NCBI RefSeq assembly: GCF_019038415.1 | Contig: NZ_JAFKRG010000009.1 | Coordinates: 1 to 64,000, forward strand | Direction: 5' to 3' | Origin: Synechococcus sp. CCY 9618 | GTDB taxonomy: Bacteria > Cyanobacteriota > Cyanobacteriia > PCC-6307 > Cyanobiaceae | Length of the DNA: 64,000 bases | Shown: in pieces, positions 1-64,000 of the stretch | Position numbering within the stretch: position 1 is the stretch's first letter | Layout of the letters: each line of letters opens with the position of its first letter | Program-made: the position numbers and the translations under genes | Notes under the pieces: generated by a model | Seen by the model: the letters and a program-made list of their open reading frames with translations, nothing else | Database searches by the model: none | What the model was told of the DNA's origin: nothing

Positions 1-126
1 CACATCATCCTCCATCTGCTGGTCCCAGTCCGTTGCGTCGAACGACTGGAACCAAGCCCGGAACTCGGCCCGCTTGGCCGGCGGCAGCTTCTGAACTTCA
101 GCCTCAATCTCTTCAAGGGTGCTCAT
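1..126 (-). CDS. Antitoxin-like small protein in integron cassette (C-terminus off window)
   Basis: The minus strand opens an ATG frame at 126 that stays open to the window edge (42 codons). It begins MSTLEEIEAEVQKLPP and contains a charged helix, PAKRAEFRAWFQSFD, then an acidic tract. This resembles the short helical addiction-module or stability-determinant antitoxins that precede RelE/ParE- or PIN-type toxins. That family assignment is recalled from the pattern, not searched. The gene begins 53 bases inside the second cassette, whose core GTTAGGC lies at 185-179. A toxin would be expected just left of the window edge. Confidence 0.6.
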   Translation of the reverse strand, partial: MSTLEEIEAEVQKLPPAKRAEFRAWFQSFDATDWDQQMEDDV

Positions 127-178
127 GAGTCCCATAATAGCTGAGTTCTCCGGCTGAGACGTGGCAACCACCTGATAG

Positions 179-266
179 GCCTAACGCTCAAGATCAGCGG
201 CGGGCAGTAGATGCATAGTTGAACACAAGATTCCAGTGTCCCGTCCGCTGCATCTTGGTGTTAGAT
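179..266 (-). other. attC recombination site of the Abi-alpha-like cassette
   Basis: On the minus strand R'' is ATCTAAC (266-260) and R' is GTTAGGC (185-179), matching RYYYAAC and GTTRRRY. Between them the arms CAAGATGCAGCGGACGGG and CCCGCCGCTGATCTTG pair with two extrahelical bases (G and A), which is the usual attC fold that sets strand choice. The loop is about 35 bases. The stop codon TAA of the upstream gene lies inside R''. The right half, 204-179, is identical over 26 bases to the right half of the attC at 52563-52588. Confidence 0.88.
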
Positions 267-1058
267 TTCGCCCTTGGAAGCTTCATTAGATTTCGACAGG
301 TCAGTCCGAATCATGGTGATCAGGCCTTCGAGACTTACAGAATATAGTACTGGCAGGTCAATGCCTGGAAAGTCACCAAAAGCTACGGAGCTAAATCTCC
401 TCCACTCACTCAGCTTGTTATGAGCGGCTGAATAAAGTAGTATTCCAAATACTGTCGGCTTGATCATCGTGTATGGCAATGCCGTCTCCGAGTCAAGCTG
501 GTGGTTATCCGTCTTATACTCAAAGAGCAGACCTTGTCTAAGCAGGATGTTTAAGTCGGTTTCAATCCGCAGATCAAGACGATCAACAAGCTCACGGGAG
601 GCAAGCCAAAGTGATTTTCTGTTGAGCTCGCTACTTTGCCCAACATTGATTGGCTGCTCTTCAGCTCCAAATTGAAGATTCAGGCAGTGGTAGAGAATAT
701 AGTGAAGTCTGAGCTGTCTGGAGGAGAGTGATTTTACGACGTCTACAAATTGAATTACATCATCATCCTTGCCATCAATGGATCGTGAGGATGCAAGCAG
801 ACCTCCGAAATATTCAGCACATACCTCGTCATCTGTGAAGGCACCATTCCACATCACGTCACGTGTAACCCTTCTATTTGCTTGCTTTCCATCATTCTCA
901 TCGGAAATCTTCCGATAGGCCGTGGCGATTAGCCTGTCACGTCCTTTGGCGTAAACCTTCTTTATGTCCTCGCCTACTTCGGACAGAACCGGTCCAAAGA
1001 CCTTTTGCAAAGCCCACTCACCTGGTAGAGCGATAGCAACATTCTTGTCTTCACGCAT
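261..1058 (-). CDS. Abi-alpha-like (DUF4393) protein, integron cassette gene
   Basis: This is a 265-residue soluble protein with no signal peptide. The middle section, with FTDDEVCAEYFGGLLASS (about residues 74-91) followed by DDDVIQFVDVVKSLSSRQLRL, resembles the conserved core of the Abi-alpha / DUF4393 family: a pattern of acidic residues, 'LLAS', and then a helix with 'LS'. Some members of that family are linked to abortive phage infection. It is the sole gene of its cassette: the ATG is 38 bases after the cassette core, and the TAA lies inside the attC. There is no clear Shine-Dalgarno, so expression may depend on read-through from intI. Its codon use is much more A+T-rich than the chromosome. 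The family call is moderate; the cassette status is firm. Confidence 0.6.
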   Translation of the reverse strand: MREDKNVAIALPGEWALQKVFGPVLSEVGEDIKKVYAKGRDRLIATAYRKISDENDGKQANRRVTRDVMWNGAFTDDEVCAEYFGGLLASSRSIDGKDDDVIQFVDVVKSLSSRQLRLHYILYHCLNLQFGAEEQPINVGQSSELNRKSLWLASRELVDRLDLRIETDLNILLRQGLLFEYKTDNHQLDSETALPYTMIKPTVFGILLYSAAHNKLSEWRRFSSVAFGDFPGIDLPVLYSVSLEGLITMIRTDLSKSNEASKGEI

Positions 1059-1095
1059 GATTATTCTGAGGTGTTGATGCTAATTCATGGAGTAA

Positions 1096-1271
1096 ATCTA
1101 ACGCTAATTGGACGGACCCTTTAAAACCTGTCCTACCGCGAGCCACAGCAGCTTAAGCCAGTTAAGGCATGGGTGTAGAAGACCTTGATCCACGGCCTGA
1201 CAAGCAATGCCGGTCTAATCCATTCACAGGTGCCAAGACTTAGGCGGACCCGTATAAGACTGTTGGGTAGG
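1096..1271 (-). other. attI-like region between intI stop and first cassette
   Basis: The 176 bases between the integrase stop and the first cassette hold no gene. The cassette-proximal end is GTTAGAT (minus strand, 1102-1096), a GTTRRRY core preceded by GTCCAATTAGC. In integrons, attI is where IntI inserts new cassettes. The integrase-proximal part (stop codon, ACCCAACA, TTAT, CCG) resembles the start of the equivalent region at 51802-51830 in locus 2, so the two were probably once the same element. The position is supported; IntI binding is inferred. Confidence 0.6.
1159..1180 (-). repeat. Short duplicated piece of the intI 3' end
   Basis: On the minus strand this reads TCTACACCCATGCCTTAACTGG. 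It nearly repeats the part of intI that encodes IYTHVLN around the nucleophilic tyrosine: 12 identical bases, one gap, then CCT(T/G)AACTG. It may be a trace of an older integrase copy next to attI, or a sequence matched by chance over a short span. Confidence 0.4.
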
Positions 1272-2243
1272 CTACAGCAAGTCGGCCGGACTGCTGACGC
1301 CCAGGGGCCCGCAGTTCAGGACATGGGTGTAGATCATGGTTGTCTGCACATCCTGATGCCCCAGCAGTTCCTGGATCGTGCGGATGTCCTGGCCCCGCTC
1401 CAGCAGGTGGGTGGCAAACGAATGGCGGAAGGTGTGCGGTGTCGCCGGCTTGTTGATCCCCGCCGCCAGCACCGCCCGCCGCACAGCCTTCTGGATCAGG
1501 CTGGGATCGAGATGGTGCCGTCCCTGCTCTCCGCTGGCTGGATCGCGCCAGCGTTGCCGCTGCGGAAACACCCACTGCCAGCCCCATTCCGCGGCAGCGT
1601 TGGGGTACTTCCTTGCCAGCGCATGGGGCAGCGACACCCGGCCGCAGCCCTCGGCAAGATCCTGACGATGCACCTCCCGCACCGCAACCAGGTGTGCCTG
1701 CAACCCCTGGCCCACACCGTTGGGAAGCAGGGTGCGGCGATCCTTGCCGCCCTTGCCGTCGCGCACCGTCAGCTCATGCCGGTGGAAGTCGAGATCATGC
1801 ACCCTCAGCCGGAGGGCTTCCATCAGCCGCAGGCCACTCCCGTAGAGCAACCCGGCCACCAGTCCCTCCACGCCGGCCAGCCGCTCCAGCACCGCCCTCA
1901 CCTCCTGGGGCGTCAGCGCCACCGGCAGCCGCCGCCTGGTCCGCGCCCGCACCAGATCCTCCAGCGCCAGGTCGTGCCCCAGCAGCTCCCTGTACAGAAA
2001 CAGCAGCGCCGCCAGCGCCTGGTTCTGGGTGGAGGCGCTCACCTTCCGCTCCACGGCCAGGTAACTCAGAAAGGCATTCACTTCGGTGCTTCCCATGGTC
2101 CGAGGGTGTCGCAGGCCGTGAAACCGCAGGAATCGCCGCAGCCACTGCTCGTAGGTGTTCACCGTGCGGCGGGCGTAATGGCGCACCTGCAGCTCCTCGC
2201 GGTAGCGCTGGATCAGGCCGGGGGCGTGGCTGGCGTCGGGCAT
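1272..2243 (-). CDS. intI: Integron integrase (tyrosine recombinase, IntI family)
   Basis: IntI recombines attC sites of gene cassettes with each other and with attI. The 323-residue protein has the N-terminal SAM-like core-binding domain (about 8-100) and the catalytic domain. The catalytic set is complete: R139 (GSGLRLMEA), K about 164-167, H270 and R273 (HTFRHS), H296 (LLGHQD) and nucleophile Y305 (MIYTHV). The IntI-specific insertion ([20 protein letters not shown], about 208-227) separates it from XerC/XerD. I chose the ATG at 2243 because the frame upstream runs into the divergent acetyltransferase and shows no homology, and because 323 residues fits IntI. It is transcribed towards the cassettes. 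Codon use matches the host, suggesting long residence. Confidence 0.93.
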
Positions 2244-2328
2244 GGCCTCGCTTGTAGGAGGGGTCTCCTCAGCCTTCCCCGCTGCAGCCTGTCCTCGGCG
2301 ATGGCGTGAGCCGCCACAGCAGAACCCG

Positions 2329-3222
2329 ATGCCTTCCTCCCTCACCATCCGCCGCCTGCAGAACGCCGACATCCCCACCGTGACCGGCTGGGCCCGGCAG
2401 GAGGGCTTCGCGCCGGGGGTGGGCGATGTGGCCATCTACCGCCAGACCGACCGCCAGGGGTTATGGGTGGGCTGGCTCGGCCGGGAGCCGGTGGGGTGCA
2501 TCGCCGGCGTGCGCTACAACGCCGCCTACGGTTTCATCGGCCTGTTCCTGGTGGTGCCCTCCCAGCGGGGCAGGGGCTACGGCCGGCAGCTGTGGCAGCA
2601 GGCGCTGGCCCACCTGGCCGACGTGCCCTGCATCGGCCTGGAGGCCGCCCCCGATCGGATCGCCGACTACGCCGGCTGGGGCTTCGAACCCGCTTCCACC
2701 ACCACCCGCTGGCAGCGGCCGGAGACCGCCGGCGGCCCGGCTCCCCCAGCCCCGCCACCGGCGCCGGCCGGGTCCACCTTCTGCCTGCTGGAGGGCAGGG
2801 CCATCCCGGCGGCGGCCGTGCAGCGCTTCGATGCCGAGCGGGAACCCTCGCCCCGGCCCCACTTCCTCCGCCCATGGCTGCGGCATCCGGCGGGAACGGT
2901 GCTGGCCCTGGTGGATCAAGAGGGCGCCTGCCGGGGCTTCGGCCGGGTGCGCCCGTGCCTCCTGCCCGACGGCGACGGCTGGCGCCTTGGCCCTCTGGTG
3001 GCCGACAGTCCCGCCGCCGTCCGGGCCCTGCTGGAGGGCCTGCTCCAGCGCCATCCCGGCACGGTGCTGATTGATGCCCCCGGCACCAATAGCCAGGCGG
3101 CCCAAGTGCTGGAGCCGCTGGGTTTCGTGCCCGTCTCCCGCACCCTGCGCATGTACCGGGGTCGAGCGCCGGCGGCGTCGCTGGAGGAGGTCTACGGCCT
3201 GGCCTGCCTGGAGCTGGGCTGA
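2329..3222 (+). CDS. GNAT-family N-acetyltransferase with two-domain architecture
   Basis: This 297-residue protein has an N-terminal GNAT fold: beta strands [15 protein letters not shown] and the acetyl-CoA loop [11 protein letters not shown] at about 81-91. The second half (about 160-290) resembles the YitH/HolE2-type C-terminal acetyltransferase domain ([28 protein letters not shown]). A Pro/Ala-rich linker joins the two halves. The substrate is unknown. The ATG at 2329 was chosen because the domain starts directly after it; an upstream ATG at 2242 would overlap the intI start. It is transcribed divergently from intI with 85 bases between them, so that gap must hold both promoters. Confidence 0.85.
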
Positions 3223-3253
3223 TCGCCCGCCAGCCCATACGCCGGCTTGAACC

Positions 3254-3778
3254 TCACTCGTTGACGACGGACGCCTTCACTTCCAGGGAGACGTTGCCGC
3301 ACCGGACAATCCGTCCCGTCGGGTTCGGCACCAGGCTGCCGACGACGAGCTGGGGGTCAGCGGGCCTGATCTGGCCGGTCTGGGTGTTCTGGCAGATGAT
3401 CGTGGTGATCTTCGGCGTCTGATTCGGGGTGAGGAAGGTGGCTCCGACGTAGGCGTTCAGGGTGCCGACCTTGGGCGACCGGGCCGGAATCACGTAGCTG
3501 TAGGCCGCCTGCCGGGTGGTCCGCACGGCGTAGTTGTAGCTGGCGGGCATGACGATGCCGAAATCCCGCTGAATGTCGGGAACGGTGGCGCGGAAGCGCC
3601 CGTATTTCTGGTAGTAGGTGCGCTGGGCCTCGGCCATCTTCGCCACCGCGTTGAGGGCGGCGGTCTGCTCGCGGCTGACCTCGTCACGGGCAGCAGCGGC
3701 CGTGCCGGGGATGAGCGAGAGGCCCGCCAGGAGCGCCGCTGGGAGAAGAGCCGATCGCAGCGTCGGACAGACCGTCAT
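3254..3778 (-). CDS. Exported type IV pilin-like G/H family protein
   Basis: The 174-residue protein has an N-terminal signal peptide (LLPAALLAGLSLIPGTAAAA) cleaved near residue 29. A helix, LNAVAKMAEAQRTYYQKYGRF, then leads to a NYAVRTTRQAAYSYVIP strand region. The pattern of a helix ending in YF/YY..GRF, then YNY and two distant cysteines (ICQNTQ, VRCGN), matches the pilin-like G/H proteins common in cyanobacteria. It lacks a normal prepilin peptidase motif at the N-terminus, so it is more likely a secreted or periplasmic relative than a structural pilin. It is convergent with the acetyltransferase upstream. Confidence 0.6.
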   Translation of the reverse strand: MTVCPTLRSALLPAALLAGLSLIPGTAAAARDEVSREQTAALNAVAKMAEAQRTYYQKYGRFRATVPDIQRDFGIVMPASYNYAVRTTRQAAYSYVIPARSPKVGTLNAYVGATFLTPNQTPKITTIICQNTQTGQIRPADPQLVVGSLVPNPTGRIVRCGNVSLEVKASVVNE

Positions 3779-3868
3779 GGGGAGTGGCTGGACTGGGCCC
3801 AGCCTCGCATCCGCAGCCGGGTTCGATGGGCATCAGACTCTCCGGCATCTTCGAGGCCTGCCTCAGCC

Positions 3869-4696
3869 ATGGCCGCATCGCCTGGCCGCCCTCCCACCCC
3901 CCGTTCCCCGGCTCGCCCACGGCCGGCCCCCGTGGCCGCTCTGGTGGCGTTGGCGGCCCTCGTCCTGGCGCCCCCCCTGGTGCTGCCGCCCCTGGTCGCC
4001 GCTCCAGTGGCCCCGGTCAACGCCATCCCCCTGAGCGGCCCTCCCGGCCAGAGCCTCCTGATCCAGAGCACTGCCCGGGCCGACTACGGGCCCCTTGCCG
4101 AGCAGTTCCTCACCCAGGCGAACCTGGCCTACTGCGGGGTGGCCAGTGCCGTGATGGTGCTCAACAGCCTGGGGGTACCGGCCCCGGCGGCGGACGGCTA
4201 CGGCTCCTACCGCTTCTGGACCCAGGAGAATTTTTTCGAGGCGGAGGCCGCCCGGCGGGTGATCAGCCCGGAGCTGGTGCGGCGTCAGGGCATGACCCTG
4301 GAGGAACTGGCCGGCCTGCTGACCAGCCATGGGCTGGTGGTGCAGCGGATCCACGGCGACCGGCTGAACCTGGAGGCCTTCCGCGCGCTGCTGCGCCGCA
4401 ACCTGGCCGAGGGGGGCGACCGGCTGCTGGTGAACTACGCCCGCCGCTCCCTGGGCCAGGCCGGCGGCGGCCACATCTCACCCCTGGCGGCCTACCACGC
4501 CCCCAGCGACCGGGTGCTGATCCTGGACGTGGCCCGCTACCGCTACCCCTCGGTGTGGGTGCCCGCCGCCGATCTCTGGCAGGCCATGCGCACCACCGAC
4601 ACCACCTCGGGCCGCAGCCGCGGCCTGGTCACGATCCGGAAGGCCCCGTCGCCGGCACCGCCGCCAGGAACCGCTCCGCCACCCGGTCCCAGCTGA
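3869..4696 (+). CDS. Phytochelatin-synthase-like papain-fold protease/transpeptidase
   Basis: This is a 275-residue protein with the phytochelatin synthase catalytic domain: Cys89 (LAYCGVASAVMVLNSLG), His202 (GGGHISPLAAY) and Asp220 (ILDVARYRYP) form the expected triad. Residues about 20-50 are a hydrophobic Ala/Leu/Val stretch that may export or anchor it. Bacterial and cyanobacterial members lack the eukaryotic C-terminal sensor domain, as here. They mainly remove glycine from glutathione and make little phytochelatin, so a role in thiol or metal homeostasis is inferred. Its 3' end overlaps the convergent glycosyltransferase gene by 68 bases. Confidence 0.85.
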   Translation: MAASPGRPPTPRSPARPRPAPVAALVALAALVLAPPLVLPPLVAAPVAPVNAIPLSGPPGQSLLIQSTARADYGPLAEQFLTQANLAYCGVASAVMVLNSLGVPAPAADGYGSYRFWTQENFFEAEAARRVISPELVRRQGMTLEELAGLLTSHGLVVQRIHGDRLNLEAFRALLRRNLAEGGDRLLVNYARRSLGQAGGGHISPLAAYHAPSDRVLILDVARYRYPSVWVPAADLWQAMRTTDTTSGRSRGLVTIRKAPSPAPPPGTAPPPGPS

Positions 4697-5711
4697 AGGG
4701 CTGCACGTGCTCACGGCCGAAGGCCCGGCAGCGGGCCTGAAGATCGGGGTCGCTGAGCAGTTTGTGAAGAGCACCCGCCAGGGCCGCCGGATCCCGGGGC
4801 GGCACCAGCAGCCCGGCCCGGCCATCGGGCACCACCTCGGGGATGGCGGTGGCGGTGGTGCTGACCACCGGCAGGCCGCTGGCCATGGCCTCAAGAAAGA
4901 CGATGCCGAAGCCCTCCTGGATCGACGGCAGACAGAAGATGGCGCTGCGGCGGTACCAGGCCCGCACCTCCCCGTCGTCGGCCAGGGCCCCCAGCAGCCG
5001 CACCGCAGCCCCCAGCTGCAGCCGCTCCACCAGCGCCTGCAGGGCCCCGTGCTCCGGCCCATCACCGATCACCACCAGCCGGGCGCTGGGGAGGCGATCC
5101 ACCACCTGGCGGAAGGCGCTGATCAGATCGGTCACCCGCTTGCGGGGGTACTGGCGGGCCACACACAGCACGGTGTGGGGCTCCCGGGCCCCGTCGTCGG
5201 CGCCGCCGGTCCACAGGGAGGGGTCGATGCCCTCCGGCACCAGCCGCAGCCGCTCGGCCGGCACCCCGTAGAGGGCCTCGATCCGCTCGCAGCAGTAGCG
5301 GCTGGTGGACAACACCCGCGGGGCCCGGCGGGCGTTGAGCCGCTCCAGCCGCGACAGGCCCCAGAGCATCAGCCGCGGCCAGCCGCGCTCGCACCGGGCC
5401 TCCTCGGCCAGCACCCCCTTGATGCAGCACACGTAGGGCACCGGACAGCGGTGCGCGACGCGGAAACCGTCGATGTCGAAGCCCACCACTAGGTCGTAGC
5501 GGCCCTCGGCGGTGGCCAGGCGCCGGGGCAGGCTGAGGTTGAACCAGAGGCGACGCAGCAGCAGGTTGCGGGGCCAGGCCCCCTGGGGCACCAGCCGCTC
5601 CACCTGGTGGCCCCGGGCCGCCAGGGCCGTCGCCAGCCCGCCGATGGCCGCCGCGGTGCCACTGCCCTCGGCCACGTCCTGCAGCCAGGAATCCAGAAAG
5701 GCGATGCGCAT
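4629..5711 (-). CDS. Family 4 glycosyltransferase
   Basis: This is a 360-residue GT-B fold enzyme. The N-terminal domain starts RIAFLDSWLQDVAEGSGTA. The C-terminal donor-binding half has LCVARQYPRKRV, VVIGDGPE and the GT4 signature EGFGIVFLEAMASGLPVV, in which two glutamates about eight residues apart contact the nucleotide sugar. It has no signal peptide and probably acts on the cytoplasmic face of the membrane in polysaccharide or glycolipid synthesis; donor and acceptor cannot be read from sequence. The start lies 16 bases beyond the purF stop on the same strand, so it may be co-transcribed with purL-purF. Confidence 0.88.
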   Translation of the reverse strand: MRIAFLDSWLQDVAEGSGTAAAIGGLATALAARGHQVERLVPQGAWPRNLLLRRLWFNLSLPRRLATAEGRYDLVVGFDIDGFRVAHRCPVPYVCCIKGVLAEEARCERGWPRLMLWGLSRLERLNARRAPRVLSTSRYCCERIEALYGVPAERLRLVPEGIDPSLWTGGADDGAREPHTVLCVARQYPRKRVTDLISAFRQVVDRLPSARLVVIGDGPEHGALQALVERLQLGAAVRLLGALADDGEVRAWYRRSAIFCLPSIQEGFGIVFLEAMASGLPVVSTTATAIPEVVPDGRAGLLVPPRDPAALAGALHKLLSDPDLQARCRAFGREHVQPFSWDRVAERFLAAVPATGPSGS

Positions 5712-5727
5712 GGGCAGGCCCCGGGGC

Positions 5728-7233
5728 CTACACCCGGGCCGCCAGGCCGGTGGGCTCGAGCATCAGCTTGCTGGAGCGCACCTCCTCGTCCATCTCGATC
5801 GGGTACACGCCGTCGAAACAGGCGGTGCAGAAGTGGCTGGACTCGGCATGGGCCGCTTCCACCATGCCCGCCTTGCTGAGGTAGGCGAGGGAATCCACGC
5901 CCAGATGGCGCTCGATCTCCTCGAGGGTGAGGCGGGCGGCGATCAGGTGGTCCTGGGTGTCGGTGTCGATGCCGTAGAAGCAGGGATGGGTCACCGGTGG
6001 GGAGCTGATCCGCATGTGCACCTCGGTGGCCCCCGCATCCCGCAGGGCGGCCACCAGCTTGCGGCTGGTGGTGCCGCGCACGATCGAATCGTCGATCACC
6101 ACCACCCGCTTGCCGGAGAGCACATCGGGCAGGGGGTTGAGCTTCACCCGGATGCCCGCCTCCCGCATCGCCTGGGTGGGCTGGATGAAGGTGCGGCCCA
6201 CATAGCGGTTCTTGATCAGGCCGTCGGCGAAGGGGATGCCGCTGGTGTGGGAATAGCCGATCGCTGCCGGGATGCCCGAGTCGGGCACGCCGATGACGAT
6301 GTCGGCTTCCACGGGGGTCTCACGGGCCAGCACCTCGCCGATGCGCACCCGGTAGCTGTAGAGGGATTCACCGAAGAAGCGGCTGTCGGGGCGCGCGAAG
6401 TAGATCATCTCGAACACGCACAGCTTCTCCGGCTGTTCGCTCCAGCGCTGGCGTTCAGGAATCGGATCGGCCTGGCGGAAGTGGATCAGTTCACCGGGCT
6501 GGACGTCATCGACGAAGCTGGCGCCGATGATGTCGAGGCCGCAGCTCTCGCTGCTGGCCACCCATTGGCCCTGCTCCGGTTCGCCCAGCAGGCCGAACAC
6601 CAGGGGCCGGATGCCGTGGCCATCGCGCAGGGCGAAGAGGCCGTCCGGGGTGCCGATCACCAGGCTGAAGGCGCCGCGGCAGCGGGCCGCGGCGGTGCGG
6701 ATCGCCGCGTTCCAGCCCAGGCCGGAATCCACCGCCTCCTGCAGGGCGAAGGCGATCAGCTCCGAATCGGTGGTGGAGGTGAACTCGCCGGCCAGGTGAT
6801 CCAGGGAGGCGCGCAGCTCCGTGGCGTTGACCAGGTTGCCGTTGTGGGCCAGCGCCAGCGGCCCCAGGCGGGTCATCAGCACCACCGGCTGGGCGTTGCA
6901 GACCTTGCTGCTGCCGGTGGTGGAATAACGGTTGTGGCCGATGGCCAGCTGGCCGGGCATGCGCTCCAGCACGTCCTGATCGAACACCTGGCTGACCAGG
7001 CCCATGTCCTTGTGAAGGCGCACCTTGGCGTCGTCGAAGACGGCGATGCCGGCCGACTCCTGCCCCCGGTGCTGGAGGGCATAGAGCCCGAAATAGGTGA
7101 GGTTGGCCACCGCCTGGCCCGGGGCCAGCACCGCGAAGACGCCGCAGGCCTCCTCGGGCTTGTCGGGGCGGTCGTGATCGATGCTGGCGGTGCTCAGGAC
7201 GCCGGGCTCATCGCAGGTGTCAGCGAGGGGCAC
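5728..7233 (-). CDS. purF: Amidophosphoribosyltransferase
   Basis: PurF commits PRPP to purine synthesis, making 5-phosphoribosylamine from PRPP and glutamine. This 501-residue protein has the class II glutamine amidotransferase domain, with the N-terminal nucleophile Cys30 (EACGVFAV) exposed after removal of a 29-residue propeptide. The C-terminal phosphoribosyltransferase domain has the PRPP loop VVVIDDSIVRGTTS. Cysteines near the C-terminus (HPCFYGID, FCTACFDG) fit the iron-sulfur type of PurF. It lies 37 bases downstream of purL on the same strand, forming a purine pair typical of the origin region in picocyanobacteria. Confidence 0.97.
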   Translation of the reverse strand: MPLADTCDEPGVLSTASIDHDRPDKPEEACGVFAVLAPGQAVANLTYFGLYALQHRGQESAGIAVFDDAKVRLHKDMGLVSQVFDQDVLERMPGQLAIGHNRYSTTGSSKVCNAQPVVLMTRLGPLALAHNGNLVNATELRASLDHLAGEFTSTTDSELIAFALQEAVDSGLGWNAAIRTAAARCRGAFSLVIGTPDGLFALRDGHGIRPLVFGLLGEPEQGQWVASSESCGLDIIGASFVDDVQPGELIHFRQADPIPERQRWSEQPEKLCVFEMIYFARPDSRFFGESLYSYRVRIGEVLARETPVEADIVIGVPDSGIPAAIGYSHTSGIPFADGLIKNRYVGRTFIQPTQAMREAGIRVKLNPLPDVLSGKRVVVIDDSIVRGTTSRKLVAALRDAGATEVHMRISSPPVTHPCFYGIDTDTQDHLIAARLTLEEIERHLGVDSLAYLSKAGMVEAAHAESSHFCTACFDGVYPIEMDEEVRSSKLMLEPTGLAARV

Positions 7234-7270
7234 GGGGCATCACACCATGGAAGAAGGTCATCCTCGCCCA

Positions 7271-9646
7271 TTACCTGTCCGGTGGGGGCGCGGCTTTCCG
7301 CAACCGGCCGGGGATCGCCTGCTCGTAGGTGTGGCGGAGTTGCTCCAGCTCCAGGGCCAGCAGGGACTGACCGGCCCGGCTCACGCTGAGACGGGAATCC
7401 GCCACCACGGTGCCCAGGAGCTGGGCCGGCAGCGGTTCGCCGGCGGCCGCCGCCGCCTCCAGGGCCTGGCGCCAGGCCGCCTCCTGTGCGGGCGCCACGC
7501 TCACCAGCAGCCGGGCGCCGCCCTCGGCGAACAGCAGCCGGTCGGGGCGGCCGGCGCCGGCAGGGAGCTCCAGATGGGCCCCAAGGCCGGAGGCGATGCA
7601 GGCTTCGGCCAGCGCCACCGCCAGACCGCCATCGGAGAGGTCGTGGGCGGAGCGCACCAGGCCGGCGGCAATGGCCTGGCGCAGGAACCCCTGCACCCGC
7701 CCTTCCAGGGCCAGATCCACCCGGGGCGGCCGGCCCGTGAGCCAGCCGTGGACCACCTCCAGGTAGCTGCTGCCCGCCAGCCCCAGCCGCTCGTCGCCGT
7801 TCTCCTCCAGGGGCACCCCCAGCAGCCACACCCCATCCCCGGGTGCCCGCCAGGCCAGACCGGTGACATGGGCCAGATCGTGCACCAGCCCCACCATGCC
7901 CACCACCGGGGTGGGATGGATCGGCTGCATGCGGCCGTCCGGCAGACGGGTCTCGTTGTAGAGGGAGACGTTGCCGCCGGTGACCGGCGTGGCCAGGGCG
8001 CTGCAGCCCTCCGACAGGCCCCGGCAGGCCATGGCCAGCTGCCAGTAGCCGGTGGGGGTGTCGGGGGAGGGAAAGTTGAGGTTGTCGGTGACCGCCAGAG
8101 GTTCGGCGCCGGTGCAGGAGAGGTTGCGGGCCGCTTCGGCCACCGCCGCCATGGCGCCGCGCTCAGGATCCAGGGCCACCCAGCGGTTGGGGCAGTCGAC
8201 CACCGCCGCCACGCCACGGGTCGCCGCCGCCATGGCCCCCGCCCCCTGCTGGGGCCGCAGCCGGATCACCGCCGCGTCGGCACCACCGGGCAGCACCACC
8301 GTGTTGGCCTGCACCTGGTGGTCGTACTGGCGGTAGACCCAGCGCTTGCTGGCGATGGTGGGGTCATCCAGCAGGCGCAGCAGCACCTCGCCCCAGCCCA
8401 GCACCCCCGCCGCCAGGGCCAGGCCCGCCCCATCGGCAGGCGGCAGCTGGTCTTCGCTCCAGTTCCAGTGCTCGCGGATGGCGGCCGGCGGCTCGGCCAG
8501 CAGCTCGTGGTGGTTCACAGGCGTGTCGTCCGCCAGGGCACTGGCGGGCACCTCGGCCGCCACCTGGCCGTGCTGCAGCACCCGCACCACGTTCTCCTGC
8601 AGCACCCGGCCCACCACCGCCGCCTGCAGGCCCCAGCGGCGGAAGCGGGCCATCAGGGGCTCCTCCCGGCCCGCCGCCACCACGAACAGCATCCGCTCCT
8701 GGGATTCCGACAGCAGAAATTCGTAAGCGCTCATCCCTGATTCCCGGGCAGGCACCCGGTCCAGGTCGAGTTCGATCCCCAGACCGCCCTTGGCCGCCAT
8801 CTCCGAGCAGCTGCAGGTGAGGCCGGCGGCGCCCATGTCCTGAGCCGCCAGCACGTCACCGCTCTGGAAGGCCTCCAGGCAGGCCTCGATCAGTCCTTTC
8901 TCCAGAAACGGATCCCCCACCTGGACCGCGGGCCGGTCGTCGAGGGAGGCCTCGGTGAGCTCGGCGCTGGCGAAGCTCGCCCCTCCCATGCCGTCCCGGC
9001 CGGTGGTGCTGCCCACATAGACCACCGGATTGCCCACCCCCACCGCCCCGGAGCAGACGATGTCGTCGGTCTCCATCAGGCCCAGGGCCATGGCATTCAC
9101 GAGGGGATTGCCGCCGTAGCTGGGATCGAAGGCCACCTCACCGCCGACGGTGGGCACGCCCACGCAGTTGCCGTAGTGGGCGATGCCGGCCACCACCCCC
9201 TCCATCAGACCCACGTTGCGCTGGTCCTCCAGGGGACCGAAGCGCAGGGCGTTGAGCAGGGCGATGGGGCGGGCCCCCATGGTGAAGATGTCCCGCAGGA
9301 TGCCCCCCACCCCGGTGGCGGCCCCCTGGAAGGGCTCCACGGCGGAGGGGTGGTTGTGGCTCTCGATCTTGAAGGCGAGGCGCTGGCCCTCACCGAGATC
9401 CACCACGCCGGCGTTCTCGCCGGGCCCCACCAGGATCCGGGCTCCGGTGATGGGGAAATTCCGCAGCAGGGGCCTGGAGTTGCGGTAGCAGCAGTGCTCC
9501 GACCACATCACGCCGAACATGCCCAGCTCGGCCCGGTTGGGGGCCCGGCCGAGACGGCGCACGATCTCGTCGTAATCGCCCTGGCTCAGGCCCTCCTTGC
9601 GCAGGGCCTCGGGTACCGAGAACGACGGGGTCGGGGCAGAAACCAC
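7271..9646 (-). CDS. purL: Phosphoribosylformylglycinamidine synthase, large subunit
   Basis: PurL converts FGAR to FGAM with ATP and glutamine-derived ammonia, together with PurQ and PurS. I take a GTG start at 9646, giving 791 residues, the normal length for the small PurL type. The open frame extends far upstream, but that part overlaps the PRC-barrel gene and shows no homology. Recognisable parts are [46 protein letters not shown] (the ATP-binding site), and the repeated half with [15 protein letters not shown]. It is followed by purF and preceded by the PRC-barrel gene on the same strand. Confidence 0.95.
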
Positions 9647-9674
9647 CGGAAGGCGCGGCAACGGCCCCCCAGTA

Positions 9675-10514
9675 TCAGATCCAGGGGTCGTCCTGGTCGT
9701 GGGGCTCCCGGCCCCGGTAGCGGTCGCGGCGGGGGGCCTGCGGCTCCGGTGGGGGCTCCTGCGGTGGCTCACCGATGTCCTCCTCGGGCCAGTCCTCGAG
9801 CGGATCGGGCCCCTCCTCCTGCGGCTCGTAACGGCCCCGGCGGTCTTCCCGGTCCGGGTCCCGGTCCCGCTCGAGCCAGGGGGCCTCGTCCTGGAACGCC
9901 TCCGGCCAGGGAGGTTCCTCAAGCCAGCCCTCCAGCCGCTCCTCGACGCGGCCGCCCACCTGCTGCACCTGCTCCCTCCAGCGGCGGGAGCGGCGCAGAA
10001 ACTGCTGCCGCACACTGGAGCGGGCCACCGGCAGATCGTCCAGTCCCTTCAGGGCGGTGAACACCCGTCCGGGCTGCTGGTCGACGATCCGCTCGGGGCT
10101 GAGCCGCCAGCGGCTGCTGCCCGGCAGCCGCGGATCGCTGCGGGCCACCAGGTAGTGGAGGATGCGGCCGCTGCGCAGCTCCACCGCCGCATCGGCCACC
10201 ACCCCCAGGGGGATGTCGTCGGTCCCGGTCAGGGCCGCGTCGATCAGGGTGGGCAGGCGTTCGAGGGTGGTCGCGTCGGTTTCGGCCGGCTCCCCCTTGA
10301 CGAACACCTCCTGCTCGCCGAGTCCCCGCAGCTGGTCGAGCCGCCAGACCAGCCGCCGCTGGGCGAAGGCCGAAGGGCGGCTGGCCCAGCCCAGCAGTCG
10401 GTGGACCGGCGGGTGCATCCAGGCCAGCACCCCGGCGCCCCGTTCGAGGCCCTGATCGCAGCGCACCTGCCGCCGCAGCAGATCGCTCAGCAGCAGCTGC
10501 TCGGGAAGGCTCAC
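9675..10514 (-). CDS. PRC-barrel domain protein
   Basis: This is a 279-residue soluble protein. Two beta-barrel-like stretches ([23 protein letters not shown] and [24 protein letters not shown]) look like PRC-barrel modules. The C-terminal 80 residues are Pro, Glu, Asp and Arg rich and probably disordered. The molecular function is unknown. The gene sits 4 bases from the dnaN stop and 28 bases before purL on the same strand, the order I recall for many picocyanobacteria, where it is a conserved hypothetical near the origin. Confidence 0.75.
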
Positions 10515-10518
10515 GACC

Positions 10519-11700
10519 TCAGCTGCTGCGGATCTGCACGGGCATCACCAGGTAGGTGAAGGGGTCATCCGCCTCCACCGGGGCGATCACGGCCGGGGTG
10601 GTGGGGGCGTTGCACTGCAGCACCACCCGGTCGGAGGCCATGGCCTTGAGGCCGTCGAGCAGATAACGGACATTGAAGGCGATCTCGATGGTCTCCCCCT
10701 CGATGACAGCCGCCAGGGATTCCGAGCCGCTGCCCACGTCCTGGGCGTCGGCCCGGATGGTCACCGTGCCGGGGGCGGGGTCGGCGCTGATCTTGACCAC
10801 GTTGTTGTGCTGGTCGGCCAGCACCGCCACCCGCTCGAGGGCAGCGATGAAGGCCCGGCGGTCGAGCACCAGGCGCCGGCTGAAGGAGGGGGGGATCAGC
10901 TGCCGGTAGTTGGGGTAGGTGCCGTCGAGGCTGCGGCTGGTCAGCACCTGATCGGCGGAGAGAACCACCACCTGGCCCCGCTCGCAGAACAGGCTCAGCG
11001 GCTCCTGGGAAGCGCGGCTGGAGAGGATCCGCTCCAGCTCCCGCAGGGACCGGGCCGGCACCGTGACGGAAAAGCCATCCAAGCCATCCCCTTCGGCTTC
11101 ACCGGCCTCCCCATCGGGGGTGGACCCGGATTCCACCGCGTGGGAGAGGCGCTGCACGGCCAGACGGTGGCCATCGGTGGCGGCGCACTCCAGACCCTCG
11201 CCGTCCAGGCGCAGGTGCACGCCGGTGAGGAGCTGCTTGTTCTCGTCCGGGCTGCTGGCGAACAGCGTGGCCCGCAGCCCCTTGACCAGGGCATCGGCAT
11301 GGAAACGGATCGGCGTGCCGCTCTGGCTCAGGGGCAGGTCGGGGAAGTCGTCGGCGGGCATGCCGCGCATGCGGTAACTGCCCGAGAGATTGGTGAGCTC
11401 CACCTGCTCCTCCCCCTCCGGACAGCTGAGGCTGATGGGGCTGTCGGTGGCCAGGCGAGCCACGATCTCGCCGAACATCTTCGCCGGCAGGGTGATCGCG
11501 CCGCTGGTCTCGACGGCGGCCGGCACGCTGGTCTGGATGCCGAGGCTGAGGTCGAAGCCGGTGAGGCTGAGTCGGCCGGTGCCCGCATCGGCGGTGAGCA
11601 GCACGTTGGCCAGAACCGGATGGGTGGGCCGGCTGGCCACCGCACGGCTGACGAGCTGGAGACTGGCGCTGAGTTCAGCCTGGGAGCAGACCAGCTTCAT
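10519..11700 (-). CDS. dnaN: DNA polymerase III sliding clamp (beta subunit)
   Basis: The beta clamp encircles DNA and tethers polymerase III. The 393-residue protein begins MKLVCSQAELSASLQLVSRAV and ends YLVMPVQIRS, the normal clamp end. It has the three repeated clamp domains (for example VLANVLLTADAGTGRLSLTGFDLSLGI, TGVHLRLDGEGLECAATDGHRLA). The ATG at 11700 was chosen because the upstream in-frame codons are Pro/Ala-rich with no clamp homology. It is the first gene of the dnaN-PRC-purL-purF run. In picocyanobacteria dnaN usually marks the replication origin. Confidence 0.97.
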   Translation of the reverse strand: MKLVCSQAELSASLQLVSRAVASRPTHPVLANVLLTADAGTGRLSLTGFDLSLGIQTSVPAAVETSGAITLPAKMFGEIVARLATDSPISLSCPEGEEQVELTNLSGSYRMRGMPADDFPDLPLSQSGTPIRFHADALVKGLRATLFASSPDENKQLLTGVHLRLDGEGLECAATDGHRLAVQRLSHAVESGSTPDGEAGEAEGDGLDGFSVTVPARSLRELERILSSRASQEPLSLFCERGQVVVLSADQVLTSRSLDGTYPNYRQLIPPSFSRRLVLDRRAFIAALERVAVLADQHNNVVKISADPAPGTVTIRADAQDVGSGSESLAAVIEGETIEIAFNVRYLLDGLKAMASDRVVLQCNAPTTPAVIAPVEADDPFTYLVMPVQIRSS

Positions 11701-12066
11701 GGCAGGTGCCGGGGATGCCGAGGCGGCGATCGGGAGGCCCCACGGTTTCACAGGGCGGGGTAAAGCGCAACGGGCGGGTCTCCCGACTGTTCAGAGGATC
11801 AAAAGGGTTTGTTGAAGGAAGAAAACAGCCCGTCGTCATAGGGGCGGGGGAAAACGGGTAAAGAGATCGACTTCCCTTGCCACCACAGGCATTCGTGGGA
11901 CGATCCGTTGGGGAAATGGCGGCGGAACGACACGCTTTGGAGTGGTTTTCCCCTGATTCCCGGGCCTGGGGAAACCGGCGGCCCGATGGGGGGCTTCCCG
12001 CTCCCCGTTCTCTCCAGGCCGTGAGGGAGGAATGCCCCAGGATTTCCCCAGACGCTTCCGCGACCG
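11701..12066. other. Gene-free region upstream of dnaN; candidate replication origin
   Basis: These 366 bases between dnaN and thrC contain no convincing gene. On both strands they hold five copies of a TTTCCCC motif: reverse at 11847-11855 (GGGGAAAAC), 11910-11917 and 11968-11975, and forward at 11946-11953 (TTTTCCCC) and 12042-12050 (ATTTCCCCA). Cyanobacterial DnaA boxes are of the TTTTCCACA type, so these could be degenerate boxes. An A+T-richer stretch (11797-11830) lies beside them. The dnaN promoter must also be here. Origin function is inferred from position and the repeats. Confidence 0.45.
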
Positions 12067-13125
12067 TCAGAAGCCCATCACCTTCGCCACGGTGTCCGTT
12101 TCCGGGGCGATGCCGGTGTGGAAGTGGGCGTCGTTGTTCTCGATCGCCGTGGTGGGGTCCTTGAGGCCGTTGCCGGTGAGCACGCAGACCACCGTGGCAC
12201 CGGCCGGCACCTCCTCCCGCCGCTTGATCAGCCCCGCCACCGACGCCGCGCTGGCCGGTTCACAGAACACCCCTTCCCCCTGGCCCAGGAGCTTGTAGGC
12301 CTCGATGATCTCCGCGTCGGTGACGGCCATGAAGTCGCCGTTGCTTTCCTTTCGCGCGTTGAGGGCGTTGTCCCGGTTCACCGGGTTGCCGATGCGGATC
12401 GCCGTGGCGATGGTGTCGGGCTGCTCCACTGTGTGGCCCAGCACCAGCGGGGCGGCACCGGCGGCCTGGAAGCCCATCATCCGGGGCAGCACGCTGCTGT
12501 GGCCGGCCTGGCGGTATTCCTTGAAGCCCATCCAGTAGGCGCTGATGTTGCCGGCGTTGCCCACCGGGATGCACAGCCAGTCGGGGGCCTCGCCGAGGGC
12601 ATCCACCACTTCGAAGGCGGCTGTTTTCTGGCCCTGGAGCCTGTAGGGGTTGAGGGAATTGACCAGGGTGACCGGGTAACGCTCGGCCACGTCGCGCACG
12701 ATCGCCAGGGCCCGGTCGAAGTTGCCCTGGACTGCCAGCACCTCGGCGCCGTAGAGCAGGGCCTGGGCCAGCTTCCCCTGGGCCACGTAGCCGTCGGGAA
12801 TCAGCACGAAGGCGCGCATGCCGCCCCGTCGGGCATAGGCCGCCGCCGCCGCTGAGGTGTTGCCGGTGCTGGCGCAGATCACGGCCTCGGAGCCCGCCTC
12901 CTTGGCCTTGCTGACGGCCATGGTCATGCCCCGGTCCTTGAAGGAACCGGTGGGGTTGAGACCGTCGTACTTGAGAAACACCTTGACTCCCCGGCCCACC
13001 CGTTCAGCGATCACCGGGGCCGGGATCAGGGGGGTGGCTCCCTCCCGCAGGGTGATCACCGGGGTGGCGTCGGTGACGGGCAGCCAGGCGCGGTAGGCCT
13101 CGATCAGTCCCGGCCAGTCCTGCAT
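12067..13125 (-). CDS. thrC: Threonine synthase
   Basis: ThrC converts O-phosphohomoserine to threonine using PLP. The 352-residue protein has the PLP lysine in [11 protein letters not shown] (about residue 62), the phosphate-binding [13 protein letters not shown], and the fold-II glycine loop [14 protein letters not shown]. It is the short class of threonine synthase. The start is an ATG at 13125 ([14 protein letters not shown]); the frame is open further upstream to 13278, so a slightly longer N-terminus is possible. It reads away from the origin candidate's dnaN end. Confidence 0.93.
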
Positions 13126-13219
13126 GGTGGGCTGCCGGCCCAGACGCCGCAGGGCTCGAAGCAGGGGCACAGGGGACAGCGGCGAGGCTGACGTCAATGT
13201 AGGTCTCCGGTCCGGGGCG

Positions 13220-13828
13220 TCAGGGGGCGGGGGCGGTCGGGACCGGCTGGGCCGGTTCCGGTGCCGCCTGCGCATCATTCCCCCGCAGGCCGTCGAGGGG
13301 GGATTCGGAGAAGAAGCGCACCAGCTCGCCGATCGAGGAGGCCTTGGAGAGCAATCCCATCAGGGCCGGGATGCTCACCTCCAGCTCCCGGGTGGGGTAA
13401 GCCTTCAGGAAGGAGATCACCGAGAGGGCGCCCTTGTTCTGATACGTGCCGATCACCATGGCCGAGCGCAGAGCCGGCACACCCACCTCGGGGGCCTTGA
13501 GGGGAAACAGGATCCGGGCCAGCCGCGCCAGGATCGCCTCGCCGATGCGGGTGTTGAGCAGCCGGCTCATCAGCACGAGCGGCAGCCGCACCGATTCGTT
13601 CAGCAATCTGCTGACCTCCTTCGGGTTCTGACGGCTGAGGCTGATCACGTCACCCAGCAGACCCCTGGCCTCGCCGGTGGTGGCCAGGTGCTCCAGATCG
13701 GCGACCGGTATCGAGCGACGGAAGGCCCCGCTGGTGAAGACCAGGTTCTGGGTGGCGTACGCCGCCGGCGAGGACCAGCACAGGCCCAGGCCCAGGGCAG
13801 CGGCAACGAGCCTTCGCCGCTTGTTCAC
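13220..13828 (-). CDS. Secreted DUF1400-like protein
   Basis: The 202-residue protein has a signal peptide ([18 protein letters not shown]) cleaved near residue 25. The mature part resembles DUF1400, the N-terminal domain found in cyanobacterial alpha/beta hydrolases: [21 protein letters not shown], then helices. Here the hydrolase domain itself is absent, so it is a stand-alone DUF1400 protein; catalytic activity is not expected. The C-terminus is Pro/Ala rich. It is encoded in the same direction as thrC and the kinase gene upstream, with short gaps. Confidence 0.65.
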
Positions 13829-13863
13829 GGATGTCTCCCTTGAATGTGGCGACTCTAAGGACC

Positions 13864-15804
13864 TCAGGCCCCTGACACCCCTGCGGCCAGGCGCACCTCC
13901 GGGGCCACCAGCACGTCGCGCAGCAGGTGCACCACGCCCCTTTCGGCCAGGCCCCTGGCCACCTGCAGGCCCATGCGCCGCAGATCCGGCTCTCCCAGCA
14001 CCCGGGGCAGGCGCCTGAGCAACAGGGAAGGTTCGAAGCCCGGCAGGTCCCGCAGGATGGCCACCAGCTGCTGGATGGGTTCCAGATCCAGCAGCGGCGG
14101 AGACTCCTGGCCGGCCGGCCGGCCCCGCAGCCCCGGGGGCAGGAGGCGGGTCGGCAGGCGCCGGCCGATCCGCAGAGTGGTGTTCCAGGCCAGGGAATCC
14201 ATCTGCAGCACCAGGGCGTCCACCAGTTGCTGGCGCAGCAGACCGCCGTTGGGGGAGAAGAGGAAATCCAGCACCTGATCCAGCAGGCCGTCCAGGTCCA
14301 GCTGCTCCTGCAGGGAGGCGCTGGCCACCAGGCTCTCCAGCCGCTGCCAGCGGAACTCGTCGCCGTCGTAGAGCATCTCCCGCAGGCTGCGGCGCAGCTC
14401 CGGGTCGGGGTCTTCCATCAGCCGGCGGGCGAAGTAGGGGTAGGCGGCGCCGAGAATCTTGAAATCCGGGTCGACGCTCAGGGCGATCCCCTCAAGAGTC
14501 ACCAGGGAGCGGATGATCAGGGCGTAATAGGGGGGCACCTGGAAAGGGAAGCGGTACATCACCCCGGAGAGGTCGTCGGTGACCGCCTTGAAATCCATCC
14601 GGCTCACCCCCATCTCCAGGGCCTGCCCGAAGACGTTCTCGAAGGCCGGCACGATCGGCTCCAGGTTCACTTCCTCCCCCAGGAAGCCCAGCTGCACGAA
14701 ATCCTTCGAGAGGGCGCCGAAGTCGCGGTTGACCAGGTGCACCACCGCCTGGATCAGGCCCGTGCGCGCCTCCCGTGTCACCTCGCTCATCATGCCGAAA
14801 TCCAGATAGGCCAGGCGGCCGTCTGGAAGGGCCAGCAGGTTGCCGGGGTGGGGATCGGCGTGGAAGAACCCATGCTCCAGCAGCTGCTGCAGGCTGCAGT
14901 TCACTCCGACCTCCACCATCTCGTTCGGGTCGATGCCGAGGGCGCGCACCGCTTCCAGGTTGGTGAGCTTGACGCCGTCGATCCACTCCATCGTCAGCAC
15001 CCGGCGGCTGGTGGCCCGCCGATGGATCGCCGGCACGGCGATGCGGGGGTTGTGGCTGTGCAGGCGGGCGAAGGTCTCGGCGTTGGTGGCCTCGTTGATG
15101 TAATCCATCTCCTCGAACACCCGCTTGCCGAGCTCATCGATGAGCCCCACCAGATCGCTCTTGATCACGCCCACGTTCCGGTTGAGCCAGCCGGCGATGT
15201 TGCGGACGATGTAGAGATCGAGGGTGATCTGCTCTCGCAGGCCGGGCCGTTGCACCTTCACCGCCACGCGTTCGCCGCTCTTCAGCAGGCCGCGGTGCAC
15301 CTGGCCGAGGGAGGCGGCGGAGATGGGCTCCTTCTCCAGGGAGGTGAAGATCGTGTCGATCGGGGCTCCCAGGTCCTCCTCGATGCAGGCCATGGCCAGG
15401 GAGCTGTCGAAGCCGGGCAGCTGGTCCTGCAACTGGGCCAGTTCCTCCAGCAGCACGGGGGGAATGATGTCCGGGCGGGTGGAGAGAGCCTGGCCCGCCT
15501 TGATGAAGGCGGGGCCGAGGGCGACGAGCAGTTCGGCGCATTCCCGGGCCCGTTCGCGGGCCCGGACCGGTGTGGCCAGCTGGCCGGTGAACCAGTCGAA
15601 GCTCACGCCGAGGAGATACAGGCTGATCGGGACCAGGGTCTGCCAGACCCTCCGGGCCAGGCGCGTCGGATGGCCGGCGTAGATGCGGGTGATGGCGGCC
15701 GGGTCGTAGCTGAGCAGGCCCGCGGCCTCGAGGAAGTCGCCCATCTCGACGCCGGGGTTCTGGCGCTTGGGAGTCAACGCAGGGGCTGGGGGGGAGGAGA
15801 CCAT
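13864..15804 (-). CDS. ABC1/AarF (UbiB-family) atypical kinase
   Basis: This 646-residue protein belongs to the UbiB/ADCK/ABC1K family, which supports isoprenoid-quinone metabolism; cyanobacteria and plastids have several. It has the family's KxGQ motif (AFIKAGQALSTRPDI), the Ala-rich nucleotide loop (ISAASLGQVHRG), the VAVKVQRPG lysine strand, the HADPHPGN catalytic loop and LDFGMMSEV. Two hydrophobic segments may lie near the N- and C-termini. The exact substrate is unknown. It is transcribed divergently from recN. Confidence 0.92.
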   Translation of the reverse strand: MVSSPPAPALTPKRQNPGVEMGDFLEAAGLLSYDPAAITRIYAGHPTRLARRVWQTLVPISLYLLGVSFDWFTGQLATPVRARERARECAELLVALGPAFIKAGQALSTRPDIIPPVLLEELAQLQDQLPGFDSSLAMACIEEDLGAPIDTIFTSLEKEPISAASLGQVHRGLLKSGERVAVKVQRPGLREQITLDLYIVRNIAGWLNRNVGVIKSDLVGLIDELGKRVFEEMDYINEATNAETFARLHSHNPRIAVPAIHRRATSRRVLTMEWIDGVKLTNLEAVRALGIDPNEMVEVGVNCSLQQLLEHGFFHADPHPGNLLALPDGRLAYLDFGMMSEVTREARTGLIQAVVHLVNRDFGALSKDFVQLGFLGEEVNLEPIVPAFENVFGQALEMGVSRMDFKAVTDDLSGVMYRFPFQVPPYYALIIRSLVTLEGIALSVDPDFKILGAAYPYFARRLMEDPDPELRRSLREMLYDGDEFRWQRLESLVASASLQEQLDLDGLLDQVLDFLFSPNGGLLRQQLVDALVLQMDSLAWNTTLRIGRRLPTRLLPPGLRGRPAGQESPPLLDLEPIQQLVAILRDLPGFEPSLLLRRLPRVLGEPDLRRMGLQVARGLAERGVVHLLRDVLVAPEVRLAAGVSGA

Positions 15805-15908
15805 GGCTGGGGAGCACCGCCGCAGCGCCGGCAGGCGGAACCCCCTTCTAAACGAAAGTCACAGCCGCTACGGTCGGGCCACGTACCGATCGCTCGCCGG
15901 AGGCCTGG

Positions 15909-17627
15909 GTGCTCACGGGTCTGCGCCTCGAGAACATCGCCCTGATCGAGCGCCTGGAACTGGCGTTCTCGGCCGGCTTCACCGTGCTCACCGGCGAGAC
16001 CGGCGCCGGCAAGTCGATCCTGCTGGATGCCCTCGATGCCCTCCTCGGTGGTGCCCAGGGCAGCCAGGGGGCCCGGCTGCTGCGCCGCGGCAGCGAGCGG
16101 GGCCGGATCGAGGCCAGCTTCAGCCTGGTGCCGCCCTTGCTCAAGTGGCTGGAGCGGCAGGAGCTGGAGGCTGAGGAGGGGGAACTGTTGCTCAGCCGCG
16201 ACTGGCGGCTGCAGGAGGGGCGCCTCACGAGCCGCCACCGGCTCAACGGGGTGGTGGTGAGCCGCGCCCAGGTGCTGGAGCTGCGGCCCCTGCTGCTGGA
16301 TCTCACGGTGCAGGGCCAGACCCAGCAGCTGGGTCGGCCCGGGCAGCAGCGGCGCTGGCTGGATCGTTTCGCCGGAGACGATGTCACGTCGGCCCTCGAG
16401 GCCAGCCGTGCTGCCTGGCGACACTGGAAAGGGGCGGCCCAGGCTGTGGAGCAGGCCCTGGCTGAGCAGGAGAGTTTCGCCCGCGAACGGGGCCGTCAGG
16501 AGGAGCTGCTGGCCGATCTGGAGGCCGCCGGTCTCGAGGATCCCCAGGAACGGCAACGGCTGCAGGCCGAGCAGGACCGGCTGGCCCACGGGGTGCGGCT
16601 GCAGGAGGGGGTGATGGTCCTGATCAGCCGGCTGATGGAGGGCGTCGAGGGGGCACCGTCGGTGCTGGATCACCTGGCGGCCTGCGACCAGGAGCTCCAG
16701 ACCATGGCCGGCCTGGACGGCAGCGTGGTGGAGCTGCACGGGGCCTGCGCCGATGCCATGGCCCGGCTGCACGACCTGTCCAGGGATCTGGATCGCTACG
16801 GATCGCTGCTGGAGAGCGACCCGGAGAGCCTGGCGGCCCTGCAGGAACGCATGGCCCAGCTCAAGGCGCTGGAGCGCCGCCATGGCCACGACCTCGCAGC
16901 GCTGATCACCCTGCGCGACCGGCTGCGGGAGCAGCTGGGGGAGTCGGGCTCCGGGACTGCCATGGCCTCTCTTCAGGCGGCAGAAGCCGCCGCCCGTCAG
17001 GCCCGCGATCGGGCCAATTCCCTGCTCACCCTGGCTCGCACCGCCGCCGCCGGCACGCTGGAGGAGGAGCTGATGGCGGCCCTGCGGCCCATGGGCCTGG
17101 CCAATGTGCGTTTCGCCGTGGCGCTCGCTGCGGCGGAACCCGGTGAGGAGGGGGCGGATGCGGTGCAGTTCCTGTTCTCGGCCAACCCGGGCCAGTCGCC
17201 GGCTCCCCTGGCGGAGGTGGCCTCAGGCGGCGAGATGAGCCGCTTCCTGCTGGCGCTGAAAACCTGCCTGGCCGCGGCTGATCCCCATGTCACCCTGCTG
17301 TTCGACGAGATCGACGCCGGGGTGAGCGGCAGGGTGAGCGGCGCCATGGCCCAGTTGTTGCGGCGGCTGGCGGAACGACGCCAGGTCTTCTGCGTCACCC
17401 ACCAGCCCCTGGTGGCGGCGGCGGCCCAGCACCACTTCCGCGTCAGCAAGAGCGTGGAGGCGGGCCTCACCCACACACGAGTGTCCCACCTGCGGGACAC
17501 TCGCGAACGCCAGGCCGAGCTGGCGGACCTGGCCGGCGGCGACAGCGGCGAGGCCCACAGCTACGCGGCCAGCCTGCTGAGTTCAGGAGCCGCGATCGAC
17601 CCCGACAAGCTCGAGCGGGTGGCCTGA
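15909..17627 (+). CDS. recN: DNA repair protein RecN
   Basis: RecN is an SMC-like ATPase that helps recombinational repair of double-strand breaks. The 572-residue protein has Walker A (TGETGAGKSILLDAL) near the N-terminus, a long helical coiled-coil middle (about 165-400), the ABC signature ASGGEMSRFLLALK and Walker B LLFDEIDAGVSG. Start is GTG at 15909; the fold begins immediately (LTGLRLENIALIERLEL). It is transcribed divergently from the ABC1 kinase. No operator was recognised in the 104-base gap. Confidence 0.95.
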   Translation: MLTGLRLENIALIERLELAFSAGFTVLTGETGAGKSILLDALDALLGGAQGSQGARLLRRGSERGRIEASFSLVPPLLKWLERQELEAEEGELLLSRDWRLQEGRLTSRHRLNGVVVSRAQVLELRPLLLDLTVQGQTQQLGRPGQQRRWLDRFAGDDVTSALEASRAAWRHWKGAAQAVEQALAEQESFARERGRQEELLADLEAAGLEDPQERQRLQAEQDRLAHGVRLQEGVMVLISRLMEGVEGAPSVLDHLAACDQELQTMAGLDGSVVELHGACADAMARLHDLSRDLDRYGSLLESDPESLAALQERMAQLKALERRHGHDLAALITLRDRLREQLGESGSGTAMASLQAAEAAARQARDRANSLLTLARTAAAGTLEEELMAALRPMGLANVRFAVALAAAEPGEEGADAVQFLFSANPGQSPAPLAEVASGGEMSRFLLALKTCLAAADPHVTLLFDEIDAGVSGRVSGAMAQLLRRLAERRQVFCVTHQPLVAAAAQHHFRVSKSVEAGLTHTRVSHLRDTRERQAELADLAGGDSGEAHSYAASLLSSGAAIDPDKLERVA

Positions 17628-17764
17628 GGGCCCCACGGTTGAACTGTGGAGACGCGATGCCAGATCGGGAAACCGGCGCTGATGGGCGGGGATCCGGATC
17701 GATCGGGCCCACCCCAGGGGCGCCGCAGGAAAGAAGCTGGACGCAGAGAAATCATCGAGGGGCC

Positions 17765-17992
17765 ATGGCCTTCAGCACCAACGATCCTCTCGTCGATGCC
17801 ACCGCCGGTGCCGCTGCCGACCTCTCGGCTGCCGACGGTTGCCTGGGTCGCACCTGCCTGAAGTGGGGCCCGGACGGAAAACTCACAGCCTTCGATCTGC
17901 AGATGGTGATGCAGAAGTTGCGCCTGGTCGATCACCAGCTTGTCGGCCAGGAGGAGGGCGAGGATGCATCCGCCACCCTCCAGAACAACTGA
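17765..17992 (+). CDS. Small hypothetical protein
   Basis: This is a 75-residue acidic protein starting MAFSTNDPLVDATAGAA after a GAGGGG ribosome-binding site. It contains CLGRTCLKWGPDGKL, which has two cysteines four residues apart and could bind metal or form a disulfide. No family is recognised. It lies 137 bases after recN on the same strand. Coding status rests on the ribosome-binding site and the regular codon use. Confidence 0.6.
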   Translation: MAFSTNDPLVDATAGAAADLSAADGCLGRTCLKWGPDGKLTAFDLQMVMQKLRLVDHQLVGQEEGEDASATLQNN

Positions 17993-18108
17993 CCCGGAAG
18001 GCCGGAACTTGTTGGTTCAGGGTCGTGATAAGAGAATCGGTCCAAGAGATTGTGAATTGACGGCATATCCTCCCTACGCTTGAGGGTGACATACGATCAG
18101 GTTGACGC

Positions 18109-19140
18109 GTGCCCGGCTCCTGCTTTTATCAGATCGGCAACAACGGCCCCCCGAAGCGCGTTGGGACGGCAGAGGCGGCTGTGGCAGCAGCAGAAGTGAG
18201 TGGTTTCGCCTGGTTGCACTACAGCAAGGCAACAAAAGAGGAGTTGACAGGACTGGTGGGGTTGCTCGGTCTTAATTCTCTTTCGATCGAGGATTGCCTT
18301 GACGAGAATCAGATTCCCAAGATGGAAGACTTTCCAGGGAATACATTTATTCTTTTTAATGCCTTTGAATATGATCATGGTGTCTTGGAGGTTGGCGAAA
18401 TTAACTTGTTCATCGGTGAGAACTTTTTGGTCAGTATCAGTCACATTAATTCACGGAAGCGACCCTATCTGGAGGGAATTCAGCGAATTGTTGAGAAGAA
18501 TCTAGAAGCGGCAAGACAGGGTCCCTCCCAGGTCATGTACTTGATTCTGGATTTCGTCGTTGATCAGAAGTTTGTTGCTATTGAGGCACTTGAAGATGAG
18601 TTGGATGATGTGGAAGGAGCCCTGATCTCGGACCCGGCCAGCTTCAAGCCTGCCGAATTGATTCGGTTTCGACGTTATTTATTAGGACTGCGAAAGAGCC
18701 TGTTTCACGAACGTGAAATTCTCAGCAAGATATGTCGAAGAGACTGTCCATTCATATCAGAAGAGTCAATCTATCATTATCGTGACATTTACGATCACCT
18801 GGTCAGATTCTTTGAGCTGACTGAGTCGTATCGAGACATCGTTACCAGTTTGATGGAAATGTATCTTTCAATGTTGAATAATGAGATGGCAAGAGCTGCC
18901 AATGAAACCAATATTACCGTCAGACGTTTGACACTGATCACCACGATCTTTATGCCCATGACGCTGCTCGCCGGCATCGGTGGGATGTCCGAATGGTCGA
19001 TGATCACTGGCCCCAGGAACTGGCGGATTTCCTATCCAGCATTCATGCTCGGCATGATCTTTGTGGGTTTCGCCAGTTATTTCTTCCTCAGCCGGCTGGA
19101 TCGGAAGCGAACCGGCTCCAGGCGCCATAGGCCTCTTTGA
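18109..19140 (+). CDS. corA: CorA-family magnesium/cobalt transporter, A+T-rich and with GMS in place of GMN
   Basis: This 343-residue CorA-type divalent cation channel has a large N-terminal cytoplasmic funnel (with FLVSISHINSR), a long coiled stalk and two C-terminal membrane helices (about 282-304 and 312-332). The ion-selectivity signature YGMNF is replaced by GIGGMSEWSM, so the usual Asn is Ser. A GTG start at 18109 is assumed. From about 18200 to 19000 the codons are much richer in A and T than in neighbouring genes, which suggests acquisition from a lower-GC donor. Whether it still transports Mg2+ is uncertain because the motif Asn is missing. Confidence 0.85.
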   Translation: MPGSCFYQIGNNGPPKRVGTAEAAVAAAEVSGFAWLHYSKATKEELTGLVGLLGLNSLSIEDCLDENQIPKMEDFPGNTFILFNAFEYDHGVLEVGEINLFIGENFLVSISHINSRKRPYLEGIQRIVEKNLEAARQGPSQVMYLILDFVVDQKFVAIEALEDELDDVEGALISDPASFKPAELIRFRRYLLGLRKSLFHEREILSKICRRDCPFISEESIYHYRDIYDHLVRFFELTESYRDIVTSLMEMYLSMLNNEMARAANETNITVRRLTLITTIFMPMTLLAGIGGMSEWSMITGPRNWRISYPAFMLGMIFVGFASYFFLSRLDRKRTGSRRHRPL

Positions 19141-19173
19141 AATGAGCACCTCAATACCCCCCCCCCTCAAGGT

Positions 19174-21528
19174 TCAGGTGAGTTGGCGGTTGAGTAGGCC
19201 GGCCAGCAGCAGGGCCACCGCCGTGGTGATCATCAGCGTGAGGATCTGGGCCGGCTGCAGGGGGGCCAGAGTCAGGACCTGCTGCAACCCTGGAATGGCC
19301 ATCAGCAGCAGCCACAGCCCCAGGCCGATGCCGGCACCGGCGGCGGTGATGGGGCTGTGGGGATCACCGTTCAGCCACACCAGCCCACCGCCGCTGAGCA
19401 ACAGCAGCGAAAACACCAGGCTGCGGCGTGATTCGGCGTCCGTGTCGGGCCAGAAGGCCAGCACCAGGGCGGCCACCATCACCACCGCTCCCTGGGTGAG
19501 CGAATGGCGCCAGGTGTCGGGACCGAACAGGGGAGCCTCCGGAGGGCGGGGCGGCTGCCGCATCAGGCCTGGCGAGGCCGGAAGCGCCTCGAACACCACC
19601 GTGCAGGCCGGATCGATCACCAGGTGCAGCAGGGCGATGTGCACCGGCAGCAGGATCAGGGCCTGGCCAGGCAGCAGCAGCGGCACCAGCCCGAGCGCCG
19701 CGATCGGCAGGTGGATCGCCAGCGTGTAGCCCAGCGCCCGGTGCAGGTTGGCATCGACGCGCCGGCCCAGTTCCAGGGCCTGCACCAGATCGCTGAAAGT
19801 GTCCTCGAGCAGCACCAGATCGGCGGATTCCCGGGCCACGGCGCTGCCGCGCTTGCCCATCGCCACGCCGATGTCGGCGGCCTTGAGGGCCGGGGCGTCA
19901 TTGACGCCATCGCCGGTCATCGCCACCACTTCGCCGGAGGCCTGCAGGGCGCGCACCAGCTGCAGCTTCTGCTGGGGCATCACCCGGGCGAACACCGACA
20001 CCTCAGAAATGGAGGCCGCCAGCGCCTGCGGTTCGATGGCTTCCAGCTCGTGGCCGGAGAGGACCGGACCCGCCGGCAGGCCGGCCTGATCGGCGATCGA
20101 GCGGGCCGTCACCGGGCTGTCTCCAGTGATCATCACCACGCGGACACCTGCCGCTCGTGCTGTGGCGATCGCTGCCGGCACATCCGCCCGCAGCGGGTCT
20201 GCCAGGGCCACAAAGCCCACCGGCTCGAAAAGGTAGCCGTGCACGTGTTCCGGCAGAGTGCCGCCGCTGGCGAGCGGTGGCCCCGTGTGCAGCGGCACGC
20301 CTTTGAGCCCGCGCGCCACTGCCAGCACCCGCAGCCCCCTGGCGGCGAGGCCATCGGCGGCGGCGAGCAGCGCGGCGCTCAGCTCCGCCTCCAGGTGGCA
20401 CAGATCGGCGATCGCCTCCGGGGCTCCCTTGGCCGCCAGCTGCAAACCGCCGCCCGTGTCGCGCCAGAGGCGGGAGAACACCAGCAGGTCGCTCTGCAGC
20501 GGGTACTCGCGCTCCAGGGGCCAGTCGGGATGGAGGTGCTCGGTGCCATCGAGATGGTCGGCGGCCAGGCGCTGGATCGCCAGCTCCATCGCATCCACCG
20601 GATCGCCGCGGCTGGCCAGCACCGCCATCTCAACCACCGGATGAAAGGGTTCTTCGAGGGTCTCCCCTGCCTGCCATCTCTCCAGCTCCGGCCAGGTGAG
20701 CAGTTGCTGCACCGCCATGCGGTTTTCGGTGAGGGTGCCGGTCTTGTCGACGGCGAGCACGGTGGCGCTGCCGAGGCTCTCCACCGCCGCCGGCCAGCGG
20801 GCCAGCACGCCGATCCGGGCCAGGCGCAGGGCACCGAGGGCCAGGAACAGGGCCAGCACCACGGGAATCTCGTTGGGCAGCACCGCCAGGGCCAGGGCCA
20901 GGGCGGCGAGCAGGGCCTGGGGCCAGTTGCCGCTCATTCCTCCCTGGATCACGGCCAGCGCCGCGCACAGCCCCAGCGCCATCACGGTGAGGCGGGAGGT
21001 GAGGTGACGGGTCTGGCGCTGCAGGCGGGTCGGCGGCGGTTTCACGGTGGCGAGGCTCCTGCCGAGCTGGCCCAGTTCGGTGGCTTCGGCGATGGCCACC
21101 ACCTCGGCCCAGCCGCGGCCACTGGCCACCAGCGAACCCGCCAGGATCCGCTCCCCAGGTGTGGAACGCTCGACTGGCAGGGATTCACCGGTGAGCAGGG
21201 ACTCATCCAGCCACAACCCCACCGCCTCGCTGAGTGCGGCATCGGCCGCCACCCGATCGCCTTCCTCGAGGCGCAGCAGATCGCCCAGGCGCACCTGATC
21301 GGCCGGCAGTTCCAGCTCCTGGCCATCGCGGCGCACATGGGCGCGGGGCGCTGAGAGGCGGGCCAGCTCGGCCAGGGCGCGGTTGCTGCGCTGCTGCTGG
21401 ACGGCATCGAGCAGGCTGATGCCCACCACGAACACCAGCAGGATCCCGCCATCGACCCACTCGCCGATCAGGCCGTAGATCACGGCGCAGGCCAGCAGCA
21501 GCAGGTTGGTGGGCTCCAGAAAGCTCAT
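19174..21528 (-). CDS. Cation-transporting P-type ATPase, N-terminally short
   Basis: This 784-residue P-type ATPase has the TGES actuator motif (LLTGESLPVE), ion-site helix AVLPNEIPVVLALFLALGA (PNEIP in place of the more common PEGLP), phosphorylation motif DKTGTLTENR, MITGDSPVTARS and the hinge MTGDGVNDAPALKAADIGVAMG. Six or more membrane helices are visible. It starts directly in the first membrane helix (MSFLEPTNLLLLACAVIY), so the usual N-terminal cytoplasmic domain of about 70 residues is missing. The upstream frame is shared with the divergent debranching gene and has no homology. The transported ion is not decided by sequence; Ca2+-like or Mg2+-like members are closest by motif. Confidence 0.85.
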   Translation of the reverse strand: MSFLEPTNLLLLACAVIYGLIGEWVDGGILLVFVVGISLLDAVQQQRSNRALAELARLSAPRAHVRRDGQELELPADQVRLGDLLRLEEGDRVAADAALSEAVGLWLDESLLTGESLPVERSTPGERILAGSLVASGRGWAEVVAIAEATELGQLGRSLATVKPPPTRLQRQTRHLTSRLTVMALGLCAALAVIQGGMSGNWPQALLAALALALAVLPNEIPVVLALFLALGALRLARIGVLARWPAAVESLGSATVLAVDKTGTLTENRMAVQQLLTWPELERWQAGETLEEPFHPVVEMAVLASRGDPVDAMELAIQRLAADHLDGTEHLHPDWPLEREYPLQSDLLVFSRLWRDTGGGLQLAAKGAPEAIADLCHLEAELSAALLAAADGLAARGLRVLAVARGLKGVPLHTGPPLASGGTLPEHVHGYLFEPVGFVALADPLRADVPAAIATARAAGVRVVMITGDSPVTARSIADQAGLPAGPVLSGHELEAIEPQALAASISEVSVFARVMPQQKLQLVRALQASGEVVAMTGDGVNDAPALKAADIGVAMGKRGSAVARESADLVLLEDTFSDLVQALELGRRVDANLHRALGYTLAIHLPIAALGLVPLLLPGQALILLPVHIALLHLVIDPACTVVFEALPASPGLMRQPPRPPEAPLFGPDTWRHSLTQGAVVMVAALVLAFWPDTDAESRRSLVFSLLLLSGGGLVWLNGDPHSPITAAGAGIGLGLWLLLMAIPGLQQVLTLAPLQPAQILTLMITTAVALLLAGLLNRQLT

Positions 21529-21582
21529 CGGGGCGCGGTCGTTGATTCCTCTCCTCAACCTGAGCCGTTCGCCACCACCAGG

Positions 21583-23607
21583 ATGTCGATGACACCAAGC
21601 GCAACGTCCCCCCCGCCTGAGCCGGCCGTGGTGAGCTTCGGCAGCGAGATCTGCGGCGATCTCCGGCTGGCCCAGGAGCGCGAGTGGCTGGTCAGCAACG
21701 GCCTGGGCGGCTATGCCATGGGCACGGTGTCCGGGGCACCGAGCCGGAGCTATCACGGCCTGCTGATCGCGGCCCTGAATCCGCCGGTGGAGCGCACCCT
21801 GCTGGTGAGCCAGCTGGAGGCGTCGGTGCTGGGGGCCGACGGCAGCATGACGGCCCTTGGCCACCGCCAGATCGAGGCGTTCGCCCTGGAGGGCACCGTT
21901 CCCTGCTGGCGCTTCGCTGTGGCCGACGCCCTGGTGGAGAAACGGGTGTGGATGGTCCCGGGGGCCAACAGCACCTATGTGAGTCACCGGCTGGTGCGCG
22001 GCGCCGGCCCCCTCGAGCTCACGCTGACCGCCTTTGTGCAGCACCGCTCCCACCACGGTGGCGGGCGGCCGGTGCTGGCCCTGGAGCCGCTGGCTCGGGG
22101 TCTGCGGGTGCGGCCGGAGCAGGGGGAGCCGTTCGTCGTCGGCAGCGACCGGGGCCATTGGTGGCTGGAGGATCCGCCGGCCTGGGCCGAGGTGGGGCCC
22201 CTGACGGCCGAGGCCCAGCGGGGGCTGGCGAGCATGGCCGAGCACCTGCGGGTGGCCACGCTCCGCGTCACCCTCAGCGATCAAAACCCCTCCGTCACCG
22301 TCGTGGCCAGCACGGAGGAAACGCCGCCCCTCGATGGGGAGCGGGCCCTGGCGGAGCGCCGGGACCACGAAGGCGAGCTGCTGCGCTGCTGGCAGGCCGC
22401 CCAGCCCGAGCTGGCGCCGCTGGCGCCCGCCTGGATCCGTCAGCTGGTGCTCGCCGCCGATGCCTTCCTGGTGGAACGGCCGCAGACGGCTGCGATCGCG
22501 GGGGCTTCGCTGATCGCCGGCTACCCCTGGTTCAACGACTGGGGCCGCGACACCTTCATCAGCCTGGCCGGGCTCACTCTGGTGACGGGCCGTTGCGACC
22601 GGGCCGAGCGGATCCTGCGCACGTTTGCGGCCTGCGTCAGCCACGGGCTGGTGCCCAACAGCTTCCCCGATCGGGCCGATCAGCCCCTGGATCAGGGCTC
22701 CTACAACACGGTGGACGCCACGCTCTGGTTCTTCCAGGCGCTGGCGGAGCACAGGGCCGCCAGCGGCAGCGACGCCCTGGTCCGGGAGCTGTATCCCCTG
22801 CTGGAGGGGATCCTGGGCCAGCACCTGGCCGGCACCTGGTTCGGGATCCGCATGGACCCAGCCGATGGGCTGCTGTGCGCCGGGGCGGGGGAAACCCAGC
22901 TCACCTGGATGGATGCCAAGCCGGCGGATCGGGCCATCACCCCCCGCCACGGCAAGGCGGTGGAGGTGAATGCCCTGTGGGTGAACGCCCTGCGCTCCAT
23001 GGCGGGCTTCGCCAGGCTGACGGGGGCTGATCCCAGCCGCTGGCGGGCCCTGGCCGATCGGGCCGCGGCGGGCTTTCAGCGTTTCTGGAACCCGCGGCGG
23101 GGCTGCTGTTTCGATGTCATCGACGGGCCCTCGGGCCGCCCCGATGCCAGCCTGCGGCCCAACCAGCTGCTGGCTCTGTCGCTGCCGGAGCCCCTGTTGG
23201 GCGAGGAGCAGGCCGCCTGCGTGCTGGAGCTCTGCGGCCAGCGGCTGCTCACCCGCCACGGGCTGCGCACCCTGGATCCGGCTGATCCGGCCTACCGAGG
23301 GGATTACGGCGGCGACGTGTGGCGGCGGGATGGGGCCTACCACCAGGGAACGGTGTGGGCCTGGTGGCTGGGGCCCTTCGCCCGGGCCCATTACCGGCTG
23401 CATGGCGATCGGCTGCAGGCGCTGTCATTCCTGGAGCCCATGGCCCTTCACCTGGGCGCAGCCGGGCTGGGCAGCATCAGCGAGATCTTCGACGGTGATG
23501 CCCCCCACACGCCACGGGGCTGCCCTGCCCAGGCCTGGTCGGTGGCCCAGGTGCTGGAGGCCTGGACGGTGATCAGTGGTGGAAGCCAGAGGCCTCCTCG
23601 CCCGTGA
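21583..23607 (+). CDS. Amylo-alpha-1,6-glucosidase (glycogen-debranching family)
   Basis: The 674-residue protein fits the bacterial GDE family: an N-terminal beta-sandwich domain ([31 protein letters not shown]) followed by an (alpha/alpha)6 glucosidase domain with [16 protein letters not shown] and [12 protein letters not shown]. It would cleave alpha-1,6 branches of glycogen, the cyanobacterial carbon store, in the cytoplasm. It is divergent from the P-type ATPase (54 bases apart). Its 3' end overlaps the convergent glutamate decarboxylase gene by 35 bases. Confidence 0.92.
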
Positions 23608-24970
23608 GCACGGCGTGGTCGGGGTGCTGTTCGAAGAAGTCCAGGGCCTGCCGGATGTTGTCCAGCAGCAGATCGGCCAGGTCGCGGCTGACGCCGTGGC
23701 GCACCAGGATGCGCTGCACGGTGAGGTGCTGGCAGTGGGCTGGCAGGGTGTAGGCCGGCACCTGCCAGCCCCGCACCCGCAGGCGATCGGCCAGGCTGAA
23801 GAGGTTGAAATTCACGGCGCTGTCCTCCCGGAGCGTCCAGCAGATCGCTGGAATGCCCGACTGATCGTCGCCGCCGTAGAGGATCTCGAACGGCCCCAGC
23901 CGGCCGATCGCTTCGGCCAGGTACCGGGCCGTGGCGTAGCAGGCGTCATGCACCTTGCGGTAGCCCTCCCGGCCCAGGCGCAGGAAGTTGTAGTACTGAC
24001 ACACCACCTGTCCTCCCGGCCGGGAGAAGTTGAGGGTGAGATCGCGCATGTTGCCGCCCAGGTAATTCACCCAGAACACCATTTCCTCCGGCAGATCGGA
24101 AGCCTGACGCCACAGCACCCAGCCCACCCCCAGGGGCGCCAGGCCGAACTTGTGGCCGGAGGCGTTGATCGAGCGCACCCGGGGCAGGCGGAAATCCCAG
24201 ACCAGATCGGGGGCGCAGAAGGGCGCCAGGAAGCCGCCGCTGGCCGCATCCACATGGATGGGGATGTCCAGGCCGGTGGAGGCCTGAAGGTCATCGAGGG
24301 CCGCAGCGAGCTGCTGCACCGGCTCGTACTGGCCGGTGAAGGTGACCCCCAGGGTGGGCACCACGCCGATGGTGTTCTCATCGCACAAGGCGAGGGCCGT
24401 TTCGGGGGTGAGGAGCAGCCGATCCGCTTCCATCGGGATCTCGCGGTGCTCGATGTCCCAGTAGCGGGTGAACTTGTGCCAGCAGATCTGCACCGGCCCC
24501 GTCACCAGATTGGGTTTGTCGATCGGCAGGCCCTGCTGCCGGCGTCGGGCCTCCCAGCGGCGTTTCATCGCCAGGCCGCCGAGCATGGCGGCTTCGCTGG
24601 AGCCGGTGGTGGAGGCGCCGATGGCCTGATCGGTGGAGGGGGCCTGCCAGAGGTCGGCCAGCAGGTTGATGCAGCGGGCCTCGATCTCGGCGGTCTGGGG
24701 GTATTCGTCCTTGTCCTCGATGTTCTTGTCAATGCACAGATCCATCAGGTTGTGCACCTCCTCCTCCACCCAGGTCTGGCAGAAGGTGGCCAGGTTCTGG
24801 CGGGAATTGCCATCCAGCATCAGCTCGTCGCGCAGGGCGGCGAACACGGCGCGGGGATTGCTTTCCCCTTGAGGGAAATGGGCTTTCGGCAGGGTGCGGG
24901 AGAGATCGGAGGACGAATAGATGTCGTCCTCCAGGGAATGGCGGGTGGCCGGTCGTTCGTGCAGGCTCAT
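23573..24970 (-). CDS. gad: Glutamate decarboxylase
   Basis: This 465-residue PLP enzyme makes GABA from glutamate. It has the group II decarboxylase features: [20 protein letters not shown], the active-site lysine in [19 protein letters not shown] and the cofactor Asp in [13 protein letters not shown]. It belongs to the GadA/GadB class. In cyanobacteria this opens the GABA shunt that bypasses the oxoglutarate dehydrogenase step. The ATG at 24970 gives the normal length. Confidence 0.94.
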
Positions 24971-25046
24971 CGATCGGAACGGCGGATACCACTGGGGTTG
25001 AGGCTAGGAGCGAGGCTGGGCCCGCGCCGCCCGTTCGCCCCCGCCC

Positions 25047-25886
25047 ATGCCAGAGCTCCGCTGCGCCATCTCCCGCTCACTTCAGGACGCCCTGGAGGCA
25101 CGCCGGGCCCGGACGGGGGAAACGCTCGATCACATCGTCATGGCGGCCCTGGCCGATGCCCTGCAGGTGGACCACGCCACCCTGTTCCAGATCTCCACCA
25201 CCGGTGCCCTGGTGCAGGGGGTGACAGGGGAAGCGATCACCGTGGCCGAGCTGAGCCGGCACGGCGATTTCGGCCTCGGCACCTTTGCCGGCCTTGATGG
25301 CGAGATGGTGGTGCTGGACGGCGCCACTTACCGGGTGGGCGAGGACGGACCGGCGCTGGCTCCGGCGGACGCCCAGGTGCCGTTCGCGGTGATCACCCAC
25401 TTCCTGCCCCAGCGCCAAGTGACCCTGGAAGCTGTGGCCAGCCTGGCCGATCTGCAGGCCCAGCTGGACCTGGAGCGCGGCAGCGACAACGAATTCTTCG
25501 CGGTGCGGATCGAGGGACGTTTCGAGGCGGTGCGCACCCGCACCGTGGGGCGGGCCGACAGCCCCACCGAGGGGCCCGCCACCCTGGTGGAGGCGGCCGC
25601 CGGTCAGACCCTGTTTGCCTTCGAGCAGGTGGAGGGGGTGCTGGTGGGCTTCTGGACCCCGACCTATCTCCAGACCGTCAACGTGGTGGGCTGGCACCTG
25701 CATTTCCTCTCGGCCGACCGCCGCGGCGGCGGCCACCTGCTGGCCTGCTCCGGCCGGAACCTGAAGGCGGCCCTCCAGCCCCTGGCCGACTTCCGCATGG
25801 CGATTCCGGAAACCCCCGCCTTCCTGCAGGCCGACCTCTCCTCCGACATGCGCCAGGCGCTGGAGCAGGCCGAGAAGCAGGGCTGA
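25047..25886 (+). CDS. budA: Alpha-acetolactate decarboxylase with an N-terminal RHH-like extension
   Basis: BudA/AlsD turns acetolactate into acetoin. Residues about 42-279 match the family: LFQISTTGALVQGVTGE, GDFGLGTFAGLDGEMVVLDG, then the metal-binding His pair in VGWHLHFLSADRRGGGHLL. The first 40 residues (LRCAISRSLQDALEARR..TGETLDHIVMAALADAL) look like a ribbon-helix-helix domain rather than part of the enzyme. The N-terminus starts at 25047 with ATG. Acetoin formation could drain excess pyruvate. It is divergent from gad. Confidence 0.88.
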   Translation: MPELRCAISRSLQDALEARRARTGETLDHIVMAALADALQVDHATLFQISTTGALVQGVTGEAITVAELSRHGDFGLGTFAGLDGEMVVLDGATYRVGEDGPALAPADAQVPFAVITHFLPQRQVTLEAVASLADLQAQLDLERGSDNEFFAVRIEGRFEAVRTRTVGRADSPTEGPATLVEAAAGQTLFAFEQVEGVLVGFWTPTYLQTVNVVGWHLHFLSADRRGGGHLLACSGRNLKAALQPLADFRMAIPETPAFLQADLSSDMRQALEQAEKQG

Positions 25887-25948
25887 GCGGGCCGCCCTGG
25901 CGGCGCGGTCCATGATGGAGGCGGTATCCGCCCACCCAGGACCAGGCC

Positions 25949-26281
25949 ATGAGGGTGTTCACCGTGCTGGCACTGCTGTTGGCCATGGTGGCCATGGTGT
26001 TCGCGCTCCAGAACGCCACCGTCGTGTCGATCAGTTTCTTCTCCTGGCAGGCCAGCCAGTCGATGGCGCTGGTGCTGCTGTTCAGCTTCTTCCTGGGGGT
26101 GGTGGCGGGCCTGCTGCTGTCGGTGCCGCCGATGATCCGGCGCATGGGCCGCCTCGCCCAGACCCGCCGCACCGTGACCGAGCAGGCCGAGGAACTGGAG
26201 CGCCTGCAGCGCCAGCTGGCGGAGCCCGCGCCCGGGCTGGCCGGCGGCGCCGCCTTTCCCCAGGATGTGCCGCCGCTGTGA
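25949..26281 (+). CDS. LapA-domain (DUF1049) membrane protein
   Basis: This 110-residue protein has two membrane helices (about 5-25 and 38-62) followed by a cytoplasmic coiled coil (RRTVTEQAEELERLQRQLAE). This is the LapA/YciS architecture linked to lipopolysaccharide assembly and stability. The ATG at 25949 fits a two-helix protein. It lies 62 bases downstream of budA. Confidence 0.85.
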   Translation: MRVFTVLALLLAMVAMVFALQNATVVSISFFSWQASQSMALVLLFSFFLGVVAGLLLSVPPMIRRMGRLAQTRRTVTEQAEELERLQRQLAEPAPGLAGGAAFPQDVPPL

Positions 26282-26330
26282 AGCGAAGCACGTGGATTGG
26301 GAAAATCGATGGGATCCAAGAAATCTGACG

Positions 26331-26744
26331 TTGACACTTGGGAAAGTTGGATCGAGCGAGCCTCACGAATCAAAAGGTTTTTTTGAGCTGACCGCTCTGG
26401 CCGCTGCAACGGTTGTGTTCGGCATTGCACCCGCTGCTTCGGCAGCACCGATCGACCTGAGCTGCACGGTTGGGTCGGAGGGATCCAAAACGACCAACAT
26501 CACGGCCATCGACCCTGCAGCTGATTTCAGCGTTACGAAATCAGTGCTTGGTTTGTCAAGGAAACCTGTCAACCGCTTCAGAGATATCATCACATCAAAG
26601 GCCACGGTGGCCGGCTATCCCTTTTGCTGGATTGATGATCTGTCAAAAAATACGGAAATCACAAAATCGGACCATCCACTTCTGGGTGGAGGCAAAACAT
26701 CGACAACAACCTGCACCCGCGTGCCCAGACCCCAGAATTGGTGA
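26331..26744 (+). CDS. Hypothetical exported protein, start uncertain
   Basis: The frame encodes a hydrophobic stretch FFELTALAAATVVFGIAPAASA, which looks like a signal peptide with an AxA cleavage site, then about 100 residues rich in Ser, Thr and Lys with a few cysteines (LSCTV, PFCWIDD, TTCTRVP). The normal charged start of the signal peptide is missing: just before it a run of seven T (26378-26384) follows AAAGG, and one extra or missing T would give KRFFEL. A frameshift is therefore possible. TTG at 26331 is the nearest start in frame. The coding region is A+T rich against its neighbours. No family is recognised. Confidence 0.4.
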   Translation: MTLGKVGSSEPHESKGFFELTALAAATVVFGIAPAASAAPIDLSCTVGSEGSKTTNITAIDPAADFSVTKSVLGLSRKPVNRFRDIITSKATVAGYPFCWIDDLSKNTEITKSDHPLLGGGKTSTTTCTRVPRPQNW

Positions 26745-26903
26745 GCCTGGTCAGGTCAGTCGGAGAGGGGAGGCTTGTCCTTGAGCGCGAGCGGCCGATC
26801 GGAAACACATCAACGCAGCCCTCTCCCTGAGGCCCCTACCGCAAGCCTGCCGTTCAGCCGGATCTTTCTGCGGGAAGCCCACCAAGCCTTGGCGCCTTGA
26901 ACC

Positions 26904-27521
26904 ATGCCAGCTGACGCCAGATCCGAACATGGTGACCAGAGGATGAGCCGCCTGTCCCTGGAGCAGGCCTCCACCAGCGAAGCCCTCGCCCAGTTCGACG
27001 CCCTCCCCCCTGTCGACATTCCCTTCCTGCTCGGTGCCTGGAAGGGGGAGAGCGTTCCCACCGGCCACCCCCTCGACGGCGTCCTGGAGGCGTTCCACTG
27101 GCACGGCAAGCGCTTCGACAGTGCCGAGGCGGTCCATCCGCTGGTGTTCACCGGCCCGGGTGGCGGCCGGGTCTGCGTAGACCCGAAGGCCGTCGGGCCA
27201 GCCCTGGGTCTGATCGGCCGGGTGCCCCTGCCGAGATCGGCGCTCGCCGGCCGCCTGTTCCAGCTGCTGCTGCCCCTGCTCGCCACGGTCCACCCCCGGG
27301 CCCGGCTGCGGATCATCAGCTGCCGCGGCACGCCCAGCGCCGCGATGGTCTACGACCACCTCCCCATCCAGGACGTGTTCCGCAAGCTGGATGAGGACAC
27401 CGTGCTGGGGCTGATGGATCTGCGCGGCATGGAGCAGCCCTTCTTCTTCCTGCTGCGGCGGGAGGGGCCGGGGGGAGCTTCGGAGGAGAATCGGGCTCCG
27501 TCACATTCCGTTACGATTTAA
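26904..27521 (+). CDS. GXWXG / DUF4334 domain protein
   Basis: This is a 205-residue cytosolic protein. The N-terminal half has the GXWXG motif (LLGAWKGESVPTGHPLDG) and HWHGKRFDS. The C-terminal half resembles DUF4334: MVYDHLPIQDVFRKLDEDTVLGLMDLRG followed by PFFFLLRRE. Biochemical function is unknown. The stop TAA (27519-27521) abuts the ATG of the SDR gene at 27522, so the two are translated from one transcript and may act on a common substrate. Confidence 0.75.
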   Translation: MPADARSEHGDQRMSRLSLEQASTSEALAQFDALPPVDIPFLLGAWKGESVPTGHPLDGVLEAFHWHGKRFDSAEAVHPLVFTGPGGGRVCVDPKAVGPALGLIGRVPLPRSALAGRLFQLLLPLLATVHPRARLRIISCRGTPSAAMVYDHLPIQDVFRKLDEDTVLGLMDLRGMEQPFFFLLRREGPGGASEENRAPSHSVTI

Positions 27522-28478
27522 ATGCCGATGCCTTTCCCCGCCATGCGCTGGACCGCTGACGCCATTCCTGACCAGTCCGGCCGGATCGCCCTGGTGACCG
27601 GTGCCAACAGCGGCCTGGGCCTGGAGACATCCCGGGCCCTTGCGGCCAGAGGGGCCACGGTGCTGCTCGCCTGTCGCTCCCGCGCCAAGGCGGAGAAAGC
27701 CCGCGAGGAGCTGCTCACCGCCGCGGCCTCCACCGGCGCCCTCGACGTGCTGCCTCTCGATCTGGCCGACCTGGCCAGCGTGGCGGCGGCAGCCAAGGCG
27801 GTGACTGAGCGCTACGGGCGCCTCGATCTGCTGATCAACAACGCCGGGGTGATGGCGCCGCCCCGCATGCTCACCCGCAACGGCTTCGAGCTCCAGTTCG
27901 GCACCAACCACCTGGGCCACTTTGCCCTCACCCTCGCCCTGCTGCCCCTGCTGCGCGACCGGCCCGGTGCCCGGGTGGTCACGGTCACTTCCGGAGCCCA
28001 GTACTTCGGCCGCATCGCCTTCGACGACCTCCAGGGCGAGCGCCGCTACGACCGCTGGCGGGCCTACGGCCAGAGCAAGCTGGCCAACGTGATGTTCGCC
28101 CTTGAGCTGCAGCGGCGCCTGGCGGCTCAGGGCAGCGGCACGCTCTCCCTGGCCGCCCACCCCGGCTTCGCCCGCACCAACCTGCAGCCCGCCTCGATCG
28201 CCGCCACCGGTTCCTGGATCGAGCCCCTCGCCTACCGGCTCATGGATCCCCTGTTCCAGAGCGCCGCCATGGGGGCCCTGCCCCAGCTGTTCGCCGCCAC
28301 CGCCCCGGAGGCCCGGCCCGGCGGCCACTACGGCCCCGACCAGTGGGGCGGCCTGCGGGGCTGGCCCACCGAGGTGCGCATCGCCCCGGCGGCCCTCGAT
28401 GCCGGCCAGTGCCGCCGCCTCTGGGAGGTGAGCGAGGCCCTCTGCGCTGCGGCCTCACCCCAGCCCGCCCTGGCGTGA
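27522..28478 (+). CDS. Short-chain dehydrogenase/reductase
   Basis: This 318-residue Rossmann-fold oxidoreductase has the nucleotide loop TGANSGLGLETSRAL, NNAGVMAPPRM and the catalytic YGQSKLANV (Tyr/Lys) after a Ser in TVTSGAQY. The spacing and the tail resemble the retinol-dehydrogenase/WWOX-like and protochlorophyllide-reductase-like subgroup, but the substrate cannot be told. The preference is probably NADP because Arg follows the second strand (LACRSRAKAEK). It is co-translated with the DUF4334 gene. Confidence 0.85.
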   Translation: MPMPFPAMRWTADAIPDQSGRIALVTGANSGLGLETSRALAARGATVLLACRSRAKAEKAREELLTAAASTGALDVLPLDLADLASVAAAAKAVTERYGRLDLLINNAGVMAPPRMLTRNGFELQFGTNHLGHFALTLALLPLLRDRPGARVVTVTSGAQYFGRIAFDDLQGERRYDRWRAYGQSKLANVMFALELQRRLAAQGSGTLSLAAHPGFARTNLQPASIAATGSWIEPLAYRLMDPLFQSAAMGALPQLFAATAPEARPGGHYGPDQWGGLRGWPTEVRIAPAALDAGQCRRLWEVSEALCAAASPQPALA

Positions 28479-28529
28479 GCCTGTCCCAGGACCATCCCCC
28501 GTAGACTCATCGGCTGCCGACCACTCCCC

Positions 28530-31556
<3,027 letters not shown>

Positions 31557-31558
31557 CC

Positions 31559-32068
31559 ATGGCTGAGCCCATCCCCGCCGCAGCCCTCTCCCAGGAGCAG
31601 GCCGCTCTGCTCCGCATCGTCTGCACCGTGGCCTGGGCCGACGGTGAGTGCTCCGGCGGCGAGCGGAAGCTGCTGGCCGAGCTGGTGGCACGCCATGTGC
31701 ACGGCGACACCCTCGCGCCCCTCGGGGAGGCGGCGCTGGAGGGAGTCCTGGCGGAGCGGCTGCCCGTTGCCGCCCTGGCTGATCTGGTGGGGCAGCTCGG
31801 CTCCGGCGATGACCGGGAGCTGGCCCTCAAGCTCAGCTACATGATGGTGCGGGTGGGTCGGCGCTCCCCTGAGGAGTCCAGCATCAATTCCCAGGAACGG
31901 GTGGCCTACCGCCGCCTGGTGGAGCTGCTGGGTCTCGACGACGGGAGGATCCGGGAGATCGAGTGGGCGGCGGAAGCCGACCTGCCCAGGAAGCACGGTC
32001 TGGCCCAGCTCCTGGAAGAGCTCACCGCCGGCTGGAGAGATCCGGACGACCGCCCCGGCCCCGCCTGA
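31559..32068 (+). CDS. TerB-like tellurite-resistance-family protein
   Basis: This 169-residue helical protein resembles the TerB fold (LLRIVCTVAWADGECSGGERKLLAELVARH), with an acidic metal-binding motif ADGECS..E. TerB proteins respond to tellurite, DNA damage or phage stress in other bacteria; here it is translated directly after uvrA (2 bases apart), so it may share the DNA-damage setting. The function is inferred from family only. Confidence 0.75.
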   Translation: MAEPIPAAALSQEQAALLRIVCTVAWADGECSGGERKLLAELVARHVHGDTLAPLGEAALEGVLAERLPVAALADLVGQLGSGDDRELALKLSYMMVRVGRRSPEESSINSQERVAYRRLVELLGLDDGRIREIEWAAEADLPRKHGLAQLLEELTAGWRDPDDRPGPA

Positions 32069-32092
32069 ATCCCCGCGAGCCGGCCGGCGGGC

Positions 32093-33094
32093 TCAGGGAA
32101 AAGCCACCTCGCCGCTGCCGCTGGCGTGGGCCTGGTTGGAGTCGGGCATCCAGTAGCTCAGGTCGTTGTGCCAGTAGAGGCGGCCCGGCACCCGCTGGGT
32201 GCTCAGCTTCGTCTTGCCGAGGGCTGACATCAGCTGGGTCATCTCGATCGGAGAGAGATCGGTGACCATGTCGTTGCCGGCGATCTCCAGCAGGGCAGGC
32301 AGCTTGGTGATCGTGGCCGGCTGGGCCAGCTTGCGGAACACCTCGGCCATCACCAGCCGTTGCCGTTCCATCCGCCCCAGATCGCCCCGCTCGTCGTGGC
32401 GGAAACGCAGGAAGCCCTCCAGATCCTCGCCCTTGAGCAGCTGCCTGCCGGGGTAGAGGTTGATGTACAGGCCCTGGGCATTGTCGACGTAGTACATGCG
32501 CTTGGGCACGTCCACCTCCACGCCGCCGAGGGCTTCGGCCAGCTTGCTCACCCCGTCGAGGTTCACCTTCAGGTAGCGGTCGACGGGTGTCGCGAGCAGC
32601 TGGCCCACCTCCTGCTTGGTGGTTTCGATGCCGCCGAGGGCGAACAGGGCGTTGGCCTTCACCACCCCAAGCTGCTCCGATTCGATGTAGGTGTCCCGGG
32701 GCACCTGGGTGATGTGGGTGATGTCGCCGTCGAGCTGGACGGTGAACATCACGTCGGTGTTGTCGCCGATCGCGTCGCGGCCCAGCACCAGGATGCGGCG
32801 ATTCTCGATCGAGAGAGGGTTGAGCACCGCCCCGATGCTGCGGGGCGCCGGAATCAGACCCGCCAGGAACGGGGCGATCAGCCCCGGCAGGGGGCCGGCC
32901 ACCGCCGCCCCCACGGCCAGCCCCAGCCCGAAGGTCAGCAGGGGCAGACGCCGGGCCTTTTTCTGGGAAGGGGGGCGATGCTTCGGATCGGCCCGGTGCG
33001 AGGTCGGCTCAGGCAGCGCCACCGCGCCCATCTCCTTCCGTTTCCGGGTGTTCGGGGAAGGGGAAGGCCTCGAGGGCGAATGGGCCTTGGTCAT
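32093..33094 (-). CDS. LytR-CpsA-Psr (LCP) family protein
   Basis: LCP enzymes transfer glycopolymers to peptidoglycan. The 333-residue protein has a cytoplasmic Lys/Arg-rich tail, one membrane helix (about 48-76) and an extracellular LCP domain: ILVLGRDAIGDNTDVMFTVQL (Asp pair), ITHITQVPRDTYIES and FRHDERGDLGRMERQRLVM, including catalytic Arg residues. It is convergent with the TerB gene (24 bases apart). Confidence 0.92.
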   Translation of the reverse strand: MTKAHSPSRPSPSPNTRKRKEMGAVALPEPTSHRADPKHRPPSQKKARRLPLLTFGLGLAVGAAVAGPLPGLIAPFLAGLIPAPRSIGAVLNPLSIENRRILVLGRDAIGDNTDVMFTVQLDGDITHITQVPRDTYIESEQLGVVKANALFALGGIETTKQEVGQLLATPVDRYLKVNLDGVSKLAEALGGVEVDVPKRMYYVDNAQGLYINLYPGRQLLKGEDLEGFLRFRHDERGDLGRMERQRLVMAEVFRKLAQPATITKLPALLEIAGNDMVTDLSPIEMTQLMSALGKTKLSTQRVPGRLYWHNDLSYWMPDSNQAHASGSGEVAFP

Positions 33095-33157
33095 GGTGCT
33101 ACCCGCAGGCTCGCACCTTAAAGCTCAGGCTGCTGAAAAACCAGTGGTGACGACGGT

Positions 33158-34387
33158 TTATCGGCTGGTCCGCACCTGCACGGCCGCGGCGGCCCCATCG
33201 GCCCGGCTGCGGGCTTCGGCCTCGTCGTCGCCGCGGGCCAGGGCCACCCCCATGCGCCGCCACGGTCGGACGTCGGGCTTGCCGAACAGCAGCACCTGGG
33301 TGTCGGGCACCGCCAGGGCCCGCTCCAGCCCCAGGAAGCTGGGTGCTTCGCCGCTGCCTGGCTTCTCCCCGTCCGCCGCCCCCACCGCCTCCGGCCCGGC
33401 CAGGATCACCCTGGAGGCCGCCGGCCCCAGACTGCGGATCTCCGGGATCGGCAGGCCCAGCACGGCCCGCAGATGCAGCTCGAACTCGCTCAGGTTCTGG
33501 CCCACCAGGGTCACCAGGCCCGTGTCGTGGGGCCTGGGCGAAAGCTCGGAGAACACCACCTCCTCGGCGCCGGGCTCGCCGCAGAGGAAGAACTCCACCC
33601 CGAACAGACCCGCTCCGCCCAGGTCGTCGGTGACGGCCTTCGCCATCGCCTGGGCGGCCGCCAGCTGATCCGTTCCCAGCCGGGCCGGCTGCCAGCTGCA
33701 CTGGTAGTCGCCCCGTTCCTGGATGTGGCCGATCGGCGGACAGAAGAGGGTGGGGCCCTGCCACTGGCGCACCGTCAGCAGGGTGATCTCCAGGGAGAAG
33801 CGCAGGAATTCCTCCACGATCACCCGCTCCCCCGCGCCCCGGGCCCCGGCCATGGCCGCCGCCCAGGCGGCCTCGATCTGCTCCGGTCCCCGCACCACGC
33901 TCTGGCCCTTGCCCGAGGAACTCATCACCGGTTTCACCACCACGGGCCAGCCCAGGGGGGCCGCCGCGGCCGCCAGCTCCGCGGCGCTTTCGGCATAAGC
34001 GAAGCGGGCCGTGCGCAGCCCCAGCCCGGTGGCGGCCAGGTCGCGGATGCGGTCCCGGTTCATGGTCACCGCCGTGGCCCGGGCCGTGGGAATCACGGTG
34101 ATGCCCTCGCCTTCCAGCCCGGCCAGGGCATCCACGGCCAGGGCTTCGATTTCCGGGATCACCACGTCCGGCCGGTGGCGCCGCACCACCTCCCGCAGGG
34201 CGTCGGCGTCGGTCATGGCGATCACTTCGCTGGCCTGGGCCACCGCCATGGCGGGGGCGCCGGCGTAGCGGTCGACGGCGATCACGCGGCAGCCGAGCCG
34301 CTGGGCGGCGATGGCCACCTCCTTGCCCAGTTCACCGCTGCCCAGCAGCATCACGGTGCGCGGGAACGGAGTCGGGCCGGCTGTCAT
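33158..34387 (-). CDS. purT: Formate-dependent phosphoribosylglycinamide formyltransferase 2
   Basis: PurT formylates GAR using formate and ATP, bypassing the folate-dependent PurN. The 409-residue ATP-grasp protein begins with PRTVMLLGSGELGKEVAIAAQRLG and has the grasp elements PVVKPVMSSSGKGQSVV, EEFLRFSLEITLLTVR and ELSPRPHDTGLVTL. The ATG at 34387 was chosen because residues before it (from 34477) are without homology. purU at 45574 supplies formate, so the two can be linked in formate-based purine synthesis. Confidence 0.94.
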   Translation of the reverse strand: MTAGPTPFPRTVMLLGSGELGKEVAIAAQRLGCRVIAVDRYAGAPAMAVAQASEVIAMTDADALREVVRRHRPDVVIPEIEALAVDALAGLEGEGITVIPTARATAVTMNRDRIRDLAATGLGLRTARFAYAESAAELAAAAAPLGWPVVVKPVMSSSGKGQSVVRGPEQIEAAWAAAMAGARGAGERVIVEEFLRFSLEITLLTVRQWQGPTLFCPPIGHIQERGDYQCSWQPARLGTDQLAAAQAMAKAVTDDLGGAGLFGVEFFLCGEPGAEEVVFSELSPRPHDTGLVTLVGQNLSEFELHLRAVLGLPIPEIRSLGPAASRVILAGPEAVGAADGEKPGSGEAPSFLGLERALAVPDTQVLLFGKPDVRPWRRMGVALARGDDEAEARSRADGAAAAVQVRTSR

Positions 34388-34449
34388 GGCGGGGGATTCG
34401 GATGCGGAGATCCTGCCGCGGCGCCCGTCCCTTCCCCTAACCTGCCGCG

Positions 34450-34656
34450 ATGTCACCGGCTCTTCACTCCATTCCATCCGCCTTCACGGCCCTGCCCCCC
34501 GGGCCCCTGGCCTTCAGCACTGTCGGGGATGCAGCCGAAGGGCTGCTGCCCTTCGGCTGGGATGTGGCCGGCTTCCAGAAGTGGACTCTGATCTATCTGG
34601 GCGTGTCCTCCCTGGCCTTCGTTCTGGTGTGGCTGGTGGGCTACATGCGCCGCTGA
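34450..34656 (+). CDS. Small single-pass membrane protein
   Basis: This 68-residue protein has a C-terminal helix (about 44-65: WTLIYLGVSSLAFVLVWLVGYM) ending in RR, which fixes the C-terminus inside. The Pro/Gly-rich N-terminus has no known motif. No family is recognised; it resembles small thylakoid or plasma-membrane proteins of cyanobacteria in size. It is divergent from purT (62 bases apart). Confidence 0.6.
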   Translation: MSPALHSIPSAFTALPPGPLAFSTVGDAAEGLLPFGWDVAGFQKWTLIYLGVSSLAFVLVWLVGYMRR

Positions 34657-34687
34657 TCGACGCCCCTCGGCCCGACCCCGGCCAGCG

Positions 34688-34936
34688 TCAGACCCCGGGC
34701 CCGTCCAGCAGGGTGAGCTGGCTTTCGGCCGATTCCTCGCTCACGAACCCGTAGGCCTCGAACACCGCCGGATCGGGGTGGGTGATGCGCTGTCCTTCCG
34801 GATGGCGCTCCACCCGGAAGCCCTCGCCGGCCATGCGCCGCATCAGGGCGGCGGCTTCCTCGAACCGCGCCGCCATGGCGTCGAGACTGGCGCAGTCGGC
34901 GGTCAGTCCCGTTTCCTTCCAGGTGAAATAGGCCAT
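34688..34936 (-). CDS. Small conserved-type hypothetical protein
   Basis: This 82-residue acidic protein begins MAYFTWKETGLTADCASLDAMAARFEEAA and has an amphipathic helix followed by HPEGQRITHPDPAVFEAYGF. No family is recognised. It lies 43 bases after the mraY start region on the other side of the same strand, so it may be transcribed with or before mraY. Confidence 0.6.
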   Translation of the reverse strand: MAYFTWKETGLTADCASLDAMAARFEEAAALMRRMAGEGFRVERHPEGQRITHPDPAVFEAYGFVSEESAESQLTLLDGPGV

Positions 34937-34979
34937 GGCCCGGGGTGCGAAGGAGCGTTCGGCGGCGCGGGGCGGCGAC

Positions 34980-36056
34980 TCAGGGCAGCAGCACCAGTCC
35001 CACCAGCACCAGTATCAGGCTGACACCCCAGAAGCTGAGCACCACCCGTTGCTCGGGGAGTCCCCCCAGTTCGAAATGGTGGTGCAGCGGCGCCATCCGG
35101 AACAGCCGGCGCCCCTGGCCGTCGGCCCCCTTGGTGGCCTTGAACACCGCCACCTGGAGGATCACCGAGAGGGATTCGGCCAGGAACACCCCGCCCATCA
35201 GCAGCAGGGGCCAGAGGCTGTCGCTCAGGAGGGCCACCGACGACAGGGCCGCCCCCATGGCCAGGGATCCGGTGTCGCCCATGAACACCCGGGCTGGATG
35301 CCGGTTCTGGCTCAGGAATCCCAGCCAGCAGCCCGCCATGGCGGTGCAGAAGGAGGCCAGCACCGGATCGCCCCCGTGGCCCCGCAGGATCAGCTGCAGC
35401 CCCATGCCGGTGAACACCACCGCGCCGCAGCCGGCGGCCAGGCCGTCGAGGCCATCGGTGAGGTTGGTGGCGTTGCTCTCCGCCAGGAACACGAACAGGG
35501 CCAGGGGCCAGATGAGCAGCCCCAGGGTCAGCACCCGGCCGAAGGGCAGGCCCAGATCTCCGGGCACACCGCCCCCCAGCCAGCCGCCCTGATGGGCCCA
35601 GGCCAGGAACCCGACCGCCACCAGGGCCTGGAGCAGGAGCTTGCCCCGGGGACTCAGGCCGGTGTTGGTGCGGCGGGTGAGGCTGCGCCAGTCGTCGACG
35701 GCGCCGATGGCCATGTAGGCCAGGGTGGCCGCCGCCACCGCCAGGGGGCGGGGATCCTCCGGGCTGATCAGGCCTCCCACGAGCACCCCCACCGGCACCA
35801 CCAGCAGGCCGCCCATGGTGGGGGTGCCGGCCTTGCTGTGGTGGGCCTGGGGACCTTCCTGGCGGATCACCTGGCCCAGCTTGAGCGCCCGCAGCCGCGG
35901 CACCCCGAGGGCAGCCACCACTGTGCTCACCGCCGCGGCCGTCACCAGCGGCAGGGTGAGCATGGAATTGGCCACCAGCGTGTCGCACGCCAGGCAGGCG
36001 GCCAGCAGGATCAGGGCGAGCAGGGCCGCCGGGGTCCGGCCGTCGCGGGATGCCAT
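34980..36056 (-). CDS. mraY: Phospho-N-acetylmuramoyl-pentapeptide transferase
   Basis: MraY makes lipid I, the first membrane step of peptidoglycan synthesis. The 358-residue polytopic protein has about ten membrane helices and the catalytic aspartates in [11 protein letters not shown] (Asp pair), [13 protein letters not shown] and [13 protein letters not shown]-rich [12 protein letters not shown] lies near the C-terminus. It stands alone, not within an mur cluster, as is common in cyanobacteria. Confidence 0.96.
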
Positions 36057-36094
36057 CGGTGGTGCCGGAAGGGGAGGCCTGTGGCGGAAGATCG

Positions 36095-36346
36095 TCAGTC
36101 TTCCCAGTTCTCCTCGGACTGATCGTCAGCCTGGTTGTAGTCCTCCTTCTCGCCCATCAGAGCCGAGAGTTCCTCCTCTTCCACCGTGCTCACATCGGTG
36201 CTGGCGGTTTCCTCATCGGCCACCAGGCGGCCGCTGGCCTCCAGCAGGCTCAGCAGGTCAGGCTCATCCCGCAGCGGCAGCACCGGTGCTGGCTCGTTGC
36301 GCCGGTAGCGGGTGAGGGAGGGGTTGATGGTGTCGAGAATGCTCAT
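36095..36346 (-). CDS. DUF3134 protein
   Basis: This 83-residue cytosolic protein begins [25 protein letters not shown], a start typical of the cyanobacterial DUF3134 family, and ends in an acidic tail rich in Glu and Asp. Its function is unknown. The ATG at 36346 was used; the much longer open frame upstream is a shadow of argG. It is 38 bases upstream of mraY on the same strand. Confidence 0.8.
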
Positions 36347-36413
36347 GCCGTCAGGCTGGGTCGTCAAGGACCGATCCACCACCCTACCGCCCGGGCCCCA
36401 GGCCCCTCCTGCC

Positions 36414-36652
36414 ATGCCCCGTTCGAAGGTCCAGGATGTGGGCCGCCTCTGGTCCCTGGCCCTGGTCCTCAGTGCCCTGCTGGCTGCGGCTGGGATGCGC
36501 TGGCCCCTTCCCCTGCCGATCGTGCCGGCCGTCGTGGCCGCCCTGGTGCTGGGACCGCCCCTGCTGATGGCCCTGGTGCTGCTGGCCCGCTGGCGCCTGC
36601 CTGAGGACCCCCAGGGGGGAGAATCGGACGCAACAGCGCAGGAGCGGCACTG

Positions 36653-36653
<1 letters not shown>
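36414..36653 (+). CDS. Two-helix membrane protein upstream of argG
   Basis: This 79-residue protein has two predicted membrane helices (about 14-29 and 33-58) and a charged Glu/Asp-rich tail. The stop overlaps the argG ATG as TGATG, so translation is coupled. No family is recognised. Confidence 0.6.
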
Positions 36654-37894
<1,241 letters not shown>

Positions 37895-38594
37895 ACTGCT
37901 GAGGACCCTCCAGCCTCAGGGCACGCTTCAGCGCCTGACCCCAGCCCTTTTTGCGCTCCACCGTGGGCAGCAGCCGGGGCTGGCCCCGGCCTGAGCCGGG
38001 GCCGTCGGCATCGCCGGGGCTGAGGCTGTAAAGCCGATCGCGCAGGGCCTGATTATCGGCCAACAGATGCTTCTGGTGTTCCATCACCGTGGTGAGGCGC
38101 TGCTGAAACTTGCGCTCGAAGATCTCCGGCAGATCTTCGAGCATTTCGTGCAGCGCCTTGAGCTCGTCGCGGGCGGCGGCCAGCTCCATCTCCAGTTGCT
38201 GCGGGTCCGGCCCGGTGGTGGTGATGGCCAGGCTAGTGGGCGCTGGCCGGGGAGCGTCCGGCGGTGGCGCGACGTATGGGGCGGCAGGCTCGGCGGCTGG
38301 GGCCGGAGAGGGCGGCTCCGGTACCGGCTCGGCAAGGGCTGGAGTGGGATCGCCGAAGCTGAAGCTGGCCGGTGGAGGGGCGGGCCGCGGAGCCACCGGC
38401 TGGCCGGGCGTCAGCACGCTCGGCGGCTCGGGCTGGTTCGATGGCCAGCGGTTCGTGCTGAAGGCTGGCTGTGCCGGCACGGCACGCGAGGGATCCTCCC
38501 TACCGGAGAAGGCATCCTCCTTGTCCCTCTCAGTCATCCCTTAGCACCCGTTCGGTGGACTCTACGCCCAGTGATCAGGGGGCTACAACCCGGC

Positions 38595-38957
38595 TCAGGC
38601 CGTTGCCGCTTCGGTCGGGGCGACGTCCACGGAAGCCCCGGGGGTGCCACGGGGCGGAGGCATGGGGCCGTCCTGAATCACGGTGAGGTAGCGGATCACG
38701 TCCTCGGACAGGCGCATGGCCCGCTCCAGGACCGCCACCTGCTGGCCGTCACCGCTGTGGTTCAGCTGCACGTAGATGCCCTCCCGGTGCTTGGCGATCG
38801 GGTAGGCCAGGCGGCGCTTGCCACGCATCTGGGTGTCGAGCACCTCGGCGCCGGATTCGGTGACGAGATCGCGGTACTTGGCGACGTGGGTCTCGACCTC
38901 CTCCTCCGGAATATCCGGCCGGAGGATGTACATGGTCTCGTAATAGGGCTGCGTCAT
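38595..38957 (-). CDS. rpsF: 30S ribosomal protein S6
   Basis: S6 binds 16S rRNA and S18 in the small subunit. This 120-residue protein has the family N-terminus ([29 protein letters not shown]) and the [19 protein letters not shown] strand, plus a Pro/Ala-rich cyanobacterial-type tail. Length and motifs are normal. Confidence 0.96.
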
Positions 38958-39048
38958 GGTCGCCTGTGGAGGGGCTGAGGGGCACCGGGCCCGCCAGCGA
39001 CGGATCCAGCAACCTATCGCAGCACTGGGGCCGACCCCGCAGGGCCGC

Positions 39049-39516
39049 TCAGTAGAGCTGCATCCGCACCGCTTCCGACACGGTGGGGATGTCGGGTTCC
39101 TTGCCCCTAAGGGTCTGGACCACAGCGAACAGCACCAGCAGCAGAGTGCCGAGGAAGATCGTGTTGGAGAGGGTGCGAAGCGCGAAACCGCCGCCCAGGG
39201 GGGCCAGCACCGTGTCGAAGGCCAGGGTGAGTAGCACCAGCACGATGTCGATCAGGATCGCCTGCAGCACGTTGAAACGGATCCCATAGGGCACCCGCGG
39301 ATTGCGCACCACCAGCAGGAACAGGAGCAGGAACAGCACCAGGCCACCGAAGGGGACCGCCCGCTCCAGCACCACCAGGGGCAGGGCCGGCAGGGCGAAC
39401 CACTGGAGCAGCGGGAACATGGCGAACAGGCTCTGGCCGAAGCGCAGGGCGTCACTCAAGGGGAGCAGATAGGCCAGGGCTGCCAGCAGCCGCTGCCAGA
39501 TCGGAGGACCTTCCAT
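39049..39516 (-). CDS. Tic20-family membrane protein
   Basis: This 155-residue protein has four membrane helices and the Tic20 motif pattern: [40 protein letters not shown]. In plastids Tic20 is part of the protein-import channel of the inner envelope; the cyanobacterial role is not established. It lies 91 bases upstream of rpsF and 24 bases beyond the aroE stop, all on one strand. Confidence 0.85.
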
Positions 39517-39540
39517 GGGGGCTCTGTCAGTGACCGCAGG

Positions 39541-40485
39541 CTAATGACCCTCCAGCCGGGCCAGGGCCGCCACCCGCATGGCCGCCACCGGCACGTCGCG
39601 GCGCCCGCTCCAGAGCCGCAGGGCGGCGGCCCCCTGCTGCACCAGCATCTCCAGCCCGTCGATGGCGGTGCAGCCCCGCTCGCGGGCCAGGCGCAGCAGG
39701 GCCGTGGGCCTCGGCGTGTAGATGAGGTCGTAGACCGTTGCCCCCGGCGGCAGGGCCGCCAGCTGGTCGGGCCGCAGGGGGGAACGGGAGGCAGCCCCGG
39801 GGTCGGAGCCGGAGGCCATGCCCACCGGCGTGGTGTTCACCACCAGATCGGTGCGGGCCAGGGCCGCTGCCAGGGGCCCGGGTTCAGCGACCGGCTCCTG
39901 TCCCCAGGGCAGGGGCTCCAGGCCGGGGGCCCAGGCGGTGCAGATGTCCAGGAAGTGGGCCAGGGTCGTCCGGTTCCGGCCCGCCACCCGGATCCGGCCC
40001 AGCCCCAGCTCCACCAGGCCCGCCACCACCGCCCGGGCGCTGCCGCCGCAGCCCAGCACCAGAGCTTCGCGGGCGCTCCAGGGGCGCCCCTTGTGGCCGA
40101 CCGCGCCTGCTGGGCGCAGCGGCGCCAGGAACCCCTCCACGTCCGTGTTGGTGCCCAGCCAGCCGCCCCCTTCCCGCCGCACCAGGGTGTTCACTGCCCC
40201 CAGACGGCGCGCCAGGGGCGTCAGCTCCCCTGCCAGTTCCGCCGCCGCCTGCTTGTGGGGCAGGGTCACGTTGAGGCCGCGGCAGTCGAGGGCCTCGAGG
40301 GCCAGCAGCACCCCGGCCAGGTCCGCCGCCTTCACCGGCAGGGCCAGGTAGGCCCAGTCGAGACCCAGGGCGGCGATGGCGGCGTTGTGCATCGCCGGCG
40401 AGAGGGAGTGGCGCACCGGATCCCCCAGCACCCCGGCCAGGGCGGTGCCGCCACCGATCGCCGTCGCTGTCGGGGGGGTCGCCAT
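39541..40485 (-). CDS. aroE: Shikimate dehydrogenase
   Basis: AroE reduces 3-dehydroshikimate to shikimate with NADPH. The 314-residue protein has the substrate site ([22 protein letters not shown]), catalytic NVTLPHKQ (Lys), and the NADP loop [16 protein letters not shown], and ends with the usual AALRLW region. Length is slightly above the 270-290 norm owing to Ala/Gly-rich insertions. It is divergent from dnaK. Confidence 0.93.
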
Positions 40486-40607
40486 GGGCTTGCGGAGGCG
40501 GCTGCCGCCCGACCGTAGACCCCCCGGATCCCAGGCTCCGACTGGCCTGCGACGGCTGCCCGGTACGGCAGCTGTTCGGGAACCACCCCTCGCCCTGGTC
40601 AGCCCCG

Positions 40608-40635
40608 GATGCGGAAGATGGCCTCAGTCCGCATC
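40608..40635. promoter_or_regulatory. Inverted repeat upstream of dnaK
   Basis: GATGCGGA (40608-40615) and TCCGCATC (40628-40635) form a perfect 8-base inverted repeat with a 12-base loop, 27 bases upstream of the dnaK ATG. It is not the CIRCE element (TTAGCACTC / GAGTGCTAA). It could be an operator or a hairpin in the 5' leader of the heat-shock gene mRNA. The function is inferred from position. Confidence 0.4.
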
Positions 40636-40661
40636 TCATCCACTCAAGGAGGTGGTTATCC

Positions 40662-42566
40662 ATGGGCAAGGTCGTCGGTATTGACCTCGGCACCACGAAC
40701 AGCTGCGTCGCCGTGATGGAGGGCGGCAAGCCCACGGTGATCGCCAACGCCGAGGGCTTCCGCACGACGCCCTCCGTGGTCGCCTACACGAAGAACCAGG
40801 ACAAGCTGGTCGGGCAGATCGCCAAGCGCCAGGCGGTCATGAATCCCGAGAACACGTTCTATTCCGTCAAGCGCTTCATCGGCCGCCGGGTCGATGAGGT
40901 CAACGAGGAATCGAAGGAAGTGAGCTACGGCGTCGAGAAGGCCGGCGCGAACGTCAAGGTGAAGTGCCCGGTTCTGAGCAAGCAGTTCGCCCCCGAGGAG
41001 ATCTCGGCCGAGGTGCTGCGCAAGCTGGCCGAAGACGCCGGCAAGTATCTGGGTGAAACCGTGACCCAGGCGGTGATCACCGTTCCCGCCTACTTCAACG
41101 ACTCCCAGCGCCAGGCCACCAAGGATGCCGGCAAGATCGCCGGTCTTGAGGTGCTGCGGATCATCAACGAGCCCACCGCCGCGGCGCTGGCCTACGGCCT
41201 GGATCGCAAGAGCAACGAGCGCATCCTCGTCTTCGACCTCGGCGGCGGCACCTTCGACGTCTCCGTGCTCGAGGTGGGCGACGGCGTCTTCGAGGTGCTC
41301 TCCACAAGCGGTGACACCCACCTGGGCGGCGACGACTTCGACAAGGTGATCGTCGACCACCTGGCCGACAGCTTCAAGGCGAATGAGGGCATCGACCTGC
41401 GCCAGGACAAGCAGGCCCTGCAGCGCCTCACCGAGGCGGCCGAGAAGGCCAAGATCGAGCTCTCCAGTGCCACCCAGGCGGAGATCAATCTCCCCTTCAT
41501 CACGGCCACACCCGAAGGCCCCAAGCACCTCGACCTCACCCTCACCCGGGCGAAGTTCGAGGAGCTGGCCTCCAAGCTGATCGACCGCTGCCGGGTGCCG
41601 GTGGAGCAGGCCCTCAAGGACGCCAAGCTCTCCACCAGCGAACTCGACGAGATCGTCATGGTGGGTGGCTCCACCCGCATCCCCGCGGTGCTGGAGCTGG
41701 TCAAGCGGATCACCGGCAAGTCCCCCAACCAGACGGTCAACCCCGACGAAGTGGTGGCCGTGGGTGCCGCCATCCAGGGCGGTGTGCTCGCCGGCGAGGT
41801 GAAGGACATCCTGCTGCTGGATGTGACCCCTCTCTCGCTGGGCGTGGAAACCCTCGGCGGCGTGATGACCAAGATGATCACCCGCAACACCACCATCCCG
41901 ACCAAGAAGGCGGAGGTGTATTCCACCGCCGTAGACGGCCAGACCAACGTGGAGATCCACGTGCTCCAGGGTGAGCGCGAGATGGCCTCCGACAACAAGT
42001 CGCTGGGTACCTTCCGCCTCGACGGCATTCCCCCTGCCCCCCGGGGGGTGCCCCAGATCGAGGTCACCTTCGACATCGACGCCAACGGCATCCTCAGCGT
42101 CACCGCCAAGGACAAGGGCAGCGGCAAGGAGCAGAGCATCTCCATCACCGGGGCCTCCACCCTCAGCGACAACGAGGTGGACAAGATGGTCAAGGACGCC
42201 GAGGCCAACGCCAGCGCCGACAAGGAGAAGCGCGAGAAGATCGACCTGAAGAACCAGGCCGAAACGCTCGTCTACCAGGCCGAGAAACAGCTCGGCGAAC
42301 TGGGTGACAAGGTGGGCGCCGAGGACAAGGCCAAGGTGGAGGGCTTCACGAAGGACCTCAAGGAGGCCGTCGAGAAGGACGACACCCCGGCCATCAAGGC
42401 CAGCCTTGAACAGCTCCAGCAGGCCCTCTACGCCGCCGGTGCCTCCGTGTACCAGCAGGCAGGTGCTGAAGGTGCTCCCGCCGGTGCCGCCCCCGGCGGC
42501 AATGGCAACGGCACCTCCGCGGCCGCCGATGATGTCATCGACGCCGAGTTCACCGAGAGCAAGTGA
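40662..42566 (+). CDS. dnaK: Molecular chaperone DnaK (Hsp70)
   Basis: DnaK binds unfolded peptides in an ATP cycle. The 634-residue protein has the nucleotide domain ([45 protein letters not shown]) and the substrate domain, with a Gly/Ala-rich linker and the tail VIDAEFTE, close to the housekeeping bacterial DnaK end. A strong AAGGAGGT ribosome-binding site lies at 40646-40653. A hairpin terminator follows. It stands alone without grpE or dnaJ, as is usual in cyanobacteria. Confidence 0.97.
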
Positions 42567-42582
42567 GCCTCTGCCAGAGGCA

Positions 42583-42608
42583 GGCCCCCCGCAAGGGGGG
42601 CTTTTTTT
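42583..42608 (+). terminator. Rho-independent terminator of dnaK
   Basis: The stem GCCCCCC / GGGGGGC with a GCAA tetraloop (42584-42601) is followed by a run of T (42602-42608). It lies 16 bases past the dnaK stop, and on the other strand it would end the convergent pstS transcript. Confidence 0.9.
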
Positions 42609-42632
42609 ATGGCCGCGTGGGTGGAGCCGGGA

Positions 42633-43628
42633 TCACTTCTCCAGGCTGGCCAGCTTCTCCCGACCCTTCGCCATCACCGACGGGGGCAGAGGCACGTAGC
42701 CCAGCTCGGGAGCCATGGCCTGGGCCTTGTCCGACAGGGTGTAGTCGAACACCTTCTTGAGGCCGTCGAGCTTCTCGCCGTTGCCCGTCTTGTAGAGCAG
42801 GATCCAGGTGAAGGTGACAATCGGGTAGCCCTTGGTGGGATTGGGGTTGCTGCCGGTCAGTTCCGGTCCCAGATCGATCGCCGCCAGCGCCGTCGTCTCG
42901 CTCTCCGTGCTCGGTGCAACGAGCTCGCCGGAGCCGTTGGTGAGCGCGGCGGCCTGGAGGTCGCCCTTCACATAGGCCACTTCCGCATAGCCGATGCCCC
43001 CATCCAGCTGGCCCAGCTGGGCGGCGACGCCTTCGTTGCCCTTGGCACCGATGCCGGTGGGCCAGGTCACCGTCTTGCCGGACCCGGGGCCCGCCTTCCA
43101 TGCCGGACTGATGGCGGCCAGGTGGGCGGTGAAGTTGGCGGTGGTGCCGGAACCGTCGGAGCGGTGCACCACCTTGATCGGTTTGGCAGCGCAGCCGACC
43201 TCACTGAAATTCCTGATCTTGCCGAAGAAAATGTCAGCCAGCTGGGTCTGGCTCAGCCTGAGCTCGCAGCCCGGGTTGTTGTAGGCCACGGCGATGGCGC
43301 CGGCGGTCATGGGGATCTGAACCACTCCGCGGCTCACCTGGGCCTTCTCGTCGTCCTTCATCGGCACGTCGGAGGCACCGAAATCGACCGTGGCGGCCAG
43401 AAACTGGCGCACGCCGGCGCCCGATCCCACCGACTGATAGTTGACCTGGGCGCCCTGGGAGGCGAGATCCTGGAACCAGCGCTGGTAGATGGCCGCCGGG
43501 AAGGAGGCGCCGGCGCCGTTGAGGGTGACGCTGCCGCCTCCACCGCAGCCGGCCAACAGGGCTCCGGTGGTGCCGACGGCCATCGCGGCAGCCATGGATC
43601 GGCGGATCAGGGTGGTCTGGGAAGGCAT
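42633..43628 (-). CDS. pstS: Phosphate ABC transporter substrate-binding protein
   Basis: PstS captures phosphate outside the inner membrane for the PstCAB transporter. The 331-residue protein has a signal with a lipobox (LLAGCGG), then LNGAGASFPAAIYQRWF and HRSDGSGTTANFTAHLA, in which Ser, Asp and Arg bind phosphate. The genes for PstCAB are not adjacent. A Pho-box-like motif lies upstream. Confidence 0.94.
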   Translation of the reverse strand: MPSQTTLIRRSMAAAMAVGTTGALLAGCGGGGSVTLNGAGASFPAAIYQRWFQDLASQGAQVNYQSVGSGAGVRQFLAATVDFGASDVPMKDDEKAQVSRGVVQIPMTAGAIAVAYNNPGCELRLSQTQLADIFFGKIRNFSEVGCAAKPIKVVHRSDGSGTTANFTAHLAAISPAWKAGPGSGKTVTWPTGIGAKGNEGVAAQLGQLDGGIGYAEVAYVKGDLQAAALTNGSGELVAPSTESETTALAAIDLGPELTGSNPNPTKGYPIVTFTWILLYKTGNGEKLDGLKKVFDYTLSDKAQAMAPELGYVPLPPSVMAKGREKLASLEK

Positions 43629-43680
43629 CGCTACTGGAAACAGGGCAGCTCCGGGAAGGTAACCCGAGACTCCAAAGGCC

Positions 43681-43688
43681 TGGTTAAG
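43681..43688 (-). promoter_or_regulatory. Possible Pho box upstream of pstS
   Basis: On the minus strand CTTAACCA matches the cyanobacterial Pho-box repeat (PyTTAAPyPyT/A). It starts 53 bases before the pstS ATG and overlaps the stop of the upstream oxidoreductase gene. The second and third repeats that normally follow are degenerate here (CTTTGGAG, CGGGTTAC). PhoB control is expected for pstS but is not shown by this single repeat. Confidence 0.3.
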
Positions 43689-44826
43689 GCTGGGACGGCA
43701 GGTCGCCGCCGGCCTCGATCCTGTCGGCCACCCAGGCGGCGCTGGCCGGCGCCAGCAGCACGCCGTTGCGGTAATGGCCGCCGGCCAGCAGGAGCCCCGG
43801 CGCCGGCTGCTCCAGCAGGGGGGCCGGCCGGCCGACCGGTCGGAACCGCAGGCCCTGCCACCGCTGCAGCACCCGGGCCCCGCTCAGCCAGTCGGGGGCC
43901 GCGCCCATCAGGTGGCGGAGATCGGCGAGTCGGGCGGGATCGGCGCCGAGGCCCGGCTCCAGGGTCGCCCCGAGCCAGAGTCGCCTCCCTCCCTCCAGGT
44001 CCGGCCGGGGCACCAGGTTGATGCCCCGCCACACCACCGTCCCTGGCCACGCGGCCGGCAGGGGAGCCGCCAGTTCCAGCTCCAGGGCCTGGCCCAGCAC
44101 CGGCTCCAGCGGCCCGCCGGTGGTTCCGGCCCCCTGGAGGTTCTCAAGCAGGGTGACGCTGGCGCCGCCCGCCGCCAGCACTACCCAGGCCGCCTCCTCG
44201 TGGCCACCGCCGGCCAGGGCCACCCGCCAGCCGGTTCGATGGGGTTCCAGGGCTGCGGCGGCCTGGGCCCGGATCGCCATCCCGAGCGCCTGTCCATCTG
44301 CCGCCAGGGCGGCCAGGGCGGCTCCGGGATCGAGCTGGCCGTCGCGGGGGGAATGGAGCCCGGCCAGGCAGGGCCGGGGCAGGCTGGGCAGCAGGGGCTC
44401 GAGACGTTGCCGGTCCCACAGCCTGAGCGGCAGCCCCAGATCCCGCTTGGCTGCTGCCAGCCGGGCCAGGCGCTCCGTCTCGGCGGGCTCCGCCGCCAGC
44501 ACCAGCACCCCGGCGCGATGGGGAACGTCGTGCCCCCGCCGGCCCAGTTCGGTGCGCCAGAGGTGCCAGAGCCGCAGGCTGCGTTGACGCAGCTCCCAGG
44601 CCCGGCCGCGGTCCCGGTGGAACAGGTCGGCCATCAGCACACCGAGGGCCGACCGGCTGCCGCTGCGTCCCCCGGCCTCCGGCTCCGGGGCGCCGCCCAC
44701 CGCCGGATCCACCAGCAGCACCTGATGGCCCCGGCGCTGAAGCCACCAGGCACAGGCCAGGCCCACGATGCCTGCCCCCACCACGATCACCGTCTCGGAG
44801 CGGGTGGGTGACGATGGGCTGCTCAA
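43684..44826 (-). CDS. FAD-dependent oxidoreductase (DAO family)
   Basis: This 380-residue protein has the FAD dinucleotide loop VIVVGAGIVGLACAWWLQRRGHQVLLVD at the N-terminus and the DAO end LLAGGHYRNGVLLAPASAAWVADRI. It resembles the glycine oxidase / D-amino-acid oxidase class. The substrate cannot be chosen from sequence, and ThiO is only one option. It is 55 bases upstream of pstS on the same strand. Confidence 0.8.
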   Translation of the reverse strand: MSSPSSPTRSETVIVVGAGIVGLACAWWLQRRGHQVLLVDPAVGGAPEPEAGGRSGSRSALGVLMADLFHRDRGRAWELRQRSLRLWHLWRTELGRRGHDVPHRAGVLVLAAEPAETERLARLAAAKRDLGLPLRLWDRQRLEPLLPSLPRPCLAGLHSPRDGQLDPGAALAALAADGQALGMAIRAQAAAALEPHRTGWRVALAGGGHEEAAWVVLAAGGASVTLLENLQGAGTTGGPLEPVLGQALELELAAPLPAAWPGTVVWRGINLVPRPDLEGGRRLWLGATLEPGLGADPARLADLRHLMGAAPDWLSGARVLQRWQGLRFRPVGRPAPLLEQPAPGLLLAGGHYRNGVLLAPASAAWVADRIEAGGDLPSQP

Positions 44827-44862
44827 AGGTGGAGCCGCCCGGCGGCGACCGTGAGGATCAGC

Positions 44863-45483
44863 TCAGGACGCGGGGGATTCGCTGGCGTCGCTGCTCTCGG
44901 CGGTGGCCAGGGGCTGGGGGGCCGGCGTGGTGGTGGAGGGAGCGGGCGGAACGCGGTTGGTCACCTTCGCTTCGGCGGCGAAGGCCTCGGCCATGGCGAC
45001 GGCCTCGGCCGGAATCACCTCCGCGTAGGCACTGAAGCCAGTAGCCACTTTGATGTAGGTCTTGCGCAGGTTGTCACCGTCCTGAAGGCGGGCGGCCTCG
45101 TCGAGGTCGGCCAGGGAGGTCTTCAGTCGGGTGGCACGCTTGGCGGCCTCGGCCCGGTCGGCCGGCAGCAGCCGCTGGTTGATGTAGAGCATCTCGCGGC
45201 CCAGATCCTGCATGGGGCCGTGGATCAGATTGCGGGTGAAGACCCAGTCGCGCTCGTTGACCAGATCCGCCAGTTCCGGCAGCCGATCCTTCGCCGCCAG
45301 GAACCCCTCGGTCTGCCGGGCGATCAGGGTCATGTCCTCCGGGCTGATCGTGGGCGGCTTGCGGCTCTGGCCACCGGAGCAGGCCACCAGGGAAACGCTC
45401 AGCAGCAGCGCCACGGCGAGCAGGCCGAGGCGGCGCAGGCCACCCAACAGGGAGAGGGGGGTGGGGATCGACGCGACGGCCAT
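44863..45483 (-). CDS. psbQ: Photosystem II PsbQ-like lipoprotein (CyanoQ)
   Basis: CyanoQ is a lipoprotein on the lumen side of photosystem II that supports oxygen evolution. The 206-residue protein has a signal with lipobox LVACSGG (Cys about residue 35), then a four-helix-bundle-like region (LIARQTEGFLAAKDRLPELADLVNERDW, TRNLIHGPMQDLGREMLYIN). The C-terminal 35 residues are a Pro/Thr/Ala-rich tail. This is direct evidence for a photosynthetic cyanobacterium. Confidence 0.88.
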   Translation of the reverse strand: MAVASIPTPLSLLGGLRRLGLLAVALLLSVSLVACSGGQSRKPPTISPEDMTLIARQTEGFLAAKDRLPELADLVNERDWVFTRNLIHGPMQDLGREMLYINQRLLPADRAEAAKRATRLKTSLADLDEAARLQDGDNLRKTYIKVATGFSAYAEVIPAEAVAMAEAFAAEAKVTNRVPPAPSTTTPAPQPLATAESSDASESPAS

Positions 45484-45573
45484 GGGACGGTGCTGTATCG
45501 AGGCTGGCGCCGTGACTTTACCGGCCCCCCTGCGCCAGCATGGCCACCCCGCCCACCCGTTCCGGGACCGCCG

Positions 45574-46428
45574 ATGCGTTCAGCCACCGCCATCCTGCAG
45601 CTGATCTGCCCCGATCGGCCCGGGTTGGTGAGCGAACTGTCGGGCTGGGTGGCAGCCAACGGCGGCAACATCCTCCACGCCGATCACCACACCGATGCCG
45701 GCGCCGGCCTCTTCCTGAGCCGCATCGAGTGGGCGCTCCCCGGTTTCGGTCTGCCCCGGGAGGCGATCGTTCCGGCGGTGGCTGCGTTGGCGGGGCGCCT
45801 CGGCGGTGAGGGCCAGGTGCATTTCTCCGATGCGGTGCCGCGGGTGGCGATCTTCGTCAGCCGTCAGGACCACTGCCTGGTGGACCTGCTCTGGCGCACC
45901 CGCTCGGGCGAACTGCCCATGCAGGTGCCCCTGGTGGTCTCCAACCACCCCGATCTGGCTCCGGTGGCCAGCGATTTCGGTGCCCGGTTCCTGCATCTGC
46001 CGATCACGCCGGCCACCCGAGCGGAGGTGGAGGAGGGCCAGCTGGCCCTGCTGGAGGAGGAGGGGATCGAGCTGGTGGTGCTGGCCAAATACATGCAGGT
46101 GCTCAGCCCCGCCTTCCTGGACCGTTTCCCCACCGTGATCAACATCCACCACTCCTTCCTGCCGGCCTTCCAGGGGGCTCAGCCCTACCACCGGGCCTGG
46201 GAGCGGGGGGTCAAGCTGATCGGCGCCACCGCCCACTTCGTCACCGAGGAACTCGACGGCGGCCCGATCATCGACCAGGCCACGGTGCACGTGGGCCACC
46301 GCGATGAGGTGGAGGACCTGATCCGCAAGGGCCGCGACACCGAACGGCTGGCCCTGGCCCGGGCGGTGCGGCTGTTTCTGCGCCGTCAGGTGATGGTCTA
46401 CCGCGGGCGTACCGCCGTGTTTGATTGA
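45574..46428 (+). CDS. purU: Formyltetrahydrofolate deformylase
   Basis: PurU hydrolyses formyl-THF to formate and THF. The 284-residue protein has an N-terminal ACT domain (ILQLICPDRPGLVSELSGWVAANGGNI) and a formyltransferase-fold C-terminal half with NIHHSFLPAFQGAQPYHRAWERGVKLIGATAHFVTEELDGGPIIDQ. The ATG at 45574 fits the family start; the open frame upstream is not coding. The released formate can feed PurT. Its stop overlaps the downstream gene by 8 bases. Confidence 0.95.
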   Translation: MRSATAILQLICPDRPGLVSELSGWVAANGGNILHADHHTDAGAGLFLSRIEWALPGFGLPREAIVPAVAALAGRLGGEGQVHFSDAVPRVAIFVSRQDHCLVDLLWRTRSGELPMQVPLVVSNHPDLAPVASDFGARFLHLPITPATRAEVEEGQLALLEEEGIELVVLAKYMQVLSPAFLDRFPTVINIHHSFLPAFQGAQPYHRAWERGVKLIGATAHFVTEELDGGPIIDQATVHVGHRDEVEDLIRKGRDTERLALARAVRLFLRRQVMVYRGRTAVFD

Positions 46429-47752
46429 CCCGTCGAACGGGACCTGCCGCCGGTCCCCCGCTGCCGCTCCGTTGATCCGTCTTTCCGCCCTTGACGACCG
46501 CCTGCGGGCCCAGCGGCCGGCCGAAGCGTCGCCCCTTGGCTGGCGCTGTTTTCAGGTGGGGACCTTCCTGCTGGCCAGCAGCGCCTTCCTGGCCGGACTG
46601 TGCCTGCTGGTGGCCCTGATCCTGGGCAGCCGCGGCCGCAGGCCGCCCCTGGCGGACCGGGCCAACGGGGTGCTGCTGGCTGCGGCGGCGCTGATGCTGC
46701 TGGGCTGCTTCCAGGCCTCCAGCGGCAGCCTGGCCTGGCTGGGGCTGGGCAACTGGCTGCCCTTTTTCTGGGGCTTCTGGGGCTTCCAGCCCTACCTCAG
46801 CACCCCGGCGGCCCGTCGCCGGGTGGCCCTGGCCCTGGTGGCGGGCACGGTGCCGGTGATCCTCACCGGTCTGGGCCAGCTCTGGTGGGGCTGGAGCGGA
46901 CCCTTCCAGCTGCTGGGAGGGCTGATCATCTGGCACATCAAGGCCGGGGGCAATCCGTCGGAGCGGCTGGCGGGCCTGTTCGACTACGCCAACATCGCCG
47001 GGGCCTGGCTGGCTCTGGCCTGGCCCCTCACCCTGGCCGCCCTGCTGGAGGCTGGCCTGGGCCGCCGGCGTCGCGGGGTGGTGCTGGTGATCGCCGCCGG
47101 CCTGGTGACGGCTGTGTTCCTGACCGATTCCCGCAATGCCTGGGGCGCCCTGATGCTGGCCGTGCCGCTGGTGGCCGGTCCCACCAGCTGGGTGTGGCTG
47201 CTGCCGGTGCTGCTGCTGTTGCTCGCGGTGATCGGCCTGGCCACCCTGCCCTGGGTGCCGGCGGCCCTGCAGGAGCCGGCCCGTGCCCTGGTGCCCCAGG
47301 CGATCTGGGGCCGGCTGATCGACCTGGAGTACGCCGGCGAACGCCCCCTGGCCATCACCCGCCTGGCCCAGTGGCAGGTGGCCCTGGGCCTGATCGCCGA
47401 GCGGCCCTGGCTGGGCTGGGGGGCCGCCGCCTTCAGCGTCATCTACCCGATGCGCACCGGCCACTGGCATGGCCATCCCCACAACCTGCCGATCGATCTG
47501 GCGGTGAGCCACGGCGTCCCGGTCGCCGTGCTGGTGGTGGGCCTGGTGCTCTGGCTTCTGATTCGGGCCGCCCGGCTGGGCATGGCGGGCGGCGCCCTGT
47601 TCGATCGGGCCTGGTGGGCCGCCGCCCTGGTGCTGGTGGCCCTGCATGCCACCGACATTCCCTTCTATGACAGCCGCATCAATGTGGCGGGCTGGGTGCT
47701 GCTGGCGGGTCTGCGCTGCTATCGCCCTCCAGGGCCTCCTGCCGATGCCTGA
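46421..47752 (+). CDS. O-antigen ligase/polymerase-family membrane protein
   Basis: This 443-residue protein has about ten to twelve membrane helices and the Wzy/WaaL region: LFDYANIAGAWLALAWP, TDSRNAWGALM, and the periplasmic loop with WHGHPHNLPIDLAVSHG. It would join sugar repeats or attach O-antigen at the outer leaflet. The TTG start at 46421 overlaps the purU stop; a start further in is possible. The 3' end overlaps the convergent radical SAM gene. Confidence 0.8.
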   Translation: MIDPSNGTCRRSPAAAPLIRLSALDDRLRAQRPAEASPLGWRCFQVGTFLLASSAFLAGLCLLVALILGSRGRRPPLADRANGVLLAAAALMLLGCFQASSGSLAWLGLGNWLPFFWGFWGFQPYLSTPAARRRVALALVAGTVPVILTGLGQLWWGWSGPFQLLGGLIIWHIKAGGNPSERLAGLFDYANIAGAWLALAWPLTLAALLEAGLGRRRRGVVLVIAAGLVTAVFLTDSRNAWGALMLAVPLVAGPTSWVWLLPVLLLLLAVIGLATLPWVPAALQEPARALVPQAIWGRLIDLEYAGERPLAITRLAQWQVALGLIAERPWLGWGAAAFSVIYPMRTGHWHGHPHNLPIDLAVSHGVPVAVLVVGLVLWLLIRAARLGMAGGALFDRAWWAAALVLVALHATDIPFYDSRINVAGWVLLAGLRCYRPPGPPADA

Positions 47753-49292
47753 GCAGGGTGGCCGCCGGCAGGGGCCCCTCCAGGTGGGCCCAGGGCAGCA
47801 CCCGATCCTCGCTCCAGGTGGCGTGGACCACCTCCTCCCAGGGGGGCGGTGACGGCAGGGCGACGGGCAGGCCGGCGGGGAGCTCCACCTCGCCGGCCCG
47901 CGCGGCCCGGTAGGCCTTCTTCCAGCCCCCCTGGCTGTCGTGGCTGCCGCGGGCCGCGGCGATCACCGGGGCCAGCCGCCGGTCGCTGCGGGAGAGCAGG
48001 GCCTGGATCACGCTCCAGCCGTAGCTTTCGGGCCGCAGCTCGATGCCCTTCGGTTTGAGCCGCCGGGCCAGCCGCTGCAGGCGTTTCTCCGCCTCCGGCC
48101 GCACCCCCTGCCACTGGAAGGGGGTGTGGGCCTTGGGCACGAAGGTGCTCACCCCCAGGCTGAGCCGCAGCCCAGGCGTGGCTTTCTTGAGGGCTTCCAG
48201 CAGGTCGGCGGTGGCCTCGATGTCGGCCTCCTCCTCCGTGGGCAGGCCGGCCATGCCGTAGAGCTTCAGGCCGCTGAGGCCGCCCTCCTTCGCGTAGCGG
48301 GCCGCCGCGAAGATCTCCTCGCCGGCCAGCTTCTTGTTCACCACCCGGCGCATGCGCTCGCTGCCGCTCTCAATCGCGATCGTGAGGGATTTGCTGCCGC
48401 GCCGGGCCAGGATCCGCCCCAGCTGGGGGGTCACCGTGGCGGCCCGCACCGAACTGACACTCACCCGGGTGCCCTCGAAGCGGTCCGCATCCAGCCAGGT
48501 CAGCAGGTCGGCGAACTGGGGGTGCTGGGTCACCGAGGCCCCCAGCAGGCCCAGCCGCTGGGTCACCGCCAGCCCCGTCTCCACCGCCGGGATCAGGCCG
48601 TCGTCGAGGGAGGCGGTGCGGAAGGGCAGGGTGAGGTAGCTGGCCAGGCAGAAGCGGCACAGCTCCGGGCAGCTGCGGGCCACCTCCACCATGTGGATGG
48701 AGGGCCAGGCCGCCTCCGGGGTGATCACCGTGGAGTGGCTCAGGGTGTGGCCGCGCCAGGTCTGCTTGGCGATGGTGGGTGGCAGTCCGGCTTCGATCGG
48801 CTCGATCGCCAGCAGCTCCCCATCGGCGTCGTAGCGGGGGGCGTACAGCCCGGGCACGTAGACCCCCGGCACCTGCGCCAGGGCCCGCAGACGCTCGGCC
48901 CGGGGCAGGGCGCGGCCGGCCACCAGCGCGTCGAGGAAGGCGGGCAGCAGCAGCTCGCCGTCCCCCAGCAGCACCACATCGAAGAAGGGCGCCAGGGGCT
49001 CGGGGTTGGCGGTCAGCACCGGCCCGCCGCCGAAGACGATCGGATCGTCCTCCCCCCGCTGGTGGCTCCACAGGGGGATCCCCTGGCGCTCCAGCAGGTC
49101 CAGCAGCACCGGTCCGTCCAGCTCCCAGCTGAGCGAGAGTCCGAACAGGTCGCAGTGGCGGTGCGGGGGATCCCCCTGGTCGGTGAACAGCCGGCGCACG
49201 TCCAGGTCGTCGCGCCGCGCCAGGGAGGCCCAGACCACCTGAAAGCCCAGGCTGGTGATGCCCACCGAGTAGCTGCTCGGAAAGGCCAGCAC
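47679..49292 (-). CDS. B12-binding-type radical SAM protein
   Basis: This is a 537-residue radical SAM enzyme with the cluster motif in EVARSCPELCRFCLASY (CxxxCxxC) at about residues 208-215, preceded by a B12-binding-like domain (VVWASLARRDDLDVRRLF, GGGPVLTANPEPLAPFFDVVLLGDGE). It matches the YgiQ/TIGR03960-like group, whose function is mostly unknown. The GTG at 49292 is used as the start, but the homologous-looking sequence continues in frame about 20 residues upstream (QETLLFQPARPAAG) without a normal start codon. Confidence 0.88.
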   Translation of the reverse strand: MLAFPSSYSVGITSLGFQVVWASLARRDDLDVRRLFTDQGDPPHRHCDLFGLSLSWELDGPVLLDLLERQGIPLWSHQRGEDDPIVFGGGPVLTANPEPLAPFFDVVLLGDGELLLPAFLDALVAGRALPRAERLRALAQVPGVYVPGLYAPRYDADGELLAIEPIEAGLPPTIAKQTWRGHTLSHSTVITPEAAWPSIHMVEVARSCPELCRFCLASYLTLPFRTASLDDGLIPAVETGLAVTQRLGLLGASVTQHPQFADLLTWLDADRFEGTRVSVSSVRAATVTPQLGRILARRGSKSLTIAIESGSERMRRVVNKKLAGEEIFAAARYAKEGGLSGLKLYGMAGLPTEEEADIEATADLLEALKKATPGLRLSLGVSTFVPKAHTPFQWQGVRPEAEKRLQRLARRLKPKGIELRPESYGWSVIQALLSRSDRRLAPVIAAARGSHDSQGGWKKAYRAARAGEVELPAGLPVALPSPPPWEEVVHATWSEDRVLPWAHLEGPLPAATLLRHRQEALEGDSSADPPAAPSPPH

Positions 49293-49479
49293 GGTGCGCA
49301 GGGCACCGGCGGCCGGGCGGGCCGGCTGGAACAGCAGGGTTTCCTGGTTCAGGGGTGGGGGCTGGGCGGAAGGTTCCAGCGTGTCACCTCAGGCGGGGCG
49401 CCCGCCGATGCCGCCCCTGCCGGCCCCTGGGTGGAACCGTCATCCATCCCTAGAGTCGGGCGCTTTCCCACGGCGCCCC

Positions 49480-50571
49480 ATGCCCTCGCTGCCGAGTTCC
49501 GTTGAGATCATCCTCGGCATCCTGGTGCTGTTCGGCGGCGGCGAGCTGTTCGTGGCCGGCTCCGTCGCCCTCTCCCTGCTGCTGGGCATCCCCCAGCTGG
49601 TGATCGGCCTGACGGTCGTTTCCCTGGGCACCAGTGCCCCGGAACTGTTCGTGAGCCTGATCTCCACCCTGCAGGGCGACGCCGACCTGGCCGTCAGCAA
49701 CGTGGTGGGCAGCAACATCTTCAACATCCTGGTGGTGCTCGGCGCCAGCGCCGCGATCATGCCCCTGCGGGTGAAGAGCCGGCTGGTGCGCCGCGACGTG
49801 CCCCTGCTGCTGGGCATCTCCATGGCCGTGTGGGGGATGGCCTCCGCCGGGCGGATCACCTGGCAGGCGGGCCTGGCCCTGCTGTTCGCCATGGTGGCGA
49901 ATCTGGTCTGGGAGATCCGCACCGCCTCGGAAGATTCCTCCGAAGACGATGAACTGGATGGGGACGACCGGGCCACCCCGCTGGTGGCCGGTATCAAGCT
50001 GGCGGCGGGTCTGGTGCTGCTGGTGCTTGGCTCCCAGCTGCTGGTGAAGGGGGCCACCACGGCCGCCGTGGCCCTGGGCGTGAGCCAGACGGTGATCGGC
50101 CTGACGATCGTGGCCGCCGGCACCTCCATGCCCGAGCTGGTCACGTCGCTGGTGGCCGCCTACCGGGGCAGGGCCGATCTGGCGATCGGCAACGTGGTGG
50201 GCAGCAACCTGCTCAACCAGGTGGTGATCCTGGGCCTGTGCGGCGTGGTCTCCGGGGGCCGGGGGCTGCTGGTGGATCCGGTGATGATCAGCCGCGACCT
50301 GCCGATCATGGTGGCCACCACCCTGGCCTGCCTGCCGATCTTCTGGTCCAACGGGGTGATCACCCGCCTGGAGGGCTGGCTGCTGATGGGGCTCTACGGC
50401 CTCTACCTGGCCGAGCAGGTGCTGGCCGCCTCCGGAGCCGGCGCCCTCGCGGACGGCTACCGCTTCGTGGTGCTGGTGGCGGTGCTGCCCCTGCTGCTGG
50501 TGTTCCTGGTCTGGCAGGTGCTGCGCTGGCGGCAGCAGCGCCGGCTTCTGGCTGTCCCCGGCGGCGAGTAG
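49480..50571 (+). CDS. Calcium/sodium antiporter (CaCA family, YrbG-like)
   Basis: This 363-residue protein has ten or so membrane helices in two inverted repeats, each with the alpha signature: VSLGTSAPELFVSLIST with VSNVVGSNIFNILVVLG, and AAGTSMPELVTSLVAAY with IGNVVGSNLLNQVVILG. A short acidic cytoplasmic loop (SSEDDELDGDD) separates them. It exchanges Na+ (or H+) for Ca2+. The ATG at 49480 was chosen because the membrane protein starts just after it. Confidence 0.93.
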   Translation: MPSLPSSVEIILGILVLFGGGELFVAGSVALSLLLGIPQLVIGLTVVSLGTSAPELFVSLISTLQGDADLAVSNVVGSNIFNILVVLGASAAIMPLRVKSRLVRRDVPLLLGISMAVWGMASAGRITWQAGLALLFAMVANLVWEIRTASEDSSEDDELDGDDRATPLVAGIKLAAGLVLLVLGSQLLVKGATTAAVALGVSQTVIGLTIVAAGTSMPELVTSLVAAYRGRADLAIGNVVGSNLLNQVVILGLCGVVSGGRGLLVDPVMISRDLPIMVATTLACLPIFWSNGVITRLEGWLLMGLYGLYLAEQVLAASGAGALADGYRFVVLVAVLPLLLVFLVWQVLRWRQQRRLLAVPGGE

Positions 50572-50617
50572 GACTTGGGTCCCACCGTTCATCGCCCCAC
50601 CGAGACGAGCGGTAGCG

Positions 50618-51043
50618 TTGGACAATGGCCTCCGCCTCCGCTCCACCCTTCCAGGCGCCGGCGATCCCCTGGCACGCGCCACGGGCGCTGCAGCCGCTGC
50701 TGGATCTCGGCCCCGGCCTGGACCTGGGGCCTGTCGTCTGGCCCTGTCACGGCTTTGCGCCGACACCGATGTGATGGCTGTGCTGGCGTTCGGCTCGCGG
50801 GCCCGGGGCGAGGCACGGGCTGATTCCGACTTCGATCTGCCGGTGATCGTGCGCCAGCCCCAGCTCACCCCCGCCGAGAAAGCCGCCTGCTGGCAACGCT
50901 TTCGCCAGACTCTCGGGCCCCTCGGCGTCAGGGTGGACCTCGTGGTGGCCGGGGCCGCTGACGCCGAACGATTGAGCGGCTCTCGCTGGCACGTGTTCGG
51001 CGATGTGGCCCGCGAGGGGAAGGTGCTCTATGTCGCCGGCTGA
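50618..51043 (+). CDS. MNT-type minimal nucleotidyltransferase (probable HEPN antitoxin)
   Basis: The nucleotidyltransferase motif is complete: GSRARGEARADSDFD (GS then DxD), followed by VIVRQPQL and a third Asp (VRVDLVV). Such MNT proteins neutralise HEPN toxins, partly by AMPylation. The start is uncertain: TTG at 50618 gives a long Ala/Pro/Gly-rich N-terminus without homology, and the motif core begins near 50774. The HEPN gene follows with a 14-base overlap, the usual order. The partner gene is truncated, so this module is probably no longer complete. Confidence 0.75.
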   Translation: MDNGLRLRSTLPGAGDPLARATGAAAAAGSRPRPGPGACRLALSRLCADTDVMAVLAFGSRARGEARADSDFDLPVIVRQPQLTPAEKAACWQRFRQTLGPLGVRVDLVVAGAADAERLSGSRWHVFGDVAREGKVLYVAG

Positions 51044-51290
51044 GGACGCGGCCCTGCTGCTGGCGATCGTGCGTCGCCACCTGCGCACCCTGCGCATCGG
51101 GCTCAATCCTGAGTATCCGGAGGAGGACTGGGGCTTCACCGCCCAGCAGGTGGTGGAGAAGCTGCTCAAGGCCTGGATCGTGCTGAGCGATCGCCGGCCA
51201 CCACGGGTGCACGAACTGAGCGACCTGGCCTCTGTGGCAGGTCAGCCCCTGGAGCCCCGGCTGGCGGCGCTGGCTGGAGCTTCGTGTCCA
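51030..51290 (+). pseudogene. Truncated HEPN toxin gene fused to integron remnant
   Basis: The frame starts MSPAEDAALLLAIVRRHLRTLRIGLN and keeps the HEPN motif RX4-6H (DRRPPRVHELSDL). After about 87 residues the homology stops at ALAALAGAS, near 51287, and the sequence continues into the intI remnant in another frame. HEPN proteins are about 130 residues, so a third is lost. The nuclease site is present, but the missing helices probably disable folding. The break marks the left edge of the integron 2 remnant. Confidence 0.7.
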
Positions 51291-51300
51291 AGTTTTTCGG

Positions 51301-51804
51301 TCCGAACCGGCCCCAAGACCGATGGCCAGGTTGGGCGACGGCAGCAGAGTGTTGCCTTCGCGAGTGGGCGAAAAGCTCCAGTCCCATCTGGAGGAGGTAC
51401 GGCGTCTTCATCGCCAGGATCTTGCGGAGGCTATGGAGGGTGCGCCTTCCCCAAGCCTTGGGGAGTAAGTCCCCCAATCACCAGTGGAGTGGGGCTGGCA
51501 ATGGTTGTTTCCCCAACAGAACCGCTGGCAAGACCGGGCCTCAGGAACTCAGGGCCGCCACCACCTCGATCTGAGCCTGGTGCAGAAGGCCGTGAAACGG
51601 GCCGTGGCCGAGGCGCGCGTCACGAAGTCGGCCAGCTGCCATACATTTCGGCACTCCTTTGCGACTCACCTGCTGGAGCGGGGGCAGGACATCCGCACGA
51701 TTCAGGAACTCCTGGGCCATCAGGACCTGAGCACCACCATGATCTATACCCATGTGCTCAACCGAGGACCGCTTGGAGTTTGCAGCCCAGCGGACATTAT
51801 GTAG
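51301..51804 (+). pseudogene. intI: Decayed integron integrase, C-terminal part, with an in-frame stop
   Basis: The frame reads DGSRVLPSRVGEKLQSHL then RRLHRQDLAEAME, matching residues about 168-198 of the intact IntI (the conserved lysine, in DGKGGKDRR there, is not evident here), then a stop TAA at 51466-51468 where the intact copy has a Lys codon, then [52 protein letters not shown] and SPADIM. The N-terminal 165 residues, including the first catalytic Arg, are missing. The C-terminal end is very close to the intact IntI of locus 1. It is read towards the cassettes, as in locus 1. Confidence 0.9.
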
Positions 51805-51829
51805 CAGACCCAACAAGTGGTTATCGGAC

Positions 51830-51981
51830 CCGTGAACCATGGCCAAGTCTTCGGCGCTGGCGCTAAACTCCATTGCGACAACAGGTTCATCTCCTCCTGG
51901 CCCCTTGGTTTTAATTGTGGTTCACGGAAAGCGAGCACTCCCTCCCGTGGTTCACAGAAACCACCGAATAACAAGTTGGAC
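51830..51981 (+). other. attI-like region of integron 2 with direct and inverted repeats
   Basis: GTGGTTCACGGAAA (51917-51930) and GTGGTTCACAGAAA (51947-51960) are direct repeats 30 bases apart, close to the cassette junction core GTTGGAC (51975-51981). An inverted copy, CCGTGAACCA, lies at 51830-51839. attI sites of class 1 integrons also carry repeated integrase-binding sites in front of the core. Function as attI is inferred from position and this pattern. Nothing protein-coding is seen between 51805 and 52050. Confidence 0.5.
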
Positions 51982-52050
51982 CGACCTGTATGCGGTGCTC
52001 CTGTACCAATCCGTGGCTAAGCAGCTACAGTGCTTGAGGAGGTGACTTAG

Positions 52051-52266
52051 ATGTCTAGACAGTTTGATGTAGTAGTCGAGAAGGATTCAGAAGGGTTCTT
52101 CGTGGCGACAGTCCCTGCTCTACCCGGTTGCCATACTCAAGCCAAATCGCTTGATCAATTGATGGAGCGAATCAAGGAAGCCATTGAGCTTTGCCTTGAG
52201 GTTGCAGGCACTGACCCTGAGTCACTTGACTTTATAGGAGTACAGAGAGTTACGGTAGAAGTGTGA
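52051..52266 (+). CDS. hicB: HicB-family antitoxin, cassette 1
   Basis: This 71-residue protein has the HicB partial RNase H-like fold: FDVVVEKDSEGFFVATVPALPGCHTQAKSLDQLMERIKEAIELCLE. It has no DNA-binding tail, so it is the short type. A good ribosome-binding site (GAGGAGGT) precedes the ATG. It overlaps hicA as GTGA. The order hicB then hicA is one of the two known arrangements. It neutralises the HicA mRNA interferase. Confidence 0.9.
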   Translation: MSRQFDVVVEKDSEGFFVATVPALPGCHTQAKSLDQLMERIKEAIELCLEVAGTDPESLDFIGVQRVTVEV

Positions 52267-52487
52267 CGAGATATTCTGCGATTTCAGGAAAGAACCTGAT
52301 CGCTGCTCTGAGGCGCATTGGATTTGAGGAAATCAGGGTTAAAGGTAGCCATCGCTTCCTGAAGCACTCAGACGGAAGAACAACAGTTGTTCCCGTTCAC
52401 TCGAATGAAACTTTGGGGCCTGGCCTTTTGGCAAGCATCCTTCGTGATGTCAAGCTTACAAAAGCTGGATTGCAAGACCTTCTGTGA
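52263..52487 (+). CDS. hicA: HicA-family mRNA-interferase toxin, cassette 1
   Basis: This 74-residue protein has the dsRBD-like HicA fold with the catalytic His in VKGSHRFLKHSDGRTTVVPVH and a typical LGPGLLASILRD end. It starts with GTG inside the hicB stop. The stop is 15 bases before the attC R'' core, so the pair fills its cassette. Confidence 0.9.
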   Translation: MTRYSAISGKNLIAALRRIGFEEIRVKGSHRFLKHSDGRTTVVPVHSNETLGPGLLASILRDVKLTKAGLQDLL

Positions 52488-52501
52488 CGAACTCAACGGC
52501 T

Positions 52502-52588
52502 GTCCAACATCAAGATTCAGCGGGCGGGGCCAAAGATACCTGTTTAAAGCATTGGGCTACTTCCCGCCGCTGATCTTGAGCGTTAGGC
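52502..52588 (+). other. attC of the hicBA cassette
   Basis: R'' is GTCCAAC (52502-52508), the reverse complement of the cassette's opening core GTTGGAC at 51975. R' is GTTAGGC (52582-52588). The arms TCAAGATTCAGCGGGCGGG and CCCGCCGCTGATCTTGAG pair with two extrahelical bases (T, G). The right half (52563-52588) is identical to that of the locus 1 attC. Confidence 0.9.
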
Positions 52589-52631
52589 GTCACCCAAGCC
52601 CAGCGGCGAACCAGCAAAGCGATTTTCCGCG

Positions 52632-53243
52632 ATGAAACTCTACGATTACCCACCATCTGGCAACGGCTACAAAGTTCGACTGGCTCTCGCGAATCTCGGA
52701 ATCTCGTATGAATACATCCCCGTTGATATCTTGGCCAGCGAAACTAGAACGTCGGAGTTTCTTGCCAAGAACGCCAATGGACGAATACCGTTACTCCAAT
52801 TGCAGGACCAAACATATCTTGCAGAGTCGAACGCTATTCTCTTTTTCCTGGCGCAGGGAAGTGAATTATGGCCCAAGAAAACAATTGACCAGGCAAAGGC
52901 ACTTCAGTGGATGTTCTTCGAGCAATATAGCCACGAACCCAATATCGCAACTGTCCGATTCTGGCGTTCGATAAGGAAGATTGGGCCGAATGACCCAGAA
53001 TACGCTCAGCTGGAATCCAAGACATCGCAGGGCTACGCTGCCCTGAACGTCATTGAAAATCATCTCAAAAGTAATGATTATCTTGTGGGTGGCCAATACT
53101 CAGTAGCAGATATAGCTCTCTATGCGTACACCCACGTAGCCGACGAGGGGGGCTTTAGCCTCGAAGTATATCCAGCGATCAGGAGCTGGCTAAGGCGTAT
53201 TGCCGCTGCATTAAATCACGTAAAAATAGATGAATGGAAGTGA
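52632..53243 (+). CDS. Glutathione S-transferase family protein, cassette 2
   Basis: This 203-residue protein has a thioredoxin-like N-terminal half (MKLYDYPPSGNGYKVRLALANLGISYEY, NANGRIPLLQLQDQTYLAESNAILFFLA, with the cis-Pro and ESNA glutathione site) and a helical C-terminal half ending YPAIRSWLRRI. It would conjugate glutathione or bind small molecules. The codons are A+T rich. It stands alone in its cassette; the stop is 1 base before R'' of the attC. Confidence 0.9.
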   Translation: MKLYDYPPSGNGYKVRLALANLGISYEYIPVDILASETRTSEFLAKNANGRIPLLQLQDQTYLAESNAILFFLAQGSELWPKKTIDQAKALQWMFFEQYSHEPNIATVRFWRSIRKIGPNDPEYAQLESKTSQGYAALNVIENHLKSNDYLVGGQYSVADIALYAYTHVADEGGFSLEVYPAIRSWLRRIAAALNHVKIDEWK

Positions 53244-53244
53244 C

Positions 53245-53313
53245 GCCTAGCCAGCCAATGGAGCTGACGCCTCCGCGCTGCGCGCTTCGGCGCCGCTCAT
53301 CGGCGCGTTGGAC
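53245..53313 (+). other. attC of the GST cassette
   Basis: R'' is GCCTAGC (53245-53251), one base from the expected GCCTAAC, and R' is GTTGGAC (53307-53313). The arms CCAATGGAGCTGACGCC and GGCGCCGCTCATCGG pair with extrahelical G and A. At 69 bases it is the shortest attC here and has different arm sequence from attC 1, so this cassette had a separate origin. Confidence 0.78.
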
Positions 53314-53362
53314 AGGCCGAGTACCGGTTGCGTCTCCGTATCCCTGGGGATACAATGGTGGC

Positions 53363-53653
53363 ATGCTGGAGATTCGGGAGACTCCTGCCTATGCCGCATG
53401 GTTCAGTGGGCTGCGCGATCGCGCGGCAAAAGCCCGCATCGATATTCGAATCAGGCGTTTATCCCTGGGGAATCCAGGTGATGTCCGTCCAGTCGGAGAA
53501 GGTGTCTCTGAGCTTCGTATTCGTTATGGCCCTGGCTACCGGATCTATTTCATAAGCCAAGGCAACATGCTTATTGTTCTTCTCGCTGGTGGCGACAAAG
53601 GCTCTCAAGCGAAAGACATCCAGCATGCCCAAGATCTTGCCCGTAACCTTTAG
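53363..53653 (+). CDS. HigB-like addiction module killer protein, cassette 3
   Basis: This 96-residue basic protein of the RelE/HigB fold has MLEIRETPAYAAWFSGLRDRAAKARIDIRIRRLSLGNPG, ELRIRYGPGYRIYF and LLAGGDKGSQAKDIQHA, the pattern of the phage-derived Gp49-like addiction-module killers (TIGR02683 type). It is probably a ribosome-dependent mRNA interferase. The ATG at 53363 was chosen because residues before it are attC sequence. The antitoxin follows 9 bases later. A HIP1 site at 53415 hints at a cyanobacterial source. Confidence 0.85.
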   Translation: MLEIRETPAYAAWFSGLRDRAAKARIDIRIRRLSLGNPGDVRPVGEGVSELRIRYGPGYRIYFISQGNMLIVLLAGGDKGSQAKDIQHAQDLARNL

Positions 53654-53662
53654 GGAGAGCAA

Positions 53663-53971
53663 ATGACCAAAACCGAAACAACTGTCTGGGACCCAGCCAA
53701 TCATTTCACAAACAGTGAAGACATGGCAGCCTATCTTGAAGCCGCTCTGGAGGATGGAGATCCAAGGCTGGTGGCTGCTGCCTTGGGAGATATTGCTCGT
53801 GCCAAGGGCATGTCGCAGATAGCACGTGAAGCTGGACTGGGTCGGGAAAGCCTCTATAAGGCTCTCTCCTCAAGCGGGAATCCTGAACTGGCAACCGTGT
53901 TGAAGGTTATCTCTGCGCTCGGACTTCAACTGCATGCTACTCCTGCTGTTGAGGCGGAGACGGCTGTTTAA
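53663..53971 (+). CDS. HigA-like addiction module antidote, cassette 3
   Basis: This 102-residue protein has a short N-terminal toxin-binding part ([40 protein letters not shown]) and a helix-turn-helix (MSQIAREAGLGRESLYKALSSSGNPELATVLKVISALGLQL), as in the probable addiction-module antidotes of the HI1420 type (TIGR02684). It binds the toxin gene's promoter. The stop TAA lies in the attC R'' core. Confidence 0.85.
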   Translation: MTKTETTVWDPANHFTNSEDMAAYLEAALEDGDPRLVAAALGDIARAKGMSQIAREAGLGRESLYKALSSSGNPELATVLKVISALGLQLHATPAVEAETAV

Positions 53972-54054
53972 CAATGCCATACACCTGGGCCACCTCCAAA
54001 TGATTCTTTTCATCGCATGAAATCCTCGTGGCCAGGTGATGGCAAGCGTTATCC
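53966..54054 (+). other. attC of the higBA-like cassette
   Basis: R'' is GTTTAAC (53966-53972), which pairs with the cassette's core GTTGGAC by two G-T wobbles, and R' is GTTATCC (54048-54054), a variant that breaks strict GTTRRRY. The arms TGCCATACACCTGGGCCAC and GTGGCCAGGTGATGGCA pair over 17 bases with extrahelical bases A and G. Confidence 0.85.
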
Positions 54055-54115
54055 GTATCCAGCAAGGCGTTGACCGGAAGTGGCGCCTGGTACCGAGAGG
54101 CAGTACCATGCATGG

Positions 54116-54370
54116 ATGAAGCGGAAGCACCAGCGCACCCTTGAGCTGATCGTCTCCCGACCCGTCAGCGGCAGCTCGCCGTGGAGGGACATTGAAGCCC
54201 AGTTTCTGGAGCTTGGTGGGGATGTCACTGAGAGGGCGGGCAGCCGAGTCGCGGTCGTTCTGGTTGGCGAAGTCAGGGTCTTCCAAAGGCCTCACCCATC
54301 GCCCGATACCGACAAGGGTGCGGTTGCTTCAATCCGCAAATGGCTTGAAGAACACGGAGTGACACCATGA
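54116..54370 (+). CDS. HicA-like toxin, cassette 4
   Basis: This 84-residue protein begins MKRKHQRTLELIVSRPVSGSSPWRDIEAQFLELGGDV and has RVFQRPHPSPDTDKGAVASIRKWLEEHG, matching the HicA/YcfA-like subfamily that has GSR in place of the GSH of other HicA proteins. The usual His is therefore not where it is in cassette 1; a His remains in RPHP. The ATG at 54116 is preferred over the GTG at 54080. It overlaps hicB by 4 bases (ATGA). Confidence 0.78.
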   Translation: MKRKHQRTLELIVSRPVSGSSPWRDIEAQFLELGGDVTERAGSRVAVVLVGEVRVFQRPHPSPDTDKGAVASIRKWLEEHGVTP

Positions 54371-54711
54371 CTCTCATGAATGTGGATGGCTACCACGCCA
54401 AAATTGAGTACGACGAGGAAACGGATCAGTTCCGCGGGGAAATTCTTGGGCTTTCTGGAGGAGCGGACTTCTATGGATCAAACCCTGATGAGCTTCGACG
54501 GGAGTTCAAAAAGTCATTGGACGTTTTTCTTGAGGTCTGCAAGCAGCAAGGAATCACTCCACGTAAGCAATTCTCAGGCAAGTTCAATCTTCGGATCCCG
54601 CCTGAGCTGCACGAGACATTGGCGATGACTGCGGAAGCACAGGGGAAGAGTCTCAATACGCTTGCCCAGGAAGCACTCCAAAGAAGTGTCACGGCATGGA
54701 GGAACGGCTGA
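54367..54711 (+). CDS. HicB-like antitoxin with RHH-type tail, cassette 4
   Basis: This 114-residue protein has a HicB-like N-terminal half (DGYHAKIEYDEETDQFRGEILGLSGGADFYGSNPDELRREFKKSLDVFLE) and an Arc/RHH DNA-binding tail (KFNLRIPPELHETLAMTAEAQGKSLNTLAQEAL). This is the long HicB type that autoregulates. The stop lies inside the attC. Confidence 0.85.
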   Translation: MTLMNVDGYHAKIEYDEETDQFRGEILGLSGGADFYGSNPDELRREFKKSLDVFLEVCKQQGITPRKQFSGKFNLRIPPELHETLAMTAEAQGKSLNTLAQEALQRSVTAWRNG

Positions 54712-54801
54712 CGAGCCCCTTGAGTGGACATGCCGTCTCCAACACCCCGCTTACGCTCTACACTTCTTGCCTGCCACTCTGGGGCAGCGGTCAAGTTCAG
54801 A
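54699..54801 (+). other. attC-like element of the hicAB-like cassette
   Basis: R'' is GAGGAAC (54699-54705) and R' is GTTCAGA (54795-54801). The arms pair in blocks: TGAC..GCCCC..GAGTGG with CCACTC..GGGGC..GTCA, with small bulges. The cores do not follow RYYYAAC and GTTRRRY strictly, so integrase use may be weak. The identification rests on the long stem and on the cores of the next cassette. Confidence 0.6.
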
Positions 54802-54810
54802 AGGAAAACA

Positions 54811-55131
54811 ATGAAGAAGCTTCACTTGGCGATCTCTACAGCCAATATAGAGCAAACCATTGCGGACTACTCTGTTCGTCTGGGAGCACAGCCCTGTTCT
54901 TTCATTCCCGGCGAATATGCTCTGTGGCGAACGGAGTTCTTAAACATGTCCGTACGTCAGGACCCTGCCTGTGAGCCGGGCTCTCTAAGACACTTGGGTT
55001 GGGAAGACCCTGTGGCTTCTGAGTTCTCGCAGGATACTGATGTGAACGGAGTTGTCTGGGAACGATTTACGGCTCAACATCAAGCTGATGAAATTAATGA
55101 GATATGGCCAGCTGCAAACTATCAGCCCTGA
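54811..55131 (+). CDS. VOC-family (glyoxalase-fold) small protein, cassette 5
   Basis: This 106-residue protein begins MKKLHLAISTANIEQTIADYSVRLGAQPCSFIPGEYALWR and has LNMSVRQDPAC and DVNGVVWERFT, matching small vicinal-oxygen-chelate proteins. One domain of about 110 residues normally dimerises to form a metal site. It has an AAGGA ribosome-binding site at 54801-54805 and starts 16 bases after the cassette core. The substrate is unknown. The stop lies in the R'' core of the last attC. Confidence 0.82.
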   Translation: MKKLHLAISTANIEQTIADYSVRLGAQPCSFIPGEYALWRTEFLNMSVRQDPACEPGSLRHLGWEDPVASEFSQDTDVNGVVWERFTAQHQADEINEIWPAANYQP

Positions 55132-55216
55132 ACGCTGACCAGTTAATCAGGTTCGTTCGGGCCTTCGGCCTCCACCGGACGCCCTTTTCAGGGCGCCGCT
55201 TATTTCCGCGTTAGTC
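55127..55216 (+). other. attC-like element of the VOC cassette (array end)
   Basis: R'' is CCTGAAC (55127-55133). Its last six bases are the reverse complement of the opening core GTTCAG at 54795, as for a true cassette. R' is GTTAGTC (55210-55216), off consensus at one base. The arm pairing is weak, but two internal hairpins are present (GGCCTTCGGCC, GCCCTTTTCAGGGC). This closes the array 8 bases before the acnB stop. Confidence 0.65.
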
Positions 55217-55223
55217 ACGCCCC

Positions 55224-57866
55224 CTACACCTCCGCCAGCACCTTCTGCTCCTCCGCCACGCTCACGACGCGGCCGGCATCCTCGAAGCCATCGATCTGGT
55301 CGAAGTTGAGGTAGCGGTAGAGCTGATCGGAGAGGGGATCGATCTTCGACGCTGCGATTTCGAGGTACTCGGCCGGATCTGGAATGCGTCCCAGCAGGGC
55401 GCACACCGCCGCCAGTTCGGCGCTGCCCAGGTACACCTGGGCGCCGTTACCCAGGCGGTTGTTGAAGTTGCGGGTGCTGGTGGAGAACACGGTGGTGTTG
55501 TCCTCCACCCGGGCCTGGTTGCCCATGCACAGGGAGCAGCCCGGCAGCTCCATGCGGGCGCCAGCGGTCTCGAACTTGGCGGTGTAGCCCTCGGAGCGCA
55601 GCATCTCGTCGTCCATGCGGGTGGGCGGGCAGACCCACAGCCGGGCGGCACTGGTGCCGGCCCCGTCCAGCACCGTGGCCGCGGCCCGGTAGTGGCCGAT
55701 GTTGGTCATGCAGGAGCCGATGAACACCTCATCGATCCGCTCGCCGGCCACCGCGCTCAGCGGTTTGACGTTGTCCGGGTCGTTGGGGCAGGCCAGGATC
55801 GGCTCGGTGAGCTCGTTCAGGTCGATCTCGATCACGGCGGCGTATTCGGCGTCGGCATCGGCCTCCATCAGCACCGGATCGGCCAGCCAGGCCTCCATCG
55901 CCTTGATGCGGCGGGCCATGGTGCGGGCGTCGCTGTAGCCGCGGGCGATCATGTTCTTCAGCAGGGCCACGTTGCTGCGCAGGTATTCGCTCACCGTCTC
56001 GACGCTGAGCTTGATCGTGCTGCCGGCGCAGGAGCGCTCGGCGGTCGCGTCCGTCAACTCAAACGCCTGCTCCAGCTTGAGATCGGGCAGCCCCTCGATC
56101 TCCATGATCCGGCCCGAGAAGATGTTCTTCTTGCCGGCCTTGGCCACCGTCAGCAGGCCCTGCTGGATCGCCACGTAGGGAATGGCGTTGACCACGTCCC
56201 GCAGGGTGACGCCGGGCTGCAGCTTGCCTGTGAACTTCACCAGCACCGATTCGGGCATGTCGAGTGGCATGGCGCCGATGGCGGCGGCGAAGGCCACCAG
56301 GCCGGAGCCGGCCGGGAAGGAGATCCCCAGGGGGAAGCGGGTGTGGCTGTCGCCGCCGGTGCCCACCGTGTCGGGCAGCAGCATGCGGTTGAGCCAGCTG
56401 TGGATGATGCCGTCGCCGGGGCGCAGGGCGACGCCGCCGCGGGAGCTGATGAAGTCGGGCAGCTCGGCGTGGGTCCTGAGGTCCACCGGCTTGGGGTAGG
56501 CGGCGGTGTGGCAGAAGCTCTGCATCACCAGATCGGCGGAGAAGCCCAGGCAGGCCAGCTCCTTCATCTCGTCGCGGGTCATGGGCCCGGTGGTGTCCTG
56601 GCTGCCGACGCTGGTCATCAGCGGTTCGCAGCTGGTGCCGGGCCGGACCCCGGCCAGGCCGCAGGCCTTGCCCACCATCTTCTGGGCCAGGGTGAAGCCC
56701 TTGCCGGTGTCGCTGGGGGCCACCGGGCGGATGAACACCTCGGAGGGGGGCAGGCCCAGCTGGAGTCGCACCTTGTCGGTGAGCGAACGGCCGATCAGCA
56801 GGGGGATGCGGCCGCCGGCGCGCACCTCGTCGGCGATGGTGCTGGGCTTGAGCTCGAAGCGGGCCAGGATCTCGCCGGCGCCGGGCTCGCCCTCGGCCCG
56901 CTCGATCGTGCCGGCGTAGGGCCGGATCGTGATCACGTCGCCGCTGGCCAGGGCCGCCACGTCGCATTCGATCGGCAGGGCGCCGGAATCCTCGGCGGTG
57001 TTGAAGAAGATCGGCGCGATCTTGCCCCCAAGTACCACCCCGCCGCTGCGCTTGTTCGGAACGTGGGGAATGTCGGTGCCGATGTGCCAGAGCACGGAGT
57101 TGATCGCCGATTTGCGGGAGCTGCCGGTGCCGACCACATCGCCCACGTAGGCCAGGGGGTGGCCCTTGGCCTTCAGTTCAGCGATCAGGGCCAGCCCCTC
57201 CGGCATCCGCGTCTCCAGCATCGCCATGGCGTGCAGGGGGATGTCGGGGCGGGTGGTGGCGTGGGTGGCCGGCGAGAGGTCGTCGGTGTTGGTCTCCCCC
57301 TCCACCTTGAACACGGTCACGGTGATCGCCTCGGCCAGGGGCGCCCTGGCGGTGAACCATTCCGCCGCCGCCCAGCTGTCCACCACCTGGCGGGCCAGGG
57401 GGTTGGTCTCGGCCAGTTCGATCACGTCGTGGAAGGCGTCGTAGACCAGCAGGGTGCGGCTCAGCCCAATGGCGGCCTCGGCGGCCACAGCGGGATCAGG
57501 GCTGGAGAGCAGGGCGATCAGGGCGCCCACGTTGTAACCGCCGATCATGGTGGCGAGCAGCCGGGTGGCCTCCAGGGCGCTCACCAGGGGGCTGGTGGCC
57601 GTGCCCGCGGCCACGCCACTGAGCCAGCCGGCCTTCACGTAGGCGGCTTCGTCGACCCCGGGCGGAATGCGCTCGCTCAGCAGCTCCAGCAGGAAGGCCT
57701 CCTCGCCGGCGGGGGGCTTCTCCAGCAGCTGGGTGAGGGCCTGAGTCTGCTCGGCGGTCAGGGGCAGGGGGGGCACGCCGAGGGCCGCGCGGGTGGCGGC
57801 GGCCTCCCGGTAGGTGGGCAGCAGTTCGGCGGGCGAGAGGGGGGTGGGGCTCGGGGAGACGGACAT
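55224..57866 (-). CDS. acnB: Aconitate hydratase B
   Basis: AcnB interconverts citrate and isocitrate; it also acts on 2-methylisocitrate. The 880-residue protein starts [23 protein letters not shown] and has an N-terminal HEAT-like region, the swivel domain ([41 protein letters not shown]) and the core with cluster-ligand cysteines ([29 protein letters not shown]). ATG at 57866 was chosen; the frame upstream is not homologous. Confidence 0.96.
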
Positions 57867-58071
57867 ATGGATGGGGTGCCGGTGGATGGGTGCCGGGACG
57901 GAACTCCAGGGCATGGGCAATGGTTCCATTGTTCTTCCCTGCCGGCCCGCCGCTTGGTGACGACCGCTGCAGAAGTCGGCGGGGCCATTGGTGGCGAAGT
58001 TCAGAGGTGAGGGGCGCCGAGGAACGTCGGTTCGTAGGCTGGGGGGTCTGACCACTCATCGCGGCGGCCGC

Positions 58072-59145
58072 ATGATCCCCACCTCCGATCTCCACGTGGT
58101 GGAAACCCGCCCCCTGGTGCCGCCGGCGTTGCTGCACCGGGAGCTGCCCCTGTCCGTACAGGCCGCCCGCACCGTGCAGCAGGCCCGCGAACGGATCAAG
58201 GCCATTCTGCACGCCGGTGACCAGCGGCTGCTGGTGATCGTCGGCCCCTGCTCGGTCCACGACGTCGCCGCAGCCCGGGAATACGCCGAGGGCATCGCCC
58301 AGGCCCAGCGCCGCCACCGGGACGAACTGGAGATCGTGATGCGGGTCTACTTCGAGAAGCCGCGCACCACCGTGGGCTGGAAGGGGATGATCAACGATCC
58401 CCACCTTGACGGCAGCTACGACATCAACACGGGTCTGCGCCGGGCCCGGGGGCTGCTGCTCCATCTGGCGGAGATGGGCCTGCCGGCGGCCACGGAGGTG
58501 CTGGATCCGGTGGTGCCCCAGTACCTGGCCGACCTGATCAGCTGGACCGCCATCGGCGCCCGCACCACCGAGAGCCAGACCCATCGGGAGATGGCCTCGG
58601 GCCTGTCGATGCCGATCGGCTTCAAGAACGGCACCGACGGCAGCGCGGCCACGGCCATCAACGCCATGGAGGCGGCGGCCCGCCCCCACCATTTCCTGGG
58701 CATCAACAAAGAGGGCCAGGCCGCCATCGTCTCCACCACCGGCAACCCCGACGGCCACCTGGTGCTGCGGGGCGGCAAGAGCGGCACCAACTACCACGCC
58801 GAGGCGGTGGAGGCCGCGGCGGCCCTGCTGGCCAGGGACGGCCTGCCGGCCCGGCTGATGGTGGATTGCAGCCACGGCAATTCCAACAAGGACTACCGCC
58901 GCCAGGGGGAGGTGCTGCGCCAGGTGGCCCAGCAGGTGAAGGGCGGCTCCATCCACGTGATGGGGGTGATGCTGGAGAGCCATCTGGTGGAAGGAAATCA
59001 GAAGATTTCCGCCGACCTCTCCTCGCTCACCTACGGCCAGAGCATCACCGATGCCTGCATTGACCTCGCCACGACGCTGGATCTGCTCGTCGAACTGGCC
59101 GAGGCCGTGCAGCAGGCCCAGGCCCGAACCCTGGCTCTGGCCTGA
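58072..59145 (+). CDS. 3-deoxy-7-phosphoheptulonate synthase
   Basis: DAHP synthase starts the shikimate pathway. The 357-residue protein is of the AroF/G/H type I family: IVGPCSVHDVAAAREYAEG, VYFEKPRTTVGWKGMINDPHLDGSYDI, GARTTESQTHREMASG and VDCSHGNSNKDYRRQ. The ATG at 58072 was chosen; the frame upstream is Arg/Gly-rich with no homology. It is divergent from acnB with 205 bases between the two starts. Confidence 0.95.
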   Translation: MIPTSDLHVVETRPLVPPALLHRELPLSVQAARTVQQARERIKAILHAGDQRLLVIVGPCSVHDVAAAREYAEGIAQAQRRHRDELEIVMRVYFEKPRTTVGWKGMINDPHLDGSYDINTGLRRARGLLLHLAEMGLPAATEVLDPVVPQYLADLISWTAIGARTTESQTHREMASGLSMPIGFKNGTDGSAATAINAMEAAARPHHFLGINKEGQAAIVSTTGNPDGHLVLRGGKSGTNYHAEAVEAAAALLARDGLPARLMVDCSHGNSNKDYRRQGEVLRQVAQQVKGGSIHVMGVMLESHLVEGNQKISADLSSLTYGQSITDACIDLATTLDLLVELAEAVQQAQARTLALA

Positions 59146-59158
59146 GTACCGGACGGTC

Positions 59159-59172
59159 TTCCCGATCGGGAA
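59159..59172. other. 14-base palindrome downstream of the DAHP synthase gene
   Basis: TTCCCGATCGGGAA is a perfect palindrome starting 14 bases after the stop. There is no T-run after it, so it is not an ordinary terminator. A second hairpin-like repeat, CTGTTC / GAACAG, is at 59261-59277. The remaining part of the 186-base gap up to 59331 shows nothing else clear. Confidence 0.45.
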
Positions 59173-59331
59173 CTGGGCGGATTGACCCCTGCTCCGGACT
59201 GTTCGACCAGGGGATTGGCACTCCGGAGGTGAGAGTGCTGATCCAATTTCCTGCAACAAACTGTTCTTGCTGAACAGCTATCTGACTGACCCTGGTTACG
59301 TTTGAGAGCAGCAAGTCATTGAGGTCCGCTG

Positions 59332-59709
59332 ATGACCTATCTCCTGCAGTTCTGCGGGTTGTCGGATCCCTTGCAGTTGTTCTATCTCGAGCAGAAGTCC
59401 GCCTTTTCCCCTTCGGGTGAGGTTCCCCATCCCAGCGATCCTGTTCCGGCTCCCGGTCCGATCTATGGCGGATTCCGGCCTTTCCAGCTGGACGACCTGC
59501 TCGGCTGGGCCCTCGACACGGCCCGGGGCCGCTGCTGGGATGGGGACGTCATCCAGCGCCTGGTGCTGGATGTCTGGATGGAGCGGGCCGACGTGATCCG
59601 CCAGTGGCAGCTGCGCCTGCGGGAGGAGCCCGCCGACCGGTTGCTGGTGGCAGGGATCGGTACCCAGCGTGACTGGGAGATCCGCTGCGAACAGTCGTTG
59701 CGGGCCTGA
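59332..59709 (+). CDS. Hypothetical protein
   Basis: This 125-residue soluble protein begins MTYLLQFCGLSDPLQLFYLEQKSAFSPSG and has a helical C-terminal half (DDLLGWALDTARGRCWDGDVIQRLVLDVWMERADVIRQW). No family is recognised. It is convergent with the mechanosensitive channel gene and ends 2 bases from it. Confidence 0.6.
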   Translation: MTYLLQFCGLSDPLQLFYLEQKSAFSPSGEVPHPSDPVPAPGPIYGGFRPFQLDDLLGWALDTARGRCWDGDVIQRLVLDVWMERADVIRQWQLRLREEPADRLLVAGIGTQRDWEIRCEQSLRA

Positions 59710-59711
59710 GC

Positions 59712-61175
59712 TCAGTCGGCCTCGATGCCGAACAGGTGCCGCATCCGCTCCAGGATCGACGTCTGGCGTCGGGCCGCATCGGGCGAGGACAGCTTCTCCA
59801 GTTCGGTGCGGCGGCGGCCCACGATCGCCGCCAGGGCCTCCACCAGCCCGGCGTCGGCTTCCACCAGGGGCAGGAAGTCGTGCCGCTCCACCTCCAGCAG
59901 CACGCACTCGTTGCGGGAGCGCACCGTGGCGGTGCGGGGCTCCCCCGTGCAGACGGTCATCTCCCCGAAGATCTGATCGCTGCCCAGCACCGCCACGGAC
60001 CGCCCCAGGGGGGACCCGTCGGCCTTGAACACCTCCACCTCCCCCTGCACCACCTGGAACAGGGCATCCCCTTCCTGGCCCTCGGCGACGATCGTTTCGC
60101 CGGGGCCGAAGCGCAGGCAGCGCACTGAGCTGGCCAGCTGATCCACCAGGGCAGGATCCAGCTGGGCGAACAGCCAGCTGCGCCGCAGCAGTTCCCCCGT
60201 GAGCGTCGCATCCTCCCCGCCGGGGTGGGAGGGATCCGTGCGGGCGACCCTCCGCTGCAGCTCCCGCACCGGATAGGGAAGCTCCCAACCCTGGCGCTCC
60301 AGGGCGTACCAGATCTGCTCCAGCAGGCCGCTGCGCAGCCTCAGCCGCTCCTCCTCGGAAGCGCCCCGATGAAAGGCCAGCAACTCGTAGCGGATCTGGG
60401 AGTCCTCGTAGGCGCGGATCCAGACCTCCGGGGGCGGTGCCTGCAGCACCAGGGGGTTGTCGGCCATCACTGCCTCCAGCAGCTGGCGGGCCCGGGCGGG
60501 CGGGATCTCATAGCCCAGGGCGATGCCGAAGCGGTTGCCCACCGGCCCGTTCTGGCTGAACCGCTGCATCGGGGTGTCCACCACCGTGTTGTTGGGCAGG
60601 TTCACGGTGGAGCCGTCGATGCGGCGCAGACGGGTGCTCATCAGATGCAGCGAGTCCACCGTGCCGCTCTCGTCCCCGACGCTGATCCAGTCCCCCTCCC
60701 GGAAGGGCGGATCCACCTGCAGTTCGATGCCGGCGAACAGATCCTTGAGCGATTCCTGGGCCGCCAGGCCGATCACGGCGGTCAGCACCGCCGAGGTGGT
60801 GACCAGACCGACCAGATTCAGGTTGGCCTGGCGCTGCAGCACCAGCACGGTGGCCACCGCCGACAGGCCGAGGTTGAGCAGGTCGCGCAGGATCTTGGCG
60901 GTGGGTCGCCACCAGCCCAGGGCCGCTGGGCATTCCAGGGTCAGCCAGGCCAGCAGACCGATCAGGGCGTAGGCGATGGCCAGTTCGTCCACGGCGCCGA
61001 GCCAGCGCAGCCCGGCGGGACGCGTGCTGCCGCTGAGCAGGCACCAGAGCAACACGGCCACCAGTGGCATCACCCGTGGCGGCGGCGGCAGTCGCCGACG
61101 GCGTGTGGCGAGCACCAGCAGCAGCAGGCCCGCCACCAGGACCAGGCTGAGCAGAGCCCGCTCCAGCAGCTCCAT
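59712..61175 (-). CDS. MscS-family channel with C-terminal cyclic-nucleotide-binding domain
   Basis: The 487-residue protein has about four membrane helices, the MscS pore and beta domain (TAVIGLAAQESLKDLFAGIELQVDPPFREGDWISVGDESGTV, NLPNNTVVDTPMQRF), then a cNMP-binding domain (about 350-470: SSVRCLRFGPGETIVAEGQEGDALFQVVQGEVEVF, FGEMTVCTGEPRTATVRS). The E and R of the phosphate-binding cassette (FGEMTVCTGEPRTATV) suggest it can bind cAMP or cGMP. It overlaps the phytol-kinase-like gene as TGATG. Confidence 0.9.
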   Translation of the reverse strand: MELLERALLSLVLVAGLLLLVLATRRRRLPPPPRVMPLVAVLLWCLLSGSTRPAGLRWLGAVDELAIAYALIGLLAWLTLECPAALGWWRPTAKILRDLLNLGLSAVATVLVLQRQANLNLVGLVTTSAVLTAVIGLAAQESLKDLFAGIELQVDPPFREGDWISVGDESGTVDSLHLMSTRLRRIDGSTVNLPNNTVVDTPMQRFSQNGPVGNRFGIALGYEIPPARARQLLEAVMADNPLVLQAPPPEVWIRAYEDSQIRYELLAFHRGASEEERLRLRSGLLEQIWYALERQGWELPYPVRELQRRVARTDPSHPGGEDATLTGELLRRSWLFAQLDPALVDQLASSVRCLRFGPGETIVAEGQEGDALFQVVQGEVEVFKADGSPLGRSVAVLGSDQIFGEMTVCTGEPRTATVRSRNECVLLEVERHDFLPLVEADAGLVEALAAIVGRRRTELEKLSSPDAARRQTSILERMRHLFGIEAD

Positions 61176-61852
61176 CAGGCCAGCACCTGCCAGAGTCCCG
61201 CCACTGCCAGGGGCACGCTGAAGTTGTCGATGCCGAACAGGGCCCACTGCTCCAGCCCCGTGGCCAGCAGGGCGATCAGGGCGATCCAGGCCGGTGCCGG
61301 TGCGGGCGCGCTTCCCAGCAGGGCCAGGGCCAGCAGCACGCTCAGGCTGGCGATCGCCATGGCCGCGGTGCCCACCAGGGAGCGCCGTTCCCCCATGACG
61401 GTCCAGCTGGGGGAGGGGATCAGGGGGCCCAGCAGGCCGGCCAGGCCGTCCCCGAAGGCCATCACCAGCACACCGGCCGCGACCGTGGCCGGATGGGCCG
61501 GCCACCAGAGCCACAGCAGCAGGGTGATCGAGGCGCCGTAGGCGATGGTGCCGTAGCTGCGCCGCTCCACGTCCTCAATGGCCGGCAGCACCCTCATGCG
61601 GTGGTTGAGCGCCGCCAGCAGGGTGATGGCTCCGGCGGCGGGAACGGCGATCAGGCGATCCACCCCGAAGGCCCAGGCGATCAGCACCACCGGACCGGCC
61701 CCGATGTGCACCAGCTTGCGGCTCCATTCCCGTTGCTCCGGCCAGCGCTGGCGGAGCAGCAGGGCCGCGCCACTCAGCAGGGCCAGCCAGGCGGCCACAG
61801 CCACCACCCCCATGGGCTGGGCCCACCCATGGGGGACCGTAGAAGCTGCCAA
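61175..61852 (-). CDS. Phytol-kinase-like (VTE5) / polyprenol kinase family protein
   Basis: The 225-residue protein has about six membrane helices and the kinase motifs EWSRKLVHIGAGPVVLI, NHRMRVLPAIEDVERRSYGTIAYGASI and MAFGDGLAGLLGPLIP. VTE5-type enzymes phosphorylate phytol freed from chlorophyll, feeding tocopherol or chlorophyll salvage. It is translated with the MscS gene by a one-base stop-start overlap. Confidence 0.85.
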   Translation of the reverse strand: MAASTVPHGWAQPMGVVAVAAWLALLSGAALLLRQRWPEQREWSRKLVHIGAGPVVLIAWAFGVDRLIAVPAAGAITLLAALNHRMRVLPAIEDVERRSYGTIAYGASITLLLWLWWPAHPATVAAGVLVMAFGDGLAGLLGPLIPSPSWTVMGERRSLVGTAAMAIASLSVLLALALLGSAPAPAPAWIALIALLATGLEQWALFGIDNFSVPLAVAGLWQVLA

Positions 61853-61872
61853 CGCCAGCAGGGAGATGTCGC

Positions 61873-62928
61873 TCAGGCGGCCTGGTGGAGATTGCTCATC
61901 AGGCGCAGCTTCATGATCGCCTTGGCCTCCAGCTGCCGCACCCGCTCGCGGGAGACGTTGATCTGGCGGCCGATCTCGGCGAGTGTCAGGGGCTCGGAGC
62001 CCTCCAACCCGAAGCGCAGCCGCAGAATCTTCTGCTCCCGTTCGTTGAGCTGGGACAGCCAGGTGCCGAGGTGCTCCTTCTGCAGATGGCGATCCATCGA
62101 GTCGAAGTGCTCGTTGCTGGCCGGATCGGCGATCAGCTCACCCAGGGTGCTGCGATCCTCCTCGCCCCGGGCATGGGCGTCGAGGGAGGCGCAAGGGGCG
62201 CTCTGGGTGATGAGTTCCTCCAGTTCCTCGGGCCGCATCCCCATGGCGTGGGCCAGCTCGAGCCGGTTCGGCTGGCGCCCGAGCCGGTGGGAGAGCTCCC
62301 GGGTGATGCGCCGCATCTTGGAGAGCTTCTCACTGATGTGAATCGGCAGGCGAATCGTGCGGGCGCTGTTGTCGATGGCGCGCGTCATCCCCTGACGGAT
62401 CCACCAGTAGGCGTAGGTGGAGAATTTGTAGCCCATGGCGGGGTCAAACTTGTCGACAGCCCGCTCCAGGCCGATGGCTCCTTCCTGGACGAGATCGAGC
62501 AAGTCCAGCCCCTGGTTCTGATATTTCTTCGCCACACTCACCACGAGCCTGAGATTGGCAGCCATCATGCGGTCGCGCGCCCGCTGACCCATCCGCACCT
62601 GGCGCTTCTGGCGCGGCGTGAGCTCTTCCTCGGCCAGGGCATGAAGCGTCTTGCCTGCCTGGACGTGGTGAGCCAGTTCGATTTCTTCGGCCGGTGTGAG
62701 AAGCGGCACACGGCCGATGGTGCTGAGATACCAGCCAATCGAATCGGCACTGAGCCGACCCCCCTGACGTGGTGCTGATTTTGCGCTGACAGAACCGCCG
62801 CTGGGTTTCGTCCTTTTTGAGGACGATCCCTCCCCACTGCTCTTGAGCAGAGAGATGGCGGAATGCAGAGGTGTCCCCATCACCCCAGGCTCCCGAATGA
62901 ATTTGGCCGGAATGTAGCACCGCAGCAA
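61873..62928 (-). CDS. RNA polymerase sigma-70 factor, group 2 type
   Basis: This 351-residue sigma factor has regions 1.2 (DSIGWYLSTIGRVPLLTPAEEIELA), 2 (NLRLVVSVAKKYQNQGLDLLDLVQEGAIGLERAVDKFDP and YKFSTYAYWWIRQGMTRAI), 3 (RTIRLPIHISEKLSKMRRI) and 4 (LNEREQKILRLRFGLEG, TLAEIGRQINVSRERVRQLEAKAI). Without region 1.1 and a long spacer it resembles the non-essential group 2 factors of cyanobacteria rather than RpoD1. The start may be ATG 62928 or 62880. Confidence 0.92.
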   Translation of the reverse strand: MLRCYIPAKFIREPGVMGTPLHSAISLLKSSGEGSSSKRTKPSGGSVSAKSAPRQGGRLSADSIGWYLSTIGRVPLLTPAEEIELAHHVQAGKTLHALAEEELTPRQKRQVRMGQRARDRMMAANLRLVVSVAKKYQNQGLDLLDLVQEGAIGLERAVDKFDPAMGYKFSTYAYWWIRQGMTRAIDNSARTIRLPIHISEKLSKMRRITRELSHRLGRQPNRLELAHAMGMRPEELEELITQSAPCASLDAHARGEEDRSTLGELIADPASNEHFDSMDRHLQKEHLGTWLSQLNEREQKILRLRFGLEGSEPLTLAEIGRQINVSRERVRQLEAKAIMKLRLMSNLHQAA

Positions 62929-62983
62929 GGCGTAAACCAGTGCGAGCAGGAAGGTTTTCTGTGTATTGGCTGAGTAACGTTGC

Positions 62984-64000
62984 TTATGTCGTGGTGGCTA
63001 CGCTTTTCACCCCGATGGGCAAGCCGCCACGCCAGCGTTCCATGAGAAAGGCTTGCGTCAGTTGTGGTTCCCCGTCGTGCTGACGCTGTGAAAAGTGTCC
63101 ATCGCCATGCATGTGCCAGGCGCCCGTATCGCTGAGGTAAAGCTCCAGCAGGGCCTCGATCTGCTTCTGCAGTTGCGGGTCCTCGATGGGGGCCACCGCT
63201 TCGACGCGGCGATCGAGGTTACGGGGCATCCAGTCGGCACTGCCGAAGAACATTTCCGGCTGCCCGCCGTTGCCGAACCAGAAGAGGCGGGAATGCTCGA
63301 GAAAGCGACCGATCACGCTCACCACGCTGATGCCTTCGCTGACCCCTTCCACACCGGGCCGCAGGCAGCACATGCCCCGGATGATCAGTTCGATCCGCAC
63401 CCCTGCCTGGGAGGCTTCGTAGAGCAGGGCGATGATGGCCGGATCCACCAGCGCATTCATCTTGGCCCGGATGTGACCGCCCCGGCCCTCCCTGGCATGC
63501 TCGATCTCCCGGCGGATCAGGCCTTCCATGCCCTTGCGCAGGGTGACGGGAGCCACCAGCAACTTGCGGAAGCTCTGCTGCTTGGAGAAACCCGTCAGGT
63601 AGTTGAACAGTTCCACCAGGTCCTGGCCGAAGTCCTCACGGGCGGTGAGTAATCCGATGTCCGTGTAGAGCGAGGAGGTCTTGGAGTTGTAGTTGCCGGT
63701 TCCGATGTGCACGTAGCTGCGCAGAGCCCCTTTCTCGCGGCGCACGACCAGGAGCACCTTGGTGTGGGTCTTGAGACCCAGCACGCCATAGACCACATGC
63801 ACCCCTGAACGTTCCAGCTGGCGTGCCCACTGGATGTTGTTGTCCTCATCGAAGCGGGCCTTGAGTTCCACCAGGGCCATCACCTGCTTGCCGTTTTCGG
63901 CGGCCCGGATCAGGGAGGACACCACGGGCGTGTCCTTCGAGGTGCGGTAGAGGGTCATCTTGATGGCCAGCACCGAGGCGTCGTTGGCGGCCTGGTTGAG
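62984..64000 (-). CDS. ppk: Polyphosphate kinase 1, C-terminal part (runs off window)
   Basis: PPK1 makes polyphosphate from ATP. The 339 residues visible include the phosphorylated His site (GLKTHTKVLLVVRREKG, with YVHIGTGNYN), the second active His in IGRFLEHSRLFWFGNGG, and FFGSADWMPRNLDRRVE. The N-terminal and head domains are beyond the right edge. The gene reads towards the sigma factor. Confidence 0.95.
   Translation of the reverse strand, partial: LNQAANDASVLAIKMTLYRTSKDTPVVSSLIRAAENGKQVMALVELKARFDEDNNIQWARQLERSGVHVVYGVLGLKTHTKVLLVVRREKGALRSYVHIGTGNYNSKTSSLYTDIGLLTAREDFGQDLVELFNYLTGFSKQQSFRKLLVAPVTLRKGMEGLIRREIEHAREGRGGHIRAKMNALVDPAIIALLYEASQAGVRIELIIRGMCCLRPGVEGVSEGISVVSVIGRFLEHSRLFWFGNGGQPEMFFGSADWMPRNLDRRVEAVAPIEDPQLQKQIEALLELYLSDTGAWHMHGDGHFSQRQHDGEPQLTQAFLMERWRGGLPIGVKSVATTT

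Follow-up and report, generated by a model that had tools for sequence, protein, structure and literature searches.

The 64,000-nucleotide stretch of DNA analysed here (referred to as the window) very probably opens with a reversed-type sedentary chromosomal integron from an alpha-cyanobacterium of the family Cyanobiaceae, with the integrase gene intI and its cassettes running in the same direction and the attI site located behind intI. Integrons are chiefly familiar from clinical and Vibrio genomes, and in class 1 integrons intI is divergent from the cassettes and attI is short. The reversed layout is the norm, not a rarity, at scorable Cyanobiaceae loci, but not at the loci tested in other cyanobacteria. 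Picocyanobacteria are major aquatic primary producers, and an integron as gene-capture device bears on how they acquire genes.

The intI gene is an intact open frame of 323 amino acids at 1272–2243 on the minus strand. Its product scored 456.6 bits in a profile search against TIGR02249 'integron integrase' (cut-off 265) and aligned with the Vibrio cholerae integrase (PDB 2a3v) at E 7e-87, with the R, K, H-x-x-R, H and Y residues, which we take to be catalytic, and the additional domain, a stretch of 23 residues presumed to be IntI-specific, lining up with their counterparts. Comparison with six relatives gave dN/dS values of 0.12–0.25, by which intI is judged to be under purifying selection. 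The initial annotation, which had described a complete integrase gene with its catalytic residues and IntI-specific patch, was correct on this point. Upstream of intI, a search of 54 loci with a cyanobacterial motif showed no enrichment of a LexA/SOS box (mean best score 8.31 vs 8.61 in shuffled sequences).

Behind intI on the same strand, as had also been noted before, lie a recombination core (GTTAGAT, 1102–1096), a cassette gene (1058–261) and an attC site (266–179), placing a same-direction layout in a picocyanobacterium. Reading the crossover points from the sequence delimits gene cassette 1 to 917 bp (185–1101, minus strand), and its gene encodes 265 amino acids weakly resembling Abi_alpha (PF14337, E 3e-5, 24.5 bits, under the cut-off of 29) with no PADLOC match. 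The 88-bp attC of this cassette possesses R'' (ATCTAAC), R' (GTTAGGC), L'' and L' sequences in paired arms, an extra base in the 5' arm and a variable loop; extrahelical bases are likewise a feature of attC sites in class 1 integrons. In a motif scan of the 64 kb it came second with a score of 11, behind another attC at 52502–52588 (score 12), while ten mononucleotide shuffles reached 7 at most, and a 20-base attC pattern allowing up to 3 mismatches matched 14 times against 0 for a reversed control, ruling out a chance inverted repeat. A covariance model built partly from this very site gave it 78 bits. Rfam returned three matches on 1–12000, all far under their gathering scores. Next to cassette 1, the start of a further cassette, X, occupies 1–184 on the minus strand; it is truncated by the contig end, at which its small frame (135–1) remains open.

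Scoring 150 of 2505 candidates with the covariance model gave 32 attC sites in the genome at E <= 0.1. An alignment of 27 sites from a list of 32 plus that of the window was reduced to 26 sites by dropping two badly aligned ones, and 96.0% of its cells were paired (0 of 500 shuffles as high; 30.6–40.2% when slid), figures that are inflated because the seeds had been chosen for arm pairing. Two of five covariation measures were not above shuffles, with 62 and 159 of 500 as high.

The predicted attI, with its G^TT core, adjoins intI in a position that is conserved across the family at the sequence level. It spans 1096–1259 on the minus strand, as delimited by the spacing of elements in family flanks and by the end of a local alignment with the nearest relative, which stops at 1091, 5 bases beyond the core, and it comprises element A (about 1240–1256), element C (about 1108–1124) and the core with its crossover at 1102/1101. 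Elements A and C lay 130–135 bp apart in all 46 flanks in which both passed, out of 56 examined. The left half of element A resembled element C of its own locus, with 0 of 2000 permutations as high (kinship not controlled), while the right half showed no such locus-specific likeness (537 of 2000 as high). No pair of the family attI element at the family spacing was found in 18 loci of the reversed IntI clade and its neighbours; several of these loci carried single matches of 9–10/12, and one planctomycete locus (L242) carried two (10/12 and 9/12) at a distance of 89 bp. Other repeats in the flanks of the 18 loci were seen by eye only.

IntI, transcribed leftwards, would act on attI about 18–175 bp beyond its own stop codon and, by analogy with known integrons, would bind the repeated boxes of attI as well as a circular cassette through the folded bottom strand of its attC, joining attI and attC at G^TT (1102/1101). 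Transcription of the cassettes would start at a promoter within intI or immediately after it, or reach them as read-through from intI. A platform lacking any cassette promoter, in which read-through from the intI promoter would be the sole source of cassette transcripts and capture and expression would be coupled, is possible but the less favoured option. The intI stop and the cassette 1 frame are 213 bp apart on the same strand with no terminator-like site between them, and the sole such site on the intI strand (2019–2005) is located inside intI and is no more than shuffles give. In addition, the 53 aligned flanks showed no evident conserved block after the intI stop other than the attI elements, judged by eye on part of the alignment. 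No sigma-70-like promoter was found in 1–2600; however, the scan had little power and covered this promoter type only. Read-through as the sole route is further countered by PMC6557892, in which a Pc promoter was tested at the platform of related oral Treponema integrons and many toxin-antitoxin cassettes have promoters of their own. More speculatively, reversed integrons could form a distinct type and the standard gene-capture device of many Cyanobiaceae picocyanobacteria, in which an extended nucleoprotein attI (elements A, B and C, together covering some 160 bp after the intI stop) is combined with cassettes read from the intI transcript, coupling integrase production, capture and expression; we consider this joint proposal doubtful.

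The contig carrying the integron (C9, 320,802 bases) starts at window base 1. The leftward extension proposed in the initial annotation is therefore not directly feasible, but the further attC sites it anticipated do exist on two contigs with matching ends, namely C8 with 9 sites and C47 with 2 sites followed by the far flank that is seen beside intI in six congeners. A duplicated cassette, bounded exactly by crossover points, is common to C8 and C47. Positions 1–178 of C8, where the second copy of cassette X starts, are 99% identical to the window copy, and around its start 187 of 188 bases agree (1 mismatch) with identity beginning at the crossover. Because the contig ends match, we infer an array order of C9, cassette X, C8, cassette X and C47, with 1 + 9 + 2 attC sites, although C8 plus cassette X could instead be a circle or lie elsewhere. 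The near flank of the locus is common to 7 congeneric loci, and of 8 other congeners tested, 6 carry the far flank and intI on one contig, 10–23 kb apart. The integron thus occupies a fixed chromosomal locus shared with related strains, and the synteny of the 320 kb contig with congeners sets it apart from the plasmid or transposon location of mobile integrons (classes 1–3). Contamination was ruled out by the same synteny and by a genome contamination value of 0.35.

As far as can be judged from intact catalytic residues, purifying selection on intI, crossover-exact ends of the duplicated cassette and the fact that no cassette DNA is common to this locus and the same locus in congeners, the integron appears to be working. 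The purifying selection, the unshared cassette DNA and the duplicated cassette (for the last, also its single mismatch) argue against a platform that is intact in sequence but dead, with IntI unexpressed or attI dead and the array a relic, which we regard as improbable. In favour of such a relic are the lack of a sigma-70-like promoter match in 1–2600, a stretch upstream of intI that is found in several congeners but missing from the window locus, and a stop codon in an intI fragment of the same genome. Two further intI copies exist in this genome, a broken fragment and one unmatched at the first 37 profile positions; because both are damaged or incomplete, intI decay seems common. A second integron is located within the window on the plus strand, with an intI fragment that has an in-frame TAA (51349–51798; TIGR02249 190.9 bits, below cut-off). 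Its attC sites follow a HicB/HicA cassette (52502–52588; motif scan and covariance model), a glutathione S-transferase cassette (gene 52632–53243, attC 53245–53313; covariance model), a cassette encoding a Gp49-like protein (scoring slightly under the cut-off) together with an HI1420-type antidote (53966–54054), and a second HicA/HicB cassette (54706–54792; covariance model). Much of the cargo, which includes toxin-antitoxin, nuclease-like and ATPase genes, would function in self-maintenance or in conflicts involving phages and plasmids.

Of 300 Cyanobiaceae genomes sampled, 60 had an integrase scoring above the family cut-off, and attC sites were present, under strict filters, in 61 of 201, so a gene-capture device of this kind, carrying toxin-antitoxin and defence-like genes, belongs to the ordinary make-up of the family. 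All 130 scored attC sites, from 41 of the 55 Cyanobiaceae intI loci, were downstream on the intI strand. For this tally, 155 of 165 model hits were used (the 10 weakest, 4 of them echoes opposite counted sites, were left out), and 21 hits in loci without intI and 4 of a relic array were set aside. The other 14 loci had no attC in the tally, and most of them end soon after intI; in three (L056, L078 and L089), about 9 kb behind an intact intI gave no match with either attC model. Loci from elsewhere were scored with attC hits up to E 0.05, ignoring weaker echoes on the other strand, and the 13 loci with a match in other cyanobacteria were all canonical; an opposite-sense weak hit at L155:5185–5271 (15.2 bits, E 0.29) falls beyond this limit. 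Viral contigs were rejected as a source of reversed integrons, as every one of the 13 loci with hits among the 20 scored (L172–L191, the more distant L192–L206 being left out) was canonical.

In the IntI phylogeny, the window integrase falls with reversed-layout integrases, in a clade whose scored members outside Cyanobiaceae (Acidobacteriota, Gemmatimonadota, Planctomycetota and Actinomycetota) are all reversed and which also contains a Treponema, in the sister group of the Cyanobiaceae IntI. This inverted sub-clade, defined by our scored loci rather than by published reference sequences, has moderate support (SH-aLRT 89; 78 in a reduced set). The reversed label required 2 changes on the 124-row tree, against 23.7 when shuffled, and 1 on the reduced 54-row tree, both trees being quick searches; L242, one reversed integron, lies outside the clade in the larger tree. 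A single clade for the 18 cyanobacterial IntI was rejected (AU p 0.0086), with the reduced-set rows and the AU group selected once the first tree was known. The reversed platform would stem from one IntI lineage whose entry into Cyanobiaceae was independent of the canonical integrons found in other cyanobacteria. The alternative of a local flip of intI in a canonical cyanobacterial integron, with the reversed layout arising within cyanobacteria, would fit the presence of canonical integrons in other cyanobacterial families, but it is very improbable given the position of Cyanobiaceae IntI among reversed IntI from Actinomycetota, Acidobacteriota and others, the rejected single clade and the attI conserved at the intI 3' end across Cyanobiaceae. 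Finally, a XerC/XerD-like recombinase beside chance inverted repeats can be dismissed almost outright: the protein is a tyrosine recombinase and XerC, XerD and XerA models match it, but all under their own cut-offs, as opposed to TIGR02249 far above its cut-off, the IntI-specific stretch, the 32 attC sites in the genome and the motif scores of 11 and 12 over the best of 7 in shuffles. With the two layouts so cleanly separated on the tree, the effect of intI direction on cassette expression becomes a question that can be addressed.

Reverse integrons are already known, as is a Synechococcus IntI near that of Treponema. The initial annotation had mentioned the same-direction layout for a few lineages, and published reverse integrons indeed include those of Treponema. 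A close likeness is the reverse (unusual) integron of Treponema denticola and other treponemes, as described in PMC6557892, although it belongs to a different phylum. In the one Treponema locus that we examined (L264), attC model R2 found no attC at E <= 0.05, and the intI flank held one family attI element match (10/12) with no second copy at the family spacing. The consulted text of PMC3607928 places a Synechococcus sp. IntI with those of Treponema, Kuenenia stuttgartiensis, Chlorobium phaeobacteroides and Blastopirellula marina, and that IntI is probably a member of the same lineage as ours; within this text, its layout, attI, attC array and spread in the family are not described. Our literature search found no account of a family-wide reversed rule, of two cyanobacterial origins or of a conserved repeat attI. 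Integrons of canonical layout in other cyanobacteria (Nodosilinea L241, Kovacikia minuta plasmid pB L207 and others) share IntI, attC and phylum with the window integron but, unlike it, have attC upstream on the opposite strand, and their IntI, 51–58% identical to ours, sits in another part of the tree. Similarly, the IntI of the class 1 mobile integron is about 54% identical, but that integron is carried on plasmids, whereas the window integron resides at a fixed chromosomal locus.

The intI gene (2243-1272, − strand) encodes 323 residues that the NCBIfam integron integrase model TIGR02249 matched at 456.6 bits, well above its cut-off of 265, whereas the XerC, XerD and XerA models matched below their own cut-offs. 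Its closest solved structure was the Vibrio cholerae integrase 2a3v (E 7e-87); the two align over the IntI-specific stretch and at R, K, H-R, H and Y, residues that are presumably catalytic in the window IntI as well. The complete intI with catalytic residues and IntI-specific patch read in the initial annotation is thus an integron integrase by sequence, and assignment to XerC/XerD fails. The host genome (2.93 Mb in 133 contigs; contig C9, from which the window is taken, has 320,802 bases) contains CsoSCA (E 1.4e-55), which was found in 0 of 14 control genomes that include Synechococcus elongatus. Alpha-carboxysomes mark alpha-cyanobacteria (Cyanobiaceae). The IntI tree puts the 'same class' genomes next to Nodosilinea and an uncultured cyanobacterium. 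Together with CsoSCA, this placement fits an alpha-cyanobacterial host within the Cyanobiaceae.

Downstream of intI, a core site GTTAGAT (1102-1096) is followed by the ORF of cassette 1 (1058-261), whose product is weakly Abi_alpha-like below the cut-off, and by its attC (266-179; R'' ATCTAAC, R' GTTAGGC), all on the − strand, so that cassette and attC share the strand of intI as first proposed. The attC arms are paired with an extra base in the 5' arm, a feature of known class 1 attC sites. A motif scan across the 64 kb gave this attC a score of 11 and another, at 52502-52588, a score of 12, with 7 as the top score in ten mononucleotide shuffles. We aligned 26 attC sites from this and related genomes under a structure written by hand (alignment A2). 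Standard pairs filled 96.0% of the cells, a level reached in 0 of 500 shuffles, and sliding the structure by 1-3 columns lowered pairing to 30.6-40.2%; both sides changed in 128 cells (shuffled mean 47.6). For double-change pairs and additional pair types, two of the five measures, A2 was not above the shuffles, of which 62 and 159 out of 500 reached its value. Since the sites were chosen for arm pairing, the pairing in A2 represents support and no independent proof. Genome-wide, the attC covariance model R1, with which 150 of the 2505 first-look candidates were scored, found 32 attC at E <= 0.1: nine on contig C8, four each on C9, C11 and C45, three on C17, two each on C47 and C49, and one each on C14, C20, C25 and C34. 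A window-only search added one at 53245-53313, and a 20-base pattern of the attC 3' end with at most 3 mismatches gave 14 matches against 0 for its reversed control.

Contig C9 stops at window base 1 within the second cassette (X), and the X sequence of the window recurs at bases 1-188 of C8 (187/188 identical), with the shared stretch starting at the attC crossover; at the other ends of C8 and C47 the first 97 bases are common and contain most of an attC, and the two contigs diverge just after the attC GTT (98 identities over the first 101 positions). These contig ends would most simply be joined as C9 - X - C8 - X - C47 with 1 + 9 + 2 attC; the alternative is a C8-X circle. Along the linear path, the left extension suggested by the initial annotation would yield nine further attC on C8 and two on C47, in an order drawn from the matching ends. 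In G090, G175, G198, G217, G226 and G286, intI and the chromosomal flank found on C47 share a contig and are 10-23 kb apart; G250 has them on different contigs, and in G062 this flank is not close to intI. Seven congeneric loci share the near flank, made up of a GNAT acetyltransferase gene and its outer neighbours, while the first cassettes behind intI are not shared. For the stretches bounded by the two flanks in the six same-contig congeners, the broader attC model R2 returned 32 rows: 31 are attC on the strand of intI, and the last is a weak echo, opposite in strand to a stronger match. With near and far flanks shared with congeners, the window integron is a sedentary chromosomal integron.

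Products of the C8 cassettes are a Mrr-type endonuclease-like protein, a DUF5677 protein, a T5orf172 protein, a PIN7 protein, a Gp49/HI1420-type pair, one protein without a Pfam match, a DUF4062 protein (below the Pfam cut-off; PADLOC candidate PDC-S60, E 2e-28) and an AAA protein with a TOPRIM match, for which the best PADLOC match among 137 families was AriA (E 3.5e-25). Integrons commonly carry toxin-antitoxin genes. The window also contains a second, decayed integron (51349-54792, + strand), which consists of a broken intI and then four attC in the reversed layout, and this relic array at 51.3-54.8 kb holds two HicAB pairs, a Gp49-like/HI1420-type pair and a glutathione S-transferase. An additional intI copy in the genome (L048, G000:C14:2695-3486), with the first 37 profile positions unmatched, has one attC downstream on the same strand. 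The family (Cyanobiaceae) loci L088 and L052 each have a further intI-like stretch close to their intI, as if platforms had been gained and lost repeatedly. In a comparison with L063, L097 and five other congeneric loci, the window intI region (1091-2280) shares 93% DNA identity with G226, although the flanking genes share ~86%, and ~78-81% with the other congeners at the same locus, which suggests an in-place exchange of the platform. At L063:8247-9000 and the same place in L080, L093, L094, L095 and L103, ~650-700 bp lie between intI and the GNAT gene, read by eye in L063 as a PIN-type toxin and a Phd-like antitoxin; this stretch is absent from the window and L097. Palindromically arranged TGTACA repeats occur upstream of intI in at least four of the loci carrying it.

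Flanks behind the intI stop were compared at 56 loci (one of 57 was too short). The element TTNNCGGAYCCGNNNAA, first seen by eye in the same alignment so that its spacing is an independent test and its score is not, matched near the stop at >=9 of 12 positions in 52/56 flanks and further from it at >=8 of 12 in 49/56; both copies passed in 46, spaced 130-135 bp apart in 46/46. The second copy (element C) adjoins the GTT core. A strict GTTRRRY occurs in 26/57 flanks, 170-175 bp from the intI stop in 19 of these, and in other flanks a GTT stands with an imperfect box. Element B, a further direct repeat, matches C at >=9 of 12 in 19/44 loci, in 15 of which it precedes C by 34 bp; it is weak in the window (7 of 12). 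Local alignment of the window with G226 (IntI 96% identical) stops at 1091, 11 bases past the crossover, which is what an insertion point predicts. The two repeats before the core resemble the direct repeats of attI1; element A, close to the intI stop, is not known to have a counterpart there. Members of the reversed clade outside the family showed no TTNNCGGAYCCGNNNAA pair at the family spacing, with single matches reaching 10 of 12 (two in the reversed planctomycete L242). The family flanks indicate that a putative attI is conserved behind intI.

Among 300 family genomes, intI passed the cut-off in 60; any match at E <= 0.001 was found in 128, a figure that includes other recombinases because all 14 control genomes match at that threshold. 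attC at E <= 1e-5 occurred in 61/201. Forty-one of 55 scored family intI loci had attC, and 130/130 attC were downstream of intI on its strand. Of the 14 loci without attC in this tally, ten end within ~1.7 kb of intI and one is the window relic array, whose four attC are also downstream on the same strand; L056, L078 and L089 have an intact intI with no attC in the ~9 kb behind it with either model, and represent empty platforms or diverged attC. The reversed layout flagged for this picocyanobacterium is therefore the rule at the family loci scored. Across the phylum, intI at E <= 1e-60 was found in 23 of 386 sampled genomes. By contrast with the family, 13/13 loci with an attC match in other cyanobacteria (L152, L155, L157-L161, L163, L164, L166, L207, L241 and L253) were canonical, with attC upstream of intI on the opposite strand; the L163 match was weak (24.0 bits), and L166 contains two pieces of intI, both with upstream attC of their own. 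No attC match was obtained at L153, L154, L156, L162 and L165. L207 places an integron integrase with attC on a cyanobacterial plasmid (Kovacikia minuta pB).

A contig scan for further IntI loci, in which the best 80 of more than 590 candidates were scored with R1 and R2, gave 10 reversed (5 Acidobacteriota, 3 Planctomycetota, 1 Gemmatimonadota, 1 Actinomycetota), 29 canonical and 41 without an attC match, some of these labels resting on weak matches. The Gemmatirosa plasmid locus L208 is reversed too. Mapped onto an IntI tree of 124 rows (29 reversed, 49 canonical, 46 unscored), the layout label required 2 changes versus 23.7 when shuffled. One 35-row clade (SH-aLRT 89), which includes the window IntI, held 28 reversed, 7 unscored and 0 canonical rows; L242 lies outside it. 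Inside this clade the window's family forms a group (support 99), joined (95) to one of Actinomycetota, Desulfuromonas and a Treponema, in which L275 (Actinomycetota) is the only scored row. Most other cyanobacterial rows sit elsewhere, in a group also holding Chloroflexota, and the unscored L162 and L165 fall apart from both. In a 54-row set picked after the first tree was seen, the label needed one change (support 78), and forcing 18 cyanobacterial rows together cost 56.4 log-likelihood units (p-AU 0.0086). On these trees, the reversed layout was most likely inherited along with the integrase lineage, and cyanobacteria gained integrons at least twice.

The reversed integron is thereby confirmed as a sequence feature, and its reading as an apparently functional integron is supported. 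We consider the clean layout split on the IntI tree, the double cyanobacterial origin and the conserved attI most interesting. Among the matches listed from open-licence titles and abstracts, none concerned a family-wide reversed layout in picocyanobacteria or its attI. The kind itself is already known. T. denticola, A. baumannii, C. phaeobacteroides and B. marina have been listed as carriers of reverse integrons (PMC6557892), and Cyanobacteria have been reported to contain integrons (PMC8618304). An older tree includes a Synechococcus IntI (PMC3108266), and Treponema IntI group with those of Synechococcus sp., Kuenenia, C. phaeobacteroides and B. marina (PMC3607928). The typical IntI of Spirochaetota generally has the reverse orientation, and in archaea the attI directly follows intI on its downstream side (PMC9668308).
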